Assembly (NCBI GenBank): GCA_934045905.1
Contig: OW203770.1
Coordinates: 4,588,001-4,652,000, forward strand
Reading direction: 5' to 3'
Source: Leuctra nigra
Taxonomy: Eukaryota; Arthropoda; Insecta; Plecoptera; Leuctridae
Length of the DNA stretch: 64,000 bases
The notes beneath the pieces were generated by a model. That model worked only from the letters and a program-made list of their open reading frames with translations. It ran no database searches and was not told the origin of the DNA. Positions 1-64,000 of the stretch are shown here, piece by piece. How positions within the stretch are numbered: the stretch's first letter is position 1; every line of letters starts with the position of its first letter. The translations under genes were made by a program, and so were the position numbers.

Positions 1-151
1 CCGCCATTTTGAAATGGAAGTGACGTCATATCTCAAAAACGGCTTGACAGATCGGAATGAATCTAGCGCCAAATGATTCAGACAGTCATTTATATGAAAT
101 ATCAATAGTGAAACTAACGTTGTCATATTACTGAAACCGGAAATGACGTCA

Positions 152-1086
152 TAGTTGAGCGAGCGTAGCGAGCGTCACCACGGTACTCTTATGGCACTTT
201 CTCTGTGTGTTTTTTTTTTTTTTTTTTTTTGTTTGTTTGTTTTTTTTTTTTTTTGTTTTTTGCCTGCACTGCCCAGGTCAAACCGTATAACCAATCGATC
301 TGAAATTTTGTACACATACTAACGTAATCTATGCGATCCCTGGGATCTTTTCTGAACGAGATCCTGTGATTGGTTCAAATTTTAAAAAAATTATCTTTCG
401 ATTGGTTGGTTCGATCAATTTGAAATTTAGCAAAGTCATTGCAACCAACATTGTACCCAATCAAAAAAAAATTCAGCCAAATCCTCCAATTGGTTCAAAT
501 TTGAAACCATTTTTCCTGTGATTTTTGAAATTTAAACTGGAACCGATTGACCGACCAAATAAAAACTTCGCATGGTCATTGGTACCAACATTTATGGTAT
601 TTTTGCTAATTTTCACTCTAATCTGTCGTTATTTTCAAAAGTTTTTGTCATTTTAGGGACATTTTGCGTGTTGGCTGTCAAATTCATGGCGACTTCGAAT
701 CTTTAGTTCAAGGCAAGGTAGTTAGAGCAGAAAGTTTTAAACGATATGAAACTAATAATGACCGTTCAACAGATTGATCTGATATTGTGTACACACACTA
801 CATATCATATTATATGAGTGGTCCCAGGTATATTTTTTGAACGAGATCCTGTGATTTTCGAAAATTAACAAGGAACCGTTCAATCATAAAGGTTTAATCG
901 ATCAACTTAAAACTTAGCAAGGATTGGCACCAATATTTTTGGAGATTTTGGTGATTTTTATACAAGTCTGTGACGAAACTAAAGAATTGTTGGCTTTTAA
1001 TGACATTCGATAGACATAATTTCGGTTCGAGGTGTTGCGTGTATCCGTGCTCGCTCATCAACGCGTTTCACAGAGCGTTTTCCTAG
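152..1086 (+). mobile_element. Non-autonomous Helitron-like element 1
   Basis: The 3' end carries an AACGC/GCGTT stem-loop followed by TTTCCTAG, then a host T, as in Helitrons. The 5' end is TAGTTGAGCGAGCG, close to the TCATTGAGCGAGCG start of the copy at 13323. The paralogous repeat at 52141-52200 keeps the uninterrupted site GACGTCA|TTAG (junction 52176/52177), which gives both boundaries, an A|T target and no target duplication. Poly-T tracts lie near the 5' end. No transposase is visible. Confidence 0.75.
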
Positions 1087-1445
1087 TTAGGCGAAATCTG
1101 CTTAAATTCAGTACCCCTTTGTATAAAAACCTATAAATATCAATTCAGAAGGCTTATAATGATACCTAACATTTATAGAAATAAATTCTAGGTGGCAGTT
1201 AGTTCAGCCGCCATTTTGAAAACCGGGTGTGATGACATATCTCTAAAACGCCTTGACCGATTGGAACAATGCTTTAGCAATTCTTAATGGAATATCACTT
1301 TTAGCTTATATTTAGAACCAAAAAAATGTTTTCTTAGTAACTTATTAGTAAATGGCATAATTTTTTTAAAGGAATTAGTCATTCTCATTGTTGCTCTGAT
1401 ATGTCTTACAAGTTGTGTACCTAAATAAACTAAAAAAATGAGTGA

Positions 1446-1855
1446 TATCCCCATAAAAAACACTCCGTGTAAAAATACAAGCCAAGTCTCTTCAACTATA
1501 AACAAATAGAAGAAATCAAAAAATTCAGCACTGAAAAGTAGTCATATCAAAAAATGGGCCAAGTCAAAAATTAATTTTAAAAACCAAAATATACTTGGCG
1601 CATCGTTTTCAACGGCATATGAGTGTAGGGAGATTTTATGTATATTACACATCTGGCCTCTATGTACTTCTAAACTATCTATATGCACGATGCGCCAAGT
1701 ATATTTTGGTTTTTAAAATTAATTTTTGACTTGGCCCATTTTTTGATATCACTACTTTTCAGTGCTGAATTTTTTGATTTCTTCTATTTTTTTATAGTTG
1801 AAGAGACTTGGCTTGTATTTTTACACGGAGTGTTTTTTATGGGGATTATACTGTA
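1446..1855. repeat. Foldback (hairpin) element, copy A
   Basis: Arms of about 160 bp (1446-1606 and 1687-1855) are inverted copies separated by about 80 bp. The arms run from ATATCCCCATAAAAAACAC to CTTGGCGCATCG. Relatives with the same arms are at 23525-23865, 52526-53004 and 63071-63245. Confidence 0.75.
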
Positions 1856-2053
1856 CTCCAGTAGTACATTATTACATTCCATATTCCACACATAATTTTG
1901 TGTCATAATTTTTTAGATATTATGCTTTAACAACGTCACTTGAACTGCCTCTTCGATAAGGGGGCAAAATGATTTCCCTTATTTATTTTTATATGATGGT
2001 TGTCTCAATCCAAAGACATGCTGGAAACTTATCACTGATGCATTCTTCACCAT

Positions 2054-2370
2054 CAGGTGCGTAGGAACTAAATTTGTAAGGGGGGGGGGGGATAATATTG
2101 TAAAGAACTTGGGCTGGATATACTAGTGTCTACGAAGACAATGGGGGCCTGGGGGGAGGGCCCCCTAGAGAAATGCGGGTTCAGGGCGCACAGCCCCTGA
2201 AATTTTTAAATTTCAGGCATGAAATTGGTGTGTTTCTACGCAATTTTAACTCTTTTTAAGCATTTTTTTTTATCTTGACATATAAATGTGTAAGAACATC
2301 GGGAGGGGAATTGAATCAGAGGGAGGGGGGAATTTTCGCCCCATTCCTCCCCCCCCTTCCTACGCGCCTG
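2054..2370. mobile_element. hAT-like MITE 1
   Basis: Terminal inverted repeats are CAGGTGCGTAGGAA and the inverse of TTCCTACGCGCCTG (13/14 matches). Flanking 8-bp direct repeats are TTCACCAT and TTCACCTT (7/8). It is 317 bp long, with an internal GC-rich block around 2140-2205 shared with 6735-6785 and 61835-61890. It ends 139 bp before an integrin exon. Confidence 0.75.
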
Positions 2371-2509
2371 TTCACCTTCCATCTTTCATCTTCTACCATT
2401 CCTTTTCATCGTCAAATCCAAACCTTTATTCACATCCAAAACATTTCTAGCGATCAGTCTCCTGCCTCTCTTAGAGACGATGTGTTAACTAATATTTAAA
2501 CTCTCCCAG

Positions 2510-2825
2510 ATCTCGTCCCGTGGTCAAGATGATCACCTCGTTGAACTTCAACGCCGAGAGCAAGCTGATCAGCCTGAAGGAACGCAACTGCACGACGCGC
2601 GACCGCTCCCAGGTGCCCTGCGTCGAGCTGCGCGGCTGTCTTGAGTACCGCGGCATCAATGTCGACCCGCAGCTCGACTTCGAGATCCAGTTCGCGCTGG
2701 ACACGAAGAAGTCGCGCGACGTAAGACTCTTCTTCCTCGCCAACGAGGGAAGGAGCTCGCAGAACTACACGATCAAGCTGGACGCCGGGCGGCAGTTCTG
2801 CAAGTCAGAGCTTGTCTACATCAAG
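2510..2825 (+). CDS. mew: Integrin alpha exon a (start of thigh domain)
   Basis: CTCCCAG acceptor, GTTAAT donor; enters with one base of a split codon and leaves in phase 0. Encodes SRPVVKM, the segment directly after the beta-propeller in alpha integrins, then CTTRD, VPCVELRGC and FALDTKKS, which match conserved thigh positions. Confidence 0.93.
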
Positions 2826-5800
2826 GTTAATATCCCTCTAATCTAATATTCTTTCTTTTTTGTAAATTATGAACTCATGAGAGAACCAACAAAACTCGTC
2901 ATGATCCGAAGAATAACCAATGTATTCCCTCTATTCTTTACATACTTCATACCGGGTGTTGCAAAAAAATTGCCGCTGTTTAAGAGGTCACTGTATCGAA
3001 ACTTTTAAGCTAAGGTTTTGAAATTTGTACCCAATTTAAAAAACATACCAAAATGTAATACATATGCACAAGTTTCAAATTTTTTTGTTGAATAGGAAAT
3101 AGATATTGAGTTGAAAAACAGAATATACCAGATAATTGGCTTGTTTGAAGAATTAATTTGAAGTTACTACTTCTTGTGAATTAAGTGAATTTTTGTTGTT
3201 TGGTCCACCATTTTCCTTGTGGACTATGCGCAAACAATGATTCCATTGTTGTAATATAGTTTTCTGAATCAGTGATACCGAAAGTAGTGGCCACGAATAT
3301 TTTATTTTTGTTTGCAGTGTTGTTAAAGTTCTGGTCAAGTTTTATAATGCTAATATAAACTGTTTTTCAACGTCTTAGTTAATTGATATCAAGTGTCAAT
3401 TGTTGATGGCCATCCAAATGGTGGATGGAAATTTTATGAAATGTATGTAACTTTCTTCTAATTAATGAAACATTTCTGAAAGTTGCACACATCAAATTTT
3501 CATACTTGTTCTATAGTGTGTAAGAGTTTCAGCTTATTATCTTTTATAGTTCTGTTGTAAACTCTCAAGCAATAATGTTTTTGCGCCACTCGGTATTTTA
3601 CATGGCTGGGAAGGCTCATGCTAATATGTCCCGGTCGCCCCCTTCCCACCGTCCATCCTTACCTATCAATATCATTCATTATCATCACTAGGGCTAGGAT
3701 GTTTATGACCTTTGAATCGTCCAAAAAGGCAGACAAATAGTACCTTAAAACTATTAAAAAAGGACCACAAAATCCCGAAAAAGAAACAATGAAATTTTAT
3801 TCGTTAACATATTATTCGATTTATTGGTTTAGGAGTTGGACTTGGAGTAATATATTAAAACTTACTTAAATTATTGTATGAATGTGTCAATATATCAAGT
3901 GTCAATTGTTGATGGCCATCCAAATGGTGGATGGAAATTTTATGAATTGTGGTCCAGACCAAAATTCATAAAATTGTTGTAACTTGCAACAAGCATTTCA
4001 TATTATTTTCCACAATAATCTTTTAAAAAAAAGGACAAAAATACCTTAAAATAGCAAGAAAAGGACTGAATTGATTGATAATTGAGAAAAAGGCATTTCA
4101 GGCAAAATGAAACACATATTTTTGAAATCAAGAACACATGAAACATTTTTATTTATCAGTTTTAGACGTGTCTGAACAAAAAACTAAAAAGGGATATGAC
4201 CTAAACATCCTAGCCCTAATCATCACCCAATCATCATTATAATCATACATTTCGTCGAATATTAACCTAGCTAACAGAAATTGTGATGAAAAACACCCTA
4301 CTAAAATAACCATCACTGTTACAGTCCAGCATTCGGGACAAGCTGACACCGCTGGAGGCTGAGCTCCGCTACAGTCTCGCGTCATCTCTCGGCGTCCGCT
4401 CCGTCGGCGGCGTCACGTCCGGTCGTCGCGTCATCCGATCCCTCCAGCCGATCCTCGACCAGACGGCGGCGCCCAACGAGAAGGACTCCATCAGCATCGA
4501 GAAGAACTGCGGCAGAGACAACATCTGCATCCCTGATCTCAAACTCATAGTCAAACCGTGAGTTGAAACTTGAAACTAGATTGAATACTTGACGAAATGA
4601 ATAGGTACGTCAGGTTTGTGAAATTAAATCGCAAACACTGATCGAAATAATGTACACAGATTTGTTTACGGAACGTAGCAATTCTTCATGACTAGTGATG
4701 CCACATAACCCTTGCACGATTGTGTTACTGTCCCATGTGTAGACACAAACATTGTCAATTATTTCTTAGAAAGCTAACGGATAAAAAGTTTGTTTACTTT
4801 AACAATTGTGTTGCTAGCTATGCAATATGCAGCAGAATTATACCAGAAAACCAGAAAGGCCAACCAGGAAATATTGTGGGCCAATCTAAAACATATTGTT
4901 AAATTTACAACAGTATTTTTCCATGTAGAGTTAACAAATTAGTGAAAACAATTTCTGGCGGAACAGTATTTGTATAATTGTAAGAAGTTATGTTCATTTT
5001 ATACACATAAATATGAACCCTTTTAAAAGTCGTTAATTTTCTTCACCAAGTTAAAATGTGTATTAGCTAATTCACAAGTTCATAAAGAAAGGAACACGAT
5101 ACCAATAGTACCTAGTGTTTTCAATGAACCAATGTTCCGGCTATCAGGAGCGTCAGTCAGTACCTCCTCGGCTCCGGAGAGCGCTTTGAGATCGACGTCG
5201 TCGTGGAGAACAACGGGGAGGACGCGTTCGAGGCGATGTACAACCTCCACCTTCCGCCCGGCATGAACTACATCAAGATCGAGAGGATCGACGACTTCGA
5301 CAGAGACATCCCGGTGCAGTGTTCGCCTCCGAGCACGGCGACGAACAACACTCTCAAGTGCGACATCGGCAACCCGCTGCCCAGAAGGAAACTGGTGAGA
5401 GTTGAACCTTTTAGACCGATTCTAAGTCTACATCTTCAGTTTTAAATATGGGGAGCAATTATTGAATATCAGTTGTTGAACCTTATTTTATCTAATCATG
5501 ACAGTTTGTCATATCAAGCCATGTTAATATTATGACTTTTCATCAATCATAACTTGTGACCTTATAACTATTTGGTGAATAGGCGTTCTGAAGAAGTTTA
5601 ACTGAAATTATTTTGGTATAATCTGAAATGTAGGTATGTTTTCGGTGTGATGAAATGATCCCTTAATTTATGAAATCATCGTTATAAAACCTCGAAAATA
5701 TGATTAACTGGCCAAAAGTAACATATAATTTCTTGGGTTGAATGTAGATTCTGATGCTACCATCTCCAGTAGGAAACATGAAACCGTTTTTAAAAATGTT

Positions 5801-8800
5801 TTGTGTTTAACGCCACACTGTTCTTCGACTAGGCCAATAATAATAAAATGATTATTTATGAAAGTTGGAGTGATGAAAACAGATAAGGACGGACAGTGCA
5901 AAGGAGGTATAGCTGTGTCCCGGCACTGCCTGACTGAGTGTGCGCATGACGAAGCTAAATGCCCTGGTATTGTAGGTCCACTTCAAGGTGCTGCTCTCCC
6001 CCTTCCACCGCGCCGGCGTCAAGTCCAAGTACGACTTCTCCATGGACGTGAACACGACCAACCCCGAGGCAGCCGGATCCACCAGCGACAACGCACACTT
6101 CATGTCGATTCCCATCTGGGTGCAGACGGACCACATAGTGGCGGGGTAAGTCGGCATCGAAATCTAGAAACAACAGATTATTGGTCAAATCAGGTGGCCT
6201 ATTCCTGAAAAATAGTGAGATGAGAAAAGAGGTGATTATGAGATAAAAAGTGAGAAAAACTGTATCAACCAATAGAATCTATTCGAACAAATAAGCGATA
6301 CGTGATGGAGTAGGGCTCCCATCCGTACCGTTTTTGACGGGACAGTCCCTGCTTTTGAGGTAGTGTCCCATTGTCTCCACAACATTTTAAAAACCCTGTA
6401 TTTGTTCCGTTTTTCTAACAAGTCAAAAATCCCGCTCATTTTCATTCAAATGCACTCTGCATCAATAATAAATATAATAATAAATATCATCATCTTAATC
6501 ATGATTGTCATTGACTTCCTTTGGTTTATCCCTCATCTTTTATACAAAACAAACGTAACCTCTTTGGAGACATTTAAAATAGGTAGGTAATAGGTACATG
6601 ATAATAATTAGTAGGTACCTATTCAAGGAAACAAAACTACGCACGTTCAATAAAAAGAAACACAATTTATTTCCTGTCAAAAGTGCGTAGGATTGCTCTA
6701 AATCATGTTATGAATTTCACATTTTTCCCGGGGCTATGCGCCCCGGACCCGCATTGAGCTGGGGGGCCATCCCCCCAGACCCCCCATTGTTGTCGCACGG
6801 GATTTTATATCTGGAATTTTTGTCCCGCTTTTTCACATTTAGATTATGGGAGCTCTATGATGGAGCCACTTCTGACAGGAATCTTTTTAGATTAACTTTT
6901 TTATTTTGGAACTTTCGTGTTTCCATAGGGTAGTGAAAATGAGAACTATTGAAAATTAAATTTAATTACAAGTTTATTTTGTCAGTCATAACAAACAATT
7001 TAAAGCAAATTTAATATAATTTATTTATATAAATATCCCCCTGATATCCTCCATTATTCCCCTTATGGCTAGTACCAAAGAATCCACCAGAGGTCAGTCA
7101 TGTTCCTTATTTTCTCAAATAAGCTAAATTCATTGTTTGTAAACAATTTTCTGCCTGTTTCTTCCCATACTCACTCTAATTTATTTTAGGGAGAGTTCCA
7201 GATACGCAAGATTTTGAACCAGGAAGTGAGGGATTTGGCATGTAACAATTTAAGAATTTCTGACAAAATATTAATTTTTGATGATTAATCAAAAATCAAA
7301 AAGCTGTATGAAAATTCGTGTAATTCATGGATCATAGAATTGTCATGGTTCATGGAACTTAGTGGTCAAGATGGAAATAACAACAACCCATGGTCCATGA
7401 AACTAGAATGTCGTCTCTCCCTCAGCTATTCCTACCCGAACGAAGTCGCCTACAACATCAGCCAGTACCGCCAGACGAACATCACCGCCGAGCAGGAGAT
7501 CGGCCCGCAAGTGGTCCACGTCTACAGCATCAAGAACCAGGGTCCTTCTGACATCGTGCAGGCAGAGGCCTTCTTTGTCTGGACAGCCGAGACCAAAGAG
7601 GGTGAGTCCGTCTACAGTTGCGTGGTAGAATCTTTCATCCTGTTTTGGTTTATATCTTTTACGGAATACATAATTTGGGGAATTCACAATTTGGAACCAT
7701 TATAATGGATAGGTCAGAATAAATTGGAGGTCAAAGACCCAATGCCAATTTTCTCGAATTTTCTTTTGGAATCATGTAATCATGCTTTATCAATTGCCAT
7801 TTGACTGATAATACAGTTATATCAAAGTATTCTCTTACAAAATGACAAGTGTCACCATTACAAAAATGATTGCATGAATGTAGAAAAACTGTTTTTGAGC
7901 TAAAATCAAGAACCATTGAAATGGACATCGGGCCTTCTACCTCTCAGCTACTGATATCAAATACACGATTAGGCATTGTAGAGGGGGTACCACGTTCTGT
8001 CACAGAGTGAGTGTAACATGTGGTGGGCGGGCGAGGAGGGGGAGTTAAGCTGCTTAGTATTGTATATCACTTTCAATTTTCAAAACTCACATTTCAAATA
8101 TTTAAAATTTTGCATAAATAAAACTGTTATGTTCGTTAGTCGGAAAATTTAATTCCATCTTTTTAGAAATCGAAATCATATGGCCATAATTTTTTTTTAG
8201 TGTTGTATGGGTATGAACATTTCATATTTCGTCAAGTGCCATGAAGTTCCGTACTCCCTGTTTTCTTTGCATTCATTTCATCGCTACATCTTGTAACTTG
8301 AGTGCACAACATCGCAAACTACATTGGAATAGAAGAATGTTCGAGAGCCATTTCATTGCAACTCACAAACACCGACTCCCGCAGGCGACGACCTCCTGTA
8401 CCTCCTCGAGCAGCCGCAGACGAGCGGCAACGTCCGCTGCGAGTCCGTCGAGCACAACCGGCACGGAGTGACCCTGGACTCCGCCGGCCACAAGAAGGCG
8501 CTCGAGTACCACGGACTGTCCTACGTCGCGAGCGGCGAGGGCGGCCGGTCGACGTCGCTGGCCAGTTCGGCCACGTCCACGCGCACCTCCACCAGTGGCG
8601 GCTCCACCTCCACGCACACCAGCTCTTCGAGTGAGTACTGCTCGTCTACAGTCTCGCTCAAGCCGATTGTCTCCGTCATGTTGCACCCTTAAAATATTCA
8701 ACACTTACCGAACTTCTATGGCATTATGGGTCAGTTTTTCAATGCACAGCTAAATTTTAAACAGTTGAATGGGAATATATTGCCATGGCACAACCACTTA

Positions 8801-11800
8801 AGCTTAAAAACAGGTTTAAAAGAGGATTGAAAAACTGGGCATGATTCTATTTTAAAAGTTGTAAAAAAGACAAATTTAGGATTGTAAAAAGTAAATTTAT
8901 AGTTTTTATCATTCTTTATTAAGACTGTGTCCTATTTTCTCTAGCTTTGTTTCAAAGTATGGTCGAAGTTATAACTCAGTTTTAATTTAACAAGATATGA
9001 AATCCTTGTGTGCGTTCTAGGAATGCACTGATAGTTGACGTGGCATTCCGGGCTTAATCCAATTTGTAAATATAAAGAGCATTACAAATAGACCCTAAGT
9101 GTTTCTGAGTGGCTATGCCGCAAGCAAATGTAAGCCAAAATTAAGTACGCTTCAACACTTTATTGGTAATTTCATACAAGCCATTTGTTAGTCAAAAGAT
9201 ATTAACTGATAGCGTTTAAATAATGAAGTGTACTGCATCAGGTTCTAGCAGCTCGTCTTCCAGAACATCCAGTTTGTCCTCCTCCGGATCGTCTTCCAGA
9301 ACTCAAGGCGGTTCCACATCCTCCAGGACACAAGGGAGCGGATCCTCCAGAACCCAGGGCGGCTCATCCGGTTCCCAAACCGAGGAGCAGCGCAACCAAG
9401 GTCGCGTCACCAACATTGGAGGCTCCTCCGTGGTGCACGGCGCCGGCAGAGTCCAGACCACCGGCAGCGGCGGGGTCACATCGTCGTCGAGGAACCAGGA
9501 AAGCGGAATCACGTCATCACATAGGAATCAGGAAAGCGGGATCACGTCATCACATAGGAATCAGGATACTAGCGGGATCACGTCATCACACAGAAATCAG
9601 GACTCTGGAAGGGTCACAACTTCCCATAGGAACCAGGGCGCAGGCGGAATTGCGACATCCACCGTCCACCAACCAATCGGGAACATCCCAGAAGAGGACG
9701 GGGCGTATCTAGGAGGCAGAACGAACGTTCGAGGAGGCGCTGGATTGTCAGTCTTGGAAGAGGATTACAGTAGATTCAACGGCGGACGCGGTCATCAGCA
9801 AGGTGGAAGAACGACCTCGGCCGAGGACACGAGGAGCGGTGGACGATCCGGATCCGACACGAGGACGTATCACCAGAGCGGTAGCAGGACGACGTACGAG
9901 GACGGCCGAGCGTACGGCGGTCGAGGGCCTCTCGATGCGGCGAGGACGCACTCGCAAGGAGGCGGCAGAACGACGATAGACGACACGAGGTCATACGACA
10001 GGACGACGTCTGCCGAAGACTCGAGAAGCTATGGTCAAGGCGGACGATCTGTGGACGCGTCACGAGCGGGTGGGAGATCGAGTTCTGTGGATGAGGCGAG
10101 GACTTATGGAGGTACCAACGACTACGGCGTCGGCGGCGCGAGGTCGCACACGTCTGCCGCCGGATCCAGAGGCGCCGACAGTCGGGAAGAGGAGTCAAGG
10201 TCAATCTACGGGGACGTCGGGAGAGGACGTATCGACGGGAGCGGACTGACCAGGAGCCAGCAGGAGGCTGCGAGGAGCCGGGAGTACGAGATGAGGCGTC
10301 AGGCAGCGGCCGGACGACAGGGAGGAAGCGGAGGTGTCCTTGACCTCGGCAGCGGCGCCAGGACGTACCACCAGAGTAGGAACTTCTCGGCCACGGTCCA
10401 GGTAAGTTGGGCGAACACTCATTGTAGAATCATTGTCTTCTTCAACTAGACAAATGTGACACAATGTTTGACGTTTCTGATTGCTGAGCAGAGATTTAAC
10501 ACAGTGTCTGCTTGCAGGAGGGCGACAATGCACCTCGCACGTTCAGCAACTACTCGTACTCCAATTCCAGCGGCGGTCGTAACGAGGCCGGCGGCTGGCA
10601 GAGTGGCGACGACGATCTGAACATGGTCGGCGGACACGTGGACCTCGGGCTGGTCGGCGCAGGACACTCCAGCAGCCACGAGACATCCAGGACGGGCTCC
10701 AGGAGCGGCTACAACGTCGGCAACCCGAGCAGTGCGGAGAGGAGTTGGACGGAGACCAGGACTTCGCAGGTAAACACAGCCTCTTGCACGGCAGAGGTAC
10801 CGCGCTCGATTGCCATGAGTGTCCTTCAAGAACGTAATTTATTGAAATTATTAGGTACCACTTCATAAGATATGATTTGAAAATAGGACAAACCTTCATA
10901 TGACATCATTGTTGGAATGTGATATTATATTCGAAAGTAGCGGTCCTAACTCCTGACTAAGTTTTGTCATAATTACCTCAATCAAAAGAAATTGCCGCAA
11001 ACTATAATATTCCATAACCTCCACCATTATTATTTACTTCAAAATCCTTCTCCCAAAAATCAATGTAATCATTCCTCTGTTGCCATTTGTCTACATGAAG
11101 AATTGTGCGACTTTAAACCACACTGAAAAAGGTAACAAGTTTACGACATAATATTTTGCTAATGATTTGTCAACACATTGCAAGTCAATCTTGTTTAAAA
11201 AACCATCCATTACTAACTCAGTTATGATGGAGCATAATCATCTCTTCATCTTCTTCTCAGGGCCACACTGGAGAAATCACAACCTCCACATCTGGTTCCC
11301 GAAATCGTCAACGAAACGTCGAGCCAGGCTTCGAGCAGGAAGGCGAACGCTCTTCTAACATCCGCCAGCGTGGCGAGGGAGGTGCTCGTCGACGCGAGGA
11401 GAGGCGGAAGCTCGAGGAGGGTGGCGAGGGATCCAGACAGAAGACTGAGGAGACACGATGGTCTGAGACCAAGACCAGAAGCACCAGCTCGCGGGAGAAG
11501 GTTGGGACTGGAGACAACACTCTGGAGAACGTCGACGACAAGTTCCAGCTGTACAAGAGGTTCGAGAGATCCGTCGGCGACATGATGGACAAGGATGAAG
11601 AGATGAGCATGAATCACAGGAGGTCGGCGGAGACGGAGGCGAGATGGGGCAGGAGTTCGAGCGATGAAGGTAAAAGAAATTCACATCCAGATGAATTTAG
11701 AAAATTATACTTCCTTGTCTAGCCGAATGGCTTCCCAAGCCTTGCGTCATGCTGCCTGAGATATGCTGGCTTATCATCCCATCCCATGGATGGTGTAACG

Positions 11801-13376
11801 CTCGTCGAGAGACTGGTATCAGGTGGAGGGATGTCGTTACACTGGGTGCCAAACACCCCAGTCTCTCTGATCCAACGGCAGCAACAGGCATACTTGATTG
11901 GCTCCCATCCAAGTACTGACCCCACTCGATGTTGCTTTACATTGGTGATCTATTGTGAACACCAGTCAGTATTACACCAGCTGTTGGGTTACAACGGCAT
12001 TGAATTGCTGACCATAATGTCTAGATTCTTAATGTAATATTGCCACAGATATTCATGTACGACATGTTTTAAACATTGTGTCATCCCCTGTCTTGGCCTG
12101 CTTCCAGATTCCAGCGAGCCGAGCGCTGCTCGACAAGCCTCCGACTCTGAACTGGAGAAAATGCTGGACTGCGCAGCCGCCAAGTGCTCAGTCGTAAAGT
12201 GCATCGTCGGACCGTTGAAGAAGGACGAGGAGGCGTTCGTCGGACTGCGGTACAGAGTCTGGGTCCGCACCTTGGAGAAGGTTTGTTCCAACAAGAATCA
12301 TAAAAAAAGCATATTATGTATGGAAATTAGTAAATTTACAAACCAAGAGACGATAAGAAGATATCATAAAAAGAATCCTAATAGTAGTGAGTGGATGCCT
12401 GTACTCTATTTCCAAAGCTAAGGCTAATTTTACTGACACGTCCCTATTATTGCCAATACACTCTAAGGCTGATTTTCTTGTATTTAATATTATATCATCG
12501 ACCATATTGGGTAATCGCAATAAGGTTCAAGTCCTGTCTGAATATTTTGGTGGTTTTGCTGGTCCATTGTTACTTTCCTGCTCAAATAGGCGATCCTGAC
12601 TCCTTAGTATTTTTTAGACTTATTGTATCCGAATGATTGACTTCATTTTTTTTTGTATTTTTAAAGTTCTTTCTGAGCATTCTCAGTAGAACTTTCATAA
12701 AAATTACATTCAAAATGAACAATCCCGGGTCTTTATTTTAAAAATTTAAAAAAGTTCCCAATTCTGCTTCTGCTCAATTCTGCGATTTTCAATTGGGAAT
12801 TTAAGTTATAGAATGTGGCCCTGGTACAACTTCCCACTGTTCATGTTTCATGAACGTCTTCCTACAGATAAGCTGGAACAATCCCGTGAAACTGTCCTCG
12901 CTGCTGGCGGCTCGCGTCACGGAACTGCCCCACGTCGGTGAGCCATTCGAGATGAAGCTGAAGACGTCGGAGATCCCGCTGGAGGTGTTTCCCACGGAAG
13001 TGCCCGTGCGGCCGGACATCGTGCCCATGTGGGTTGTCGTCTTGTCGGCGTGCGCAGGAGCACTCATTCTCCTGCTGCTCATCTTCTTGCTCTACAAGGT
13101 GAGGCGAAGTGGCAACATTCAGAGTTTGTTGTCTTCTAAAGCATACAGTGATTGAACCTAATCCTGAATCGGATATTGATAAGCTTATGACATATAATTC
13201 TACGTGTTCATTCTTTTGTTGAATTCTAGGATGTATAATTCATAATTGAATGTCACCAAATTAATTTTACAATTGGTGACATAAGTGGGATGTATATTTT
13301 GATAATCTTAAACTTGCATACATCATTGAGCGAGCGAAGCGAGCGTCTCCTTTTGGCTTATTTGGCACGGACCTCT

Positions 13377-13417
<41 letters not shown>

Positions 13418-16400
13418 CTGTTACTGACGATATACAGGTCAGAGTTTTTCTTCGATCGAGCTGAAATTTTGCACACATGTAGAGACAAACTTTTCTGTTT
13501 GCAGACCCCAAATTTTTTTGAAATGTATTAATTGGCTAAAATTTAAATTAACATCTCCTGATGGTAGGTTGAAAAATGAAACTGGTCTTCGATAAATCTG
13601 ATCAAAATCATATTTTGGCTATACAGGTCAGAGTTTTTCTTTGATCGAGCTGAAATTTTGCACACATGTAAAACCAACCTTCTCTGTTTGCACACCATAA
13701 TTTTTTTTTGAAATCCATTCATTGCTTAAAATTTAAATAAATATCTCCTGATAGGCTGAAAAATGAAAACGGTCTTCGATAATTCTGATCAAACTCATAT
13801 TTTGCATGATCATTAAGACCAATATTGTCTCTTATTTTACAAAATTTCATCCCAATCAGTTAAGAACGTATGAACTTATTGACATTTTTAATATCTGTCA
13901 GTAATGAAGTATCGAAATGAATGTTTTCCAGTGCCAATTGAATTGATTCTGATTTGCTTTATGAACCAGGTGCTTAGATGCTATTTTAAAGTTTCGATGA
14001 AAAGCATAATACCTACTTTTAAGTTGATATCATAATCAGTGCTCGAAGAAGGCCGGTATGGGACGGTATGATATACCGGTACTTCTTTACACATTTGATT
14101 TCATATCGTTACTTCTCAGAAAAAACGGAATGCTTAAAATCAGATATTCTTGGAAATTTACGTAATTTTAGATTCTAATTTAATCGTATTTCATGGTTAT
14201 CTTTTGACTGCATATTTCAAGCATAACTGTGAACTATGAACATCCACTACAAGATAAAGTAAAATTTATTATTTAATTTAGTTGTTTCATCAAGGTAAAA
14301 GACTAATCTAACTAATGACATGACAATGGTTGTCAGTGTAATTCTGGAATCTGGACCCTCATCTAATATCGTACCCCCCCCCCCCCCCCCCCCCCCACCC
14401 CGCACGTGGTATTCTTATGTTACCATACCGCCACTATTTAATTCCTACTTCGAGCACTGATCATAATCAATTCAATATGGTTGTATATGTTTTCTGTACG
14501 TTGTGTACGCATTTCCGGTTCGAGAATTTGCACGTACCCGTGCTCGCTCATCAACGCGTTACACTGAGCGTTTTCCTAGTATATAATATGCTACTTCCTG
14601 GGCAGGATATATGAATACGTAAATAATGAGTTTCAAGAGCTATCGCATAATACTAGAGAGTACACAAATATTACAATGAATTTAAATGCACGTTTATTTA
14701 ATGGCGTTTGGGAGCATCTATTGAGTATCCAATCAACATAACTTCTACTCTCTGTACTACATGGAAGATGATGATGAATCAAAAACGTAAATGTACTAGG
14801 CATTTTTAGAAAATCAAATCAAAATATAAATCCCACTTCTGCTACCATTTGTAAAAAGAGTAATTTAAATTATTCATCCTATAATTTGTAATTACAGATT
14901 TAACAGCATAAAAGATATTTGATAATGATGGAAATTGAGTGAATCTGTCACTTCGGAAGGTGTTTGTAAGGTAAACGGTGAAATAAAAAGTCGATCCATA
15001 TGGTTGATAATAGGTCGTATATAGTCGATAATATCACTACTCCCGGGGAATAAGCGGGTAAGTCAATTTTTGGTCAAAATGAGTTAAGTCACTTTTCCTA
15101 TAAAGTGAACTCGTATATTTCATTTGGAGTAATACCAGGTATGTCAGTCAAATTATTCCTATTAAAATAAGGTTTTGCGTATAATCAGACTGTTGAAAAT
15201 CCTCGGAAATGTAAGGGGGAAAAATCAAATAAGTCCGTTGGCTATTTTTAGACTGTATTTAGCCACACCTCGGTTTGGGGGTTAAAGCAGATATGTCTAC
15301 AGAACTTGTTTTACTCGCCTTGCTAACGGTACTTACCACAGTTTTATAAGTTATGTGTAGAAGAGTTGGATGAAGAGATTGTGTCGACTAACTTGATAAT
15401 TATATTTCGTACCTTTATACTTCACTTTAAAATTACAATATGTTAAATCATGTAATGAAAAGGGTTTCAGTGAACTAAGTGAAATTTCATCTTCGCATAC
15501 TTTTTCCTAATATATTTAGTATTGGGAATAACTAGGAAAACGCTCAGTGTAACGCGTTGATGAGCGAGCACTGGTATACGTACGTGTAAATTCTTCAACA
15601 GGTATTCCGTACCAAACGCACAGAAACATATATACATCCACATTGAATAGGTCATTTAAGAAAGTCAGTGCGCATGATTAAAAAACTGACAGGTCCACAG
15701 CCGTCTAGTGTGTAGTGTCTATTTGGTGTGTATGTTAAAAATGAACGTGTTTTCGAGAATGCTGTGGGTGGAGTGACGTCACGACACCAAAAATAGGGAT
15801 CTGCGCATGCGTTAACAACTTCTGTGCCACAAAAGTTCTGCACATGTGCAGAGTCACTTTTTCATCTCAAAAGTGACACTGCACACGAGCAGAACCACTG
15901 TGGCACAGAAGTTGTTCAAGAAATTGCACCGTGTAAATGGGGCTTTAAATGGCCTATTGAAATATTGAAATATTGAAACTTTAGAACAGCAATCTATACA
16001 CTTTGTTTCCTACATAAAGCAAATCAGATCCATTTGGCAGTGGAAACATTCATTTGATATGTCATTTCTGACAGTTATCAAAAATGTCAATAAGTGCATT
16101 GTGTTCTTGACTGATTGGGCTGAAAATTTGTAAAATAAGAGATAATGTTGGTCTTAATGATCATGCAAAATATGAGTTTAATCAGATTTACAGAAGACTA
16201 TTTGTTTGGTCAAACGGTCGTGTATAGCTACAGGCAATTACAAATTAAGCATACAAATGTCAGTAAAATGTATATTACTCTTAAAGTTCATTAAAGGTTT
16301 GTCAAAATACACTTATAATGCTGGTGCCAATGGCATTGCAAAATTTGGTGATGATCGGTCAACCAATTCCAGTTTTATTGGCATACAGAGTTGACGTTTC

Positions 16401-17392
16401 TTTCATATTGCCAAGCCAAGTACTTACTACTAACTACAAATCAAGTTTCCGATGAAATTAATGGATCGATTTTGCTGAAAATCATTAGGTTTCTGCAGTG
16501 GATAGTAATGAATCTTTTGTGAAAAAAATTGGCCAGATCCATGACTTCGTTTAAAATGTAATGCGAAATACACAGACAGACAGATAAAAAAAAAAAACAG
16601 AGATTCGAGCCATAAGTTTCAAGTGGAGTCGCTCGCTACGCTCGCTTGATAAGATATGTCAAGTATTGAACGAGCTAAATCAAATAAGTCAACTAAAACT
16701 CAAAGAAAAAATAATTTTCCATACAAATTATGTATATAACTTGTGTGAGTGTGTAGAAATAAAACCATATGAGCATTCAAGTAAGTAATCTTATGCACAA
16801 GTTAAAAAGAGAAAGTATTTCAAACTTTGTTTTCGTTCTCCTGAACAATTCACTTTTGTGACTTACCCGCCTTTTCCCTGGGAGTAGTGATATAGGAGCC
16901 AGAAAAACTTAAAACATTTTCAGAACCGACTGATATTATACTTTGGGGATCAATAATTGATAGTTGATATCAAATTTATTACGTTTTTCTCAGAAATCTC
17001 TTTAATTTTACTTTATGTTTGTAGCTCCTTTATCAGTCATTTCAGTTCAGTTTATTTCCAGCATCAACAATAAAGTCAAGTTATGTATATTTTAAGGCTG
17101 ACACCTTTTCCAATGAATATAATAAATAAATATTTCAACAATAATACTGTAAGAAGTGATTTGTAAGTGCCACGTTCTTTACAATACTGTGTCCATAGGT
17201 ATACGTAGGCACATACGCTAGTGGCAGATTAATTGTAACAATAAGAACCATGATTGGTGTAGGACCAATATAAAATTTTCTTATTGTTTATTTCAGTGCG
17301 GATTCTTCAAACGTCAACGACCTCCAGAGTCAGCCGAAACTCAGCCGCTGAACCGCAACGGTCATTACAACTCTGGTGACGAGGCGCTATAA
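2510..17392 (+). CDS. mew: Integrin alpha subunit, alphaPS1/laminin-binding type, C-terminal 12 exons (5' part outside window)
   Basis: Type I membrane adhesion receptor that would pair with a beta integrin at the cell surface. Twelve exons join in frame: 2510-2825, 4325-4557, 5148-5394, 5976-6145, 7426-7601, 8385-8630, 9242-10401, 10518-10769, 11261-11669, 12108-12280, 12868-13098, 17297-17392, giving 1235 residues. Visible in order: SRPVV after the beta-propeller, thigh/calf-1, calf-2, a giant Ser/Gly/Arg insert, the Cys cluster LDCAAAKCSVVKC, a 23-residue membrane helix and the tail CGFFKR...GDEAL. The tail pattern (QPL..NG....DE.L) recalls Drosophila alphaPS1 from memory, so the mew assignment is probable rather than proved. 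The beta-propeller is missing only because it lies upstream. GC-rich third positions contrast with the AT-rich introns. Confidence 0.92.
3388..3948 (+). repeat. Direct repeat pair, about 57 bp
   Basis: ATATCAAGTGTCAATTGTTG through GGAAATTTTATGAA occurs at about 3388-3444 and 3892-3948. The second copy is inside the hAT MITE, so the first may be a relic of a related element. The rest of 2826-3600 is AT-rich intron with nothing else recognisable. Confidence 0.7.
3600..4250 (+). mobile_element. Truncated SINE copy split by a hAT MITE
   Basis: 3600-3688 and 4219-4250 match successive parts of the body of the full SINE at 30547-30832 (inverse orientation), for example CCTTCCCACCGTCCATCC and CAATCATCATTATAATCAT. 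The interruption is exactly the hAT-like element 3689-4218. Confidence 0.6.
3689..4218. mobile_element. hAT-like MITE 2
   Basis: TIRs TAGGGCTAGGATGTTTA and inverse TAAACATCCTAGCCCTA. Perfect 8-bp target duplication ATCATCAC (3681-3688 and 4219-4226). 530 bp, no transposase. It contains a segment of about 57 bp (3892-3948) that also occurs at 3388-3444 in the same intron. Confidence 0.85.
4325..4557 (+). CDS. mew: Integrin alpha exon b (thigh)
   Basis: TTACAG acceptor, GTGAGT donor; enters phase 0 and ends after two bases of a Pro codon. Encodes SSIRDKLTPLEAELRYSL, then ILDQTAAP and KNCGRDNICIPDLKL, typical alpha-integrin thigh and calf-1 boundary motifs with a conserved Cys pair. Confidence 0.93.
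5148..5394 (+). CDS. mew: Integrin alpha exon c (calf-1)
   Basis: CTATCAG acceptor, GTGAGA donor; completes the Pro codon and leaves in phase 0. Encodes YLLGSGERFEIDVVVENNGE, LPPGMNYI, VQCSPP and LKCDIGNPL, the calf-1 beta-sandwich with its disulphide. Flanking introns 4558-5147 and 5395-5975 hold nothing recognisable. Confidence 0.93.
5976..6145 (+). CDS. mew: Integrin alpha exon d (calf-1 to calf-2)
   Basis: ATTGTAG acceptor, GTAAGT donor; phase 0 in, two bases out. Encodes VHFKVLLSPFHRAG and FSMDVNTTNPE, then IWVQTDHIVAG, leading into calf-2. Confidence 0.9.
6311..6857. mobile_element. hAT-like MITE 3
   Basis: TIRs TAGGGCTCCCAT and inverse of ATGGGAGCTCTA (11/12). Perfect 8-bp target duplication TGATGGAG (6303-6310, 6858-6865). 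547 bp within an integrin intron, with an internal GC-rich palindromic block GGGGCTATGCGCCCC. Confidence 0.85.
7426..7601 (+). CDS. mew: Integrin alpha exon e (calf-2)
   Basis: CCCTCAG acceptor, GTGAGT donor; completes GGC (Gly) and leaves one base. Encodes GYSYPNEVAYN, then EIGPQVVHVYSIKNQGPSDI and FFVWTAETKEG. The GP.V.H.Y...N.GPS pattern is the calf-2 hallmark. Confidence 0.93.
8385..8630 (+). CDS. mew: Integrin alpha exon f (calf-2, start of low-complexity insert)
   Basis: CCCGCAG acceptor, GTGAGT donor; split Gly codon in, one base of Ser out. First half is ordinary calf-2 (DDLLYLLEQPQTSGNVRCES). From about 8536 it becomes Ser/Thr/Gly-rich (STSLASSATSTRTSTSGG), the beginning of the insert. 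Confidence 0.92.
9242..10401 (+). CDS. mew: Integrin alpha exon g (giant Ser/Gly/Arg/Thr low-complexity exon)
   Basis: CATCAG acceptor, GTAAGT donor; 1160 nt (387 codons) with no stop, joining in frame on both sides. Degenerate internal repeats: SSSRTQGGS-like units near the start, then RNQESGITSSH-like units repeated about five times (9490-9660), then Arg/Gly/Tyr blocks of the form RTTxEDxRxYGGR. No Cys except possibly none, no hydrophobic segment; predicted disordered. No homologous domain recognised. Confidence 0.9.
10518..10769 (+). CDS. mew: Integrin alpha exon h (insert continued)
   Basis: TTGCAG acceptor, GTAAAC donor, both phase 0, 84 codons. Ser/Gly/Asn-rich with one more ordered stretch, DDDLNMVGGHVDLGLVG. 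In frame with neighbours. The following intron (10770-11260) shows nothing recognisable. Confidence 0.88.
11261..11669 (+). CDS. mew: Integrin alpha exon i (charged part of insert)
   Basis: TTCTCAG acceptor, GTAAAA donor; phase 0 in, one base out, 136 codons without a stop. Highly charged, Arg/Glu-rich (GGARRREERRKLEEGGEG, then KFQLYKRFERSVGDMMDKDE). It holds minimal RxxR sites (REER, RFER, RWGR) but no strict RxK/RR furin motif, although laminin-type alpha chains are usually cleaved in this loop. Confidence 0.88.
12108..12280 (+). CDS. mew: Integrin alpha exon j (return to calf-2, Cys cluster)
   Basis: CTTCCAG acceptor, GTTTGT donor. Encodes ELEKMLDCAAAKCSVVKC, then FVGLRYRVWVRTLEK, equivalent to the light-chain start (LDCA...C..C) of laminin-binding alpha integrins. 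This shows that the low-complexity region is an insert within calf-2, not a C-terminal extension. Confidence 0.93.
12868..13098 (+). CDS. mew: Integrin alpha exon k (membrane-proximal and transmembrane)
   Basis: CTACAG acceptor, GTGAGG donor, both phase 0. Encodes ISWNNPVKLSSLLAARVTEL, then VRPDIVPMWVVVLSACAGA and a Leu/Ile-rich run ending FLLYK: the single transmembrane helix of the alpha chain. Confidence 0.95.
13323..14579 (+). mobile_element. Helitron-like element 2 (in last integrin intron)
   Basis: 5' end A|TCATTGAGCGAGCG, 3' hairpin AACGC...GCGTT and CCTAG followed by host T. A poly-T run of about 38 nt lies near the 5' end. The interior around 13790-13910 is closely related, in the same element orientation, to the minus-strand copy 15532-16649. 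It contains a nested hAT-like insertion at 14038-14460, so its own length is about 830 bp. Confidence 0.75.
14038..14460. mobile_element. hAT-like element nested in Helitron 2
   Basis: Inverted ends AGTGCTCGAAG and CTTCGAGCACT. Flanking 8-bp repeat TCATAATC (14030-14037, 14461-14468), with two extra bases at the right end. Contains a CCGGTATGG / CCATACCG inverted pair and a long C run (about 14374-14395). Confidence 0.6.
15031..16893. mobile_element. TIR DNA element interrupted by a Helitron
   Basis: Terminal inverted repeats of about 35 bp: ATATCACTACTCCC...GGGTAAGTCA at 15031-15065 and its inverse at about 16859-16893. It encloses the minus-strand Helitron at 15532-16649, leaving a parent element of about 745 bp. 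Superfamily not determined. Confidence 0.65.
15532..16649 (-). mobile_element. Helitron-like element 3 (minus orientation)
   Basis: Read on the minus strand it begins A|TCAAGCGAGCGTAGCG at 16649 and ends with the hairpin and CCTAG at 15532, followed by T. 1118 bp. The interior (16070-16200) matches element 2. Nested in the TIR element 15031-16893. Confidence 0.75.
17297..17392 (+). CDS. mew: Integrin alpha exon l (cytoplasmic tail and stop)
   Basis: ATTTCAG acceptor; 31 codons and TAA. Begins CGFFKRQRPPESAETQPL and ends GDEAL. GFFKR is the near-invariant alpha-integrin membrane-proximal motif that clasps the beta tail. Confidence 0.97.
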   Translation, partial: CGFFKRQRPPESAETQPLNRNGHYNSGDEAL

Positions 17393-17838
17393 GCCAATAG
17401 GAGAGCTCGTTACATACTCCAGACCATGGCTGGACCAATCGGGAGTCAGGTCACAAACTTTCAAACGCTTTACCCTGAATTCGAACAATGGGACAAAATG
17501 GAATGTTTTATAAGATTCCTACCGGCCAATCGGGAAGCTTGTTACGAATTTCAAGGGCATGGTCGGACCAATCAGGAGTCGCCTTATGAACTTTCAAATG
17601 ATGAAGAGAATGGAACGTCGTTTTTAGTCAGTATTCGAGAATTTTGTTTTGAAGTGAAATACTAATCAATCGATATCGCGCTTGTATGATTTAAAAAAAA
17701 TTAATCGGTCTATTTCCTAACTTATTGCAATTAATTTCGATTGTTTAGTATTACACCATGGTGTTAATAAGACCGAAGATATTACTTTGTGTGTGTACAA
17801 ACTGTAGGTACATTTTTGGAAACTCTGAATATAGATTC

Positions 17839-17844
17839 AATAAA
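17839..17844 (+). promoter_or_regulatory. Candidate polyadenylation signal AATAAA of the integrin gene
   Basis: First AATAAA downstream of the integrin stop codon, implying a 3' UTR of roughly 460-470 nt. The UTR contains two related segments with GGACCAATC(G/A)GGAGTC (about 17431 and 17565). A distal AATAAA lies at 19068. Confidence 0.5.
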
Positions 17845-17859
17845 GATAAAAAAATTATT

Positions 17860-19188
17860 TATTAAGATTCAATGTATGTAACTTTGTATTCAAAAGTTTG
17901 ATTTACAATATACAAAATGCCATTTTACAGTGAAATGAACTCATTTGGTAACTTTTTACTGTAACCGACTAGGTACATCGAGTTTTTTAACACAATTATT
18001 TTTATATGAGCAAATATTATTTACAATGTGCATCGCCACATTACTATTTACCTATATGTCAGAAAGTAACAACTCTGCTATTTTACCAGTACTAAAACTA
18101 CTTACTACAGATGTATTTTTTAAATTTTAAAGCTAAAGTCAAGGACAATTTATGACAGGAACTTGCGTGATTTTTGTTTCTTTATTAACAATGAGTTGTG
18201 ATGTGATTAGTGTAAATGGTTATCTCACGTTGTCTTTATGTAGGTGATTTAGTTTGAGCCAAGAGTGATGATTTGTTGAAAATGTCTTAAATCCATATCA
18301 GACAAATGATACAGGTCAAACATAACAATTAGTATTAATTTCAGATTTTCAATCCCAATCTGACTGACATTAACTTGATGCGCATTTTAAATAATTCTCA
18401 CATGTTATGTCAAGATTTTGACCTTAAAAAAATGCTTGACAAAATAAAAAGAGGCTTGTATCTCAACATTTCAGACACTAAGAACTATGAACATTTACTG
18501 GCAGGTATTATTTCTGGATACCGGTAATGAAATACCCGTACCCGGGTAATGAATTATCAACCAGGGTATCTTCCGACATCCCTGTTAAGAATTGATGTAT
18601 GTATTTATATATAACACTGACTAACTGTTAATAGTAGGGTAAGTGCAGTGAGAGTCCAGGTAGACCATGTCCTACTTGCCAAAAAATTACACTTTAAGAA
18701 GGAGTTTATATTTTACTCGCTTTAAAAAATCTGTACTGAATTTAAGTTATCGGTATATTTTTGGGAAGGAGGTCATGCTGTATCTTGGTCTTATTGTACC
18801 ACTCTCCCCTACTGAAAGAGATAATCAATCGTTCATTAGTGAATAGGTAATTAATGTTATGAGTTACCCACTAATTGTGTTAATACTTGCATATAATTTT
18901 GTAGGTAATAATTTTCTAATTCAGAAATCAAAACGTCTTGTCATCTTGATATATTTTCAATGTGACTCTGTAACGTGGATGTGAGATTATAAAAGTATAT
19001 ATTTGTATTCTCTTGCTCCATGTGTTGTCAATAGGAAGAACCCAGTGCAGATGGATACATTAACTGTAATAAAGTTTAATTTACATAAACCCTTGCCTTG
19101 CTTACTTCACTATCCGTATTATAATGTCTACCCGAGTGGAGAGAAATGGATTCTACATGATAAGGCTCAATTTCTTCACGATTCTTTA
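17860..19188. other. AT-rich intergenic stretch, no gene seen
   Basis: No convincing exon on either strand. A short palindromic block with ATACCGGTA / TACCCGGGTA lies near 18518-18565 and probably belongs to a degraded repeat. Confidence 0.5.
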
Positions 19189-21122
19189 AGTCCAGAGTCT
19201 AAAGCCAAAAAAAGGACCTAACCACCCCACTAATTGCAACATTAGAGTATTTTATATAGTTGGATTCAGAAAAAATAACTGTATAACATATCAAAAGTCT
19301 ACCAAAATCAAAACAGGGTGGCTGCCTCTGATTGGTCAATTAGTGAAAAACAATTGAATGCTATTATTAATTTACAGAGTAATGTAAATACATCGAATAT
19401 GGTATCGAATGAAAGCTCTTTTCAATTAGAGTTCAGAAAAAAATATTACAAAATTCAAAAAAAAATTCCAAGGTCAAATATGCTCTAAAGTACCCAGAAT
19501 GGCCTCTATAGAGGCACGCGACTTCAAATGGCTTCCGTAGTTTCATCCGTAGAGCTACAGACGTGCTTTTGGTATCATTTGATTAAGAATACAATATTGT
19601 GTATCATATCAAAAGTCTACAAAAATCAAAATAGTGCTAATGATAATATTTTGAGAATTAGTACATAAGAAAAGTAAACAAAATTATATAGTGCATTAAC
19701 AAAGTAATTAAACAATTCATTTTATGATTAAATGTTCAGTTCTTGCAAATATCTCATTTGTACCCTCCTGAACATTTTTGGAAGAGAAGACATTTGATTC
19801 GACCCAGTATTTTCAAGATGGCGGCCAATGATCAATGCGGCCACTGGAAATACAATATCTCAGCTCCCGTTGATACGATTTTATTTTTTTTTCTTTCATA
19901 TTGAAGCTGAATAATGTCTTCATCTTTTTTGTAATTAGTATTATTATCATAGCTCGAACAGTTAAAGAGTTACATTACAAATTACTTATACTTTTGGATT
20001 TTCGTTCTAAATGATTTAAGCCTATTTATATTGTTGTGTGTATATCCACAAGAAATTTTTTTCAATAACGATACTCTGGACATTTTATTAGCAGTAGCTG
20101 AGAAAATGAGTTTTTAGAACATGAACTTACCCTTGAGATGGCAAATTCATATTTCTGAATGTTTAAAACCTATTTTCTCAGCTCCTGTTGACTTGATAAC
20201 CCACAAATTATATATCACAGGTCAGCTAATAAAATTGCCAGATTATTTTATTTGAAAAATGTTTTCCGTGGACATGCACACAACAATATAAATAGGCTTA
20301 AACAGTTAAAAACGAATATCCAAAAGTCAAATTATCAGTAATTTTAAATATAACTTTTTAACTGTTCGAGATATGATAATAATACTTAATACGAAAAAGA
20401 TTAAGACATTATTCAGCTCCAATATAAAATAAAAATAATTAAAATCGTATCAACGGGAGCTGAGATATTGTAATTGCAGTGGCCGCATTAATCATTGGCC
20501 GCCATCTTGAAAATACAGGGTCGAATCAAACGTCTCCTCTTCCAAAAATGTTCAGGAGGGTACAAATGAGATATTTGCAAGAACTGAACATTTAATCATA
20601 AATTGCATTGTTTAATTACTTTGCTACTGCACTATATAATTTTGTTTAATTTTCTTATTCACTAATTCACAAATTATTATCATTAGCACTATTTGGATTT
20701 TTGATGACTTTTGATATGTTACAGAAGATTGTATTCTTAATCAAATGACACCAAAAGCACGTCTGTAGCTCTACGGATGCGACTACGGCAGCCATTTTAA
20801 GTCACGAACCTCTATAGAGGCCATTCTGGGTACTTTAGAGCATATTTGACCTTGGAAATGTTTTTGAATTTTGTAATATTTTTTTCTGAACTCTAATTGA
20901 AAAGAGCTTTCATTCGATACCATATTCGATGTATTTACAATGCTCTGTAAATTAATAATTGTATTCAATTGTTTTTCACTAATTGACCAATCAGAGGCAG
21001 CCACCCTGTTTTGATTTTGGTAGACTTTTGGTATGTTATACAGTTATTTTTTCTGAATCCAACGATATAAAATACTCTAATGTTGCAATTAGTGGGGGGT
21101 CAAACCCTTTAGACTCTGGACT
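19189..21122. mobile_element. Large foldback element (about 1.9 kb, arms about 0.9 kb)
   Basis: The left half is repeated inverted in the right half. AGTCCAGAGTCT (19189) pairs with AGACTCTGGACT (21111), CCCCACTAATTGCAAC (19225) with GTTGCAATTAGTGGGG (21082), and the GTAGAGCTACAGACGTGC block (19550) with its inverse at 20757. The centre is near 20150. No transposase. The GTTGCAATTAGTG terminus also occurs at 27190 in the odorant receptor gene. Confidence 0.85.
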
Positions 21123-21817
21123 ATTTATAGCGTTTTCTTTTTAGAATTAAAAGAAAACAGATATTAGTGACCATTTTAATCATACTAGACAAAAATAATA
21201 AAACATATACTGTACTACATAATAACCTCTGGTACGACCTTAAATTGATTGTTATTTTATATAAATATTTAACAATTTTAAAATTTAAAAGGCTATATAT
21301 TGTCTGAAAATTTTTAAAACATGAGACTATGTTGATCTTGATGACATTGAAAATTAAAATTTAATCAAAACATTTGGATTTACAAATTTTTTTTTTTAAC
21401 TGTGGCCAATAAGCTGGTTTCATTTCATTCCAACTCATTCAAACAAGTGTGAAAAATTTCAGATTGTGTGTGTGGTGTGTGAATGTTTTTTTTTAAATTA
21501 TGAAACAAGGCCTACCAAAGATGCACCAAGCAAATCGAGTACCTTGTCTGCGGTATGCCATTGTTCAGGTTGGCGGTGTGGTGCGGTCTCTCCACAGGTT
21601 TCCAGATCAACCGAAGCAATTATTTACTAAGTAAAAGTACACATTGCATTTTGGTCTTAACCGGTTTCAATAGAGGATCCTTATTCGTTACGTATTGCTT
21701 AGGTACTTGAAATCCTTGCAGTCAGTCTTTGGGAAGACCTTCACATTGAACGACAGCAAACTTGCAGATCATAATTATTAATAATAATAACTATTGTGAC
21801 ATGTATGTGCTTGACGA

Positions 21818-22175
21818 CATGGGCGCCCGCAGGGGGGGGGCAAGGGGGGGCGCTTGCCCCCCCTGGATGTCAGGAAAACATAAAAATTGTATTGGGTTTA
21901 ACGTATCGTATCATTTTGTAACCAAAAGAACTAAAAAAATTGATTTCACAGTGTAAAAAATCAAAAAAATGCCCTGCGGGGCAGTTTTGAACATGTCCCC
22001 CACCACCCCAAAGTGCAATAATTAAAAAATATTGAATATTTCAACAAAATACACCTCAAAACGTCTCAAAATTGATTTCAAAGTGTCCAAAAAACAAAAA
22101 CACCCCCCTTAAACCCGTAAAATATTGTTTTCCTTGACCTGCCCCCACCTGGCAGAAATCCTGCGGGCGCCCATG
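21818..22175. mobile_element. hAT-like MITE 4
   Basis: Perfect 16-bp TIRs CATGGGCGCCCGCAGG. Perfect 8-bp target duplication CTTGACGA (21810-21817, 22176-22183). 358 bp, with a subterminal G-rich / C-rich palindrome. Confidence 0.9.
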
Positions 22176-22846
22176 CTTGACGATGCCCATATTGGTACTT
22201 ATGAAGGTAAATACTTAAACAATAAACAATGCTTGACGGATGAATGATTGGGTGACAATGATGTAAAATATGTAAGGCTAGACGGTGGGAAGGATGCGCT
22301 CACGCATATTTTATGGAACCATTTCTTCTAAGTCAGTGAATAATAAAAATAAAATAGGGTTTCGAAAAAATTAATAGATAGGTAATTCATAACCACTCCC
22401 CAAAGATTAGCTCGCTCGCTCACGGTTTCATTCATAAATTTGAATTTTTCCAATTAGCATTTTCATGTTTCACAGTCAATCATAGACAGTCCAAATCCTA
22501 TGGTTACTCAAACATTGATTTTTTTTTTGTATTTTAAAGGCTTCAATAAATCAGAACATTTTCAATATTTGGAGCAATTACCCTAAAAACAACACATTAG
22601 CTTGACATGTATCTTTTGTTGCGTGCAAACAAATGGTTTACAAATATAAACAAAGTTGAAAACAAAACCCAGATTTAATGTCAGAAATTATTTTTAACTT
22701 TTTTCCAACATGACAAATACAACTAGCATGTAACCACTGCTCCGAATATTGATTGTTGTGTTGTGCAAGAGAATTGTTTGTTGGGACATATTTAGTGCGT
22801 CACTTGCTGTTTCATCGCTTGCAAGAACATCATAATCGGCTCCAGA

Positions 22847-22910
22847 ATGGAGAATGACCACTTAGATTTGCACATCTATGCTGAAGTTTCCAGTTATATG
22901 GACTTCATGG
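22847..22910 (+). CDS. Odorant receptor exon 1 (21 codons plus one base)
   Basis: ATG in context CCAGAATGG; donor ATGG|GTGAGT. N-terminal cytoplasmic segment in the insect OR topology. Evidence for it is frame compatibility with exon 2 and codon-like composition, so it is less certain than the later exons. Confidence 0.65.
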
Positions 22911-25900
22911 GTGAGTACTTGTTAAGGTATAACCACCATAACCGCAATGTTTCCGATTTACTTGAAATTTTGGGGACTTATTGATAATCACGAAAAACTC
23001 ATTCCCTGAAAAAATTAAACAATTCGCGTGTCCAGTTTCTGAGATAAATTGATTTGTCTCCACCATGTTATCTTATGGCGGAAAAAGAAAATCGTGTCAT
23101 TTTTAGGCTATAATGAAGATCTATTTTTTTCGTCCATAGATTTGAACGATTTTTTTATTATGGTAGATATATGAACATACTATCAGAAAAAAATTGAAAA
23201 CAGTAACAACGTGAGCTATTTTAAAAGTTATAAACCAAATTCGAAATTATTTTCCTATACCTCCCATGTTAAAGTTTTGTTCATCCTCAAAAGACATAAA
23301 ATTAAAAACTGATTGTTGGACTGGAGCTGCAAACTAAAGGAAATTAAATAAATCTGTTATTCTTAAATTTATAGTTGAAATGTAGGAAAACGTTTTTTAA
23401 GCTTGTAATTTCAAGAAAAAATATTTTTGTATATATCGATCGACGATTGTTTTACTTTAATCTAGTGGAGCGGTCGCGGTCTCTCCACTAGATTAACCCA
23501 GAGCCAAGACTCTGCAACTAAGAATAAAATGAGAGAAATCTAAAATATAGCACTGAAAAGTAGTGATATTATCTAAAAATGAGCCAAGTCAAAACTATTT
23601 AAAACTCAAAAAAATACTTGGCGCATCGTTTTTTTGTGTATTATAAATATGTATATTATAGATATAGGTGGTACATTTATTTCTGTCCTACACATCTAAA
23701 TTATTTGTGTACTATATGCGCAAAGTATTTTTTTGAGTTTTAAATAGTTTTGACTTGACTTATTATTTGATATCACTACTTTTCAGTGCTGAATTTTAGA
23801 TTTCTTAATTTTTTTTCTTAGTTGAAGAGACATTATGCCTTTTTTACACGGAGTGTCTTTTCTGGGTAATAGCTACTAGGAAAACGCTCTGTGTAACGTA
23901 TTGATAAGCGAGCCTTCATATTGCATGCGAAATGGTATGAGTGTGAAACCTTACTGGACTGCTCTATGATAGGCATTGGAAGAAGAAAGGAAGACAATTC
24001 GTATGTTATCCAAATATTTTGTCCCGCAACTAATAAAGAGGACATTATCTTTTATTTGGTGGAGCAATATGACCACAATTCCAGGCCTAATTATCGTCAA
24101 ACGCAATGATTTAAGATTACCCCCACAATCTTCTGATTTGAGTATACACCAAACTTATTGTCGCAAATAATCAACAAGTCTACATCAACATTTGATTAGA
24201 ACAACCGAAAAGCCGAGACAGACTCATTAGAAAATGTAGCGGAAAATATCTTGAAATTAGCACATTTTTCTGAGGATGAGAATGGGAGCCCTTTATCCCT
24301 TGATTTTCCACTTCTAATATATCAAGGCTTTGAATTCAGTAATATATTACCGATAGAAAATTTAAATTATATACCTAGCCTACCTATATAGAAGTTATTT
24401 CTGGAGAAAAAAAAATAGAAAAATTACGCTTGGGTCAATCTGTAAACAATGAACCACAATTGACCAATGTAGATCTGACCAAACTACGACGTCATAAAAC
24501 AAAAGTCAATGTTTGGTCACAACCAAAGAGCTTATATACACAACAAATTGTACACATGATATTATTAGAATAATGTTGAATTCGTACAGAATTTAACAGT
24601 TTTACAATAAACAAATTGCCGTTAATAATAGTATTGCTTTCAGCTATCTACTTGAATATTGTTCAGTCTTAATTAACTTCTCATAAGAGAGGAAAGGCCT
24701 TTTTAAGTTGACGAAACTATCCAGTGACAGACGCCATTAAAAAGTAAAACGCTTTGGCAACATACCTGGCAAAATATAATTTGTTTCGTTGTACCACTGT
24801 AATAATTGTCCAGCATATCATCAAACATGATTTATATGGGTTTAAATATATTGATTGTACTATTTCAAGTGATAAATTAAACTAGATTAAATACGTGTGA
24901 GCTATTTCTTTGATCTTTCTGAATTTCATTTGTTTGAATGAAAAATTGTTTTTTTTAAGTTACCATGGTAATACTTTGTCTTTCATAAGGCAACGCCCAC
25001 CTACATTGGTCAATTGCAGACAAACAAATGTGATGAAGTTGCCGAAATGTTTATCAATTATGTATTTTGTTGGAATAACGTAATGTTTGTGTGTTCTGAC
25101 TTGTAATACTTTTAAACTGGTGTTTTATAACCAACCCATTTAAAAGATAACATCAAAAAGATAACATGTTTTGTCTACGACGTGAAGGAATATTAAATAA
25201 CTTCACTTCTTTTGTTTTCATACAATTTGTGAACGATTTATATATTTATTATAATCATATAAATAAAAATTAACAAAACAAAATAACCATCAAAGATATT
25301 TCTTGAACTTTAGTGTATCATTATGTCGCTCAAATATCACATTAGCAGATTCCATGCTCTCGGAGCATTACTCTGACAAGGTAAAGAACAGCGCATTCAG
25401 ACGTCTATACTTTCTTACGTGTCTTGTTGTGACCTTGAAGCGTTTCTACCTTTTCTTGTGTTATTCTTATCTCTTCTGTCTCCCAGGAATGGTGAGTTAC
25501 TCAGAGATGAAGAGCAGAAGAATAAGCCGTCTCAGATACTTTCTCCCACGCCTTGTCGTGCTCGAGATGTGTTTCGAAGCGTTCGTCAACCGATACATGT
25601 ACTTCTACGCCAACTTCAACACCATCACGGTGGAAGAGCTGCCCAAGCTGGTGTTCCTCTTGAACGTCGTGACCATGTTCTCTGTTCATCTCGGCAACGT
25701 CTACATGAGACCGACAAGGATGCGGCAACTGACCAAAGCATTGGAGGATATAATCGTCAGATTCTCTTCTGAGAACATCCGTCATCGGCGTATGGTTGAA
25801 AAAACCACCAGATTCGCTCATTTCTTGATGAAATACGTTTCACCATCGCTTGTGTTGATTTATCTAATGGCCGTCTTCGTCGCCTATCAACTTTTTGTAT

Positions 25901-28900
25901 TAGACCATGATTTCTCTCAAGGGTATAATTATTCCCCATAACATTACGTATACTATAGGCTATTTTACTTATTTATTATGAACATGATAATTGTTATTTT
26001 GCAGATATTATTATCCAGCTTTTGTAACGGATTGGGCACATGCGAGGTTCTTCAATCTCAGCATAGCAACATTATGGTCAACTGCAGCTATATTTTTCTG
26101 CACAATACAAGTGCTGTGTTACATGTGGATGCTCTATATATTATGTCAGTTCGATGTTTTGATTGACAAGTTGTTGCATATCCGAGCTGACAGTCTCGAG
26201 CACATCATGACCATGCGTCGCCAGAAGACTGAGAACAGTAGAACATCATCTGAGCTAGATGTGGTCCGTCAAAGAGGAAGACATTATGTCCCACCAGGAA
26301 GAATCGGAAATAAAAGTACACCTTTATGGAAGGTGGTCGGAAAGCATTGGTGTCCAATCACTTTTACAATTGTTGATGAGAAACGTGAACTGGATGTGGA
26401 AATGGAGAGGCGTCTGAAGGATTGCATTGAGCACCATCAGGAGCTGATGAAGTATGGAATTGTTTTTCATATATTAGCCCAGTAATTTAAAGCAAAAAAG
26501 ATCTGAACCCACCATGGAAGACCATTGTATGGTCCAAGTAAGACCAAGTATGGAAGACGATTGTATATTATGTTAAGTAATATAAAACAATGAATGCCGC
26601 CATTTTTGTTAATGTACCTATTTGACAAAATAAAGATACTTGAACACTTATTGCAACAGAAGGTTTCAATACATGAATCAATTCAGAAAAATGCCGTCTA
26701 CAACATATCCAAAATCCTCCAAAATCCGTGCACCGGAAGTACTTTTTAATCACCTTTTAAGTATATTTCCCAAGTTAATTCCATCTTCCAAAAAAAAAAT
26801 CATGTAACTCCGACTTTGACGAAACTTGGCAGAATTGTTCACCATCCTAAATTAACACAAATAGCTCTCTGAGCCTTTTTCTCTCAATCTCATCGTTTGG
26901 GAAATATATGGACCTCGCAAAACGTCAAATTACACTCAAAGTGACAATTAAATCGTCCAAAACTGACTCAAATATGACTTTCCAATGGGCCATATTTGTG
27001 TTAATATAGGTTGGTGAATAATTCTGCCAAGTTTCGTGAAAATCGGAGTTACATTAAAATATATTTTTTACATGGGAAATAAACTTAAAAGGTGATTAAA
27101 AAGTACTTCCGGTGCACGGCGTTTGGAGGATTTTGGATATGTTGTAGAGGGAATTTTTCTGAATCGATTCATGTATTGAAACCTTCTGTTGCAATTAGTG
27201 GTGGGTATAAGCACAAAATTACTGGACTACTATACATATAAAATCATTTTCTAAATCTGTCTCTGTCTTAGGAATTTTGGTGACGCTGTCTCCATTTGTC
27301 AGCCAAATTTATCAAGCGGAATCATCTTCTGCCTAGTGGCGTTTTCTCTGGCAGTTGTCTACATATCACTTGTAAGTTTCTATTGTACATCGGACGCCAG
27401 GTTCCTGATGAGAGTTTAGATAATTAGACTTTCTTGTTTAAGAGGGCTTGGTAGTGAGTTTGACCTTGAAGAGTTTTTAATCGATTTTTATCAATATCTT
27501 TTTCCAGTGTAATTGTTAACAAAATAGGGCTATGGACGTGAATTCAGAACAGTTCAATGAAAATAATTTCATAGTTTGGAATAAGCTATTAGTTTTATTG
27601 TGTCCAACAGGTGTTTAGAATCCGAAAATTACTAAATTTTTGGATTCTAAACACCTGTAGGACAAAGTATATCTAATAAACAATTACAAGCTATGGAATT
27701 ATTTTCATTGAACTGTTCTGAGGCCACGCTCACTACCAAGCCCTCTTAAGTGTTAAATGTAGATAATCGGTTTTTATCATGGACTTTTCGATTATCGTTC
27801 GATGACTTCTCTCGAATAAATCTCTGGACTAATGTTCTAATTATCATATAATTTCAGGTGCGTCATATCGACATCATCACCTGGGTTATGCTCTTGATAA
27901 TTTTGATTGGGGCATTAATGTTTGGTCTCTACTGCTGGATGGCAGACAAACTCGCAGGGAAGGTAAGAATGTTTGCTGTTTGTAACGTTGGGCGCCACTA
28001 ACCGTAGATTGCCTGTGTTGTAGACTGAAGAAGTGAGGAACGCTGCCTACGGTTGTAACTGGCTAGATGCTTCAGAAAGTTTCAAACAATCAATTCGTAT
28101 CATGATGTCGGTGGCTCAACAACCCCTTGTGATTAAGGCTGCTGAGTTTGTGCCTCTTTCACTAGCTACATTTGAAAGTGTAAGTGAGCAGTTTTGAAAT
28201 ACATTCTAATTACTATGACAATATTTGTACAAAATTGACCAAGATTTAAGGAGTACCAAGATAAGAAAGGATTTGGGAGTGTATACACTTAGTTTTCAAC
28301 TGGGTAAGGTGATGTTGAGATGGTATGAACGATTGCAAGGGATGGAACAAGAAATAACTCCAAGAGGGGAGGCAGAGCAAGCAATACCTAATAATAGGAA
28401 TGAAAATGCAGGTGTCTGAGAACGAAGTGGATGGAGGACTGAAGGAGGCTGCTTATGAATGAGGAGAGACGTGGTATATAATCAAGGTCGAAAGTGAGAT
28501 TGTGAGTAGCAGAAAGTGATGTCGTCTGCAGGCTTTCCATTCAAATTCATGTAATTTTTAAACTATCCGGTTCAATGGTGTGGGTTCCCTTCCTAAGTTA
28601 ATATTTAATTTAACTTTCCAATATGAGTCTAAGAAGATATTTGCTGATAACCTTTCGATCTATCATTGCACATGCAAATGTGACCTTCGTATTCTCTAGG
28701 GCAGAAGATTTTTTTGTCAAGGTGCTAGTGGATAATTGACAATGCAGTCTTGAATTGCCACATCTGCTTATGGTGTGGAAGGAATTGGAGAAGATTTTTC
28801 ACAAGGATATATGTGTCCAATGTCTTCTCCGTTTCCTACGTCGAAATTTTAATAATTGGAAGCATTTTTGAAGAGTGATGTGTCTTAGATTGTGCGGATG

Positions 28901-29009
28901 TTCATCGCTCACACATTTCCATGATCTGCCACAGGTTCTGAGATCTTCGCACAGTTACTACACAATGCTGACTACAGTCATGGACAACAAGACGGGCAAG
29001 AAGGTGTGA
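22847..29009 (+). CDS. Odorant receptor (7tm_6 family), 7 exons, complete
   Basis: Seven-helix ligand-gated channel subunit of insect olfactory neurons, normally with the Orco co-receptor. Exons 22847-22910, 25487-25922, 26005-26451, 27272-27371, 27858-27962, 28024-28179, 28935-29009 splice in frame to 460 residues, within the family's usual 380-480. The start ATG (MENDHLDLHIYAEVSSYM) was chosen because its donor joins the next acceptor as G|GA and keeps frame. The diagnostic C-terminal pattern is present: EEVRNAAYGCNWLDASESF, RIMMSVAQQPLVI, AAEFVPLSLATFESVLR and SYYTML. The Orco signature is absent, so it is a tuning receptor. Introns carry foldback, MITE and LINE remnants. Ligand and ortholog are not inferable here. 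Confidence 0.93.
23525..23865. repeat. Foldback (hairpin) element, copy B
   Basis: Arms of about 110-140 bp carry AGCACTGAAAAGTAGTGATA and its inverse. Related to copies at 1446 and 52526. It lies in odorant receptor intron 1 and abuts a Helitron 3' end. Confidence 0.65.
23876..24400 (-). mobile_element. Helitron-like 3' end (element 4, minus orientation)
   Basis: The CTAG 3' terminus is at 23876-23879 with hairpin GCTCTGTGTAACGTATTGATAAGCGAG on the plus strand written inverse, preceded by A (T on the element strand). The extent to the right is uncertain, as no GAGCGAGCG 5' end was found. Confidence 0.45.
24457..25016 (+). mobile_element. TIR MITE, copy 1 (about 560 bp)
   Basis: Ends CAATTGACCAATGTAG and CTACATTGGTCAATTG. 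A near-identical copy in inverse orientation lies at 33374-33944 and a decayed part at 63297-63520. It lies in odorant receptor intron 1. Confidence 0.8.
25487..25922 (+). CDS. Odorant receptor exon 2
   Basis: TCTCCCAG acceptor, GTATAA donor. Encodes GMVSYSEMKSRRISRLRYF, LVVLEMCFEAFVNRYMYFY (TM1), FLLNVVTMFSVHLGNVYM (TM2) and VSPSLVLIYLMAVFVAYQLF (TM3). The open frame extends upstream to 25303, but that part has no ATG-supported continuity better than exon 1. Confidence 0.9.
26005..26451 (+). CDS. Odorant receptor exon 3
   Basis: TTTGCAG acceptor, GTATGG donor; split Gly (GG|A) in, split Lys (AA|G) out. Encodes YYYPAFVTDWAHARFFNLS, a helix STAAIFFCTIQVLCYMWMLY, a long cytoplasmic loop, and IEHHQELMK, which resembles the conserved HHQ segment of insect ORs. 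Confidence 0.93.
26645..27210. mobile_element. Foldback element in odorant receptor intron 3
   Basis: TTGCAACAGAAGGTTTCAAT (26651) pairs with its inverse near 27175, and the GTGCACCGGAAGTACTTTTT block (26728) with its inverse at 27094. The right terminus shares GTTGCAATTAGTGGTGGG with the big foldback at 19189-21122. Its right end is about 60 bp from exon 4. Confidence 0.75.
27272..27371 (+). CDS. Odorant receptor exon 4
   Basis: GTCTTAG acceptor, GTAAGT donor. Encodes NFGDAVSICQPNLSSGIIF followed by a hydrophobic helix ending VVYISL; completes the HHQELMK|NF segment. Confidence 0.93.
27438..27749. mobile_element. Short palindromic MITE in odorant receptor intron 4
   Basis: Perfect 21-bp ends TTAAGAGGGCTTGGTAGTGA(G) and inverse. 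Inner arms (ACAGTTCAATGAAAATAATT) and the centre (AGGTGTTTAGAATCC) are also inverted, so the whole 312 bp can fold back. Confidence 0.8.
27858..27962 (+). CDS. Odorant receptor exon 5
   Basis: TTTCAG acceptor, GTAAGA donor, phase 0 both ends. Encodes VRHIDIITWVMLLIILIGAL, then FGLYCWMADKLAGK, the sixth transmembrane region. Confidence 0.93.
28024..28179 (+). CDS. Odorant receptor exon 6 (conserved C-terminal block)
   Basis: GTTGTAG acceptor, GTAAGT donor, phase 0 both ends. Encodes TEEVRNAAYGCNWLDASESF, then IRIMMSVAQQPLVIKAAEF and PLSLATFES, the most conserved region of insect odorant receptors. Confidence 0.97.
28225..28480 (+). pseudogene. Decayed LINE C-terminal fragment in odorant receptor intron 6
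   Basis: An open stretch reads STKIRKDLGVYTLSFQLG then LRWYERLQGMEQEITPR. This is reminiscent of the IR..L.V..L......RLRWY.H..RM ending of many non-LTR retrotransposon ORF2 proteins. Out-of-frame continuation follows. Recognised by motif only. Confidence 0.5.
28935..29009 (+). CDS. Odorant receptor exon 7 (stop)
   Basis: CCACAG acceptor; VLRSSHSYYTMLTTVMDNKT... then TGA at 29007-29009. The SYYTML(L)-like seventh helix end is typical; the short Lys-rich tail GKKV follows. Confidence 0.95.
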   Translation, partial: VLRSSHSYYTMLTTVMDNKTGKKV

Positions 29010-29584
29010 ATCCGCGCTACCGGAAAGCTACCAGCGAGCCGTCTGGAGGGCTATTCTAAGTTTCCTTGTCGCCTCGTTTCACTTGACGGGCTCACTGCAC
29101 AAAGTAGAGGTCTCCGATAGACATCTAATTTAACATGCTTTTTTAATAGATAATTTCCTTGTGCACCATATAAACGCAAGAAAAAGTGGGGTAGAGCCGA
29201 ACTAATTTCCAAGATATATCACTTTATAAATTTGAGTTAGCCCTATCTTTAACATAGCAAGACAAAAAAAAACATAATTTTCTTAGTAAATAATAGATTT
29301 AAACTATTATCCGCCGATAGATTTTTTTCCAAAAACTGTACGTTTTTTAAATTTAGACGCCAAAATCTAAATAATTTTTCCTATACCTCCCGTGTTAAAA
29401 TTTCATCAAAGTTGGAAGACACTATTTTGAGAACTCAATATAAGTCGAGAGTTGCAAGCTACAAGCCATTTGATGAATCTTTTACATTAAAATATAGTTA
29501 AAATGATGAAAAATTAATAAAAATTGTAAATTTCCAGTATAGGAGTGAATATCGATCAAATTGACGAACCACAACTTTTAATGA

Positions 29585-30333
29585 AACGCGCCCCTGGGAC
29601 CAACATTATCTGTAGAAAGTTATTAACGTTTTACGGACATTTTGCGTGTTGGCTGTCAAATTTCTCGAAAATGTTGATCACGGCTTCTTCGACTCTTTAT
29701 AGTTCCATGGTAGTTAGAGTAGAAACTTTCAAACGTATGAAACTGATATGACCGTTCAAAAGATCGTCTAATACTGTGTAAGTACACACACTAATATTAT
29801 CATGAGTGGTCCCATGTCTATTTTTTTAAAGAGATCCTGTGATTTTTAAATATTAACGAGGAACAGTTCAATCAGAAAGGTTCAAAAGGTTCAAGCAATT
29901 TGCATGGTTATTGGGACTAATATTTTAGGAATATTTTGAGATTGTTATACTTGAGTCTGACGAAATTGTTTGCTCGTGACATCATCTCATTGTTGAGCGG
30001 CCATCTTGGTGTAACATGTCAGAACGGCAGTCAATCTGTTTTTCAGTATATTTTTGATAATATTTATGGTTACCTGTGCAATTGCAGGCTGCAGAAGAAG
30101 TTCTTTTAGCTATAAAACCACTCATTTACAAACTATATCTTCAACAAACCGATAATAATTAGTTTAAATCAACTTGACAGCTGTACACCAAAATGGCCGG
30201 AAATATACTTTTTTACATTGTTGATGTAAAACAAAAGAAGCTCGAGCAGACTATGAATAGACATAATTTCGGTTCGAGGTGTTGCGCGTGTCCGTGCTCG
30301 CTCATCAACGCGTTACACAGAGCGTTTTCCTAG
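29585..30333 (+). mobile_element. Helitron-like element 5, 5' end uncertain
   Basis: The 3' end with hairpin and CCTAG at 30330-30333 is followed by T. Shared interior with element 1 includes GACATTTTGCGTGTTGGCTG and the TTTCGGTTCGAGGTGTTGCG stretch. It truncates a foldback element at 30334. Confidence 0.6.
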
Positions 30334-31179
30334 TATATTGTAACACGGCGCAGCGCGATGTCCTGGGAAGCGAGTTGGCAACTGCGACTTTACAAAAATG
30401 AAAAACAAATGAAACAATTTTCAACAATGATGCCAGACCTTGCACGTCAATTTTCGATTGTTGATCAAAAGTAAACAAAACTGAAGTATTTCTGTGTGTT
30501 TCGAGTTTATGCACTGAATCAAGTTCATATTATAGTCATTAATATTTTTTTTTTTTTTGTCTGGGGCTTAACGTCGCACTGTTCTGCAGCGAGGCTAATG
30601 GCGACGGATGGATGATTATGATGATGATTGGGAGATGATGGTGAAGATTAGGTAAGGACGGAAGGTGGGAAGGAGGCGGTCGTGGCCTATTAGTAGGGTA
30701 CCTTCCCAGCATTTGCCTGAAGACTGAGGGAAAACCACGAAAAAACCCCAGTCAGGAAGGACGGCCGCGGGAATCGAACCCGGGCCTCCGGAATACAAGC
30801 TGAGAGCGTTAACCACTCACCCAACCTGTTCCGTCATTAATATTGAAAGATACCATAAAACGAGCTGTAATGAGCTGTTGAAATGCTGACTGACAGTTCA
30901 TTAAAACTACATCTTGCACCGGTGTACATTTTCGTGACGTCATACGCTGTGTAGTGTGTTGTTTAACTTGGAACAGATTAAATTTTGTTTATATTTGAAG
31001 AGATGTGTTGACATAATATTATAAATGAAAGATTGAAGTTAATGGTGGTGCATTGCGATTATCTTAACTCTGTTTTGTTTATAAATGACCAGCAATCAAA
31101 GTAAGTCCCCATGTTATTTTCCATAAGAAGAAATCCAGAAAACCTCCGGAAGTGCCTAGTGGGCGTGGCACTCTAGTAC
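30334..31179 (+). mobile_element. Truncated foldback element copy carrying a SINE
   Basis: Matches the inverse of 60256-60800 (CACGGCGCAGCGCGATGTCC, AACATGGGGACTTACTTTG on the other strand) and ends GTGGGCGTGGCACTCTAGTAC. The left arm is replaced by Helitron 5, and a SINE sits at 30547-30832. Confidence 0.75.
30547..30832 (-). mobile_element. Full-length tRNA-derived SINE
   Basis: On the minus strand it has a tRNA-like head with A-box (GAGTGGTTAACGC) and B-box (GGGTTCGATTCCC). The body contains CGTGGTTTTCCCTCAGTC and ends in a poly-A tail. A perfect 12-bp target duplication GTCATTAATATT flanks it (30535-30546, 30833-30844). Fragments of the family occur at 3600, 22230 and 40190. Confidence 0.88.
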
Positions 31180-31649
31180 CATTGTCGAGCATTTTTCAAT
31201 ATGAGACCACCTGATATTCCGCACCTGACTCACCTGATTGCGTTTGTGCCATATTAATACGTTTAACCTTGTTACGAAACATTTTAAAGTTTATTTCACA
31301 ATTTTAATTTCAGAATCACATTTGAAGGGTACAGGGAAAGAACGCTTTAAGTCACATTCGGATGAAACTGATATAAACGAAGTTTTGTGTTGAAGCTTGT
31401 ATATCTTCCATGCAAATCGATATTTCAATTGCGTTTTTGAAGACTTTGTGGCAATATATTCTAAAAATCGAGAGTATATTCTGAATCACTACAAAATTAA
31501 ACTCATTTTTTCAATAAATGGACTCGTAGCGTTCTTTCCCTGTACCCTTCATTTGATACGATCATGTTAATCCTGGTCATTGATACTTAGGTGTAATGAT
31601 GTTAAAGTATTTATGTTTGTACGGATCGGAAGTTCATACTAACTAGAGG

Positions 31650-31806
31650 GTCCCGTCATGTAAAACATGACCAATGCGCACCAGTGAGTTATGCGTAAAT
31701 ATAAAACGACAGCAATATTTGTCAGCAGAGTGTGCGTCGTTAATACACTTGACGTCGTTGATGACCCAATCTTAACAGAATACGTTAACAAATGAGGAAC
31801 GAAGAA
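31650..31806 (+). repeat. Dispersed repeat (pair with 54140-54297)
   Basis: GGTCCCGTCATGTAAAACAT through ACGTTAACAAATGAG is shared with 54140-54297 at roughly 90 percent identity by eye. No coding frame conserved. Confidence 0.7.
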
Positions 31807-33373
31807 AAGCAATTTGATCATACCTATTAATATGGTAAAACAATTTCATATAAGTTTCCAAATTTACACCAGAGTATTCGTACTAAGTAAAATTAAGAAA
31901 AAAATCAGTATGCGCCATAAAAAAATAAATATATAAAGGACCTGATGCCCACGACCTATTCTTAATTTTTTTGATGCTAATGTTGTTTCAAAATCATTAT
32001 ATCCTTTCCTCAGGTGTAGGGCGGAAGTAATTTTTTTTTATTTTGCGGTGCACTATTTTGGAATGTAATCAAGCTCTATCAAGTACCGTTTCACTGATGT
32101 TAAAAATAACGATATATTGAAGTATTCTCTTACAATGACTCATGTAACCATTACAAATGATTTGATGAAGTTAGAAATACTGTTCTCTGAGCTCACTTCA
32201 AGAATATTGAAATGGACTTCAGTCCATCTAATAGATATTCAGTTAACAATGTAAAACTTAACATTGGTGCTTCTAACTTTATCTACAGCAACATGAATTC
32301 GTTGTCAATACATGACTCAATACAGACCACTCTACGAAATATGAAAGGAATGAAAATGATTATTCTAACAACATTATTTAAAAACTTCGTCGGTTAGTTG
32401 GTTTGAGCATGGTTTGAGGGTTACGGAACCGTGTTAATTAAATGTAGGAAAAAAATAATACATTTGATCGTTTGCAAATTGCATCATGAGGCCAATGTTA
32501 AAAATCTATCGGCTTTGTTTGGTTTTCATGGCCCTCTAAAATACAGAGCATATGGATTTTTTTTTAAATTACGTTTTGACGTTTCTTAACGCGAGGAAGT
32601 TTTACTATTTTGAACGGTTATTATGTGTTATAGTAATTTTTTTTACACACTCAAAGGGATAAGGATTACGTTTTAGGTAAGTTTTGGTCATTTCTTTACT
32701 TAGTGAAAGCAAAAGACGTATTTTTAGACACGGTTGGCAATGAAAGTCCACCATTTTAAATACAAAATAGTGTTAGCTTTCGGCCGTTTTCAATGTAATG
32801 TAAAGATTTTGACAGTTATTCTGTGTTAAAATAAATTTCTTATAAACAAAAAGGAATAAGGATTATTATTTAGGTAAGTTTCAGTTATTGATATTATTCA
32901 GACAAAGCAGAGGACGTAATTTTATACATGATTGGCAATGTAACATCGGCCATTTTGATTTATTTATTTGAATATTCGGGTGCGCGCGCAATAAAAAGCG
33001 TTCCTCACAGAAGGACAGACAGACAGACAGAACTGGGTAACTATAAGTAAGATAATTTGACAATTAAAACAGACTTCATATTTTTATTTAAAAAAAAGTG
33101 TTTGTATTCAGGAAATCAGGAAATTATTCGAATAGATTTTTAGTTTTTGCACTGCAATTTCACTGCAAATTCGTTAATGTATCTTATTTACCTATTGTAA
33201 TTGTATCTATCATCAAATTGTATCTAATTATATATTTAATTATATTGTGTATAAAGCGTAGATGAAGTAAACTGGTGTGGTTTTAATACTAAATAAATAG
33301 TTTAATTGAATAGAGAGAATAAAGTATGAATTAATAGCGACAATCAAGAGTGTAAAGCAAATTGAGAGAGAGA
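31807..33373. other. AT-rich intergenic stretch, no gene seen
   Basis: No exon with plausible splice sites and codon use. Two related segments near 32560-32700 and 32800-32940 (both with AAAGGNATAAGGATTA then TTTTAGGTAAGTTT-like sequence) suggest an old tandem duplication. Confidence 0.45.
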
Positions 33374-33944
33374 CAATTGACCAATGTAGGTGGGCGTTGC
33401 CTTATGAAAGACAAAAGTATTACCATGGTAACTCCAGGGTTCTTAGAAATAACAGTTTTTCATTCAAACAAATGAAATTCAGAAAGATCAAAGAAATAGC
33501 TCACACGTGTTTATTCTAGTTTAATTTATCACTTGAAATAGTATTATCAATATATTTAAATCATATAAATCATGTTTGATGATTTGCTGGACAATTATTA
33601 CAGATGCTACAACGAAACAAATTATATTTTGCCAGGTATGTTGCCAAAGCGTTTTACTTTTTAATGGCGTCTGTCACTGGATTGTTTCGTCAACTTAAAA
33701 AGGCCCTTCCTCTCTTATGAGAAGTTAATTAAGTTTGAACAATATTTAAGTAGATAGCTTAAAGCAATACTATTATTAACGGCAATTTGTTGATTGTAAA
33801 ACTGTTAAATTCTGTACGAATTCAACATTATTCTAATAATATCATGTGTTCAATTTGTTGTGTATACAAGCTCTTTGGTGGGGACCAAACATTGACTTTT
33901 GTTTTATGACGTCGTAGTTTGGTCAGATCTACATTGGTCAATTG
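33374..33944 (-). mobile_element. TIR MITE, copy 2 (inverse of 24457-25016)
   Basis: Same CAATTGACCAATGTAG ends and nearly collinear interior in opposite orientation, 571 bp. The two copies form an inverted pair flanking most of the odorant receptor gene. Confidence 0.8.
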
Positions 33945-34290
33945 ACAAGACAAGAGACAATGTTCACAGCTTCCTCTGACAATTGTTGGCACGGCTTCCT
34001 ATATTGTCCGCACCGAGTGTTCACATACCTTTGGTTCAAACCCCCAGCGCCACGAGTGAAAGTAATAAGCAACATTTGTGAGAATGATCTTCAACTGTGT
34101 CATTTCTCATTGGCCGTGACCTAGCAACCGATCAGATGTCAACAAATGTACTCAAAATATTTCGGAATCAGAACCAAGTCGCGCAAATTACTATTGTGAT
34201 CAGATTCAGTGAAATTGTGAACACTTTATTATTAATATTTTGTAGGCGAATAAACATTAGATAAACTTTAGTAAATTTTAAGGAGTGATA

Positions 34291-34350
34291 ATGCGTAATA
34301 TGTGCAGCAACATAACGTATAACTGCAGCGACTTGGACGCCTTGCCAAAG
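34291..34350 (+). CDS. Possible orphan 5' exon (20 codons)
   Basis: An ATG opens MRNMCSNITYNCSDLDALPK (20 codons) and ends AAG|GTAAGC, a good donor. No matching downstream exon could be joined with confidence. The terminal exon at 59236 is the only plus-strand candidate in the window, and it lies beyond the antisense GPCR gene. Could be chance. Confidence 0.3.
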
Positions 34351-34649
34351 GTAAGCTTCCTTCCCACAGATTAGGTGGCTCTGTATGTACTTTTTGCAGC
34401 GCTATCTGTAGTAAACAAGCTGCCTATAGTGTATCCAATTTAATTTCAATAATTCTACTACATAAGCTTTCAATAAGATGTAATCAATTTTCGTGTGTAA
34501 TTTGTGAATGTACTAATAACATAATATAAAAAAAAACGGTGCACCAGATTTGAATTCATAACAATACTCGTATTTCCATGTAGGAGTGCACATCAATATT
34601 TCAATGTGTTAATTCAATAAATTGAGTAATTTTAATGTGATCTTTAATT

Positions 34650-34965
34650 GACAGTAAAATGTCAATACCTTACCTACTCATGAAATACTTGAAAAATGTG
34701 TCTGAATATTGTTAAAAACTCCTAAAATGTTGGTCCCTATGACCATGCTAAAGATGAGTCGGTCAAACGGTTAGTGTTGTAATTGTCAAATAACCACACG
34801 ATCTGATTGAAAAAACTATACACGAGACTGCTCATATGACATTAGTGTGTGTGCAAAATTCCGGATTGATTGGTTGAATGTTGTGACCTGGGCATCGCCT
34901 AAAAAAGCGCACAAACAGAAAAACATGCAAACAGAGATAGATGTTAAAAGAGTACCGTGGTAATG
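34650..34965 (-). mobile_element. Helitron-family fragment
   Basis: The inverse of this segment resembles the 5' third of element 1: an AGTACCGTGGT block, TTTGTTTGT-like tract, TGACCTGGGCA and the repeated 'TTGGTTG...AAATTT' motif. Both termini are missing. Confidence 0.45.
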
Positions 34966-35595
34966 CTAACTAATCGAAATCTTAAACTTATGACAACCAC
35001 TGAAAGAGTGTGTTTACAATACAAACTATTATGAGCAGTGCAAGAAATAAAATTAAAATGTACATCACCCCATACCGTACTCCATATTCTTTGTATTTGA
35101 ATTTGGCTGTTCATAAAGTATGTCACGCCTCGGGGGGGGGGGGGGGGGGGGGGGGGCGGGGGGACAAGCGTGACGTTACACTTTGTTGTATATACTCTGT
35201 GTTAATTTGTGCGTTTCACCAAAAAGAAACTCTCAGCTGAGATTTGATGAATATTCCCTCTCTTTAGGATTTGACCATTCTTCAGGAATTTCTCCTCAAG
35301 AAAATCCTCAATGAGAATTTTCTCATTCTTTGAAAAGTAATATTTTGCAATCACTAAATAAATATAAAGTTTTTTGATTTCTCATTATTTCAATATTTTT
35401 TTGCAGTAAATCAATAACTAGTGAAAATTTGCATTTGGTCTGCATTTGGTCTGCATGGTCTGCAGGTGTGACATACTTTTTAGGGGGTTGTCTTAAGTGT
35501 GACAACTTGTGACACGGAGGGAGAGGGGGTAAAAAAGTGGCCTATTTTACGTGATATACTTCATGCACAGCCCCTTACTTCTAGGAAGTTACCAA
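34966..35595. other. Short intergenic stretch with long G run
   Basis: Holds a G homopolymer (about 35131-35156), probably imprecise in length. No gene seen. The region is the 3' flank of the minus-strand GPCR; no clear AATAAA was found for it here. Confidence 0.4.
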
Positions 35596-36672
35596 TTACG
35601 GCAAGTAAAGATTGATTCTTAACAGTTGTCCATTGTCGATGGCGGCACGGCGAGTTCTTCTCGCAATCTTCTTCGACTTCCTTTCCCTCTCCCTCTCCAT
35701 CAGTTTGACAGCAACACAAGGTATTCTGTCACCGATAGCCTTCAGCCACATGGTCCGAGTCGCTTTGTCCAGGAATATGAAGAACAAAGCCAACATGAAC
35801 ACGTGGGTCGTTGCTGTCATCAGAAACAAGTACTCGAAGATGAATTTATTCTTGATCACTCCTTCCTCGGATAGTAAATGGAACGTCCAAGTCAGTCCGA
35901 ATAGAAAGAAGATGAACAGACTCGTTCCAAGACGGCGTAACTGTACCTTCCGACTGCTCAATCCGTGGGTCTCCATTCCTTCTATTTTACCCCAACCGAA
36001 ACAATGGTAAATGCGTGCGGTGATCAAAACAAATATAATTACATTCGCTATTAGGACGAGAGCTGCAGGTAACTGTACCGTAAGTTCAAAAGATAAACCT
36101 TCTGGGTAACAAAACCCTCGGTTCCTCAAATCAGTTCGGTACAATTCAGTGCTCAAGGATGTTAGAGTGATGATAGGGATCAAGGGCAAACCCCAGGCGA
36201 TCACAGCTACCTTAGCAAGTAGATGGCGAGTGCTTTTTGCACCAAGAACCGTAAGAAGACGTTTCAACTGTAAACCTGACATAACACACAGCCAGGCAAA
36301 CATAGCGAGATAAGAATAGTGACGTATGAGGCCAATAGCAAGACATGATCTACTTCTCAAATCATAATTCTTGAAGTTGTTGAGGAAACCAAACACAAGA
36401 TTGAGAATAAGCGCCAGGATCATGTGCAGCAGGATCTGGTGTCCCATGTCTCTCCTCCATTTCTTGAAGACAAGAGCAGTGATGATGATGCTGGATATTC
36501 CAAAGCCGGAGAGAAAGATCTCTCCTATCATGATGCCGTAGAGCAGGCTGTTGTCCTTGATGTAGTTCTGGAAACTGGCGGCAGGTTCGTAGATGATGTA
36601 TACGCCACCGAAACTATTCCAACCATTCCAGGCCACCTTGCACCGGCAGACGCTCAGAGCACCGACAGTTTC
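35596..36672 (-). CDS. Adhesion GPCR exon 8 (GPS end, 7TM, tail)
   Basis: TTTCCAG acceptor, TAA stop. TM1 near LYGIMIGEIFLSGFG, TM2 ILLHMILALILNLVFGFL, TM3 RHYSYLAMFAWLCVMSGLQL, TM4 VAVIAWGLPLIPIITL, TM5 LPAALVLIANVIIFVLI, TM6 LFIFFLFGLTWTFHLL, TM7 FLMTATTHVFMLALFFIFL. The HY..LA.F.W and WG.P patterns are family B2 hallmarks. The tail is basic (MERERERKSKKIARRTRR). Confidence 0.97.
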   Translation of the reverse strand, partial: ETVGALSVCRCKVAWNGWNSFGGVYIIYEPAASFQNYIKDNSLLYGIMIGEIFLSGFGISSIIITALVFKKWRRDMGHQILLHMILALILNLVFGFLNNFKNYDLRSRSCLAIGLIRHYSYLAMFAWLCVMSGLQLKRLLTVLGAKSTRHLLAKVAVIAWGLPLIPIITLTSLSTELYRTDLRNRGFCYPEGLSFELTVQLPAALVLIANVIIFVLITARIYHCFGWGKIEGMETHGLSSRKVQLRRLGTSLFIFFLFGLTWTFHLLSEEGVIKNKFIFEYLFLMTATTHVFMLALFFIFLDKATRTMWLKAIGDRIPCVAVKLMERERERKSKKIARRTRRAAIDNGQLLRINLYLP

Positions 36673-39600
36673 CTGGAAAGTCCTTACAATTATATATATA
36701 TTGTAACTGACAACTGTATGTAACTCATATGTAGAAGGCCGGAAGTTGAATTCTGTGATTGTTTTCAGAAGAGCTGTAATACCAGTATGATTGTTTTCGT
36801 CAAATCCTATTTAGAATGCTATTTGTCTGGGAATTACAAAATGATATGCATTAATGTATGAATGTTCATAGAATCCAAAATTTCGGTTGGACTTCCATCG
36901 TTTTGCAACTGAAAGCTATGAACACTATTCTTTATGCATTATTATTCACGTCAGACTTTTGCTATGGGTTGACCTTGATTTCCTGACAAAAGTATAGACT
37001 TCCAGCCTTCAACCCGAGATATAGATGTTCACACTTTGCAGATTTATGAAATAGTAATTGAATAATATAATACCTTTTGGTTTTCACAACTGTCCGTATC
37101 CCACTCGAATAAATCTATGTTCAGATCTAAGCTCAGACGAGCGCAAGCGCGGATTCTCTCTGTATCTGCCGTTTTGGTTGGAAACGCTATCTGAACGAAG
37201 GAGTCCGAACCATAGGAGGCGTCTTGTCCTTTGGTAGGCGACGACAGAGAAATAATCACGACAGGGTTGCTGCTTGCGTACCTGACAGACAAAATAATAC
37301 AATCGCATTTTATAACAATAGGTAACACAAACTATCCTGTTAGAGTCCATCGCCCAGGTGGCCGAACCTTCCCCCCCACCCCTCACCCCTTGCGGACGCA
37401 TGGAGACATTACTTTTTTGAAAGATCGGTAAATTTGTAGTAGAATTTCACTTGTCTGCACTTTGGCGCCTGGTGGGTACGGTCAGTTGGGGGGGGGGGGG
37501 GGGGGGGGGGGGGGAGGCACCTTGCATATTAGTGACAAATAAGCAATGCAAGTATTGTAAATGGCAATCAACTATAAACGTTACACATGTTATTTTTACA
37601 CGTAATACCTAACACATGAAAAAAAATCACAATTTGCCCATGAAAATTTGATTTTTTTTTAATGTCACATACATGTGTACAAGTAATTTATACACAAATT
37701 TAAAGCCTTGGAAATTTTCATGACAAATCCCAACACTATACACCCCCCACCCCCCAGGCGCTACAGTGCGGACAATTTTCACTAAAAATATGGCCCTCTA
37801 TCAAAAAAAATATGGTCACTGAAAATCCCCTTGGTTGAGAAACCCCCAAAAGTGGAAGATATCAAAATTTCGGTTTCGGGGGCATATGCAAAATAATTTT
37901 AATACTCTTAATGACTATTACTCACGAATGTGATTAATAAACTCACAATATTTTCTTCTAATCACATATGTTACAAATATTTTTGAAAAAGTAAAAAAAA
38001 TGACTTTTTGGCCTTTTAGGAGCTACGTAAGTATTGCGATTAGGGCCTTTTACCATCTCAAATTATCTTCCGATGAAACCTACTATTGGTTTACTGTTAG
38101 TTTTTTTAATTTTCAAAGCAGTTTAATTTTTTTTGTAAAGTGTCAAAATTTTGACTTGACGGTAAAAGGTGCTTTAAAAAAACTATGCAGTGTAGTTTTA
38201 TATCCCATTTCTAAATATATGTTCAGAAAGACTCAATCACTTACTACCTTCTTGTCACAATTAATGAATTAAATACTCAAAAAATGTCAAAAATGCCACT
38301 TTAACCCCCCCCCCCCCTGTGCTACACCACACCCACCAGGGGTCAAATTGCAGACAAGTGAATTTTCACTTCAAATATGACCATCTATCAAAAAAATTTA
38401 GTTACAGCAAGTTATTAGTTATCATAGTGTTATCAGCAAGTATTAGAATGTGCCAACAAAATAGGGAAATTCTTGTCTGTGACGTATTAATTTTATATAT
38501 CGTCTGTAAGATTCGTCCAGACATAATTATATTTCTAATTTTGGGTTGCTGTAACGATGATTCAACCCCCAAGTTGGTGGAGTAGAACGGTCTGCTTATA
38601 TTTACTCCTCAGCTGACCAGAACAGGTAATTGCAATATGCTATATTGCAAATTGCAACCTTCATTCGTCTATAGGGGCCGCGGGACGCGAGAATGGAAAC
38701 GACAAAGAGTTGCTTATGGGAGAAGCGGCTATTTCACTGAGATGCTCCGCTGCGCTGTTGAATGCGCGTAAGATGTGTATATTATGAAGCATTTAGATAT
38801 CGCAGACCCAATAGCTCAGTTGGTAAAGCATTGGCCTGTGGTGCAAAAGGACGTCGGTTCGAATCCTGCCCGGTCTCACTTCTTCTTCTTCTTCTTCTTC
38901 ATTTAGATATCGCAGACCCAATAGCTCAGTTGGTAAAGCATTGGCCTGAGGTGCAAAAGGACGTCGGTTCGAATCCTGCCCGGTCTCACTTCTTATATTG
39001 CATTTTTTACAAGTTTTAATTCTGCCTAACCATAGAGTTATTTTTTCCCAGCTTAAATTTTCTCAAGTTAGAATTTGTCTACCCATAGAGAGTTTTATTC
39101 CTGAGGCTGCCCAGTAAAACGTATGCGCATCCGACTGCACAGCAAAGCAAATCAGCTCAATCAGCTGCTTCTCCCATAAGCAACTCTTTGTCGTTTCCAT
39201 TCTCGCCCACGGGAAGCCGGTCATCTTGGATATGAAAGTAGGATTTTAGGGTAGATGTTGACCATCTACATTAACATATGAGATAGTATCGAAACCACAA
39301 ACCATTAAAATTTTAAGTTTTTGATATTTAAATCTAACTGTGAACTATCACATTGACTTTTATATTAAAACTAGAGTAATCTCCACTATCACTTACTGGT
39401 TTATCTTGCCCTTGTGGAATACATAATCAGTTTTGCTGTAAAAGCCACCAAGTCTAACGTTGTTTTGAACTAAATCAATGGACACTGTGACCGCAACTTC
39501 TGTCTCGTCTGTTATGTAGTTGGTATCGGAAGCTCTGATTGGCTGCATGGTCATGTTCTGTGTTGTTGAGTTGCTTGTGAGGTTGAACCCGACGATTGGA

Positions 39601-42600
39601 TTCTCAGCAACATTTGTGTTTGCTACGAAGAGGGCGAGGTCACATGATTCAGCCAACTCGTACTCACTGTGAGGGACCTGGAAACATATTCATACATGAT
39701 AAATATTCTTAGTAATACTTTGATGAAAGTCGTCTAGTCTTACATCTATAGGCTCATCTTTATAAGGGTACAACTTAACTCAATCGGAGGAACGGAAATG
39801 TGGAACGGAAGTGGGTACGGAAGTCAGGTCAACATTTCCAGGAATCCGTCGTCGCTAAAGTCGTTCGTATCCGATCTGTGGATTGGGATTTTCTTGAAAA
39901 ACAGGTATTTTACGAACCCCTAAGCGAGCAAAACAGGTATTTTACGAACCCCTTAGTGAGCTCAACCCAAGAGAAGGCTCGGCATAACAATGGGGCATGG
40001 TGCGCACGCAGGTAAAGTAGGGGACGGGACAGTAAAAATACCCTTTTCCAATCCACAGATCGACTGCTGTTTACTTTAGATAAACAGTGACTCAGCGACG
40101 GCTGACTCATCCATTACAGTTGCGTAACGCAAACTGGCGGGTGGAGGGGGAGGGGTGAGGTTCATTACTTTCTGAATGAATTCTTCTACATAACGCCGCA
40201 CTCTTCAGCACTTACTTTAGTATATTATGATGGAAGATAGTGGTGAAGAGTATAGGTAAGGATGGACGGTGGGAAGGAGGCGGTCGTGGCCTATTAGTAT
40301 AGGGTACCTTCCCAGCATTTGCCTCTCGTGTATGTATGTATGTATGTATGTATGTATGTATGTATGTATGTATGCTCAAAGTACGTATTTGGCCCGTAGC
40401 CTAAGAAATGATATTCCAAGAATGGGGCAACTATGCAGACAGCCTTGCGCCGACGGTAAAATCTCAACCCGATTAGTCAGAATACGAGCAGAATAAGGGT
40501 AAGTATCAAATCAACAGCGAATCTCTGCCAGCGCTGATATTACGTGTGACAGGCAAGACAACTATAGTGTTTTCTTTTGTTTCTCATTAGAAAATAAAAT
40601 GTAAGTAATATAAAATAATTTCATTACGAATAGTATGCATGTGGTTATTAGGTATATAAATAATCACATTTCTAAAAGTTGCATGTAAAATTAATTCGCG
40701 TGAATATAAATTTCGTTTAAAATTATATATTTTTAATATTTATAAACCTGACTGACGAGATGACTGAGATCAAACACGACATTATTGAAGCGACATTATA
40801 TTATAATGAATGCTGAACACAGATCCGATGCAGGTGTTTCCTTGAGGGATATTTCAGATGTTATGAGCTTGGGTTTTTATTTAGGTGTTGTTGAGTTATT
40901 AATTGAGAAAGGTTTTGTCAGATTGTTTGAAGACATTGTGATTGGTAATGTTGTAACGACAATGGAGGGGGAAAGAGCAATGTCTTATTGGTAGCCATGT
41001 CGACGTTACAAGCTGCAATAAAAGTGTCATAGGTGACTCCGTAACCGATCGATTCAGGGGCCCACCCCTGAATACGCCCTTGCTATTGTTATGAGATGAG
41101 ACCAGAAAAATAGCCAAAAATAGCGTGGAAAATAGAAATTCCGAACAGAAAATAGTTTTTCGCTGTTGCAAATTCCGTGTCAAACGTATTGACGACTTTC
41201 GGGTTAATTCAGTTCACCCCCCCCCCCCCCCCCCCTCCCCCACCTCTCTCCTACACTACAATTTTTTTGATAACGAAATTCTACCAGCTGTAACTTTGTT
41301 CCTGCTTAATTTGTGCAGTAATTACGTCACAGAGATGTCTTGCCCTTTATGCGTTTTGTTTGGGTCTTTTGTAGGATAGTACGTTTTATAAGAGATTTTG
41401 TTCTTGGTTTATTATTCCTATTTCAATTCTTCGCAAGAAAACTTCTCATTCATGGGGAAATACTACCTACAAAAACTTGAATACATTATAAGAGAAATTA
41501 CCTTAAAGTTATCAACTACATTCAATATATTCCAGATAATCCTATCAATATTTTCGTGTGAGTTATATTGAAAGAATTCGGCTTGAGAGTCCATTGCCGA
41601 GATAATTTCTCCGAGTGTAGTACCGTTTAATCCGACTTGCAGAAGTGCACCCATGAACTGCCAGCTCTGTAATAGAATCAAGAGTGTTAATAACATCGAT
41701 GGAAAATGTGAAATAAACATGTGTAATTCATTTGTAACTGTATTTTTAATTTATCTTCGTGGCAACCTTTTGTACAGTTGAGAAATGTATAAAGGAATTT
41801 ATTTGACAACATTAAAAAGTATAATAAAATGTAATATTTTACCAAATGCCCCCCTAAACAACAACCAATGGGCCAGACTTCGCTGTGATCAAACTACTGA
41901 ATTGATCGGACTGAATATTTCACATATTATAAAACACATATTACTATGGGTTGATGTGTTAAAGTTTCTTAAACATTACTTCAGTATAAAAGATACAGCT
42001 GTTCGAATTTGGTTGGCGAAAAATCGATACGGTGCTCAAATAGCCTTCGCCCAGAAAACCATCAATGGCCGGGAAAGCGATTCTTCAAAACTATTGACGA
42101 TAACAAGCAAAATCTTTATAATTTAAACTATCGATTGTGTTATAAATCAATAGGTACTACATTTAAATCAATGGAACTAAAGTTATGGTATCTTGAAGTT
42201 GCGAGCCACCAGAAAATCCGGGAGTTGTGGTTGCGGGGCTAGGCTGTATTATTTTCTGAATGTAAGTTATTTGCATATAGGGCCGGTATTAACAACAATA
42301 AATATAATGCAGTTAGGGCCGGTATTACCAAAGTTAATCTGAGCTGGATTAAATAAATATTGGACTAAATTGGCGGCGCAGCCAATCAGATATCTCAAAA
42401 TTATTGAAACAGTTGCATTTAATCCAAAAGTTAGTTAACCAGCAAATTTACCTTAGTAATACCGGGCCTTAATGTTATCTGAGGGTTATTTAAACTGAGG
42501 AAATATGCTCCGGAATTAAATTATACCAACCGTAATAGAATCAATAAGTTTCAAATTCCACTTGTTCTGGTATTCGACTGCGTATTTGTGGAGGTCCAAA

Positions 42601-45600
42601 TGGTCAGAATGAGAGTAGCAAGGGTCAGAACGCCACGTCGTAACTTCTGACCAAACAACAGTGTATCTGTCCCAGTAGCATTCCCGTGCAGCTGTGAGGT
42701 TGCCGGTCACCACAGTAGCCACATTGTCTAGAACAATACACATGTGTCAACACAAGTAGCATTCCCGTGCAGCTGTGAGGTTGCCGGTCACCACAGTAGC
42801 CACATTGTCTAGAACAATACACATGTGTCAACACAAGTGGCATTCCCGTGCAGCTGTGAGGTTGCCGGTCACCACAGTAGCCACATTGTCTAGAACAATA
42901 CACATGTGTCAACACAAGTGGCATTCCCGTGCAGCTGTGAGGTTGCCGGTCACCACAGTAGCCACATTGTCTAGAACAATACACATGTGTCAACACAAGT
43001 AGCATTCCCGTGCAGCTGTGAGGTTGCCGGTCACCACAGTAGCCACATTGTCTAGAACAATACACATGTGTCAACACAAGTAGCATTCCCGTGCAGCTGT
43101 GAGGTTGCCGGTCACCACAGTAGCCACATTGTCTAGAACAATACACATGTGTCAACACAAGTAGCATTCCCGTGCAGCTGTGAGGTTGCCGGTCACCACA
43201 GTAGCCACATTGTCTAGAACAATACACATGTGTCAACACAAGTAGCATTCCCGTGCAGCTGTGAGGTTGCCGGTCACCACAATAACCACATTGTCTAGAA
43301 CAATACACATGTGTCAACACAAGTAGCATTCCCGTGCAGCTGTGAGGTTGCCGGTCACCACAGTAGCCACATTGTATAGAACAATACACATGTGTCAACA
43401 CAAGTAGCATTCCCGTGCAGCTGTGAGGTTGCCGGTCACCACAATAACCACATTGTCTAGAACAATACACATGTGTCAACACAAGTAGCATTCCCGTGCA
43501 GCTGTGAGGTTGCCGGTCACCACAGTAGCCACATTGTATAGAACAATACACATGTGTCAACACAAGTGGCATTCCCGTGCAGCTGTGAGGTTGCCGGTCA
43601 CCACAGTAGCCACATTGTATAGAACAATACACATGTGTCAACACAAGTGGCATTCCCGTGCAGCTGTGAGGTTGCCGGTCACCACAGTAGCCACATTGTC
43701 TAGAACAATACACATGTGTCAACACAAGTAGCATTCCCGTGCAGCTGTGAGGTTGCCGGTCACCACAGTAGCCACATTGTATAGAACAATACACATGTGT
43801 CAACACAAGTAGCATTCCCGTGCAGCTGTGAGGTTGCCAGTCACCTCAGTAGCCACATTGTCTAGAACAATACACATGTGTCAACACAAGTAGCATTCCC
43901 GTGCAGATGTGAGGTTGCCGGTCACCACAGTAGCCACATTGTCTAGAACAATACACATGTGTCAACACAAGTAGCATTCCCGTGCAGCTGTGAGGTTGCC
44001 GGTCACCACAATAACCACATTGTCTAGAACAATACACATGTGTCAACACAAGTAGCATTCCCGTGCAGATGTGAGGTTGCCGGTCACCACAGTAGCCACA
44101 TTGTCTAGAACAATACACATGTGTCAACACAAGTAGCATTCCCGTGCAGCTGTGAGGTTGCCGGTCACCACAATAACCACATTGTCTAGAACAATACACA
44201 TGTGTCAACACAAGTAGCATTCCCGTGCAGCTGTGAGGTTGCCGGTCACCACAGTAGCCACATTGTATAGAACAATACACATGTGTCAACACAAGTGGCA
44301 TTCCCGTGCAGCTGTGAGGTTGCCGGTCACCACAGTAGCCACATTGTATAGAACAATACACATGTGTCAACACAAGTGGCATTCCCGTGCAGCTGTGAGG
44401 TTGCCGGTCACCACAGTAGCCACATTGTCTAGAACAATACACATGTGTCAACACAAGTAGCATTCCCGTGCAGCTGTGAGGTTGCCGGTCACCACAGTAG
44501 CCACATTGTATAGAACAATACACATGTGTCAACACAAGTAGCATTCCCGTGCAGCTGTGAGGTTGCCAGTCACCTCAGTAGCCACATTGTCTAGAACAAT
44601 ACACATGTGTCAACACAAGTAGCATTCCCGTGCAGATGTGAGGTTGCCGGTCACCACAGTAGCCACATTGTCTAGAACAATACACATGTGTCAACACAAG
44701 TAGCATTCCCGTGCAGCTGTGAGGTTGCCGGTCACCACAATAACCACATTGTCTAGAACAATACACATGTGTCAACACAAGTAGCATTCCCGTGCAGATG
44801 TGAGGTTGCCGGTCACCACAGTAGCCACATTGTCTAGAACAATACACATGTGTCAACACAAGTAGCATTCCCGTGCAGATGTGAGGTTGCCGGTCACCAC
44901 AGTAGCCACATTGTCTAGAACAATACACATGTGTCAACACAAGTAGCATTCCCGTGCAGATGTGAGGTTGCCGGTCACCACAGTAGCCACATTGTCTAGA
45001 ACAATACACATGTGTCAACACAAGTAGCATTCCCGTGCAGATGTGAGGTTGCCGGTCACCACAGTAGCCACATTGTCTAGAACAATACACATGTGTCAAC
45101 ACAAGTAGCATTCCCGTGCAGCTGTGAGGTTGCCGGTCACCACAGTAGCCACATTGTCTAGAACAATACACATGTGTCAACACAAGTAGCATTCCCGTGC
45201 AGCTGTGAGGTTGCCAGTCACCACAGTAGCCACATTGTCTAGAACAATACACATGTGTCAACACAAGTGGCATTCCCGTGCAGCTGTGAGGTTGCCAGTC
45301 ACCACAGTAGCCACATTGTCTAGAACAATACACATGTGTCAACACAAGTGGCATTCCCGTGCAGCTGTGAGGTTGCCAGTCACCACAGTAGCCACATTGT
45401 CTAGAACAATACACATGTGTCAACACAAGTAGCATTCCCGTGCAGCTGTGAGGTTGCCAGTCACCACAGTAGCCACATTGTCTAGAACAATACACATGTG
45501 TCAACACAAGTAGCATTCCCGTGCAGCTGTGAGGTTGCCAGTCACCTCAGTAGCCACATTGTCTAGAACAATACACATGTGTCAACACAAGTAGCATTCC

Positions 45601-48600
45601 CGTGCAGATGTGAGGTTGCCGGTCACCACAGTAGCCACATTGTCTAGAACAATACACATGTGTCAACACAAGTAGCATTCCCGTGCAGCTGTGAGGTTGC
45701 CGGTCACCACAATAACCACATTGTCTAGAACAATACACATGTGTCAACACAAGTAGCATTCCCGTGCAGATGTGAGGTTGCCGGTCACCACAGTAGCCAC
45801 ATTGTCTAGAACAATACACATGTGTCAACACAAGTAGCATTCCCGTGCAGATGTGAGGTTGCCGGTCACCACAGTAGCCACATTGTCTAGAACAATACAC
45901 ATGTGTCAACACAAGTAGCATTCCCGTGCAGATGTGAGGTTGCCGGTCACCACAGTAGCCACATTGTCTAGAACAATACACATGTGTCAACACAAGTAGC
46001 ATTCCCGTGCAGATGTGAGGTTGCCGGTCACCACAGTAGCCACATTGTCTAGAACAATACACATGTGTCAACACAAGTAGCATTCCCGTGCAGCTGTGAG
46101 GTTGCCGGTCACCACAGTAGCCACATTGTCTAGAACAATACACATGTGTCAACACAAGTAGCATTCCCGTGCAGCTGTGAGGTTGCCAGTCACCACAGTA
46201 GCCACATTGTCTAGAACAATACACATGTGTCAACACAAGTGGCATTCCCGTGCAGCTGTGAGGTTGCCAGTCACCACAGTAGCCACATTGTCTAGAACAA
46301 TACACATGTGTCAACACAAGTGGCATTCCCGTGCAGCTGTGAGGTTGCCAGTCACCACAGTAGCCACATTGTCTAGAACAATACACATGTGTCAACACAA
46401 GTAGCATTCCCGTGCAGCTGTGAGGTTGCCAGTCACCACAGTAGCCACATTGTCTAGAACAATACACATGTGTCAACACAAGTAGCATTCCCGTGCAGAT
46501 GTGAGGTTGCCGGTCACCACAGTAGCCACATTGTCTAGAACAATACACATGTGTCAACACAAGTAGCATTCCCGTGCAGCTGTGAGGTTGCCAGTCACCA
46601 CAGTAGCCACATTGTCTAGAACAATACACATGTGTCAACACAAGTAGCATTCCCGTGCAGATGTGAGGTTGCCGGTCACCACAGTAGCCACATTGTCTAG
46701 AACAATACACATGTGTCAACACAAGTGGCATTCCCGTGCAGCTGTGAGGTTGCCGGTCACCACAGTAGCCACATTGTCTAGAACAATACACATGTGTCAA
46801 CACAAGTAGCATTCCCGTGCAGCTGTGAGGTTGCCGGTCACCACAGTAGCCACATTGTATAGAACAATACACATGTGTCAACACAAGTGGCATTCCCGTG
46901 CAGCTGTGAGGTTGCCGGTCACCACAGTAGCCACATTGTCTAGAACAATACACATGTGTCAACACAAGTAGCATTCCCGTGCAGCTGTGAGGTTGCCGGT
47001 CACCACAGTAGCCACATTGTATAGAACAATACACATGTGTCAACACAAGTAGCATTCCCGTGCAGCTGTGAGGTTGCCAGTCACCTCAGTAGCCACATTG
47101 TCTAGAACAATACACATGTGTCAACACAAGTAGCATTCCCGTGCAGATGTGAGGTTGCCGGTCACCACAGTAGCCACATTGTCTAGAACAATACACATGT
47201 GTCAACACAAGTAGCATTCCCGTGCAGCTGTGAGGTTGCCGGTCACCACAATAACCACATTGTCTAGAACAATACACATGTGTCAACACAAGTAGCATTC
47301 CCGTGCAGATGTGAGGTTGCCGGTCACCACAGTAGCCACATTGTCTAGAACAATACACATGTGTCAACACAAGTAGCATTCCCGTGCAGATGTGAGGTTG
47401 CCGGTCACCACAGTAGCCACATTGTCTAGAACAATACACATGTGTCAACACAAGTAGCATTCCCGTGCAGATGTGAGGTTGCCGGTCACCACAGTAGCCA
47501 CATTGTCTAGAACAATACACATGTGTCAACACAAGTAGCATTCCCGTGCAGATGTGAGGTTGCCGGTCACCACAGTAGCCACATTGTCTAGAACAATACA
47601 CATGTGTCAACACAAGTAGCATTCCCGTGCAGCTGTGAGGTTGCCGGTCACCACAGTAGCCACATTGTCTAGAACAATACACATGTGTCAACACAAGTAG
47701 CATTCCCGTGCAGCTGTGAGGTTGCCAGTCACCACAGTAGCCACATTGTCTAGAACAATACACATGTGTCAACACAAGTGGCATTCCCGTGCAGCTGTGA
47801 GGTTGCCAGTCACCACAGTAGCCACATTGTCTAGAACAATACACATGTGTCAACACAAGTGGCATTCCCGTGCAGCTGTGAGGTTGCCAGTCACCACAGT
47901 AGCCACATTGTCTAGAACAATACACATGTGTCAACACAAGTAGCATTCCCGTGCAGCTGTGAGGTTGCCAGTCACCACAGTAGCCACATTGTCTAGAACA
48001 ATACACATGTGTCAACACAAGTAGCATTCCCGTGCAGATGTGAGGTTGCCGGTCACCACAGTAGCCACATTGTCTAGAACAATACACATGTGTCAACACA
48101 AGTAGCATTCCCGTGCAGCTGTGAGGTTGCCGGTCACCACAGTAGCCACATTGTCTAGAACAATACACATGTGTCAACACAAGTAGCATTCCCGTGCAGC
48201 TGTGAGGTTGCCAGTCACCACAGTAGCCACATTGTCTAGAACAATACACATGTGTCAACACAAGTGGCATTCCCGTGCAGCTGTGAGGTTGCCAGTCACC
48301 ACAGTAGCCACATTGTCTAGAACAATACACATGTGTCAACACAAGTGGCATTCCCGTGCAGCTGTGAGGTTGCCAGTCACCACAGTAGCCACATTGTCTA
48401 GAACAATACACATGTGTCAACACAAGTAGCATTCCCGTGCAGCTGTGAGGTTGCCAGTCACCACAGTAGCCACATTGTCTAGAACAATACACATGTGTCA
48501 ACACAAGTAGCATTCCCGTGCAGCTGTGAGGTTGCCGGTCACCACAGTAGCCACATTGTCTAGAACAATACACATGTGTCAACACAAGTAGCATTCCCGT

Positions 48601-51600
48601 GCAGCTGTGAGGTTGCCAGTCACCACAGTAGCCACATTGTCTAGAACAATACACATGTGTCAACACAAGTGGCATTCCCGTGCAGCTGTGAGGTTGCCAG
48701 TCACCACAGTAGCCACATTGTCTAGAACAATACACATGTGTCAACACAAGTGGCATTCCCGTGCAGCTGTGAGGTTGCCAGTCACCACAGTAGCCACATT
48801 GTCTAGAACAATACACATGTGTCAACACAGGTAGCATTCCCGTGCAGCTGTGAGGTTGCCGGTCACCACAGTAGCCACATTGTCTAGAACAATACACATG
48901 TGTCAACACAAGTGGCATTCCCGTGCAGCTGTGAGGTTGCCAGTCACCACAGTAGCCACATTGTCTAGAACAATACACATGTGTCAACACAAGTGGCATT
49001 CCCGTGCAGCTGTGAGGTTGCCAGTCACCACAGTAGCCACATTGTCTAGAACAATACGCATGTGTCAACACAAGTAGCATTCCCGTGCAGCTGTGAGGTT
49101 GCCGGTCACCACAGTAGCCACATTGTCTAGAACAATACACATATGTCACACAAGTAGCATTCCCGTGCAGCTGTGAGGTTGTCGGTCACCACGACCACAG
49201 TAGCCACATTGTCTAGAACAATACACATGTGTCAACACAAGTAGCATTCCCGTGCAGCTATGAGGTTGCCAGTCACCTCAGTAGCCACATTGTCTAGAAC
49301 AATACACATGTGTCAACACAAGTAGCATTCCCGTGCAGCTGTGAGGTTGCCGGTCACCACAGGAGCCACATTGTCTAGAACAATACACATGTGTCAACAC
49401 AAGTAGCATTCCCGTGCAGCTGTGAGGTTGCCGGTCACCACAGTAGCCACATTGTCTAGAACAATACACATGTGTCAACACAAGTAGCATTCCCGTGCAG
49501 ATGTGAGGTTGCCGGTCACCACAGTAGCCACATTGTCTAGAACAATACACATGTGTCAACACAAGTAGCATTCCCGTGCAGCTGTGAGGTTGCCGGTCAC
49601 CACAATAACCACATTGTCTAGAACAATACACTTGTGTCAACACAAGGAGCATTCCAGTGCAGCTGTGAGGTTGTCGGTCACCACAGTAGCCACATTGTCT
49701 AGAACAATACACACGTGTCAACACAAGTAGCATTCCCGTGCAGCTGTGAGGTTGCCGGTCACCACAGTAGCCACATTGTCTAGAACAATACACATGTGTC
49801 AACACAAGTAGCATTCCCGTGCAGCTGTGAGGTTGCCGGTCACCACAGTAGCCACATTGTCTAGAACAATACACATGTGTCAACACAAGTAGCATTCCAG
49901 TGCAGCTGTGAGGTTGCCGGTCACCACAGTAGCCACATTGTCTAGAACAATACACATGTGTCAACACAAGTAGCATTCCCGTGCAGCTGTGAGGTTGCCG
50001 GTCACCAGAGTAGCCACATTGTCTAGAACAATACACATGTGTCAACACAAGTAGCATTCCAGTGCAGCTGTGAGGTTGCCGGTCACCACAGTAGCCACAT
50101 TGTCTAGAACAATACACATGTGTCAACACAAGTAGCATTCCCGTGCAGCTGTGAGGTTGCCGGTCACCACAGTAGCCACATTGTCTAGAACAATACACAT
50201 GTGTCAACACAAGTAGCATTCCAGTGCAGCTGTGAGGTTGCCGGTCACCACAGTAGCCACATTGTCTAGAACAATACACATGTGTCAACACAAGTAGCAT
50301 TCCCGTGCAGCTGTGAGGTTGCCAGTCACCTCAGTAGCCACATTGTCTAGAACAATACACATGTGTCAACACAAGTAGCATTCCCGTGCAGCTATGAGGT
50401 TGCCAGTCACCTCAGTAGCCACATTGTCTAGAACAATACACATGTGTCAACACAAGTAGCATTCCCGTGCAGCTGTGAGGTTGCCAGTCACCTCAGTAGC
50501 CACATTGTCTAGAACAATACACATGTGTCAACACAAGTAGCATTCCCGTGCAGCTGTGAGGTTGCCGGTCACCACAGTAGCCACATTGTCTAGAACAATA
50601 CACATGTGTCAACACAAGTAGCATTCCCGTGCAGCTGTGAGGTTGCCAGTCACCTCAGTAGCCACATTGTCTAGAACAATACACATGTGTCAACACAAGT
50701 AGCATTCCCGTGCAGCTGTGAGGTTGCCGGTCACCACAGTAGCCACATTGTCTAGAACATTACTCATGTGTCAACACAAGTAGCATTCCCGTGCAGCTGT
50801 GAGGTTGCCGGTCACCACAGTAGCCACATTGTCTAGAACAATACACATGTGTCAACACAAGTAGCATTCCCGTGCAGCTGTGAGGTTGTCGGTCACCACA
50901 GTAGCCACATTGTCTAGAACAATACACATTTGTCAACACAAGTAGCACTCCCGTGCAGCTGTGAGGTTGCCGGTCACCACAGTAGCCACATTGTCTAGAA
51001 CAATACACATGTGTCAACACAAGTAGCACTCCCGTGCAGCTGTGAGGTTGCCGGTCACCACAGTAGCCACATTGTCTAGAACAATACACATGTGTCAACA
51101 CAAGGAGCATTCCAGTGCTGAGGTTCCCGAGGTTGCTGAGGTTGCTGAGGGTGTGAGGTTGCCGGTCACCACAGTGCCAGAGAACAAATTATTTTTATAA
51201 AATTCCAGTTATAAAATTTTTGAAGTGAAATAAATAGTTAATCCAACTTGATTATGTTTTCAAATTACATTCACGATAGTTCTGGGATGAAATTGGGGTC
51301 GTGAAAACCCTCTAGAGTAAAAATTAAAGATTTTTTAATTCGAAATTGAGCATAATTTCTATTAATATATCCTTCATTTTACTGATGTACTAGCTGCTAG
51401 AACACAGTATGTATCCTACACTTCTAAATCAGAGTTCTATTCGTATAAATAAGTTACTTATTAGAGTTTTTGTCAGAGTCAATTTACGTCCCATTTACGA
51501 AGTCTTTGCCAGAAAAATTCTCGCTTCCCGCGCAATGCCACATGGTACTGATTTTAATTTATGTAGTGGAGTGGTCGTTCCACCCAGCCAAGTCGTATTG

Positions 51601-54600
51601 GAAACTGTTACTCTTTCATCATACCGTTACTGCCTAATAAACTAAGGAGCAGACCAAACTCTTTTTCTGTAGGCAACAACATGGTATTTTCGGCCTATCG
51701 GATCTCAAAATTGGAAAATCTCACATTGTTGAGAAATATCTTAATTTCGAGCTATGGCCTACCCTGACCCACCACATATACCAAACTTGGGAACAAAAGG
51801 ATATGCCCTTTGCGAAAACCGTGAAATTATCTTCTTTCATCTTCTTCGATTGGCCGTGAAAGCCGTGAAATTACGTCACTTTCATCTTCTTCAGATTCAG
51901 ATATCAGGAAGCGTCGCGTCGCGTCACCGCCACAGCCTAAATGGCTGAAGCGATCGATCTGAAATTTTTACCATGTGTACACTTTTGGCGTTTGATGATA
52001 CCTTGCTCTTATACATTCTTTGTGCCGCCATTTTGAAACCGGAAGTGACGTCATGCAAAAAAATGGCTGGACCGATCGGAATGAAATTTGCGCCATTTCA
52101 TTCAGACGGTCCTCTATATGAAATATCAATAGACCAAAATATACATGTACTATTACAGAAACCGGAAATGACGTCATTAGAATGAAAAATCAGACATCAC
52201 CTCTTCTTATTACAATAACTACATATTATTCAGAAGGCTTAATGATACATTCTAATGTTACATTCATTTATAAATACATTCTAGGTGGCAGTGATTTCAG
52301 CCGCCATTTTGTTAACCGGAAGTAATGCAATATCTCGGAAATGGTTTGACCGATTGGAAAAAAGCTTTCGCTTTTCTTCATGTAATATCATTTCATGATC
52401 ATTTAAAGCAATATTTAGTAACAAACGCAACTTTCTTAGTAACCAAAATTGGATTATTTTTTTAAAGGAATTAGTCTTTGTTGCCCCGATATGTGTTACA
52501 AGTGTGAGAATATTCTAAAAAAGGAGTGATATCCCCATAAAAAACACTTCGTGTAAAAATACCAGCCAAGTCTTTTCAACTATAAAAAATATAAGAAATC
52601 AAAAAATTTCAGCACTGAAAAGTAGTGAAATCAAAAAATAGGCCAAGTCAAAACTTAATTTTAAAAACCAAAATATACTTGGCGCATCGTTTTTAAGGGC
52701 ATTATAGGTATGTTATACATATAGACGTACATTTGATTTTTGGCATATACTTCTATTATATATATAAATGTATATAAATGGTAATTATTATTATTATTGT
52801 GAATAAATAATAAATAATAATAATAATAATAATTACCATTTATATACATGATGCGCCAAGTATATTTTGGTTTTATAATTAAGTTTTGACTTGGCCTATT
52901 TTTTGATATCACTACTATCAGTGCTGAGATTTTTCGATTTCTTATATTTATTTATAGTTGAAGAGACTTGGAGACTTGGCTGGTATTTTTACACGGAGTG
53001 TTGGGGTTTCTCCTACAGGTGGCACTTACTTGCTCCTGTGCTGGGCCAAGTCGATGTCATCGTATTTTTCTGAGTTACGCTGCTTGGACAAAGGTCAATC
53101 TCTTGTATATCCGTCACATTGCCGCGACCCTCTAGCACCAGGACCTTGCCGCCGTACTTAGTAAACTGTGCCATGGAGTCTTCGTCGTAGGAGGCGTTCC
53201 TCAGGTCCACTTGCAAGTGGAGGATGTTCGGTTGGTTCACCTCGTAATATGACGTAGTTATGTAATCCAATTCAATGTCCAACTTCTTAGCTAGAGCTTT
53301 ACTTATCTGTCAGAAATATCAGTTTAAGTAAATGAAAACAAAAGGTAATCTATGTGATAGTTATTAGACACCTTCATTACCTGTTTTGTTTTTGACTTGT
53401 TGTTGACCAGTTGAATGGCGACGTCGAATATGTTGAAACATGAGTCAATCTCTGGAATGGGAGGATAGACAGCCACTGTGACGTCAGAGCGAAGTGTCAT
53501 CTCACAGAGAGCGCAGCTGAACGTGAAGCTGTCGTCCACGAGCTGCCATTGGCTGGTGCTCGGATTCAAGCTGCCCACAATGCCTTGCATGGAGTCGACT
53601 TTCAGTGTCTTAGCGTAGATGTCGGTGACAGGCTGGATAAATACTGCCGTTTAGTTATGTTATGAGGTTAGATTTAAAAACCCCAAATATAAAACCATTT
53701 TCAACGTGCTAAACCTAGTCACACTTCATCACCAATGGACTGCCACCTTGACGTGGTGGTGGGGCTTAAGGGGCCGCCTCACATTACATGCTGGTCCTAA
53801 TTAAGTGCTGTCCAGGGTCGACCTAGTCTCATGCCCTCCCCTTGGGCCGGTCTCCCCCCTTGAGATGGTGATCCCCCTGTATTCGGGTCCCACCGGCCCG
53901 AAGCCTCCCTCCTCCCTTGTCCGACCGGCCATTCTGAACTGGCCTACCCACCAGTTTTAGACTCCCCCGGATCGGGCCCGTAAGGTCGACTTCTCCCCAT
54001 GTCCTCCACGTATGATCAACAACGTTAAAAGAAATATTAATGTGTGCAAAATGACCTGCAAATATTTAAACAAATCCTGACAAGATCAACAAAAAGCAAG
54101 CTTGTTGAGGCACTTATAATATCTAATTTGAACTATAGGGTCCCGTCATGTAAAACATGGCCAATGTGCACCGGTGAGGTATGCGTGAATATAAAACGAC
54201 AGCAATATTTGTCAGCAGAGTGTGCGTCGTTAATACACTTGACGTCGTTGATGACCTAAAGCTTAACAGAATACGTTAACAAATGAGATACGAAGAACTC
54301 ATTGAAGAAATTCAGCTTAAAGGCAGAATGTATCAGAGATAATTTCACTTTTTGACATTATCAGGTGTAATAAAACTTACGAAACAATCTTCCGAATTTT
54401 CTACTCCCATGTACTCCCCCCCCCCCCCCCCCCTCCTCCCACCAGCACGAATAAAGCCGGGAAGGTCTTCTAGTATATTTATATATATGAATAAATACCA
54501 ACTGCAATATGAAAAGATTTTCCTCGAGTGGGACTCGAACCCACACCTACCGATACCGATATCCGTAGGTCGTGGGTTCGAGTCCCACTCGAGGAAAATC

Positions 54601-55172
54601 TTTTCATATTCATAATATTTTCATATATTCACCCTGCGTTTGTTTAAATTGCCAAAGTTGATGTAATGAACTGAAAATTCACCGCTACTAGCCTATGGCC
54701 CTCTGCCAGTCACTAAAGCCTCGGGCTTAATCGCTGATGAGCATACATAGTAGAATTGAAGGTCCTCAGGCATTTTTAATTTATCGTCATTTTACGAACT
54801 TTTGGGATGCGTTCATTAACCTACCTCTTCTGACACATTATGTCCATTAATCCACACCAGATTCTTCCCATCTTTCCTCACACCAAGCGGAATAAACTCA
54901 GCGCCTTGACACAAGTTCTTCTCAGCTTCCGTCAAGTTGAGGAACCTCTTCTGAAGGATTCTGTATCCAGGATACATTCTCCCACACTCTTCATCCAGAG
55001 CGGTCCACGACTTACTTGCATTCACAAAGCCAGTTGTCTTGATATCACAGTCCAGTGGCAGGAAAGCAGGGACGCAGAAGTCCCCACTGCTGGCCAGTGT
55101 AAATATAGCAGATAATATAGCAAACCGAAACCATTTCGGGTGAAATGATGACGACAGCAACGATTCCAACAT
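35596..55172 (-). CDS. Adhesion GPCR (family B2), 8 exons, complete
   Basis: Cell-surface receptor. Minus-strand exons 55172-54825, 53632-53381, 53306-53030, 42727-42531, 41666-41502, 39677-39397, 37281-37074, 36672-35596 join in frame to 934 residues. Order: signal peptide (about 1-32), Cys-rich ectodomain, an HRM-like segment crossing exons 3/4 (TWPSTGANNVATVV then LTAARECYW), a GAIN-like region with many N-glycosylation sequons, a GPS-like element (SCENQK...CRCKVAWNGW), seven helices (about 620-880) and a basic tail. The GPS lacks the usual HL|S/T: the matching place reads WNS, so autoproteolysis is doubtful, although SFGGVYI resembles a tethered agonist. Exon 4 donor choice (ACG|GTTGGT) is set by frame. 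Ligand unknown; not one of the families I can name. Confidence 0.9.
37074..37281 (-). CDS. Adhesion GPCR exon 7 (GAIN subdomain)
   Basis: CTGTCAG acceptor, GTATTA donor. Encodes YASSNPVVIISLSSP, then FPTKTADTERIRACARLSL and LFEWDTDSCENQK, the beta-rich stretch leading into the GPS. Confidence 0.92.
37440..38370. mobile_element. Decayed TIR element with long G/C runs
   Basis: Outer ends TTTCACTTGTCTGCA...CCTGGTGGG (37445) and its imperfect inverse at about 38333-38370. G run about 37489-37514; C runs near 37741 and 38304. No coding seen. Within GPCR intron 6. Confidence 0.45.
38804..38876 (+). tRNA. tRNA-like sequence 1 (His-type anticodon GTG), probably non-functional
   Basis: A-box TAGCTCAGTTGG and B-box GGTTCGAATCC are intact, with the anticodon loop CTGTGGT. 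The acceptor stem pairs over only about four bases and the D and T stems each have mismatches, so a SINE head or tRNA pseudogene is more likely than a working tRNA. Confidence 0.4.
38914..38986 (+). tRNA. tRNA-like sequence 2 (anticodon position GAG), probably non-functional
   Basis: Tandem copy of the preceding sequence, identical except for CTGAGGT in the anticodon loop. It carries the same stem defects. Confidence 0.4.
39397..39677 (-). CDS. Adhesion GPCR exon 6 (GAIN subdomain)
   Basis: TTTCCAG acceptor, GTAAGT donor; phase 0 in, two bases out (CA|G Gln). Encodes VPHSEYELAESCDLALFV, NLTSNSTTQNMTMQP (several sequons) and SIDLVQNNVRLGGFYS. Confidence 0.93.
40190..40331 (-). mobile_element. 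SINE fragment
   Basis: GGTGGGAAGGAGGCGGTCGT and GGTACCTTCCCAGCATTTGC match the body of the SINE at 30547-30832 in the same orientation. Head and tail are missing. Confidence 0.65.
40332..40374. repeat. (TGTA)n microsatellite
   Basis: About ten uninterrupted TGTA units directly adjoining the SINE fragment. Confidence 0.95.
40375..41501. other. GPCR intron 5, no further exon seen
   Basis: A 69-codon open stretch at 40785-40994 has no recognisable homology and no splice logic. A C run lies at about 41217-41235. Confidence 0.4.
41502..41666 (-). CDS. Adhesion GPCR exon 5
   Basis: TATTACAG acceptor, GTAATT donor, phase 0 both ends, 55 codons. Encodes SWQFMGALLQVGLNGTTLGE, then FFQYNSHENIDRIIWNIL: helical GAIN-A-like content. 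Confidence 0.92.
42313..42472. mobile_element. Short TIR MITE in GPCR intron 4
   Basis: Ends TTAGGGCCGGTATTAC and inverse of GTAATACCGGGCCTTAA; 160 bp, only about 60 bp from exon 4. A second AGGGCCGGTATTA occurs 37 bp to the left, suggesting a partial duplicate. Confidence 0.7.
42531..42727 (-). CDS. Adhesion GPCR exon 4 (HRM-like), source of the 81-bp array
   Basis: Acceptor TTGTTCTAG; donor ACG|GTTGGT inferred from frame. Encodes NNVATVVTGNLTAARECYW, then VVWSEVTTWRSDPCYSH. It continues the WPSTG...R.C...W...C pattern begun in exon 3. Its first 54 nt plus the preceding 27 nt of intron are identical to the tandem repeat unit. Confidence 0.92.
42674..51116 (-). repeat. Exon-derived 81-bp minisatellite, about 104 copies
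   Basis: The unit on the minus strand is 27 nt of intron 3 end (TGTTGACACATGTGTATTGT then TCTAG) plus 54 nt of exon 4 start. Copies are nearly identical. Recurrent point variants (AGATGTG, CTCAGTAG, CAATAACC, TGTATAG on the plus strand) are arranged in higher-order blocks of 9, 12 and 19 units. Because 81 = 3 x 27, several frames stay open over hundreds of codons (up to 687), which I regard as a by-product. Small indels appear near 49145, 49190 and at the decayed 51100-51180 edge. Confidence 0.98.
51181..52017. other. GPCR intron 3, unrecognised sequence
   Basis: No exon seen. Around 51905-52010 the TCGATCTGAAATTT segment resembles Helitron-family interior, but no end motif was found. Confidence 0.4.
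52018..53004 (+). repeat. Composite dispersed repeat, copy C (empty Helitron site)
   Basis: Collinear with copy A (1-1856) without the Helitron; the uninterrupted site is 52176/52177. Ends in a foldback hairpin whose right arm stops 25 bp from the exon 3 donor of the GPCR. Confidence 0.75.
52526..53004. repeat. Foldback (hairpin) element, copy C
   Basis: Arms about 52526-52693 and 52850-53004 carry CTTGGCGCATCG and inverse. The loop holds an (AAT)n/(ATT)n tract and an inner inverted pair TATATAAATGGTAATTATTA. Confidence 0.75.
53030..53306 (-). CDS. Adhesion GPCR exon 3
   Basis: CTGACAG acceptor, GTAAGT donor; one base (A) left, completed by exon 4 as A|AC. Encodes LDIELDYITTSYYEVNQPN, GGKVLVLEGRGNVTDIQEI, then LCPSSVTQKN and STWPSTGA. 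The WP.T.G motif is HRM-like. Confidence 0.93.
53381..53632 (-). CDS. Adhesion GPCR exon 2
   Basis: TTATCCAG acceptor, GTAATG donor, phase 0 both ends, 84 codons. Encodes PVTDIYAKTLKVDSMQG, then SFTFSCALCEMTLRSDVTVA and DSCFNIFDVAIQLVNNKS. Confidence 0.92.
53720..54139 (+). mobile_element. LINE-like fragment in GPCR intron 1
   Basis: A GC-rich block (53735-54005, starting GGACTGCCACCTTGACGTGG) of the type seen in non-LTR retrotransposon leaders is followed by an open stretch reading RSTKSKLVEALIISNLNYR, resembling the late reverse-transcriptase region (K..L..A.I...L.Y). It is cut off at 54139 by the next repeat. Recognised from motif memory only. Confidence 0.4.
54140..54297 (+). repeat. Dispersed repeat (pair with 31650-31806)
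   Basis: Second copy of the GGTCCCGTCATGTAAAACAT repeat, inserted against the LINE-like fragment. Confidence 0.7.
54506..54610. repeat. Near-perfect palindrome made of tRNA-like 3' halves
   Basis: 39-bp perfect arms (54506-54544, 54572-54610), extended imperfectly through ACCTACCGATA / ATCCGTAGGT. Each arm contains a B-box GTGGGTTCGAGTCCCAC, so a tRNA 3' half faces its own inverse. Flanked on the left by a C run at about 54416-54433. Confidence 0.85.
54825..55172 (-). CDS. Adhesion GPCR exon 1 (signal peptide)
   Basis: ATG at 55172; donor GAG|GTAGGT, phase 0, 116 codons. Begins MLESLLSSSFHPKWFRFAIL; the hydrophobic run FAILSAIFTLASSG is a signal peptide core, with cleavage likely before DFC. 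Six Cys follow, including LDCDI, EECGR and NLCQG. The upstream in-frame TTG at 55199 was not used. Confidence 0.88.
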
Positions 55173-55601
55173 ATCGCGTAAGTATAGAACGAATCTCAAT
55201 AATAAAATAAGTTGCGTTAATTACTTGCAACTAATACAGTTACGATTTTTAAATGAATACTTGGTTTACTGAACTTTCATTTTGTATAAATTACATACTA
55301 TACATTTGAAGCAACTAAAACATAGAAACTCGCTACCTACGTATATATTAGCTTTGTACCTATTCGTGATACATGATTGTACTATCTGTTGTTTGTTTAT
55401 ACCATAATTATAGGGTCTTAGGCTGATAATACATGTATTGTAGAGATTGCGTTACAGTCCAAGTTACCAAAAACAGTAAACAAAATCAAATTGCTGCTAA
55501 AGTTTAGTTTCGAATTAATGTCAAAACTTTAATAATTTCTATTTATATAAAATAATTAATAAAATATATAAAATAAAATAAAAACTTAAATATAATAAAA
55601 G
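55173..55601 (-). promoter_or_regulatory. Presumed proximal 5' flank of the adhesion GPCR
   Basis: The 430 bp between the start codon and the 123-bp array must hold the 5' UTR and any core promoter unless an upstream non-coding exon exists. AT-rich; no single core element can be assigned with confidence. Confidence 0.3.
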
Positions 55602-58600
55602 CCTCCTGACATGAATGTGACGTCACCTTCTGTCTAGATTCTCCGCGTGGACATCCTGGAGGTTGCCGGCGAGAGTCTGAGTCCTGACATCGACATCGGA
55701 CAAGTGGAGGGCGTTGTGGACCACCCTCCTGACATGAATGTGACGTCACCTTCTGTCTAGATTCTCCGCGTGGACATCCTGGAGGAAGCCGGCGAGAGTC
55801 TGAGTCCTGACATCGACATCGGACAAGTGGAGGGCGTTGTGGACCACCCTCCTGACATGAATGTGACGTCACCTTCTGTCTAGATTCTCCGCGTGGACAT
55901 CCTGGAGGATGCCGGCGAGAGTCTGAGTCCTGACATCGACATCGGAAAGTGGAGGGCGTTGTGGACCACCCTCCTGACATGAATGTGACGTCACCTTCTG
56001 TCTAGATTCTCCGCGTGGACATCCTGGAGGATGCCGGCGAGAGTCTGAGTCCTGATCGACATCGGACAAGTGGAGGGCGTTGTGGACCACCCTCCTGACA
56101 TGAATGTGACGTCACCTTCTGTCTAGATTCTCCGCGTGGACATCCTGGAGGATGCCGGCGAGAGTCTGAGTCCTGACATCGACATCGGACAAGTGGAGGG
56201 CGTTGTGGACCACCCTCCTGACATGAATGTGACGTCACCTTCTGTCTAGATTCTCCGCGTGGACATCCTGGAGGTTGCCGGCGAGAGTCTGAGTCCTGAC
56301 ATCGACATCGGACAAGTGGAGGGCGTTGTGGACCACCCTCCTGACATGAATGTTACGTCACCTTCTGTCTAGATTCTCCGCGTGGACATCCTGGAGGATG
56401 CCGGCGAGAGTCTGAGTCCTGACATCGACATCGGACAAGTGGAGGGCGTTGTGGACCACCCTCCTGACATGAATGTGACGTCACCTTCTGTCTAGATTCT
56501 CCGCGTGGACATCCTGGAGGTTGCCGGCGAGAGTCTGATTCCTGACATCGACATCGGACAAGTGGAGGGCGTTGTGGACCACCCTCCTGACATAAATGTG
56601 ACGTCACCTTCTGTCTAGATTCTCCGCGTGGACATCCTGGAGGATGCCGGCGAGAGTCTGAGTCCTGACATCGACATCGGACAAGTGGAGGGCGTTGTGG
56701 ACCACCCTCCTGACATGAATGTGACGTCACCTTCTGTCTAGATTCTCCGCGTGGACATCCTGGAGGATGCCGGCGAGAGTCTGAGTCCTGACATCGACAT
56801 CGGACAAGTGGAGGGCGTTGTGGACCACCCTCCTGACATGAATGTGACGTCACCTTCTGTCTAGATTCTCCGCGTGGACATCCTGGAGGATGCCGGCGAG
56901 AGTCTGAGTCCTGACATCGACATCGGACAAGTGGAGGGCGTTGTGGACCACCCTCCTGACATGAATGTGACGTCACCTTCTGTCCAGATTCTCCGCGTGG
57001 ACATCCTGGAGGTTGCCGGCGAGAGTTTGAGTCCTGACATCGACATCGGACAAGTGGAGGGCGTTGTGGACCACCCTCCTGACATGAATGTGACGTCACC
57101 TTCTGTCTAGATTCTCCGCGTGGACATCCTGGAGGATGCCGGCGAGAGTCTGAGTCCTGACATCGACATCGGACAAGTGGAGGGCGTTGTGGACCACCCT
57201 CCTGACATGAATGTGACGTCACCTTCTGTCTAGATTCTCCGCGTGGACATCCTGGAGGATGCCGGCGAGAGTCTGAGTCCTGATCGACATCGGACAAGTG
57301 GAGGGCGTTGTGGACCACCCTCCTGACATGAATGTGACGTCACCTTCTGTCTAGATTCTCCGCGTGGACATCCTGGAGGATGCCGGCGAGAGTCTGAGTC
57401 CTGACATCGACATCGGACAAGTGGAGGGCGTTGTGGACCACCCTCCTGACATGAATGTGACGTCACCTTCTGTCTAGATTCTCCGCGTGGACATCCTGGA
57501 GGATGCCGGCGAGAGTCTGAGTCCTGACATCGACATCGGACAAGTGGAGGGCGTTGTGGACCACCCTCCTGACATGAATGTGACGTCACCTTCTGTCTAG
57601 ATTCTCCGCGTGGACATCCTGGAGGTTGCCGGCGAGAGTCTGAGTCCTGACATCGACATCGGACAAGTGGAGGGCGTTGTGGACCACCCTCCTGACATGA
57701 ATGTGACGTCACCTTCTGTCTAGATTCTCCGCGTGGACATCCTGGAGGATGCCGGCGAGAGTCTGAGTCCTGACATCGACATCGGACAAGTGGAGGGCGT
57801 TGTGGACCACCCTCCTGACATGAACGTGACGTCACCTTCTGTCTAGATTCTCCGCGTGGACATCCTGGAGGATGCCGGCGAGAGTCTGAGTCCTGACATC
57901 GACATCGGACAAGTGGAGGGCGTTGTGGACCACCCTCCTGACATGAATGTGACGTCACCTTCTGTCTAGATTCTCCGCGTGGACATCCTGGAGGATGCCG
58001 GCGAGAGTCTGAGTCCTGACATCGACATCGGACAAGTGGAGGGCGTTGTGGACCACCCTCCTGACATGAATGTGACGTCACCTTCTGTCTAGATTCTCCG
58101 CGTGGACATCCTGGAGGACGCCGGCGAGAGTCTGAGTCCTGACATCGACATCGGACAAGTGGAGGGCGTTGTGGACCACCCTCCTGACATGAATGTGACG
58201 TCACCTTCTGTCTAGATTCTCCGCGTGGACATCCTGGAGGAAGCCGGCGAGAGTCTGAGTCCTGACATCGACATCGGACAAGTGGAGGGCGTTGTGGACC
58301 ACCCTCCTGACATGAATGTGACGTCACCTTCTGTCTAGATTCTCCGCGTGGACATCCTGGAGGTTGCCGGCGAGAGTCTGAGTCCTGACATCGACATCAT
58401 CGGACAAGTGGAAGGCGTTGTGGACCACCCTCCTGACATGAATGTGACGTCACCTTCTGTCTAGATTCTCCGCGTGGACATCCTGGAGGATGCCGGCGAG
58501 AGTCTGAGTCCTGACATCGACATCGGACAAGTGGAGGGCGTTGTGGACCACCCTCCTGACATGAATGTGACGTCACCTTCTGTCTAGATTCTCCGCGTGG

Positions 58601-58716
58601 ACATCCTGGAGGAAGCCGGCGAGAGTCTGAGTCCTGACATCGACATCGGACAAGTGGAGGGCGATGTGGACCACCCTCCTGACATGAATGTGACGTCACC
58701 TTCTGTCTAGATTCTC
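55602..58716 (-). repeat. 123-bp exon-like minisatellite, about 25 copies
   Basis: Units of 123 bp (41 codons), nearly identical, GC-rich in an AT-rich setting. On the minus strand each unit looks like a 102-nt exon, ATTCATGTCAG|GAGGGTGGTCC...AGACAGAAG|GTGACG, encoding RVVHNALHLSDVDVRTQ then TLAGILQDVHAENLDRR. On the plus strand a second open frame reads VDILEDAGESLSPDIDIGQ after TTCTGTCTAG. The strand of origin is not settled. Variants include GAT/GTT/GAA at the codon after CTGGAG (plus strand) and small indels near 55945, 56055, 57285 and 58395. Confidence 0.95.
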
Positions 58717-59235
58717 AGAAATTAAGTCGGTGACAAGAGTATTTTAAGTTTTTAATGCATTCATCAAAAGTCGAAGAATATATCAATAGTTTTCTGTTGA
58801 AATTGTTGGTGCGGATTAAAAATAATTTAGAAAACCGTAGGAAATTAATATGTTCCCCCATAAGAGCCATGTAAAAGTCTCGAACTTTGAAAACGTTTTA
58901 CATAAAAGTTAGGTCGGTATGGTATACATTTTTTGATCTTATATTGTAGATAATACTATTAGGAACAAAATAAAATGGTTTTGGAAAAAAATTGTTGGTA
59001 GATGACCTGGCGTTGGTTCATCCTTAAAACGCTGAACAAATTTAATGTTTATTTTCAAAAATAAAAGAGGTCAAATTTTAAGGTACAATCATAATGTGTG
59101 GAAAACCATATAGTGAGTTGTATAATCACTTACTGAATCAGAAAAATGCCCTCCCGCCCCTCTGAGTGCAGTGTTTTAGCCAATATCGTGATTTATTTTC
59201 TTAGTCACGAGGTATCGCTCGTATCTTTCTTCCAG
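58717..59235. other. AT-rich stretch, no exon identified
   Basis: Nothing recognisable apart from the polypyrimidine tract and acceptor preceding the exon at 59236. Confidence 0.4.
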
Positions 59236-59382
59236 GGTAATTACTGGATCCGAGACTTCCTGTGTGACTCAAAGTATCTCCCAGCTGAGATGCCCGGCAA
59301 CAGATGGCGCGCAGACGTGGAACTCATTTACGAAGGAAAGATACAAATGAAGTTGTTGTTTTCATTCGACAGGGATATCTAA
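59236..59382 (+). CDS. Terminal exon of a DUF1091/ML-like secreted protein (partial)
   Basis: TTTCTTCCAG acceptor, then GNYWIRDFLCDSKYLPAEMP, GNRWRADVELIYEGK, ending SFDRDI and TAA. The G.Y.I.D......LP..MP.G.WR.D..L pattern matches the C-terminal half of the insect DUF1091/MD-2-like lipid-binding superfamily. Earlier exons (signal peptide, CP motif) were not found in the preceding 500 bp. They may lie beyond the arrays or be lost; a link to the orphan exon at 34291 is unproved. Confidence 0.6.
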   Translation, partial: GNYWIRDFLCDSKYLPAEMPGNRWRADVELIYEGKIQMKLLFSFDRDI

Positions 59383-59534
59383 TTGAATCTCTATAATAGT
59401 GTAGTTGCATCGTGCTGGTTGCTATGGTTACATACCTCAATCTTGTTTATTCTGCTGGGGACAAGCAATCTTTCAACAGTTTATTCGGATTTTAAATACA
59501 CTTTGAAAGAAAGATAATATTAAAAAGAAGTATC

Positions 59535-59540
59535 AATAAA
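59535..59540 (+). promoter_or_regulatory. Candidate polyadenylation signal AATAAA
   Basis: 153 nt downstream of the stop codon at 59382, consistent with that exon being 3' terminal. Confidence 0.45.
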
Positions 59541-60255
59541 ATGGAAATTAAATGAAAAAAAGATAATTATATATGATTATTTATTTACTACAAGCATCTG
59601 TCCCCCACTTATTTATGGTTAGATGTAATGTCAGATGAGATTAGCATATAAATTAATAGATAATGTATTTTACGGAACTGTTAGGGGCCCAGGATCGATC
59701 TAAGGTTCCTACCTTCCTTACTGAATCCATCCAGGATTTCAACAGTCGACGCCAGAATATGATGTTCTTCAAGATATTTATTTTCTTCTAAAACATAAAA
59801 TCACCGCGTCAAATAAACAGGCCAGTCTCCCTAACTAAAATAAAGTGTAAATAAGTTAAATAAAAGTACAAGCTCTGTACACACTGGTCTTTGCTGAAAT
59901 TCAGTACTGAAAAATATGATATTATTTTCAAAAATTGTGTTAATTCAACACCTAAAATTACGTTTTAAAATCAAATAATTGACTCATAAATTATGCACCA
60001 CGCATTTTTTGATTCAGTCATATTTTTATTTCCATTTGGGAAACCAGTTTCCCAATTTGGATCAATACAAGTACACTGAATTTTATCATTGTGAATTAAT
60101 CTGCCAAAAAAGAAAGTAATTATGCAACTGTCATAACATCCACATAACGTCTCATCATAAATGGATGAAAAGCGTTAAAAAATAAAGATATTTCGATAAA
60201 AACTTGAAATAACAAAATCCAAGAACTTGATCTCAATCCATTGTTATTTAATAGG
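59541..60255. other. Intergenic AT-rich stretch
   Basis: No exon or element end recognised. Confidence 0.4.
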
Positions 60256-61056
60256 GTACTAGAGTGCCACGCCCACTAGGCACTTCCGGAGTCTTTTTCA
60301 AAATCCTCTTATGGAAAATAACATGGGGACTTACTTTGATTGCTGGTCATTTGTAAACAAAACAGAGTTAAGAAAATCCCAATACACCACCATTAACTTC
60401 AATCTTTCATTTATAATATTATGTCGACACATCTCTTTAAATATATACAAAATTTAAACTGTTACAAGTTAAACAACACACTACACAGGGTATGACGTCA
60501 CGAAAGTGTACACCGTTGCAAGATGTAATTTCAATGAACTGTCAGTTCATTACAACTCATTACATCTCGTTTTATGGTATCAATGAAATTAAAATAACTA
60601 TAATATGAACTTGATTCAGTGTATAAACTCGAAGAACACAGAAATATTTCAGTTTTGTTTACTTTTCGTCAACAATTGCAAATTGACGTGCAAGGTCTGG
60701 CATCATTGTTGAAAATTGTTTCATTTGTTTTTCATTTTTGTAAAGTCGCAGTTGCCAACTCGCTTCCCAGGACATCGCGCTGCGCCGTGTTACAATTTAT
60801 TGTTGATGTAGATTGCAACGTCGCACTTTGGAGCTGTTTAATAACTTAAACAGATTAACTACGGTATATATTTCAAGAGATGTGTCGACATAATATTATA
60901 AATAAAAGATTGAAGTTAATGGTGGTGTATTGGGATTTTCTTAACTCTGTTTTGTTTACAAATGACCAGCAATCAAAGTAAGTCCCCATGTTATTTTCCA
61001 TAAGATGATTTTGAAAAAGACTCCGGAAGTACCTAGTGGGCGTGGCACTCAAGTAC
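60256..61056. mobile_element. Foldback element, intact copy (about 800 bp)
   Basis: Arms of about 210 bp: GAGTGCCACGCCCACTAGGC at the left and its inverse at the right end, with ATGTCGACACATCTC and AACATGGGGACTTACTTTG blocks inverted in each arm. A truncated, twice-invaded copy is at 30334-31179. Confidence 0.8.
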
Positions 61057-61701
61057 TCTTATATGGAATCTTCTCGAGGTATACTGATATTTTGGTGATG
61101 ATCTATCATTTAGAAGTGCCCCAAATTAAATTTGCATGGTCATATAAATGATAATATTTTCAACCTGCTATGAGGATATTAGAGAGTCATAATCATTTTA
61201 ATCATAAAATGTCAAATTACTGATTTTAACACTTATTTTATTGGCTTTACGTACAATGAAAAAATGTGACAAGTTATCTCTCAATGATTTTTTAAAAGTC
61301 ATCCTTCAACATTTGTACATTATGTTTTAATATTTCTTTCTAACTTCAAATTTTCAAATTCTAACATCAAATACAAATTTTCTATAATAAAGGGTTCATT
61401 AGAAGTCCAATTTTAAGAAATTTATCACAAAAGTAAGATTTCGTAGCTTGGATCATTCTCCTTGGGCAACGCGCCACTCAAGGTTGAAGAACGACGATGG
61501 ATCGAAACCACGTGAGTTCCAAACGGCATGGCAAACTACTAAATGTTCCATTGATTCATATTGGACTCAACACTCAGGAAGTGTCCGAGATCTCCTAGGA
61601 GATTGGAAAGAAATCCAGAATAGTAACCACGAACTGTCAGACCACATGTATAGCTATACTGCAGCACATTTATAACTTACTGAACTAAATAAGGTTATAC
61701 A
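61057..61701. other. Intergenic stretch, no gene supported
   Basis: A 75-codon open stretch at 61448-61675 (plus) lacks recognisable homology and splice signals of quality. Confidence 0.35.
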
Positions 61702-61709
61702 CTGAAGAG

Positions 61710-62379
61710 CAGGGCCGGTTTTACGCAGTTTGGTGCCCTGTGCCAAGGTAAGAATTGGCGCCCCCCCCCCCCCCCCCCCCCAAACATACTTTAAATACGA
61801 AATTTGTCGAATCGAGGTTGACCACGAATACAATGGGGGGTCTGGGGGGAGGGCCCCCCAGGACAATGCGGGTCCGGGGCGCATAGCCCCGGATAAATTT
61901 TGGGATTCTAGATCGCATTTGATGCTTTTTTAGCATATAATTATACTGATTGGCTGATTGGATTACAATAGGCAATAACATAATTTATACATTTCAACGC
62001 AGAATTATAAAACTTTTGATTACTATTTGACGAATTCAACTTTGTAAGCTAAAATATTTTGTATGTGCCCATATAGCTTCAAGTATTAAATTACATTAGT
62101 TATTAAAACTAGTGCTTACAAGGAAGAATGTACCTACTTTTAAAGTTACCGGATTAAAACCGGATTAAAGTTAGAATTAACAAGATAATGTTCATAACAA
62201 TATTATGAGCCATTATATCAACTAAAGATATTAATATTTCAATCTCGTTAATTTGTATGCAACAATAATAGCAATACATATTTTATATTTTGGCGCCCCC
62301 TCGGCGCCCTTCGGGCGCCCCCTCGAGCTTGGCGCCCTGTGCGGGGGCACAGGCCGCACACCCCCTTAATCCGGCCCTG
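61710..62379. mobile_element. hAT-like MITE 5
   Basis: TIR starts CAGGGCCGG and inverse CCGGCCCTG. 8-bp flanks CTGAAGAG (61702) and CTGGAGAG (62380), 7/8. Subterminal blocks TGGCGCC and a GC-rich GGGGCGCATAGCCCC are shared with MITEs 1 and 3. C run at about 61761-61781. Confidence 0.75.
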
Positions 62380-62411
62380 CTGGAGAGTGCATTAGGACCA
62401 CTTGTACGCCC

Positions 62412-62681
62412 TCAAAGTTTAAAAAAAAAAACGGTTAATTTCGTATTTAGTACTTTGTCGTCGTAAAGGTCGTAATATGTTCCAGTGTGTGATACTATTG
62501 AGTGTCGATCGTTTTTAAGCCAACTCTCCAATAGTATCCATACAAAATACATGTTGGGGAGGTCGTATCCACTTCTTCCCAGCCAATACTTTGTTTGTGA
62601 GTGAGAGTGATCGCTAGAGTGATTGTTCCTCATGGATGTGCCATGAGTATGGGTGGCTAAGTCAGTGGCGAGGATTTCCAA
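62412..62681 (-). CDS. Unrecognised open stretch, possible coding fragment
   Basis: 89 codons on the minus strand with a fairly protein-like middle (KYWLGRSGYDLPNMYFVWIL, then LESWLKNDRHSIVSHTG). No start or splice context stands out and I do not recognise it. Could be a transposon relic or a real exon. Confidence 0.25.
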   Translation of the reverse strand: MEILATDLATHTHGTSMRNNHSSDHSHSQTKYWLGRSGYDLPNMYFVWILLESWLKNDRHSIVSHTGTYYDLYDDKVLNTKLTVFFFKL

Positions 62682-62949
62682 TCAAGTAATACTTGTCTCC
62701 AAAAAAAATTCAATACAAGAACATTCAAACACAATGCGCCTTTATTCAAACTTGATTGTTCTAACTCAAAACGTACAAACAAAATCTGTTGAAACAAAAC
62801 GAAATAACACTACAAGTGAGAGAGAATACACTGAGAAGTGGTCCACATCAACCATACTGTACTTAATCAAACTTTGGGGTTGTCAATGTTTATAGTTTGT
62901 TATCTGTGTTTCTCGGCTTTCTTGAATCACCAGAAACACAGAAAAACCA

Positions 62950-63245
62950 ATTAAGCTTTTATTTAACACAATTTTTATAAGAAACCAATTTGGAAATGGC
63001 GTATTTTTTTCAAGGAATTAGTCATTGTTGCTCCGATATGTGTTACAAGTTGTGAAAATAAATTAAAAAAATAAGTGATATCCCCATAAAAAAACTCTTC
63101 GTGTAAAAATACCAGCCAAGCTCTCTTCGAGCAATAAAAATTAGAAGAAATCTAAAAATTAAGCACTGAAAAGTAGTGATATCAAAAAATGGGCCAAGTC
63201 GAAAGCTTAATTTTAAAAACCAAAATATATTTGACACATCGTGTT
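62950..63245 (+). repeat. Composite dispersed repeat, copy D (partial)
   Basis: Shares GGAATTAGTCATTGTTGC, the ATATCCCCATAAAAAA block and the left hairpin arm to AACCAAAATATATTTG with copies A and C. The right arm is absent. Confidence 0.65.
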
Positions 63246-63296
63246 TAAGGGCATTCTAGGTATCTTAATATTTAAGTACATTTGATAATTGGCATA

Positions 63297-63520
63297 CATA
63301 CTTGTCAAAATATAATTTGTTTCGTTGTACGACATGATTTATGTGAGATTTATATATTGATTGTACTATTTCAATTGATATATTAAACAAGATTAAACAC
63401 GTGTGAGCTATTTCTGTGATCTTTCTGAATTTCATTTGCCTGAATGAAATATTGTTATTTTCTAAGAACCCTGGAGTTACCAAACAAATACTTTTGTTTT
63501 TCAAAAGGCAATGCCAACCT
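63297..63520 (+). mobile_element. Decayed fragment of the 560-bp TIR MITE
   Basis: CAAAATATAATTTGTTTCGT, CACGTGTGAGCTATTTCTG and TTTCTGAATTTCATTTG are collinear with 24770-24990. The left half and both TIRs are missing. Confidence 0.65.
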
Positions 63521-63823
63521 TCACTAATGAAGGTGACGATGTAAATGCACTGACGATGCAAACCCAAACGAGACATTTCCGCCGCGAGCGCCTACACACG
63601 TTGTAAAATGCCTACTGCTTCAGTTAACGTGGGTGACGTCAGTAGTTGCGTATCCAGAATATTACCCACGTATTTCTTTATTCATATTTCTACTTTTTTA
63701 CACGGTGGCCATAGCGTTACAAGGTACCTACTCTTCCCTCACCAAAGTTTCGCCGTTCTGCCGCCTAGAGTTGGCGCTAAAGTCTACTTCGGAGGCGTAA
63801 TACCTTCGAAACATAAGAACATA

Positions 63824-64000
63824 CTAGGAAAACGCTCTGAGTAACGCGTTGATGAGCGAGCACAGCACGGATACGCGCAACACCTCGAACCGAAATTCTG
63901 TCTATCGAAAATGTCATTAAAAGCCAATAATTCTTCAATTTCGTCACAGACTTGTATGAAAATTTTCAAAAATTCACCATTCAAAGTTTTAAGTCGATCG
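63824..64000 (-). mobile_element. Helitron-like element 6, runs off the window
   Basis: CTAG 3' terminus at 63824-63827 with the conserved hairpin. The next 170 bp is the inverse of the 3' part of element 1 (TTCGAGGTGTTGCG, GTCTGTGACGAAA). The 5' end is beyond the window. Confidence 0.7.

Follow-up and report, generated by a model that had tools for sequence, protein, structure and literature searches.

The receptor gene and its tandem array

The window, the whole 64,000-nucleotide stretch of the Leuctra nigra genome that was analysed, carries an adhesion-GPCR gene on its minus strand, for which a spliced model of eight exons was built that is open, has GT-AG introns with agreeing phases and encodes 934 aa. 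Exon 1 with the start codon (54825..55172), exon 2 (53381..53632) and exon 3 (53030..53306) lie on one side of the array described below; exon 4 (42531..42727, 197 nt), exon 5 (41502..41666), exon 6 (39397..39677), exon 7 (37074..37281) and exon 8 (35596..36672) lie on the other. Exon 3 ends at 53030 in the donor CAA/GTAAGT with one base left over, and exon 4 has the weak donor GTTGGT. The secretin-type seven-transmembrane domain expected of an adhesion GPCR was found by Pfam in the part encoded by exon 8 (7tm_2, residues 635-864, E 4.7e-14). The search of the 934-aa product with Pfam gave nothing besides 7tm_2, neither HRM nor GPS/GAIN, and the HRM-like segment named in the first-pass annotation is without support there. 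The only protein match was an uncharacterized Tribolium madens protein with a 7tm_2 domain, which covered 28% of the query at 34% identity.

At the intron 3/exon 4 boundary, TRF reported a repeat with a period of 81 at 42674-51118, with 104.2 copies and 97% matches, and a script scan of the window found 104 exon starts (ACAATGTGG) in tandem on the minus strand. These are spaced by 81 nt in 102 of 103 intervals and by 86 nt in one, the longer unit beginning at 49212. Each unit consists of 27 nt of intron end and the first 54 nt of exon 4, and the innermost exon start at 42727 enters exon 4 without interruption; the copy number, unit composition and continuity with the true exon claimed from the first reading were all reproduced. 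The innermost, authentic 3' splice site occupies 42728..42754 on the minus strand (TGTGTTGACACATGTGTATTGTTCTAG, with a branch-like TTGAC; from the spliced model and unit scan). The outer array with its 103 exon starts extends over 42728..51118 (TRF and scripts), and a degenerate left-edge copy lacking TTCTAG, with 9-bp sub-repeats according to TRF, lies on the same strand at 51103..51188, limits set by eye. AG is retained before 94 of the 103 outer exon starts and replaced by AT (TTCTAT) before 9, and 89 of the 104 intron ends of 27 nt are identical, which qualifies the hundred or so equivalent acceptors first proposed. The array is beyond chance. Its 103 outer units are of 23 types in ordered patterns, with block repeats of 14, 12 and 11 units, and it turns over by duplication of multi-unit blocks.

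When exon 3 is joined to the next-to-innermost copy, the predicted protein ends in NNVATVVTGNLTAARECYLC before a stop codon and has 312 aa in all. A stop follows after 20 aa for 102 of the 103 outer starts and after 28 aa for the remaining one. Any outer acceptor in this gene is thus predicted to truncate the receptor before its membrane domain, and in the spliced model the full-length frame would be reached from the innermost acceptor only, as had been claimed. The array itself was considered as coding sequence and rejected, as long open frames are expected in it because 81 is a multiple of three; one such frame had no protein match at E 0.01 among 7994 scored candidates.

Another array of this type, overlooked in the first-pass annotation, is found on the plus strand at 55602..58716 (TRF, Pfam and unit scan) and has 25 units, 21 of them of 123 nt. 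Its unit joins a xanthine-dehydrogenase/aldehyde-oxidase exon start (ILRVDILEDAGESLSPDIDIGQVEG) to about 47 nt of intron end finishing in TTCTGTCTAG, and two units gave a match to the conserved molybdopterin-binding segment (MoCoBD_2, PF20256, E 3.7e-9). It is attached to no exon, and a motif search of the window found no further xanthine-dehydrogenase exon. Elsewhere in the genome a xanthine-dehydrogenase-like (XDH-like) gene has a boundary array of its own with five outer copies of 111 nt (C4:37554531-37555164). The second array in the window is, as judged by its units, an orphan built from the boundary of this type of gene.

Boundary arrays in the paralog family

The recurrence of such arrays throughout the family, also missed in the first reading, was followed in 43 paralogous exon-4 loci of the L. 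nigra genome, a number that is a lower bound. A boundary array is present at 30 of the 43, and at 13 no copy occurs in about 400 nt upstream. The units have six lengths between 80 and 133 nt. In class A (80 and 81 nt) they consist of an intron end and 54 nt of exon. In class B (107, 115, 127 and 133 nt) the exon part is longer, and a TGACCCCTGCTACTC-like stretch is placed where the branch point and pyrimidine tract of the next acceptor are expected. In L012 the exon interior has a stretch of 26 nt in common with the outermost intron end, and in L010 one of 14 nt. In the window gene, its array-bearing paralogs and the XDH-like gene, the unit crosses the intron/exon boundary and abuts the true exon, which is the layout called a mirage in the literature, a name not given in the first-pass annotation; the orphan array lacks this contiguity.

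An array holds between 3 and 104 exon starts. A close paralog has 24 against the 104 of the window gene, a comparison between paralogs of one assembly and one haplotype; the exons of this paralog are 90-100% identical to those of the window gene, and its exon 3 is frameshifted. On a tree of exon 4, six changes of the label 'no array' are required, four or more of them forced by starred branches; the alignment has 144 columns and leaves 18 of 37 inner branches unresolved. By this tree, the presence of an array changed several times within the family, by repeated gain or loss. None of the 19 members of the 81-nt clade has fewer than three exon starts, and none has shrunk to one; 15 of the 19 cluster in C6:23.4-24.2 Mb, and 13 of 14 loci of this family are without a stop in any exon recovered. 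AG is present at the innermost acceptor in 19/19 of this family compared with 349/390 outer starts, and some of the 41 without AG are shortened copies or degenerate ones at an array edge. In the 81-nt family the donor of exon 4 is weak by the consensus, with T at +3 in all but one of 19 loci. Among the 20 paralogs having exon 3, the first AG is only 99-111 nt from the donor in 14, where intron 3 is nearly all array. Most outer starts in the paralogous arrays meet an early stop, typically after 20, 27 or 32 aa, while in arrays with units of odd length some remain open for 39 to 236 aa with no immediate stop.

Variation was compared between the two parts of the outer units of the 81-nt family after 22 of 390 units with 12 or more differences had been dropped. 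Per-site difference from consensus was 2.6% for exon and 2.7% for intron positions (shared variants counted repeatedly, ungapped comparison). The two AG positions had 28 changes in 2 x 368, no rarer than at other sites, and the stretch from -16 to -3 before the exon was less variable than the remainder of the unit. Each of the 21 variants seen among the 19 real exon starts recurs in outer units, 12 of them within the same array and 9 in other arrays only; real exons and array units draw on one variant pool, within and between paralogs. At fourfold sites, the window gene differed from L009-L011 at 1/33 in the start of exon 4, 13/23 over its remainder and 69/190 in exons 1-3. Start and rest of exon 4 had 3/50 and 26/35 changes in class A80 and 2/53 and 20/37 in class B. 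Paralogs without a nearby array had 22/101 and 34/60, the start count being inflated by L044, L055 and L059, which look misaligned by one codon. Freezing of synonymous sites by the array was rejected as an explanation; the array is not needed for the conserved codons at the start of exon 4, because arrayless paralogs also show the conservation.

Splicing and persistence of the arrays

We consider it likely that the array is a mirage-type minisatellite, unstable and tolerated, in which the innermost acceptor is chosen for the complete exon behind it. The intron 3/exon 4 boundary would have expanded in tandem within this insect adhesion-GPCR family. The innermost acceptor is probably the one used, since no other is followed by a whole exon and the 5' splice site belonging to it, as in exon definition or by exon context, and the outer acceptors would mostly be ignored. 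Transcripts from the latter, with their stop within 20-28 codons, would be degraded by NMD or yield a short ectodomain. That the copies may be tolerated and not kept for function is in agreement with the 13/43 loci without a nearby copy, the range of 3-104 starts, the 24 against 104 starts in close paralogs and the equal variability of exon and intron parts. Against use of the innermost acceptor stands the nearness of the first AG to the donor in 14/20 paralogs, where splicing of a short intron by intron definition would tend to select that first acceptor, with fatal result, and the weak exon 4 donors of the 81-nt family speak against exon definition. Likewise, retention of arrays in 19/19 members of the 81-nt clade is at odds with tolerance, and the lower variability at -16 to -3 with neutral units.

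The first-pass annotation had left the choice between tolerated junk and a rheostat; the former fits best and a copy-number rheostat is unsupported. In such a rheostat the outer acceptors would compete as poison acceptors and copy number would set the fraction of productive mRNA, which we regard as unlikely. The outer acceptors are indeed near-identical to the real one, an early stop follows 103/103 outer choices in the window gene and most in paralogous arrays, and arrays are retained at all 19 loci of the 81-nt clade. However, 13/43 loci have no copy nearby, close paralogs have 24 and 104 starts (the former frameshifted in exon 3), AG is missing at 41/390 outer starts with AG-position changes no rarer than elsewhere, and some outer starts in odd-length-unit arrays run on for 39 to 236 aa. 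Equally doubtful is a broader proposal, that acceptor/exon-start units are recurrent self-expanding repeats, born repeatedly at preferred exons whose interior can serve as branch point and pyrimidine tract, spreading among paralogs and leaving orphans, and acting as graded poison acceptors so that array length would set how much some 30 receptor genes produce.

Retention of the arrays as a recombination substrate that diversifies or multiplies the receptor family is improbable. The real-exon variants found in own and other arrays (21/21) and the clustering of 15/19 members of the 81-nt family would suit it, but any repeat shared between loci would be expected to undergo exchange, none of the arrays was linked to a breakpoint, and loci without nearby copies exist. 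Slightly less probable still is inflation of the window copy number by the assembly: the repetition of blocks of as many as 14 units might in principle have arisen during assembly, but the 23 unit types are in ordered patterns, and arrays of the same kind with locus-specific units occur at 29 further loci of the family, and an unrelated gene also carries an array. Helitron-like rolling-circle amplification, with a 10-bp perfect palindrome beginning 20 and 21 nt before the exon as terminator ahead of CTAG in the two window arrays, is very improbable; such a palindrome also occurs at 1/6 other acceptors of the receptor gene, and as a general mechanism (hairpin and CTRR) it was rejected on the class B acceptors tested, 20/20 of which end in CCAG without a 10-bp palindrome in the last 47 nt.

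Significance and comparison with known boundary repeats

It has long been asked by what means the spliceosome distinguishes an authentic 3' splice site from copies that are almost the same, and minigenes are the usual tool for studying this. Here a single genome holds some 30 natural constructs in which one and the same exon has from 3 to 104 starts, the majority of those checked still being open, together with 13 paralogs that lack a nearby copy. The class B units, with exon sequence in the position of branch point and pyrimidine tract, offer a concrete step to models in which introns arise by tandem duplication. The literature found contained mirages from amphioxus and boundary repeats from human genes and none from insects, to which mirages are here extended. 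New are the insect host, the roughly 100 copies, the involvement of a whole family, repeated gain or loss, class B and the orphan arrays.

In the amphioxus reports, mirages are minisatellite-like tandem duplications of intron/exon boundaries in Adh3, the globins BflGb6 and BflGb9, troponin C and PGBD5, unstable in length and with regular splicing reported as undisturbed (PMC3087553, PMC3902484); somatic instability is reported for that of Adh3. The unit studied here has the layout of BflGb6, a 3' intron end followed by an exon start, and splice signals are kept in many repeats (AG at 94/103 outer starts in the window and 349/390 in the 81-nt family). Unlike BflGb6, for which 6 and 3 repeat units are given, the window array has 104 exon starts, and unlike the amphioxus mirages as there described, those found here are in an insect and not a cephalochordate, extend over a family that numbers 43 loci or more and has units of six lengths, and include the exon-derived branch and pyrimidine sequence of class B as well as orphan arrays. 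Human segmental-duplication genes contain variable internal tandem repeats which, where they fall on an exon-intron boundary, can give rise to new introns and alternative transcripts (PMC2812944); they resemble the present arrays as variable boundary repeats, whereas about half of them are in coding sequence and RNA evidence accompanies them. The tandem-duplication model of intron gain (Rogers 1989; Zhuo et al. 2007, both as cited in PMC3087553) shares with the arrays a duplicated boundary and, in class B, exon sequence replacing splice signals. In contrast to that model as cited, the duplicates here sit inside an existing intron, with no new intron seen.

The window array and its predicted products

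The array lies in intron 3 of an adhesion-GPCR gene on the minus strand, modelled as 934 aa in eight exons with GT-AG introns of consistent phases and a secretin-type seven-transmembrane domain at residues 635-864 (Pfam 7tm_2, E 4.7e-14). Among 7993 candidates scored, a Tribolium madens protein with 7tm_2 was the one protein match (34% identical across 28% of the query). The first-pass annotation had described about 104 tandem 81-bp units of intron end plus exon 4 start, and this count was recovered: Tandem Repeats Finder gave a period of 81, 104.2 copies and 97% matches at 42674-51118, and 104 consecutive exon starts were found on the minus strand, spaced by 81 nt in 102 of 103 intervals and by 86 nt in the other. 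Each unit joins 27 nt of intron end (TGTGTTGACACATGTGTATTGTTCTAG, with a branch-like TTGAC) to 54 nt of exon start, a degenerate copy forms the left edge, and the units fall into 23 types with recurring blocks up to 14 units long. The innermost copy does run into the true exon, exon 4 being continuous with the start at 42727. The acceptors had been called equivalent; of the 103 outer ones, 94 have AG and 9 have AT.

Choice of an outer acceptor is predicted to truncate the receptor, as first proposed, with a stop after 20 aa for 102 of the 103 outer starts and after 28 aa for one; if exon 3 is joined to the copy next to the innermost, the predicted product has 312 aa and ends in NNVATVVTGNLTAARECYLC. 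The HRM-like segment in which the truncation had been placed has no support from Pfam, where the receptor model matched neither an HRM nor a GAIN domain. Skipping of exon 4 loses the frame in the gene model. The sequence TTGATTCTATTAC occurs at both the exon 4 end (42532-42544) and the intron 4 end (41669-41681), a recurrence that may be chance, since exon ends of the paralogs are similar.

Exon-4 loci and unit classes

In the 536 Mb genome that contains the window, the 43 exon-4 loci examined, a minimum for the family, were drawn from an exon-start DNA search (40 of 44 candidates scored) and an exon 4 protein search (150 of 467 scored), with the short matches C11:26854435 and C9:7009724 outside the count. 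Arrays were present at 30 of the 43 and no copy was seen within about 400 nt upstream at 13, one of which (L042) has a match about 3 kb upstream that may be a remote copy. The unit measured 81 nt in 19 arrays, 80 nt in 6, 107 nt in 2, and 115, 127 and 133 nt in one each. Arrays held 3 to 104 exon starts, a count that takes in the true start and, at the edges, some degenerate copies; 3 of the 22 counted at L018 belong to a separate group. The close paralog L015, with exon identity to the window gene of 96-100% (90% in exon 5) and a frameshifted exon 3, has 24 exon starts versus 104. A tree was built from exon 4 minus its repeated start; it has 144 columns, and 18 of its 37 inner branches are unresolved. 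On this tree 'no array' as a label requires 6 changes, at least 4 of them forced by starred branches.

Two classes of unit were distinguished. In class A (80/81 nt) exon position 54 is joined to an intron end that occurs singly as well, in the arrayless paralog L051 (GTGTTGACACATCTGTTTGTTCTAG). Class B units (133, 127, 115 and 107 nt) carry a longer exon portion. The 133-nt array has, in its outermost copy, a branch-point/pyrimidine region of 26 nt, TCTTGACCCCTGCTACTCTCACACTG, that matches the exon interior exactly, and 14 nt are shared with exon interior at the corresponding place in a 107-nt array (L010); by eye, the 107-nt unit equals the 115-nt unit minus 8 nt. The two classes may have had separate births or may stem from one array by serial deletion. 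No receptor exon besides exon 4 was found within 9.9 kb at the 133-nt locus. Most outer starts of the paralogs have a predicted stop after 20, 27 or 32 aa, and in odd-length-unit arrays some stay open for 39 to 236 aa.

Exon 3 was recovered for 20 array-bearing paralogs, whose intron 3 measures between 261 and 10302 nt. The first AG lies 99-111 nt from the donor in 14 of these, so that intron 3 is hardly more than array, and array collapse would leave an intron of about 100 nt. Within the 81-nt family, 13 of 14 stretches checked, a set without L018 and the frameshifted L015 and covering only part of most genes, lack a stop in any recovered exon; the other (L027) has one in exon 4, as does an array-bearing 80-nt locus (L058), and the exon-5 alignment of L025 has a net gap of one base. 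Exon 5 (41502-41666) seems faster-evolving, with identity of 75-80% at five loci with a match versus 91-97% for exons 1-4.

A second array and neighbouring features

A second boundary array (55602-58716, plus strand) lies upstream of the GPCR coding region, 0.4 kb from its start codon, and consists of 25 units, 21 of them of 123 nt, in which a xanthine dehydrogenase (XDH) exon start is followed by an intron end. It encodes a conserved molybdopterin-binding segment (PF20256, E 3.7e-9), and its acceptors carry AG in 26 of 26. DNA search with this array led to at least one other genomic place, an XDH-like gene (C4:37551500-37558500) whose real exon is preceded by 5 outer copies of 111 nt, each reading in the coding frame into TAG of the following acceptor. 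This gene has its boundary array in place, and the window's second array is therefore, as judged from the sequence, an orphan of the same kind, derived from a boundary that is related without being identical. At C6:24227.7-24228.3 kb, where L029 ends and L018 starts, about 6 units of 81 nt form another kind of orphan; no exon 4 was found in the 5 kb beyond.

The window also contains an odorant receptor gene at 25267-28180 (plus strand; Pfam 7tm_6, E 2.8e-31, approximate joined model), of a family not known outside insects, and an integrin-alpha-like gene at 2493-13155 (plus strand; Pfam Ig-like domains 1 and 2), a stretch that includes a low-complexity open frame (9220-10449) with a 33-bp minisatellite. 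A protein search with the odorant receptor brought up no relative. A tRNA-like sequence with a TTC tail, perhaps SINE-related, is present twice in tandem at 38790-38994 (110 bp per copy). Elsewhere, L017:1-640 (C10:20768000) has a coding segment, which we take to resemble fucosyltransferase, in a 171-bp tandem repeat of 3.8 copies.

Unit variation and predicted splicing

After removal of the 22 of 390 outer units with at least 12 differences, the per-site difference in the 368 compared was 2.6% for exon positions and 2.7% for intron positions. The two AG positions had 28 changes, and variability was lower from -16 to -3, among units that share ancestry. AG is present at the innermost acceptor in 19 of 19 arrays of the 81-nt family versus 349 of 390 outer starts. 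All 21 variants of the 19 real exon starts recur in outer units, 12 in the own array and 9 only in other arrays, and real exons and arrays thus appear to draw on one variant pool, as exchange would predict.

In exon 4 (42531-42727) and its paralogs, the fourfold-degenerate sites in the exon start are strongly conserved across diverged subfamilies, with 1/33 differences versus 13/23 in the remaining exon; this conservation, weaker but present in arrayless paralogs, is possibly an exonic splicing signal.

Structure, copy numbers, turnover and predicted products of the arrays follow from the sequence. Splicing would use the innermost acceptor, because no other copy is followed by a complete, donor-bearing exon, and products of outer acceptors would go to NMD. 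Against innermost use stand the first AG close to the donor in 14 of 20 loci and the weak exon 4 donor, with T at +3 in 18 of 19 loci. The earlier suggestion of a rheostat, in which array copy number sets full-length output, is possible but found no support. In the literature searched, mirages were described from amphioxus, where they reportedly leave regular splicing undisturbed (PMC3087553, PMC3902484), and no report of them in insects was found. On sequence grounds, and with innermost splicing as a prediction, the arrays are filed with the mirages, the amphioxus-type minisatellites of an intron/exon boundary.
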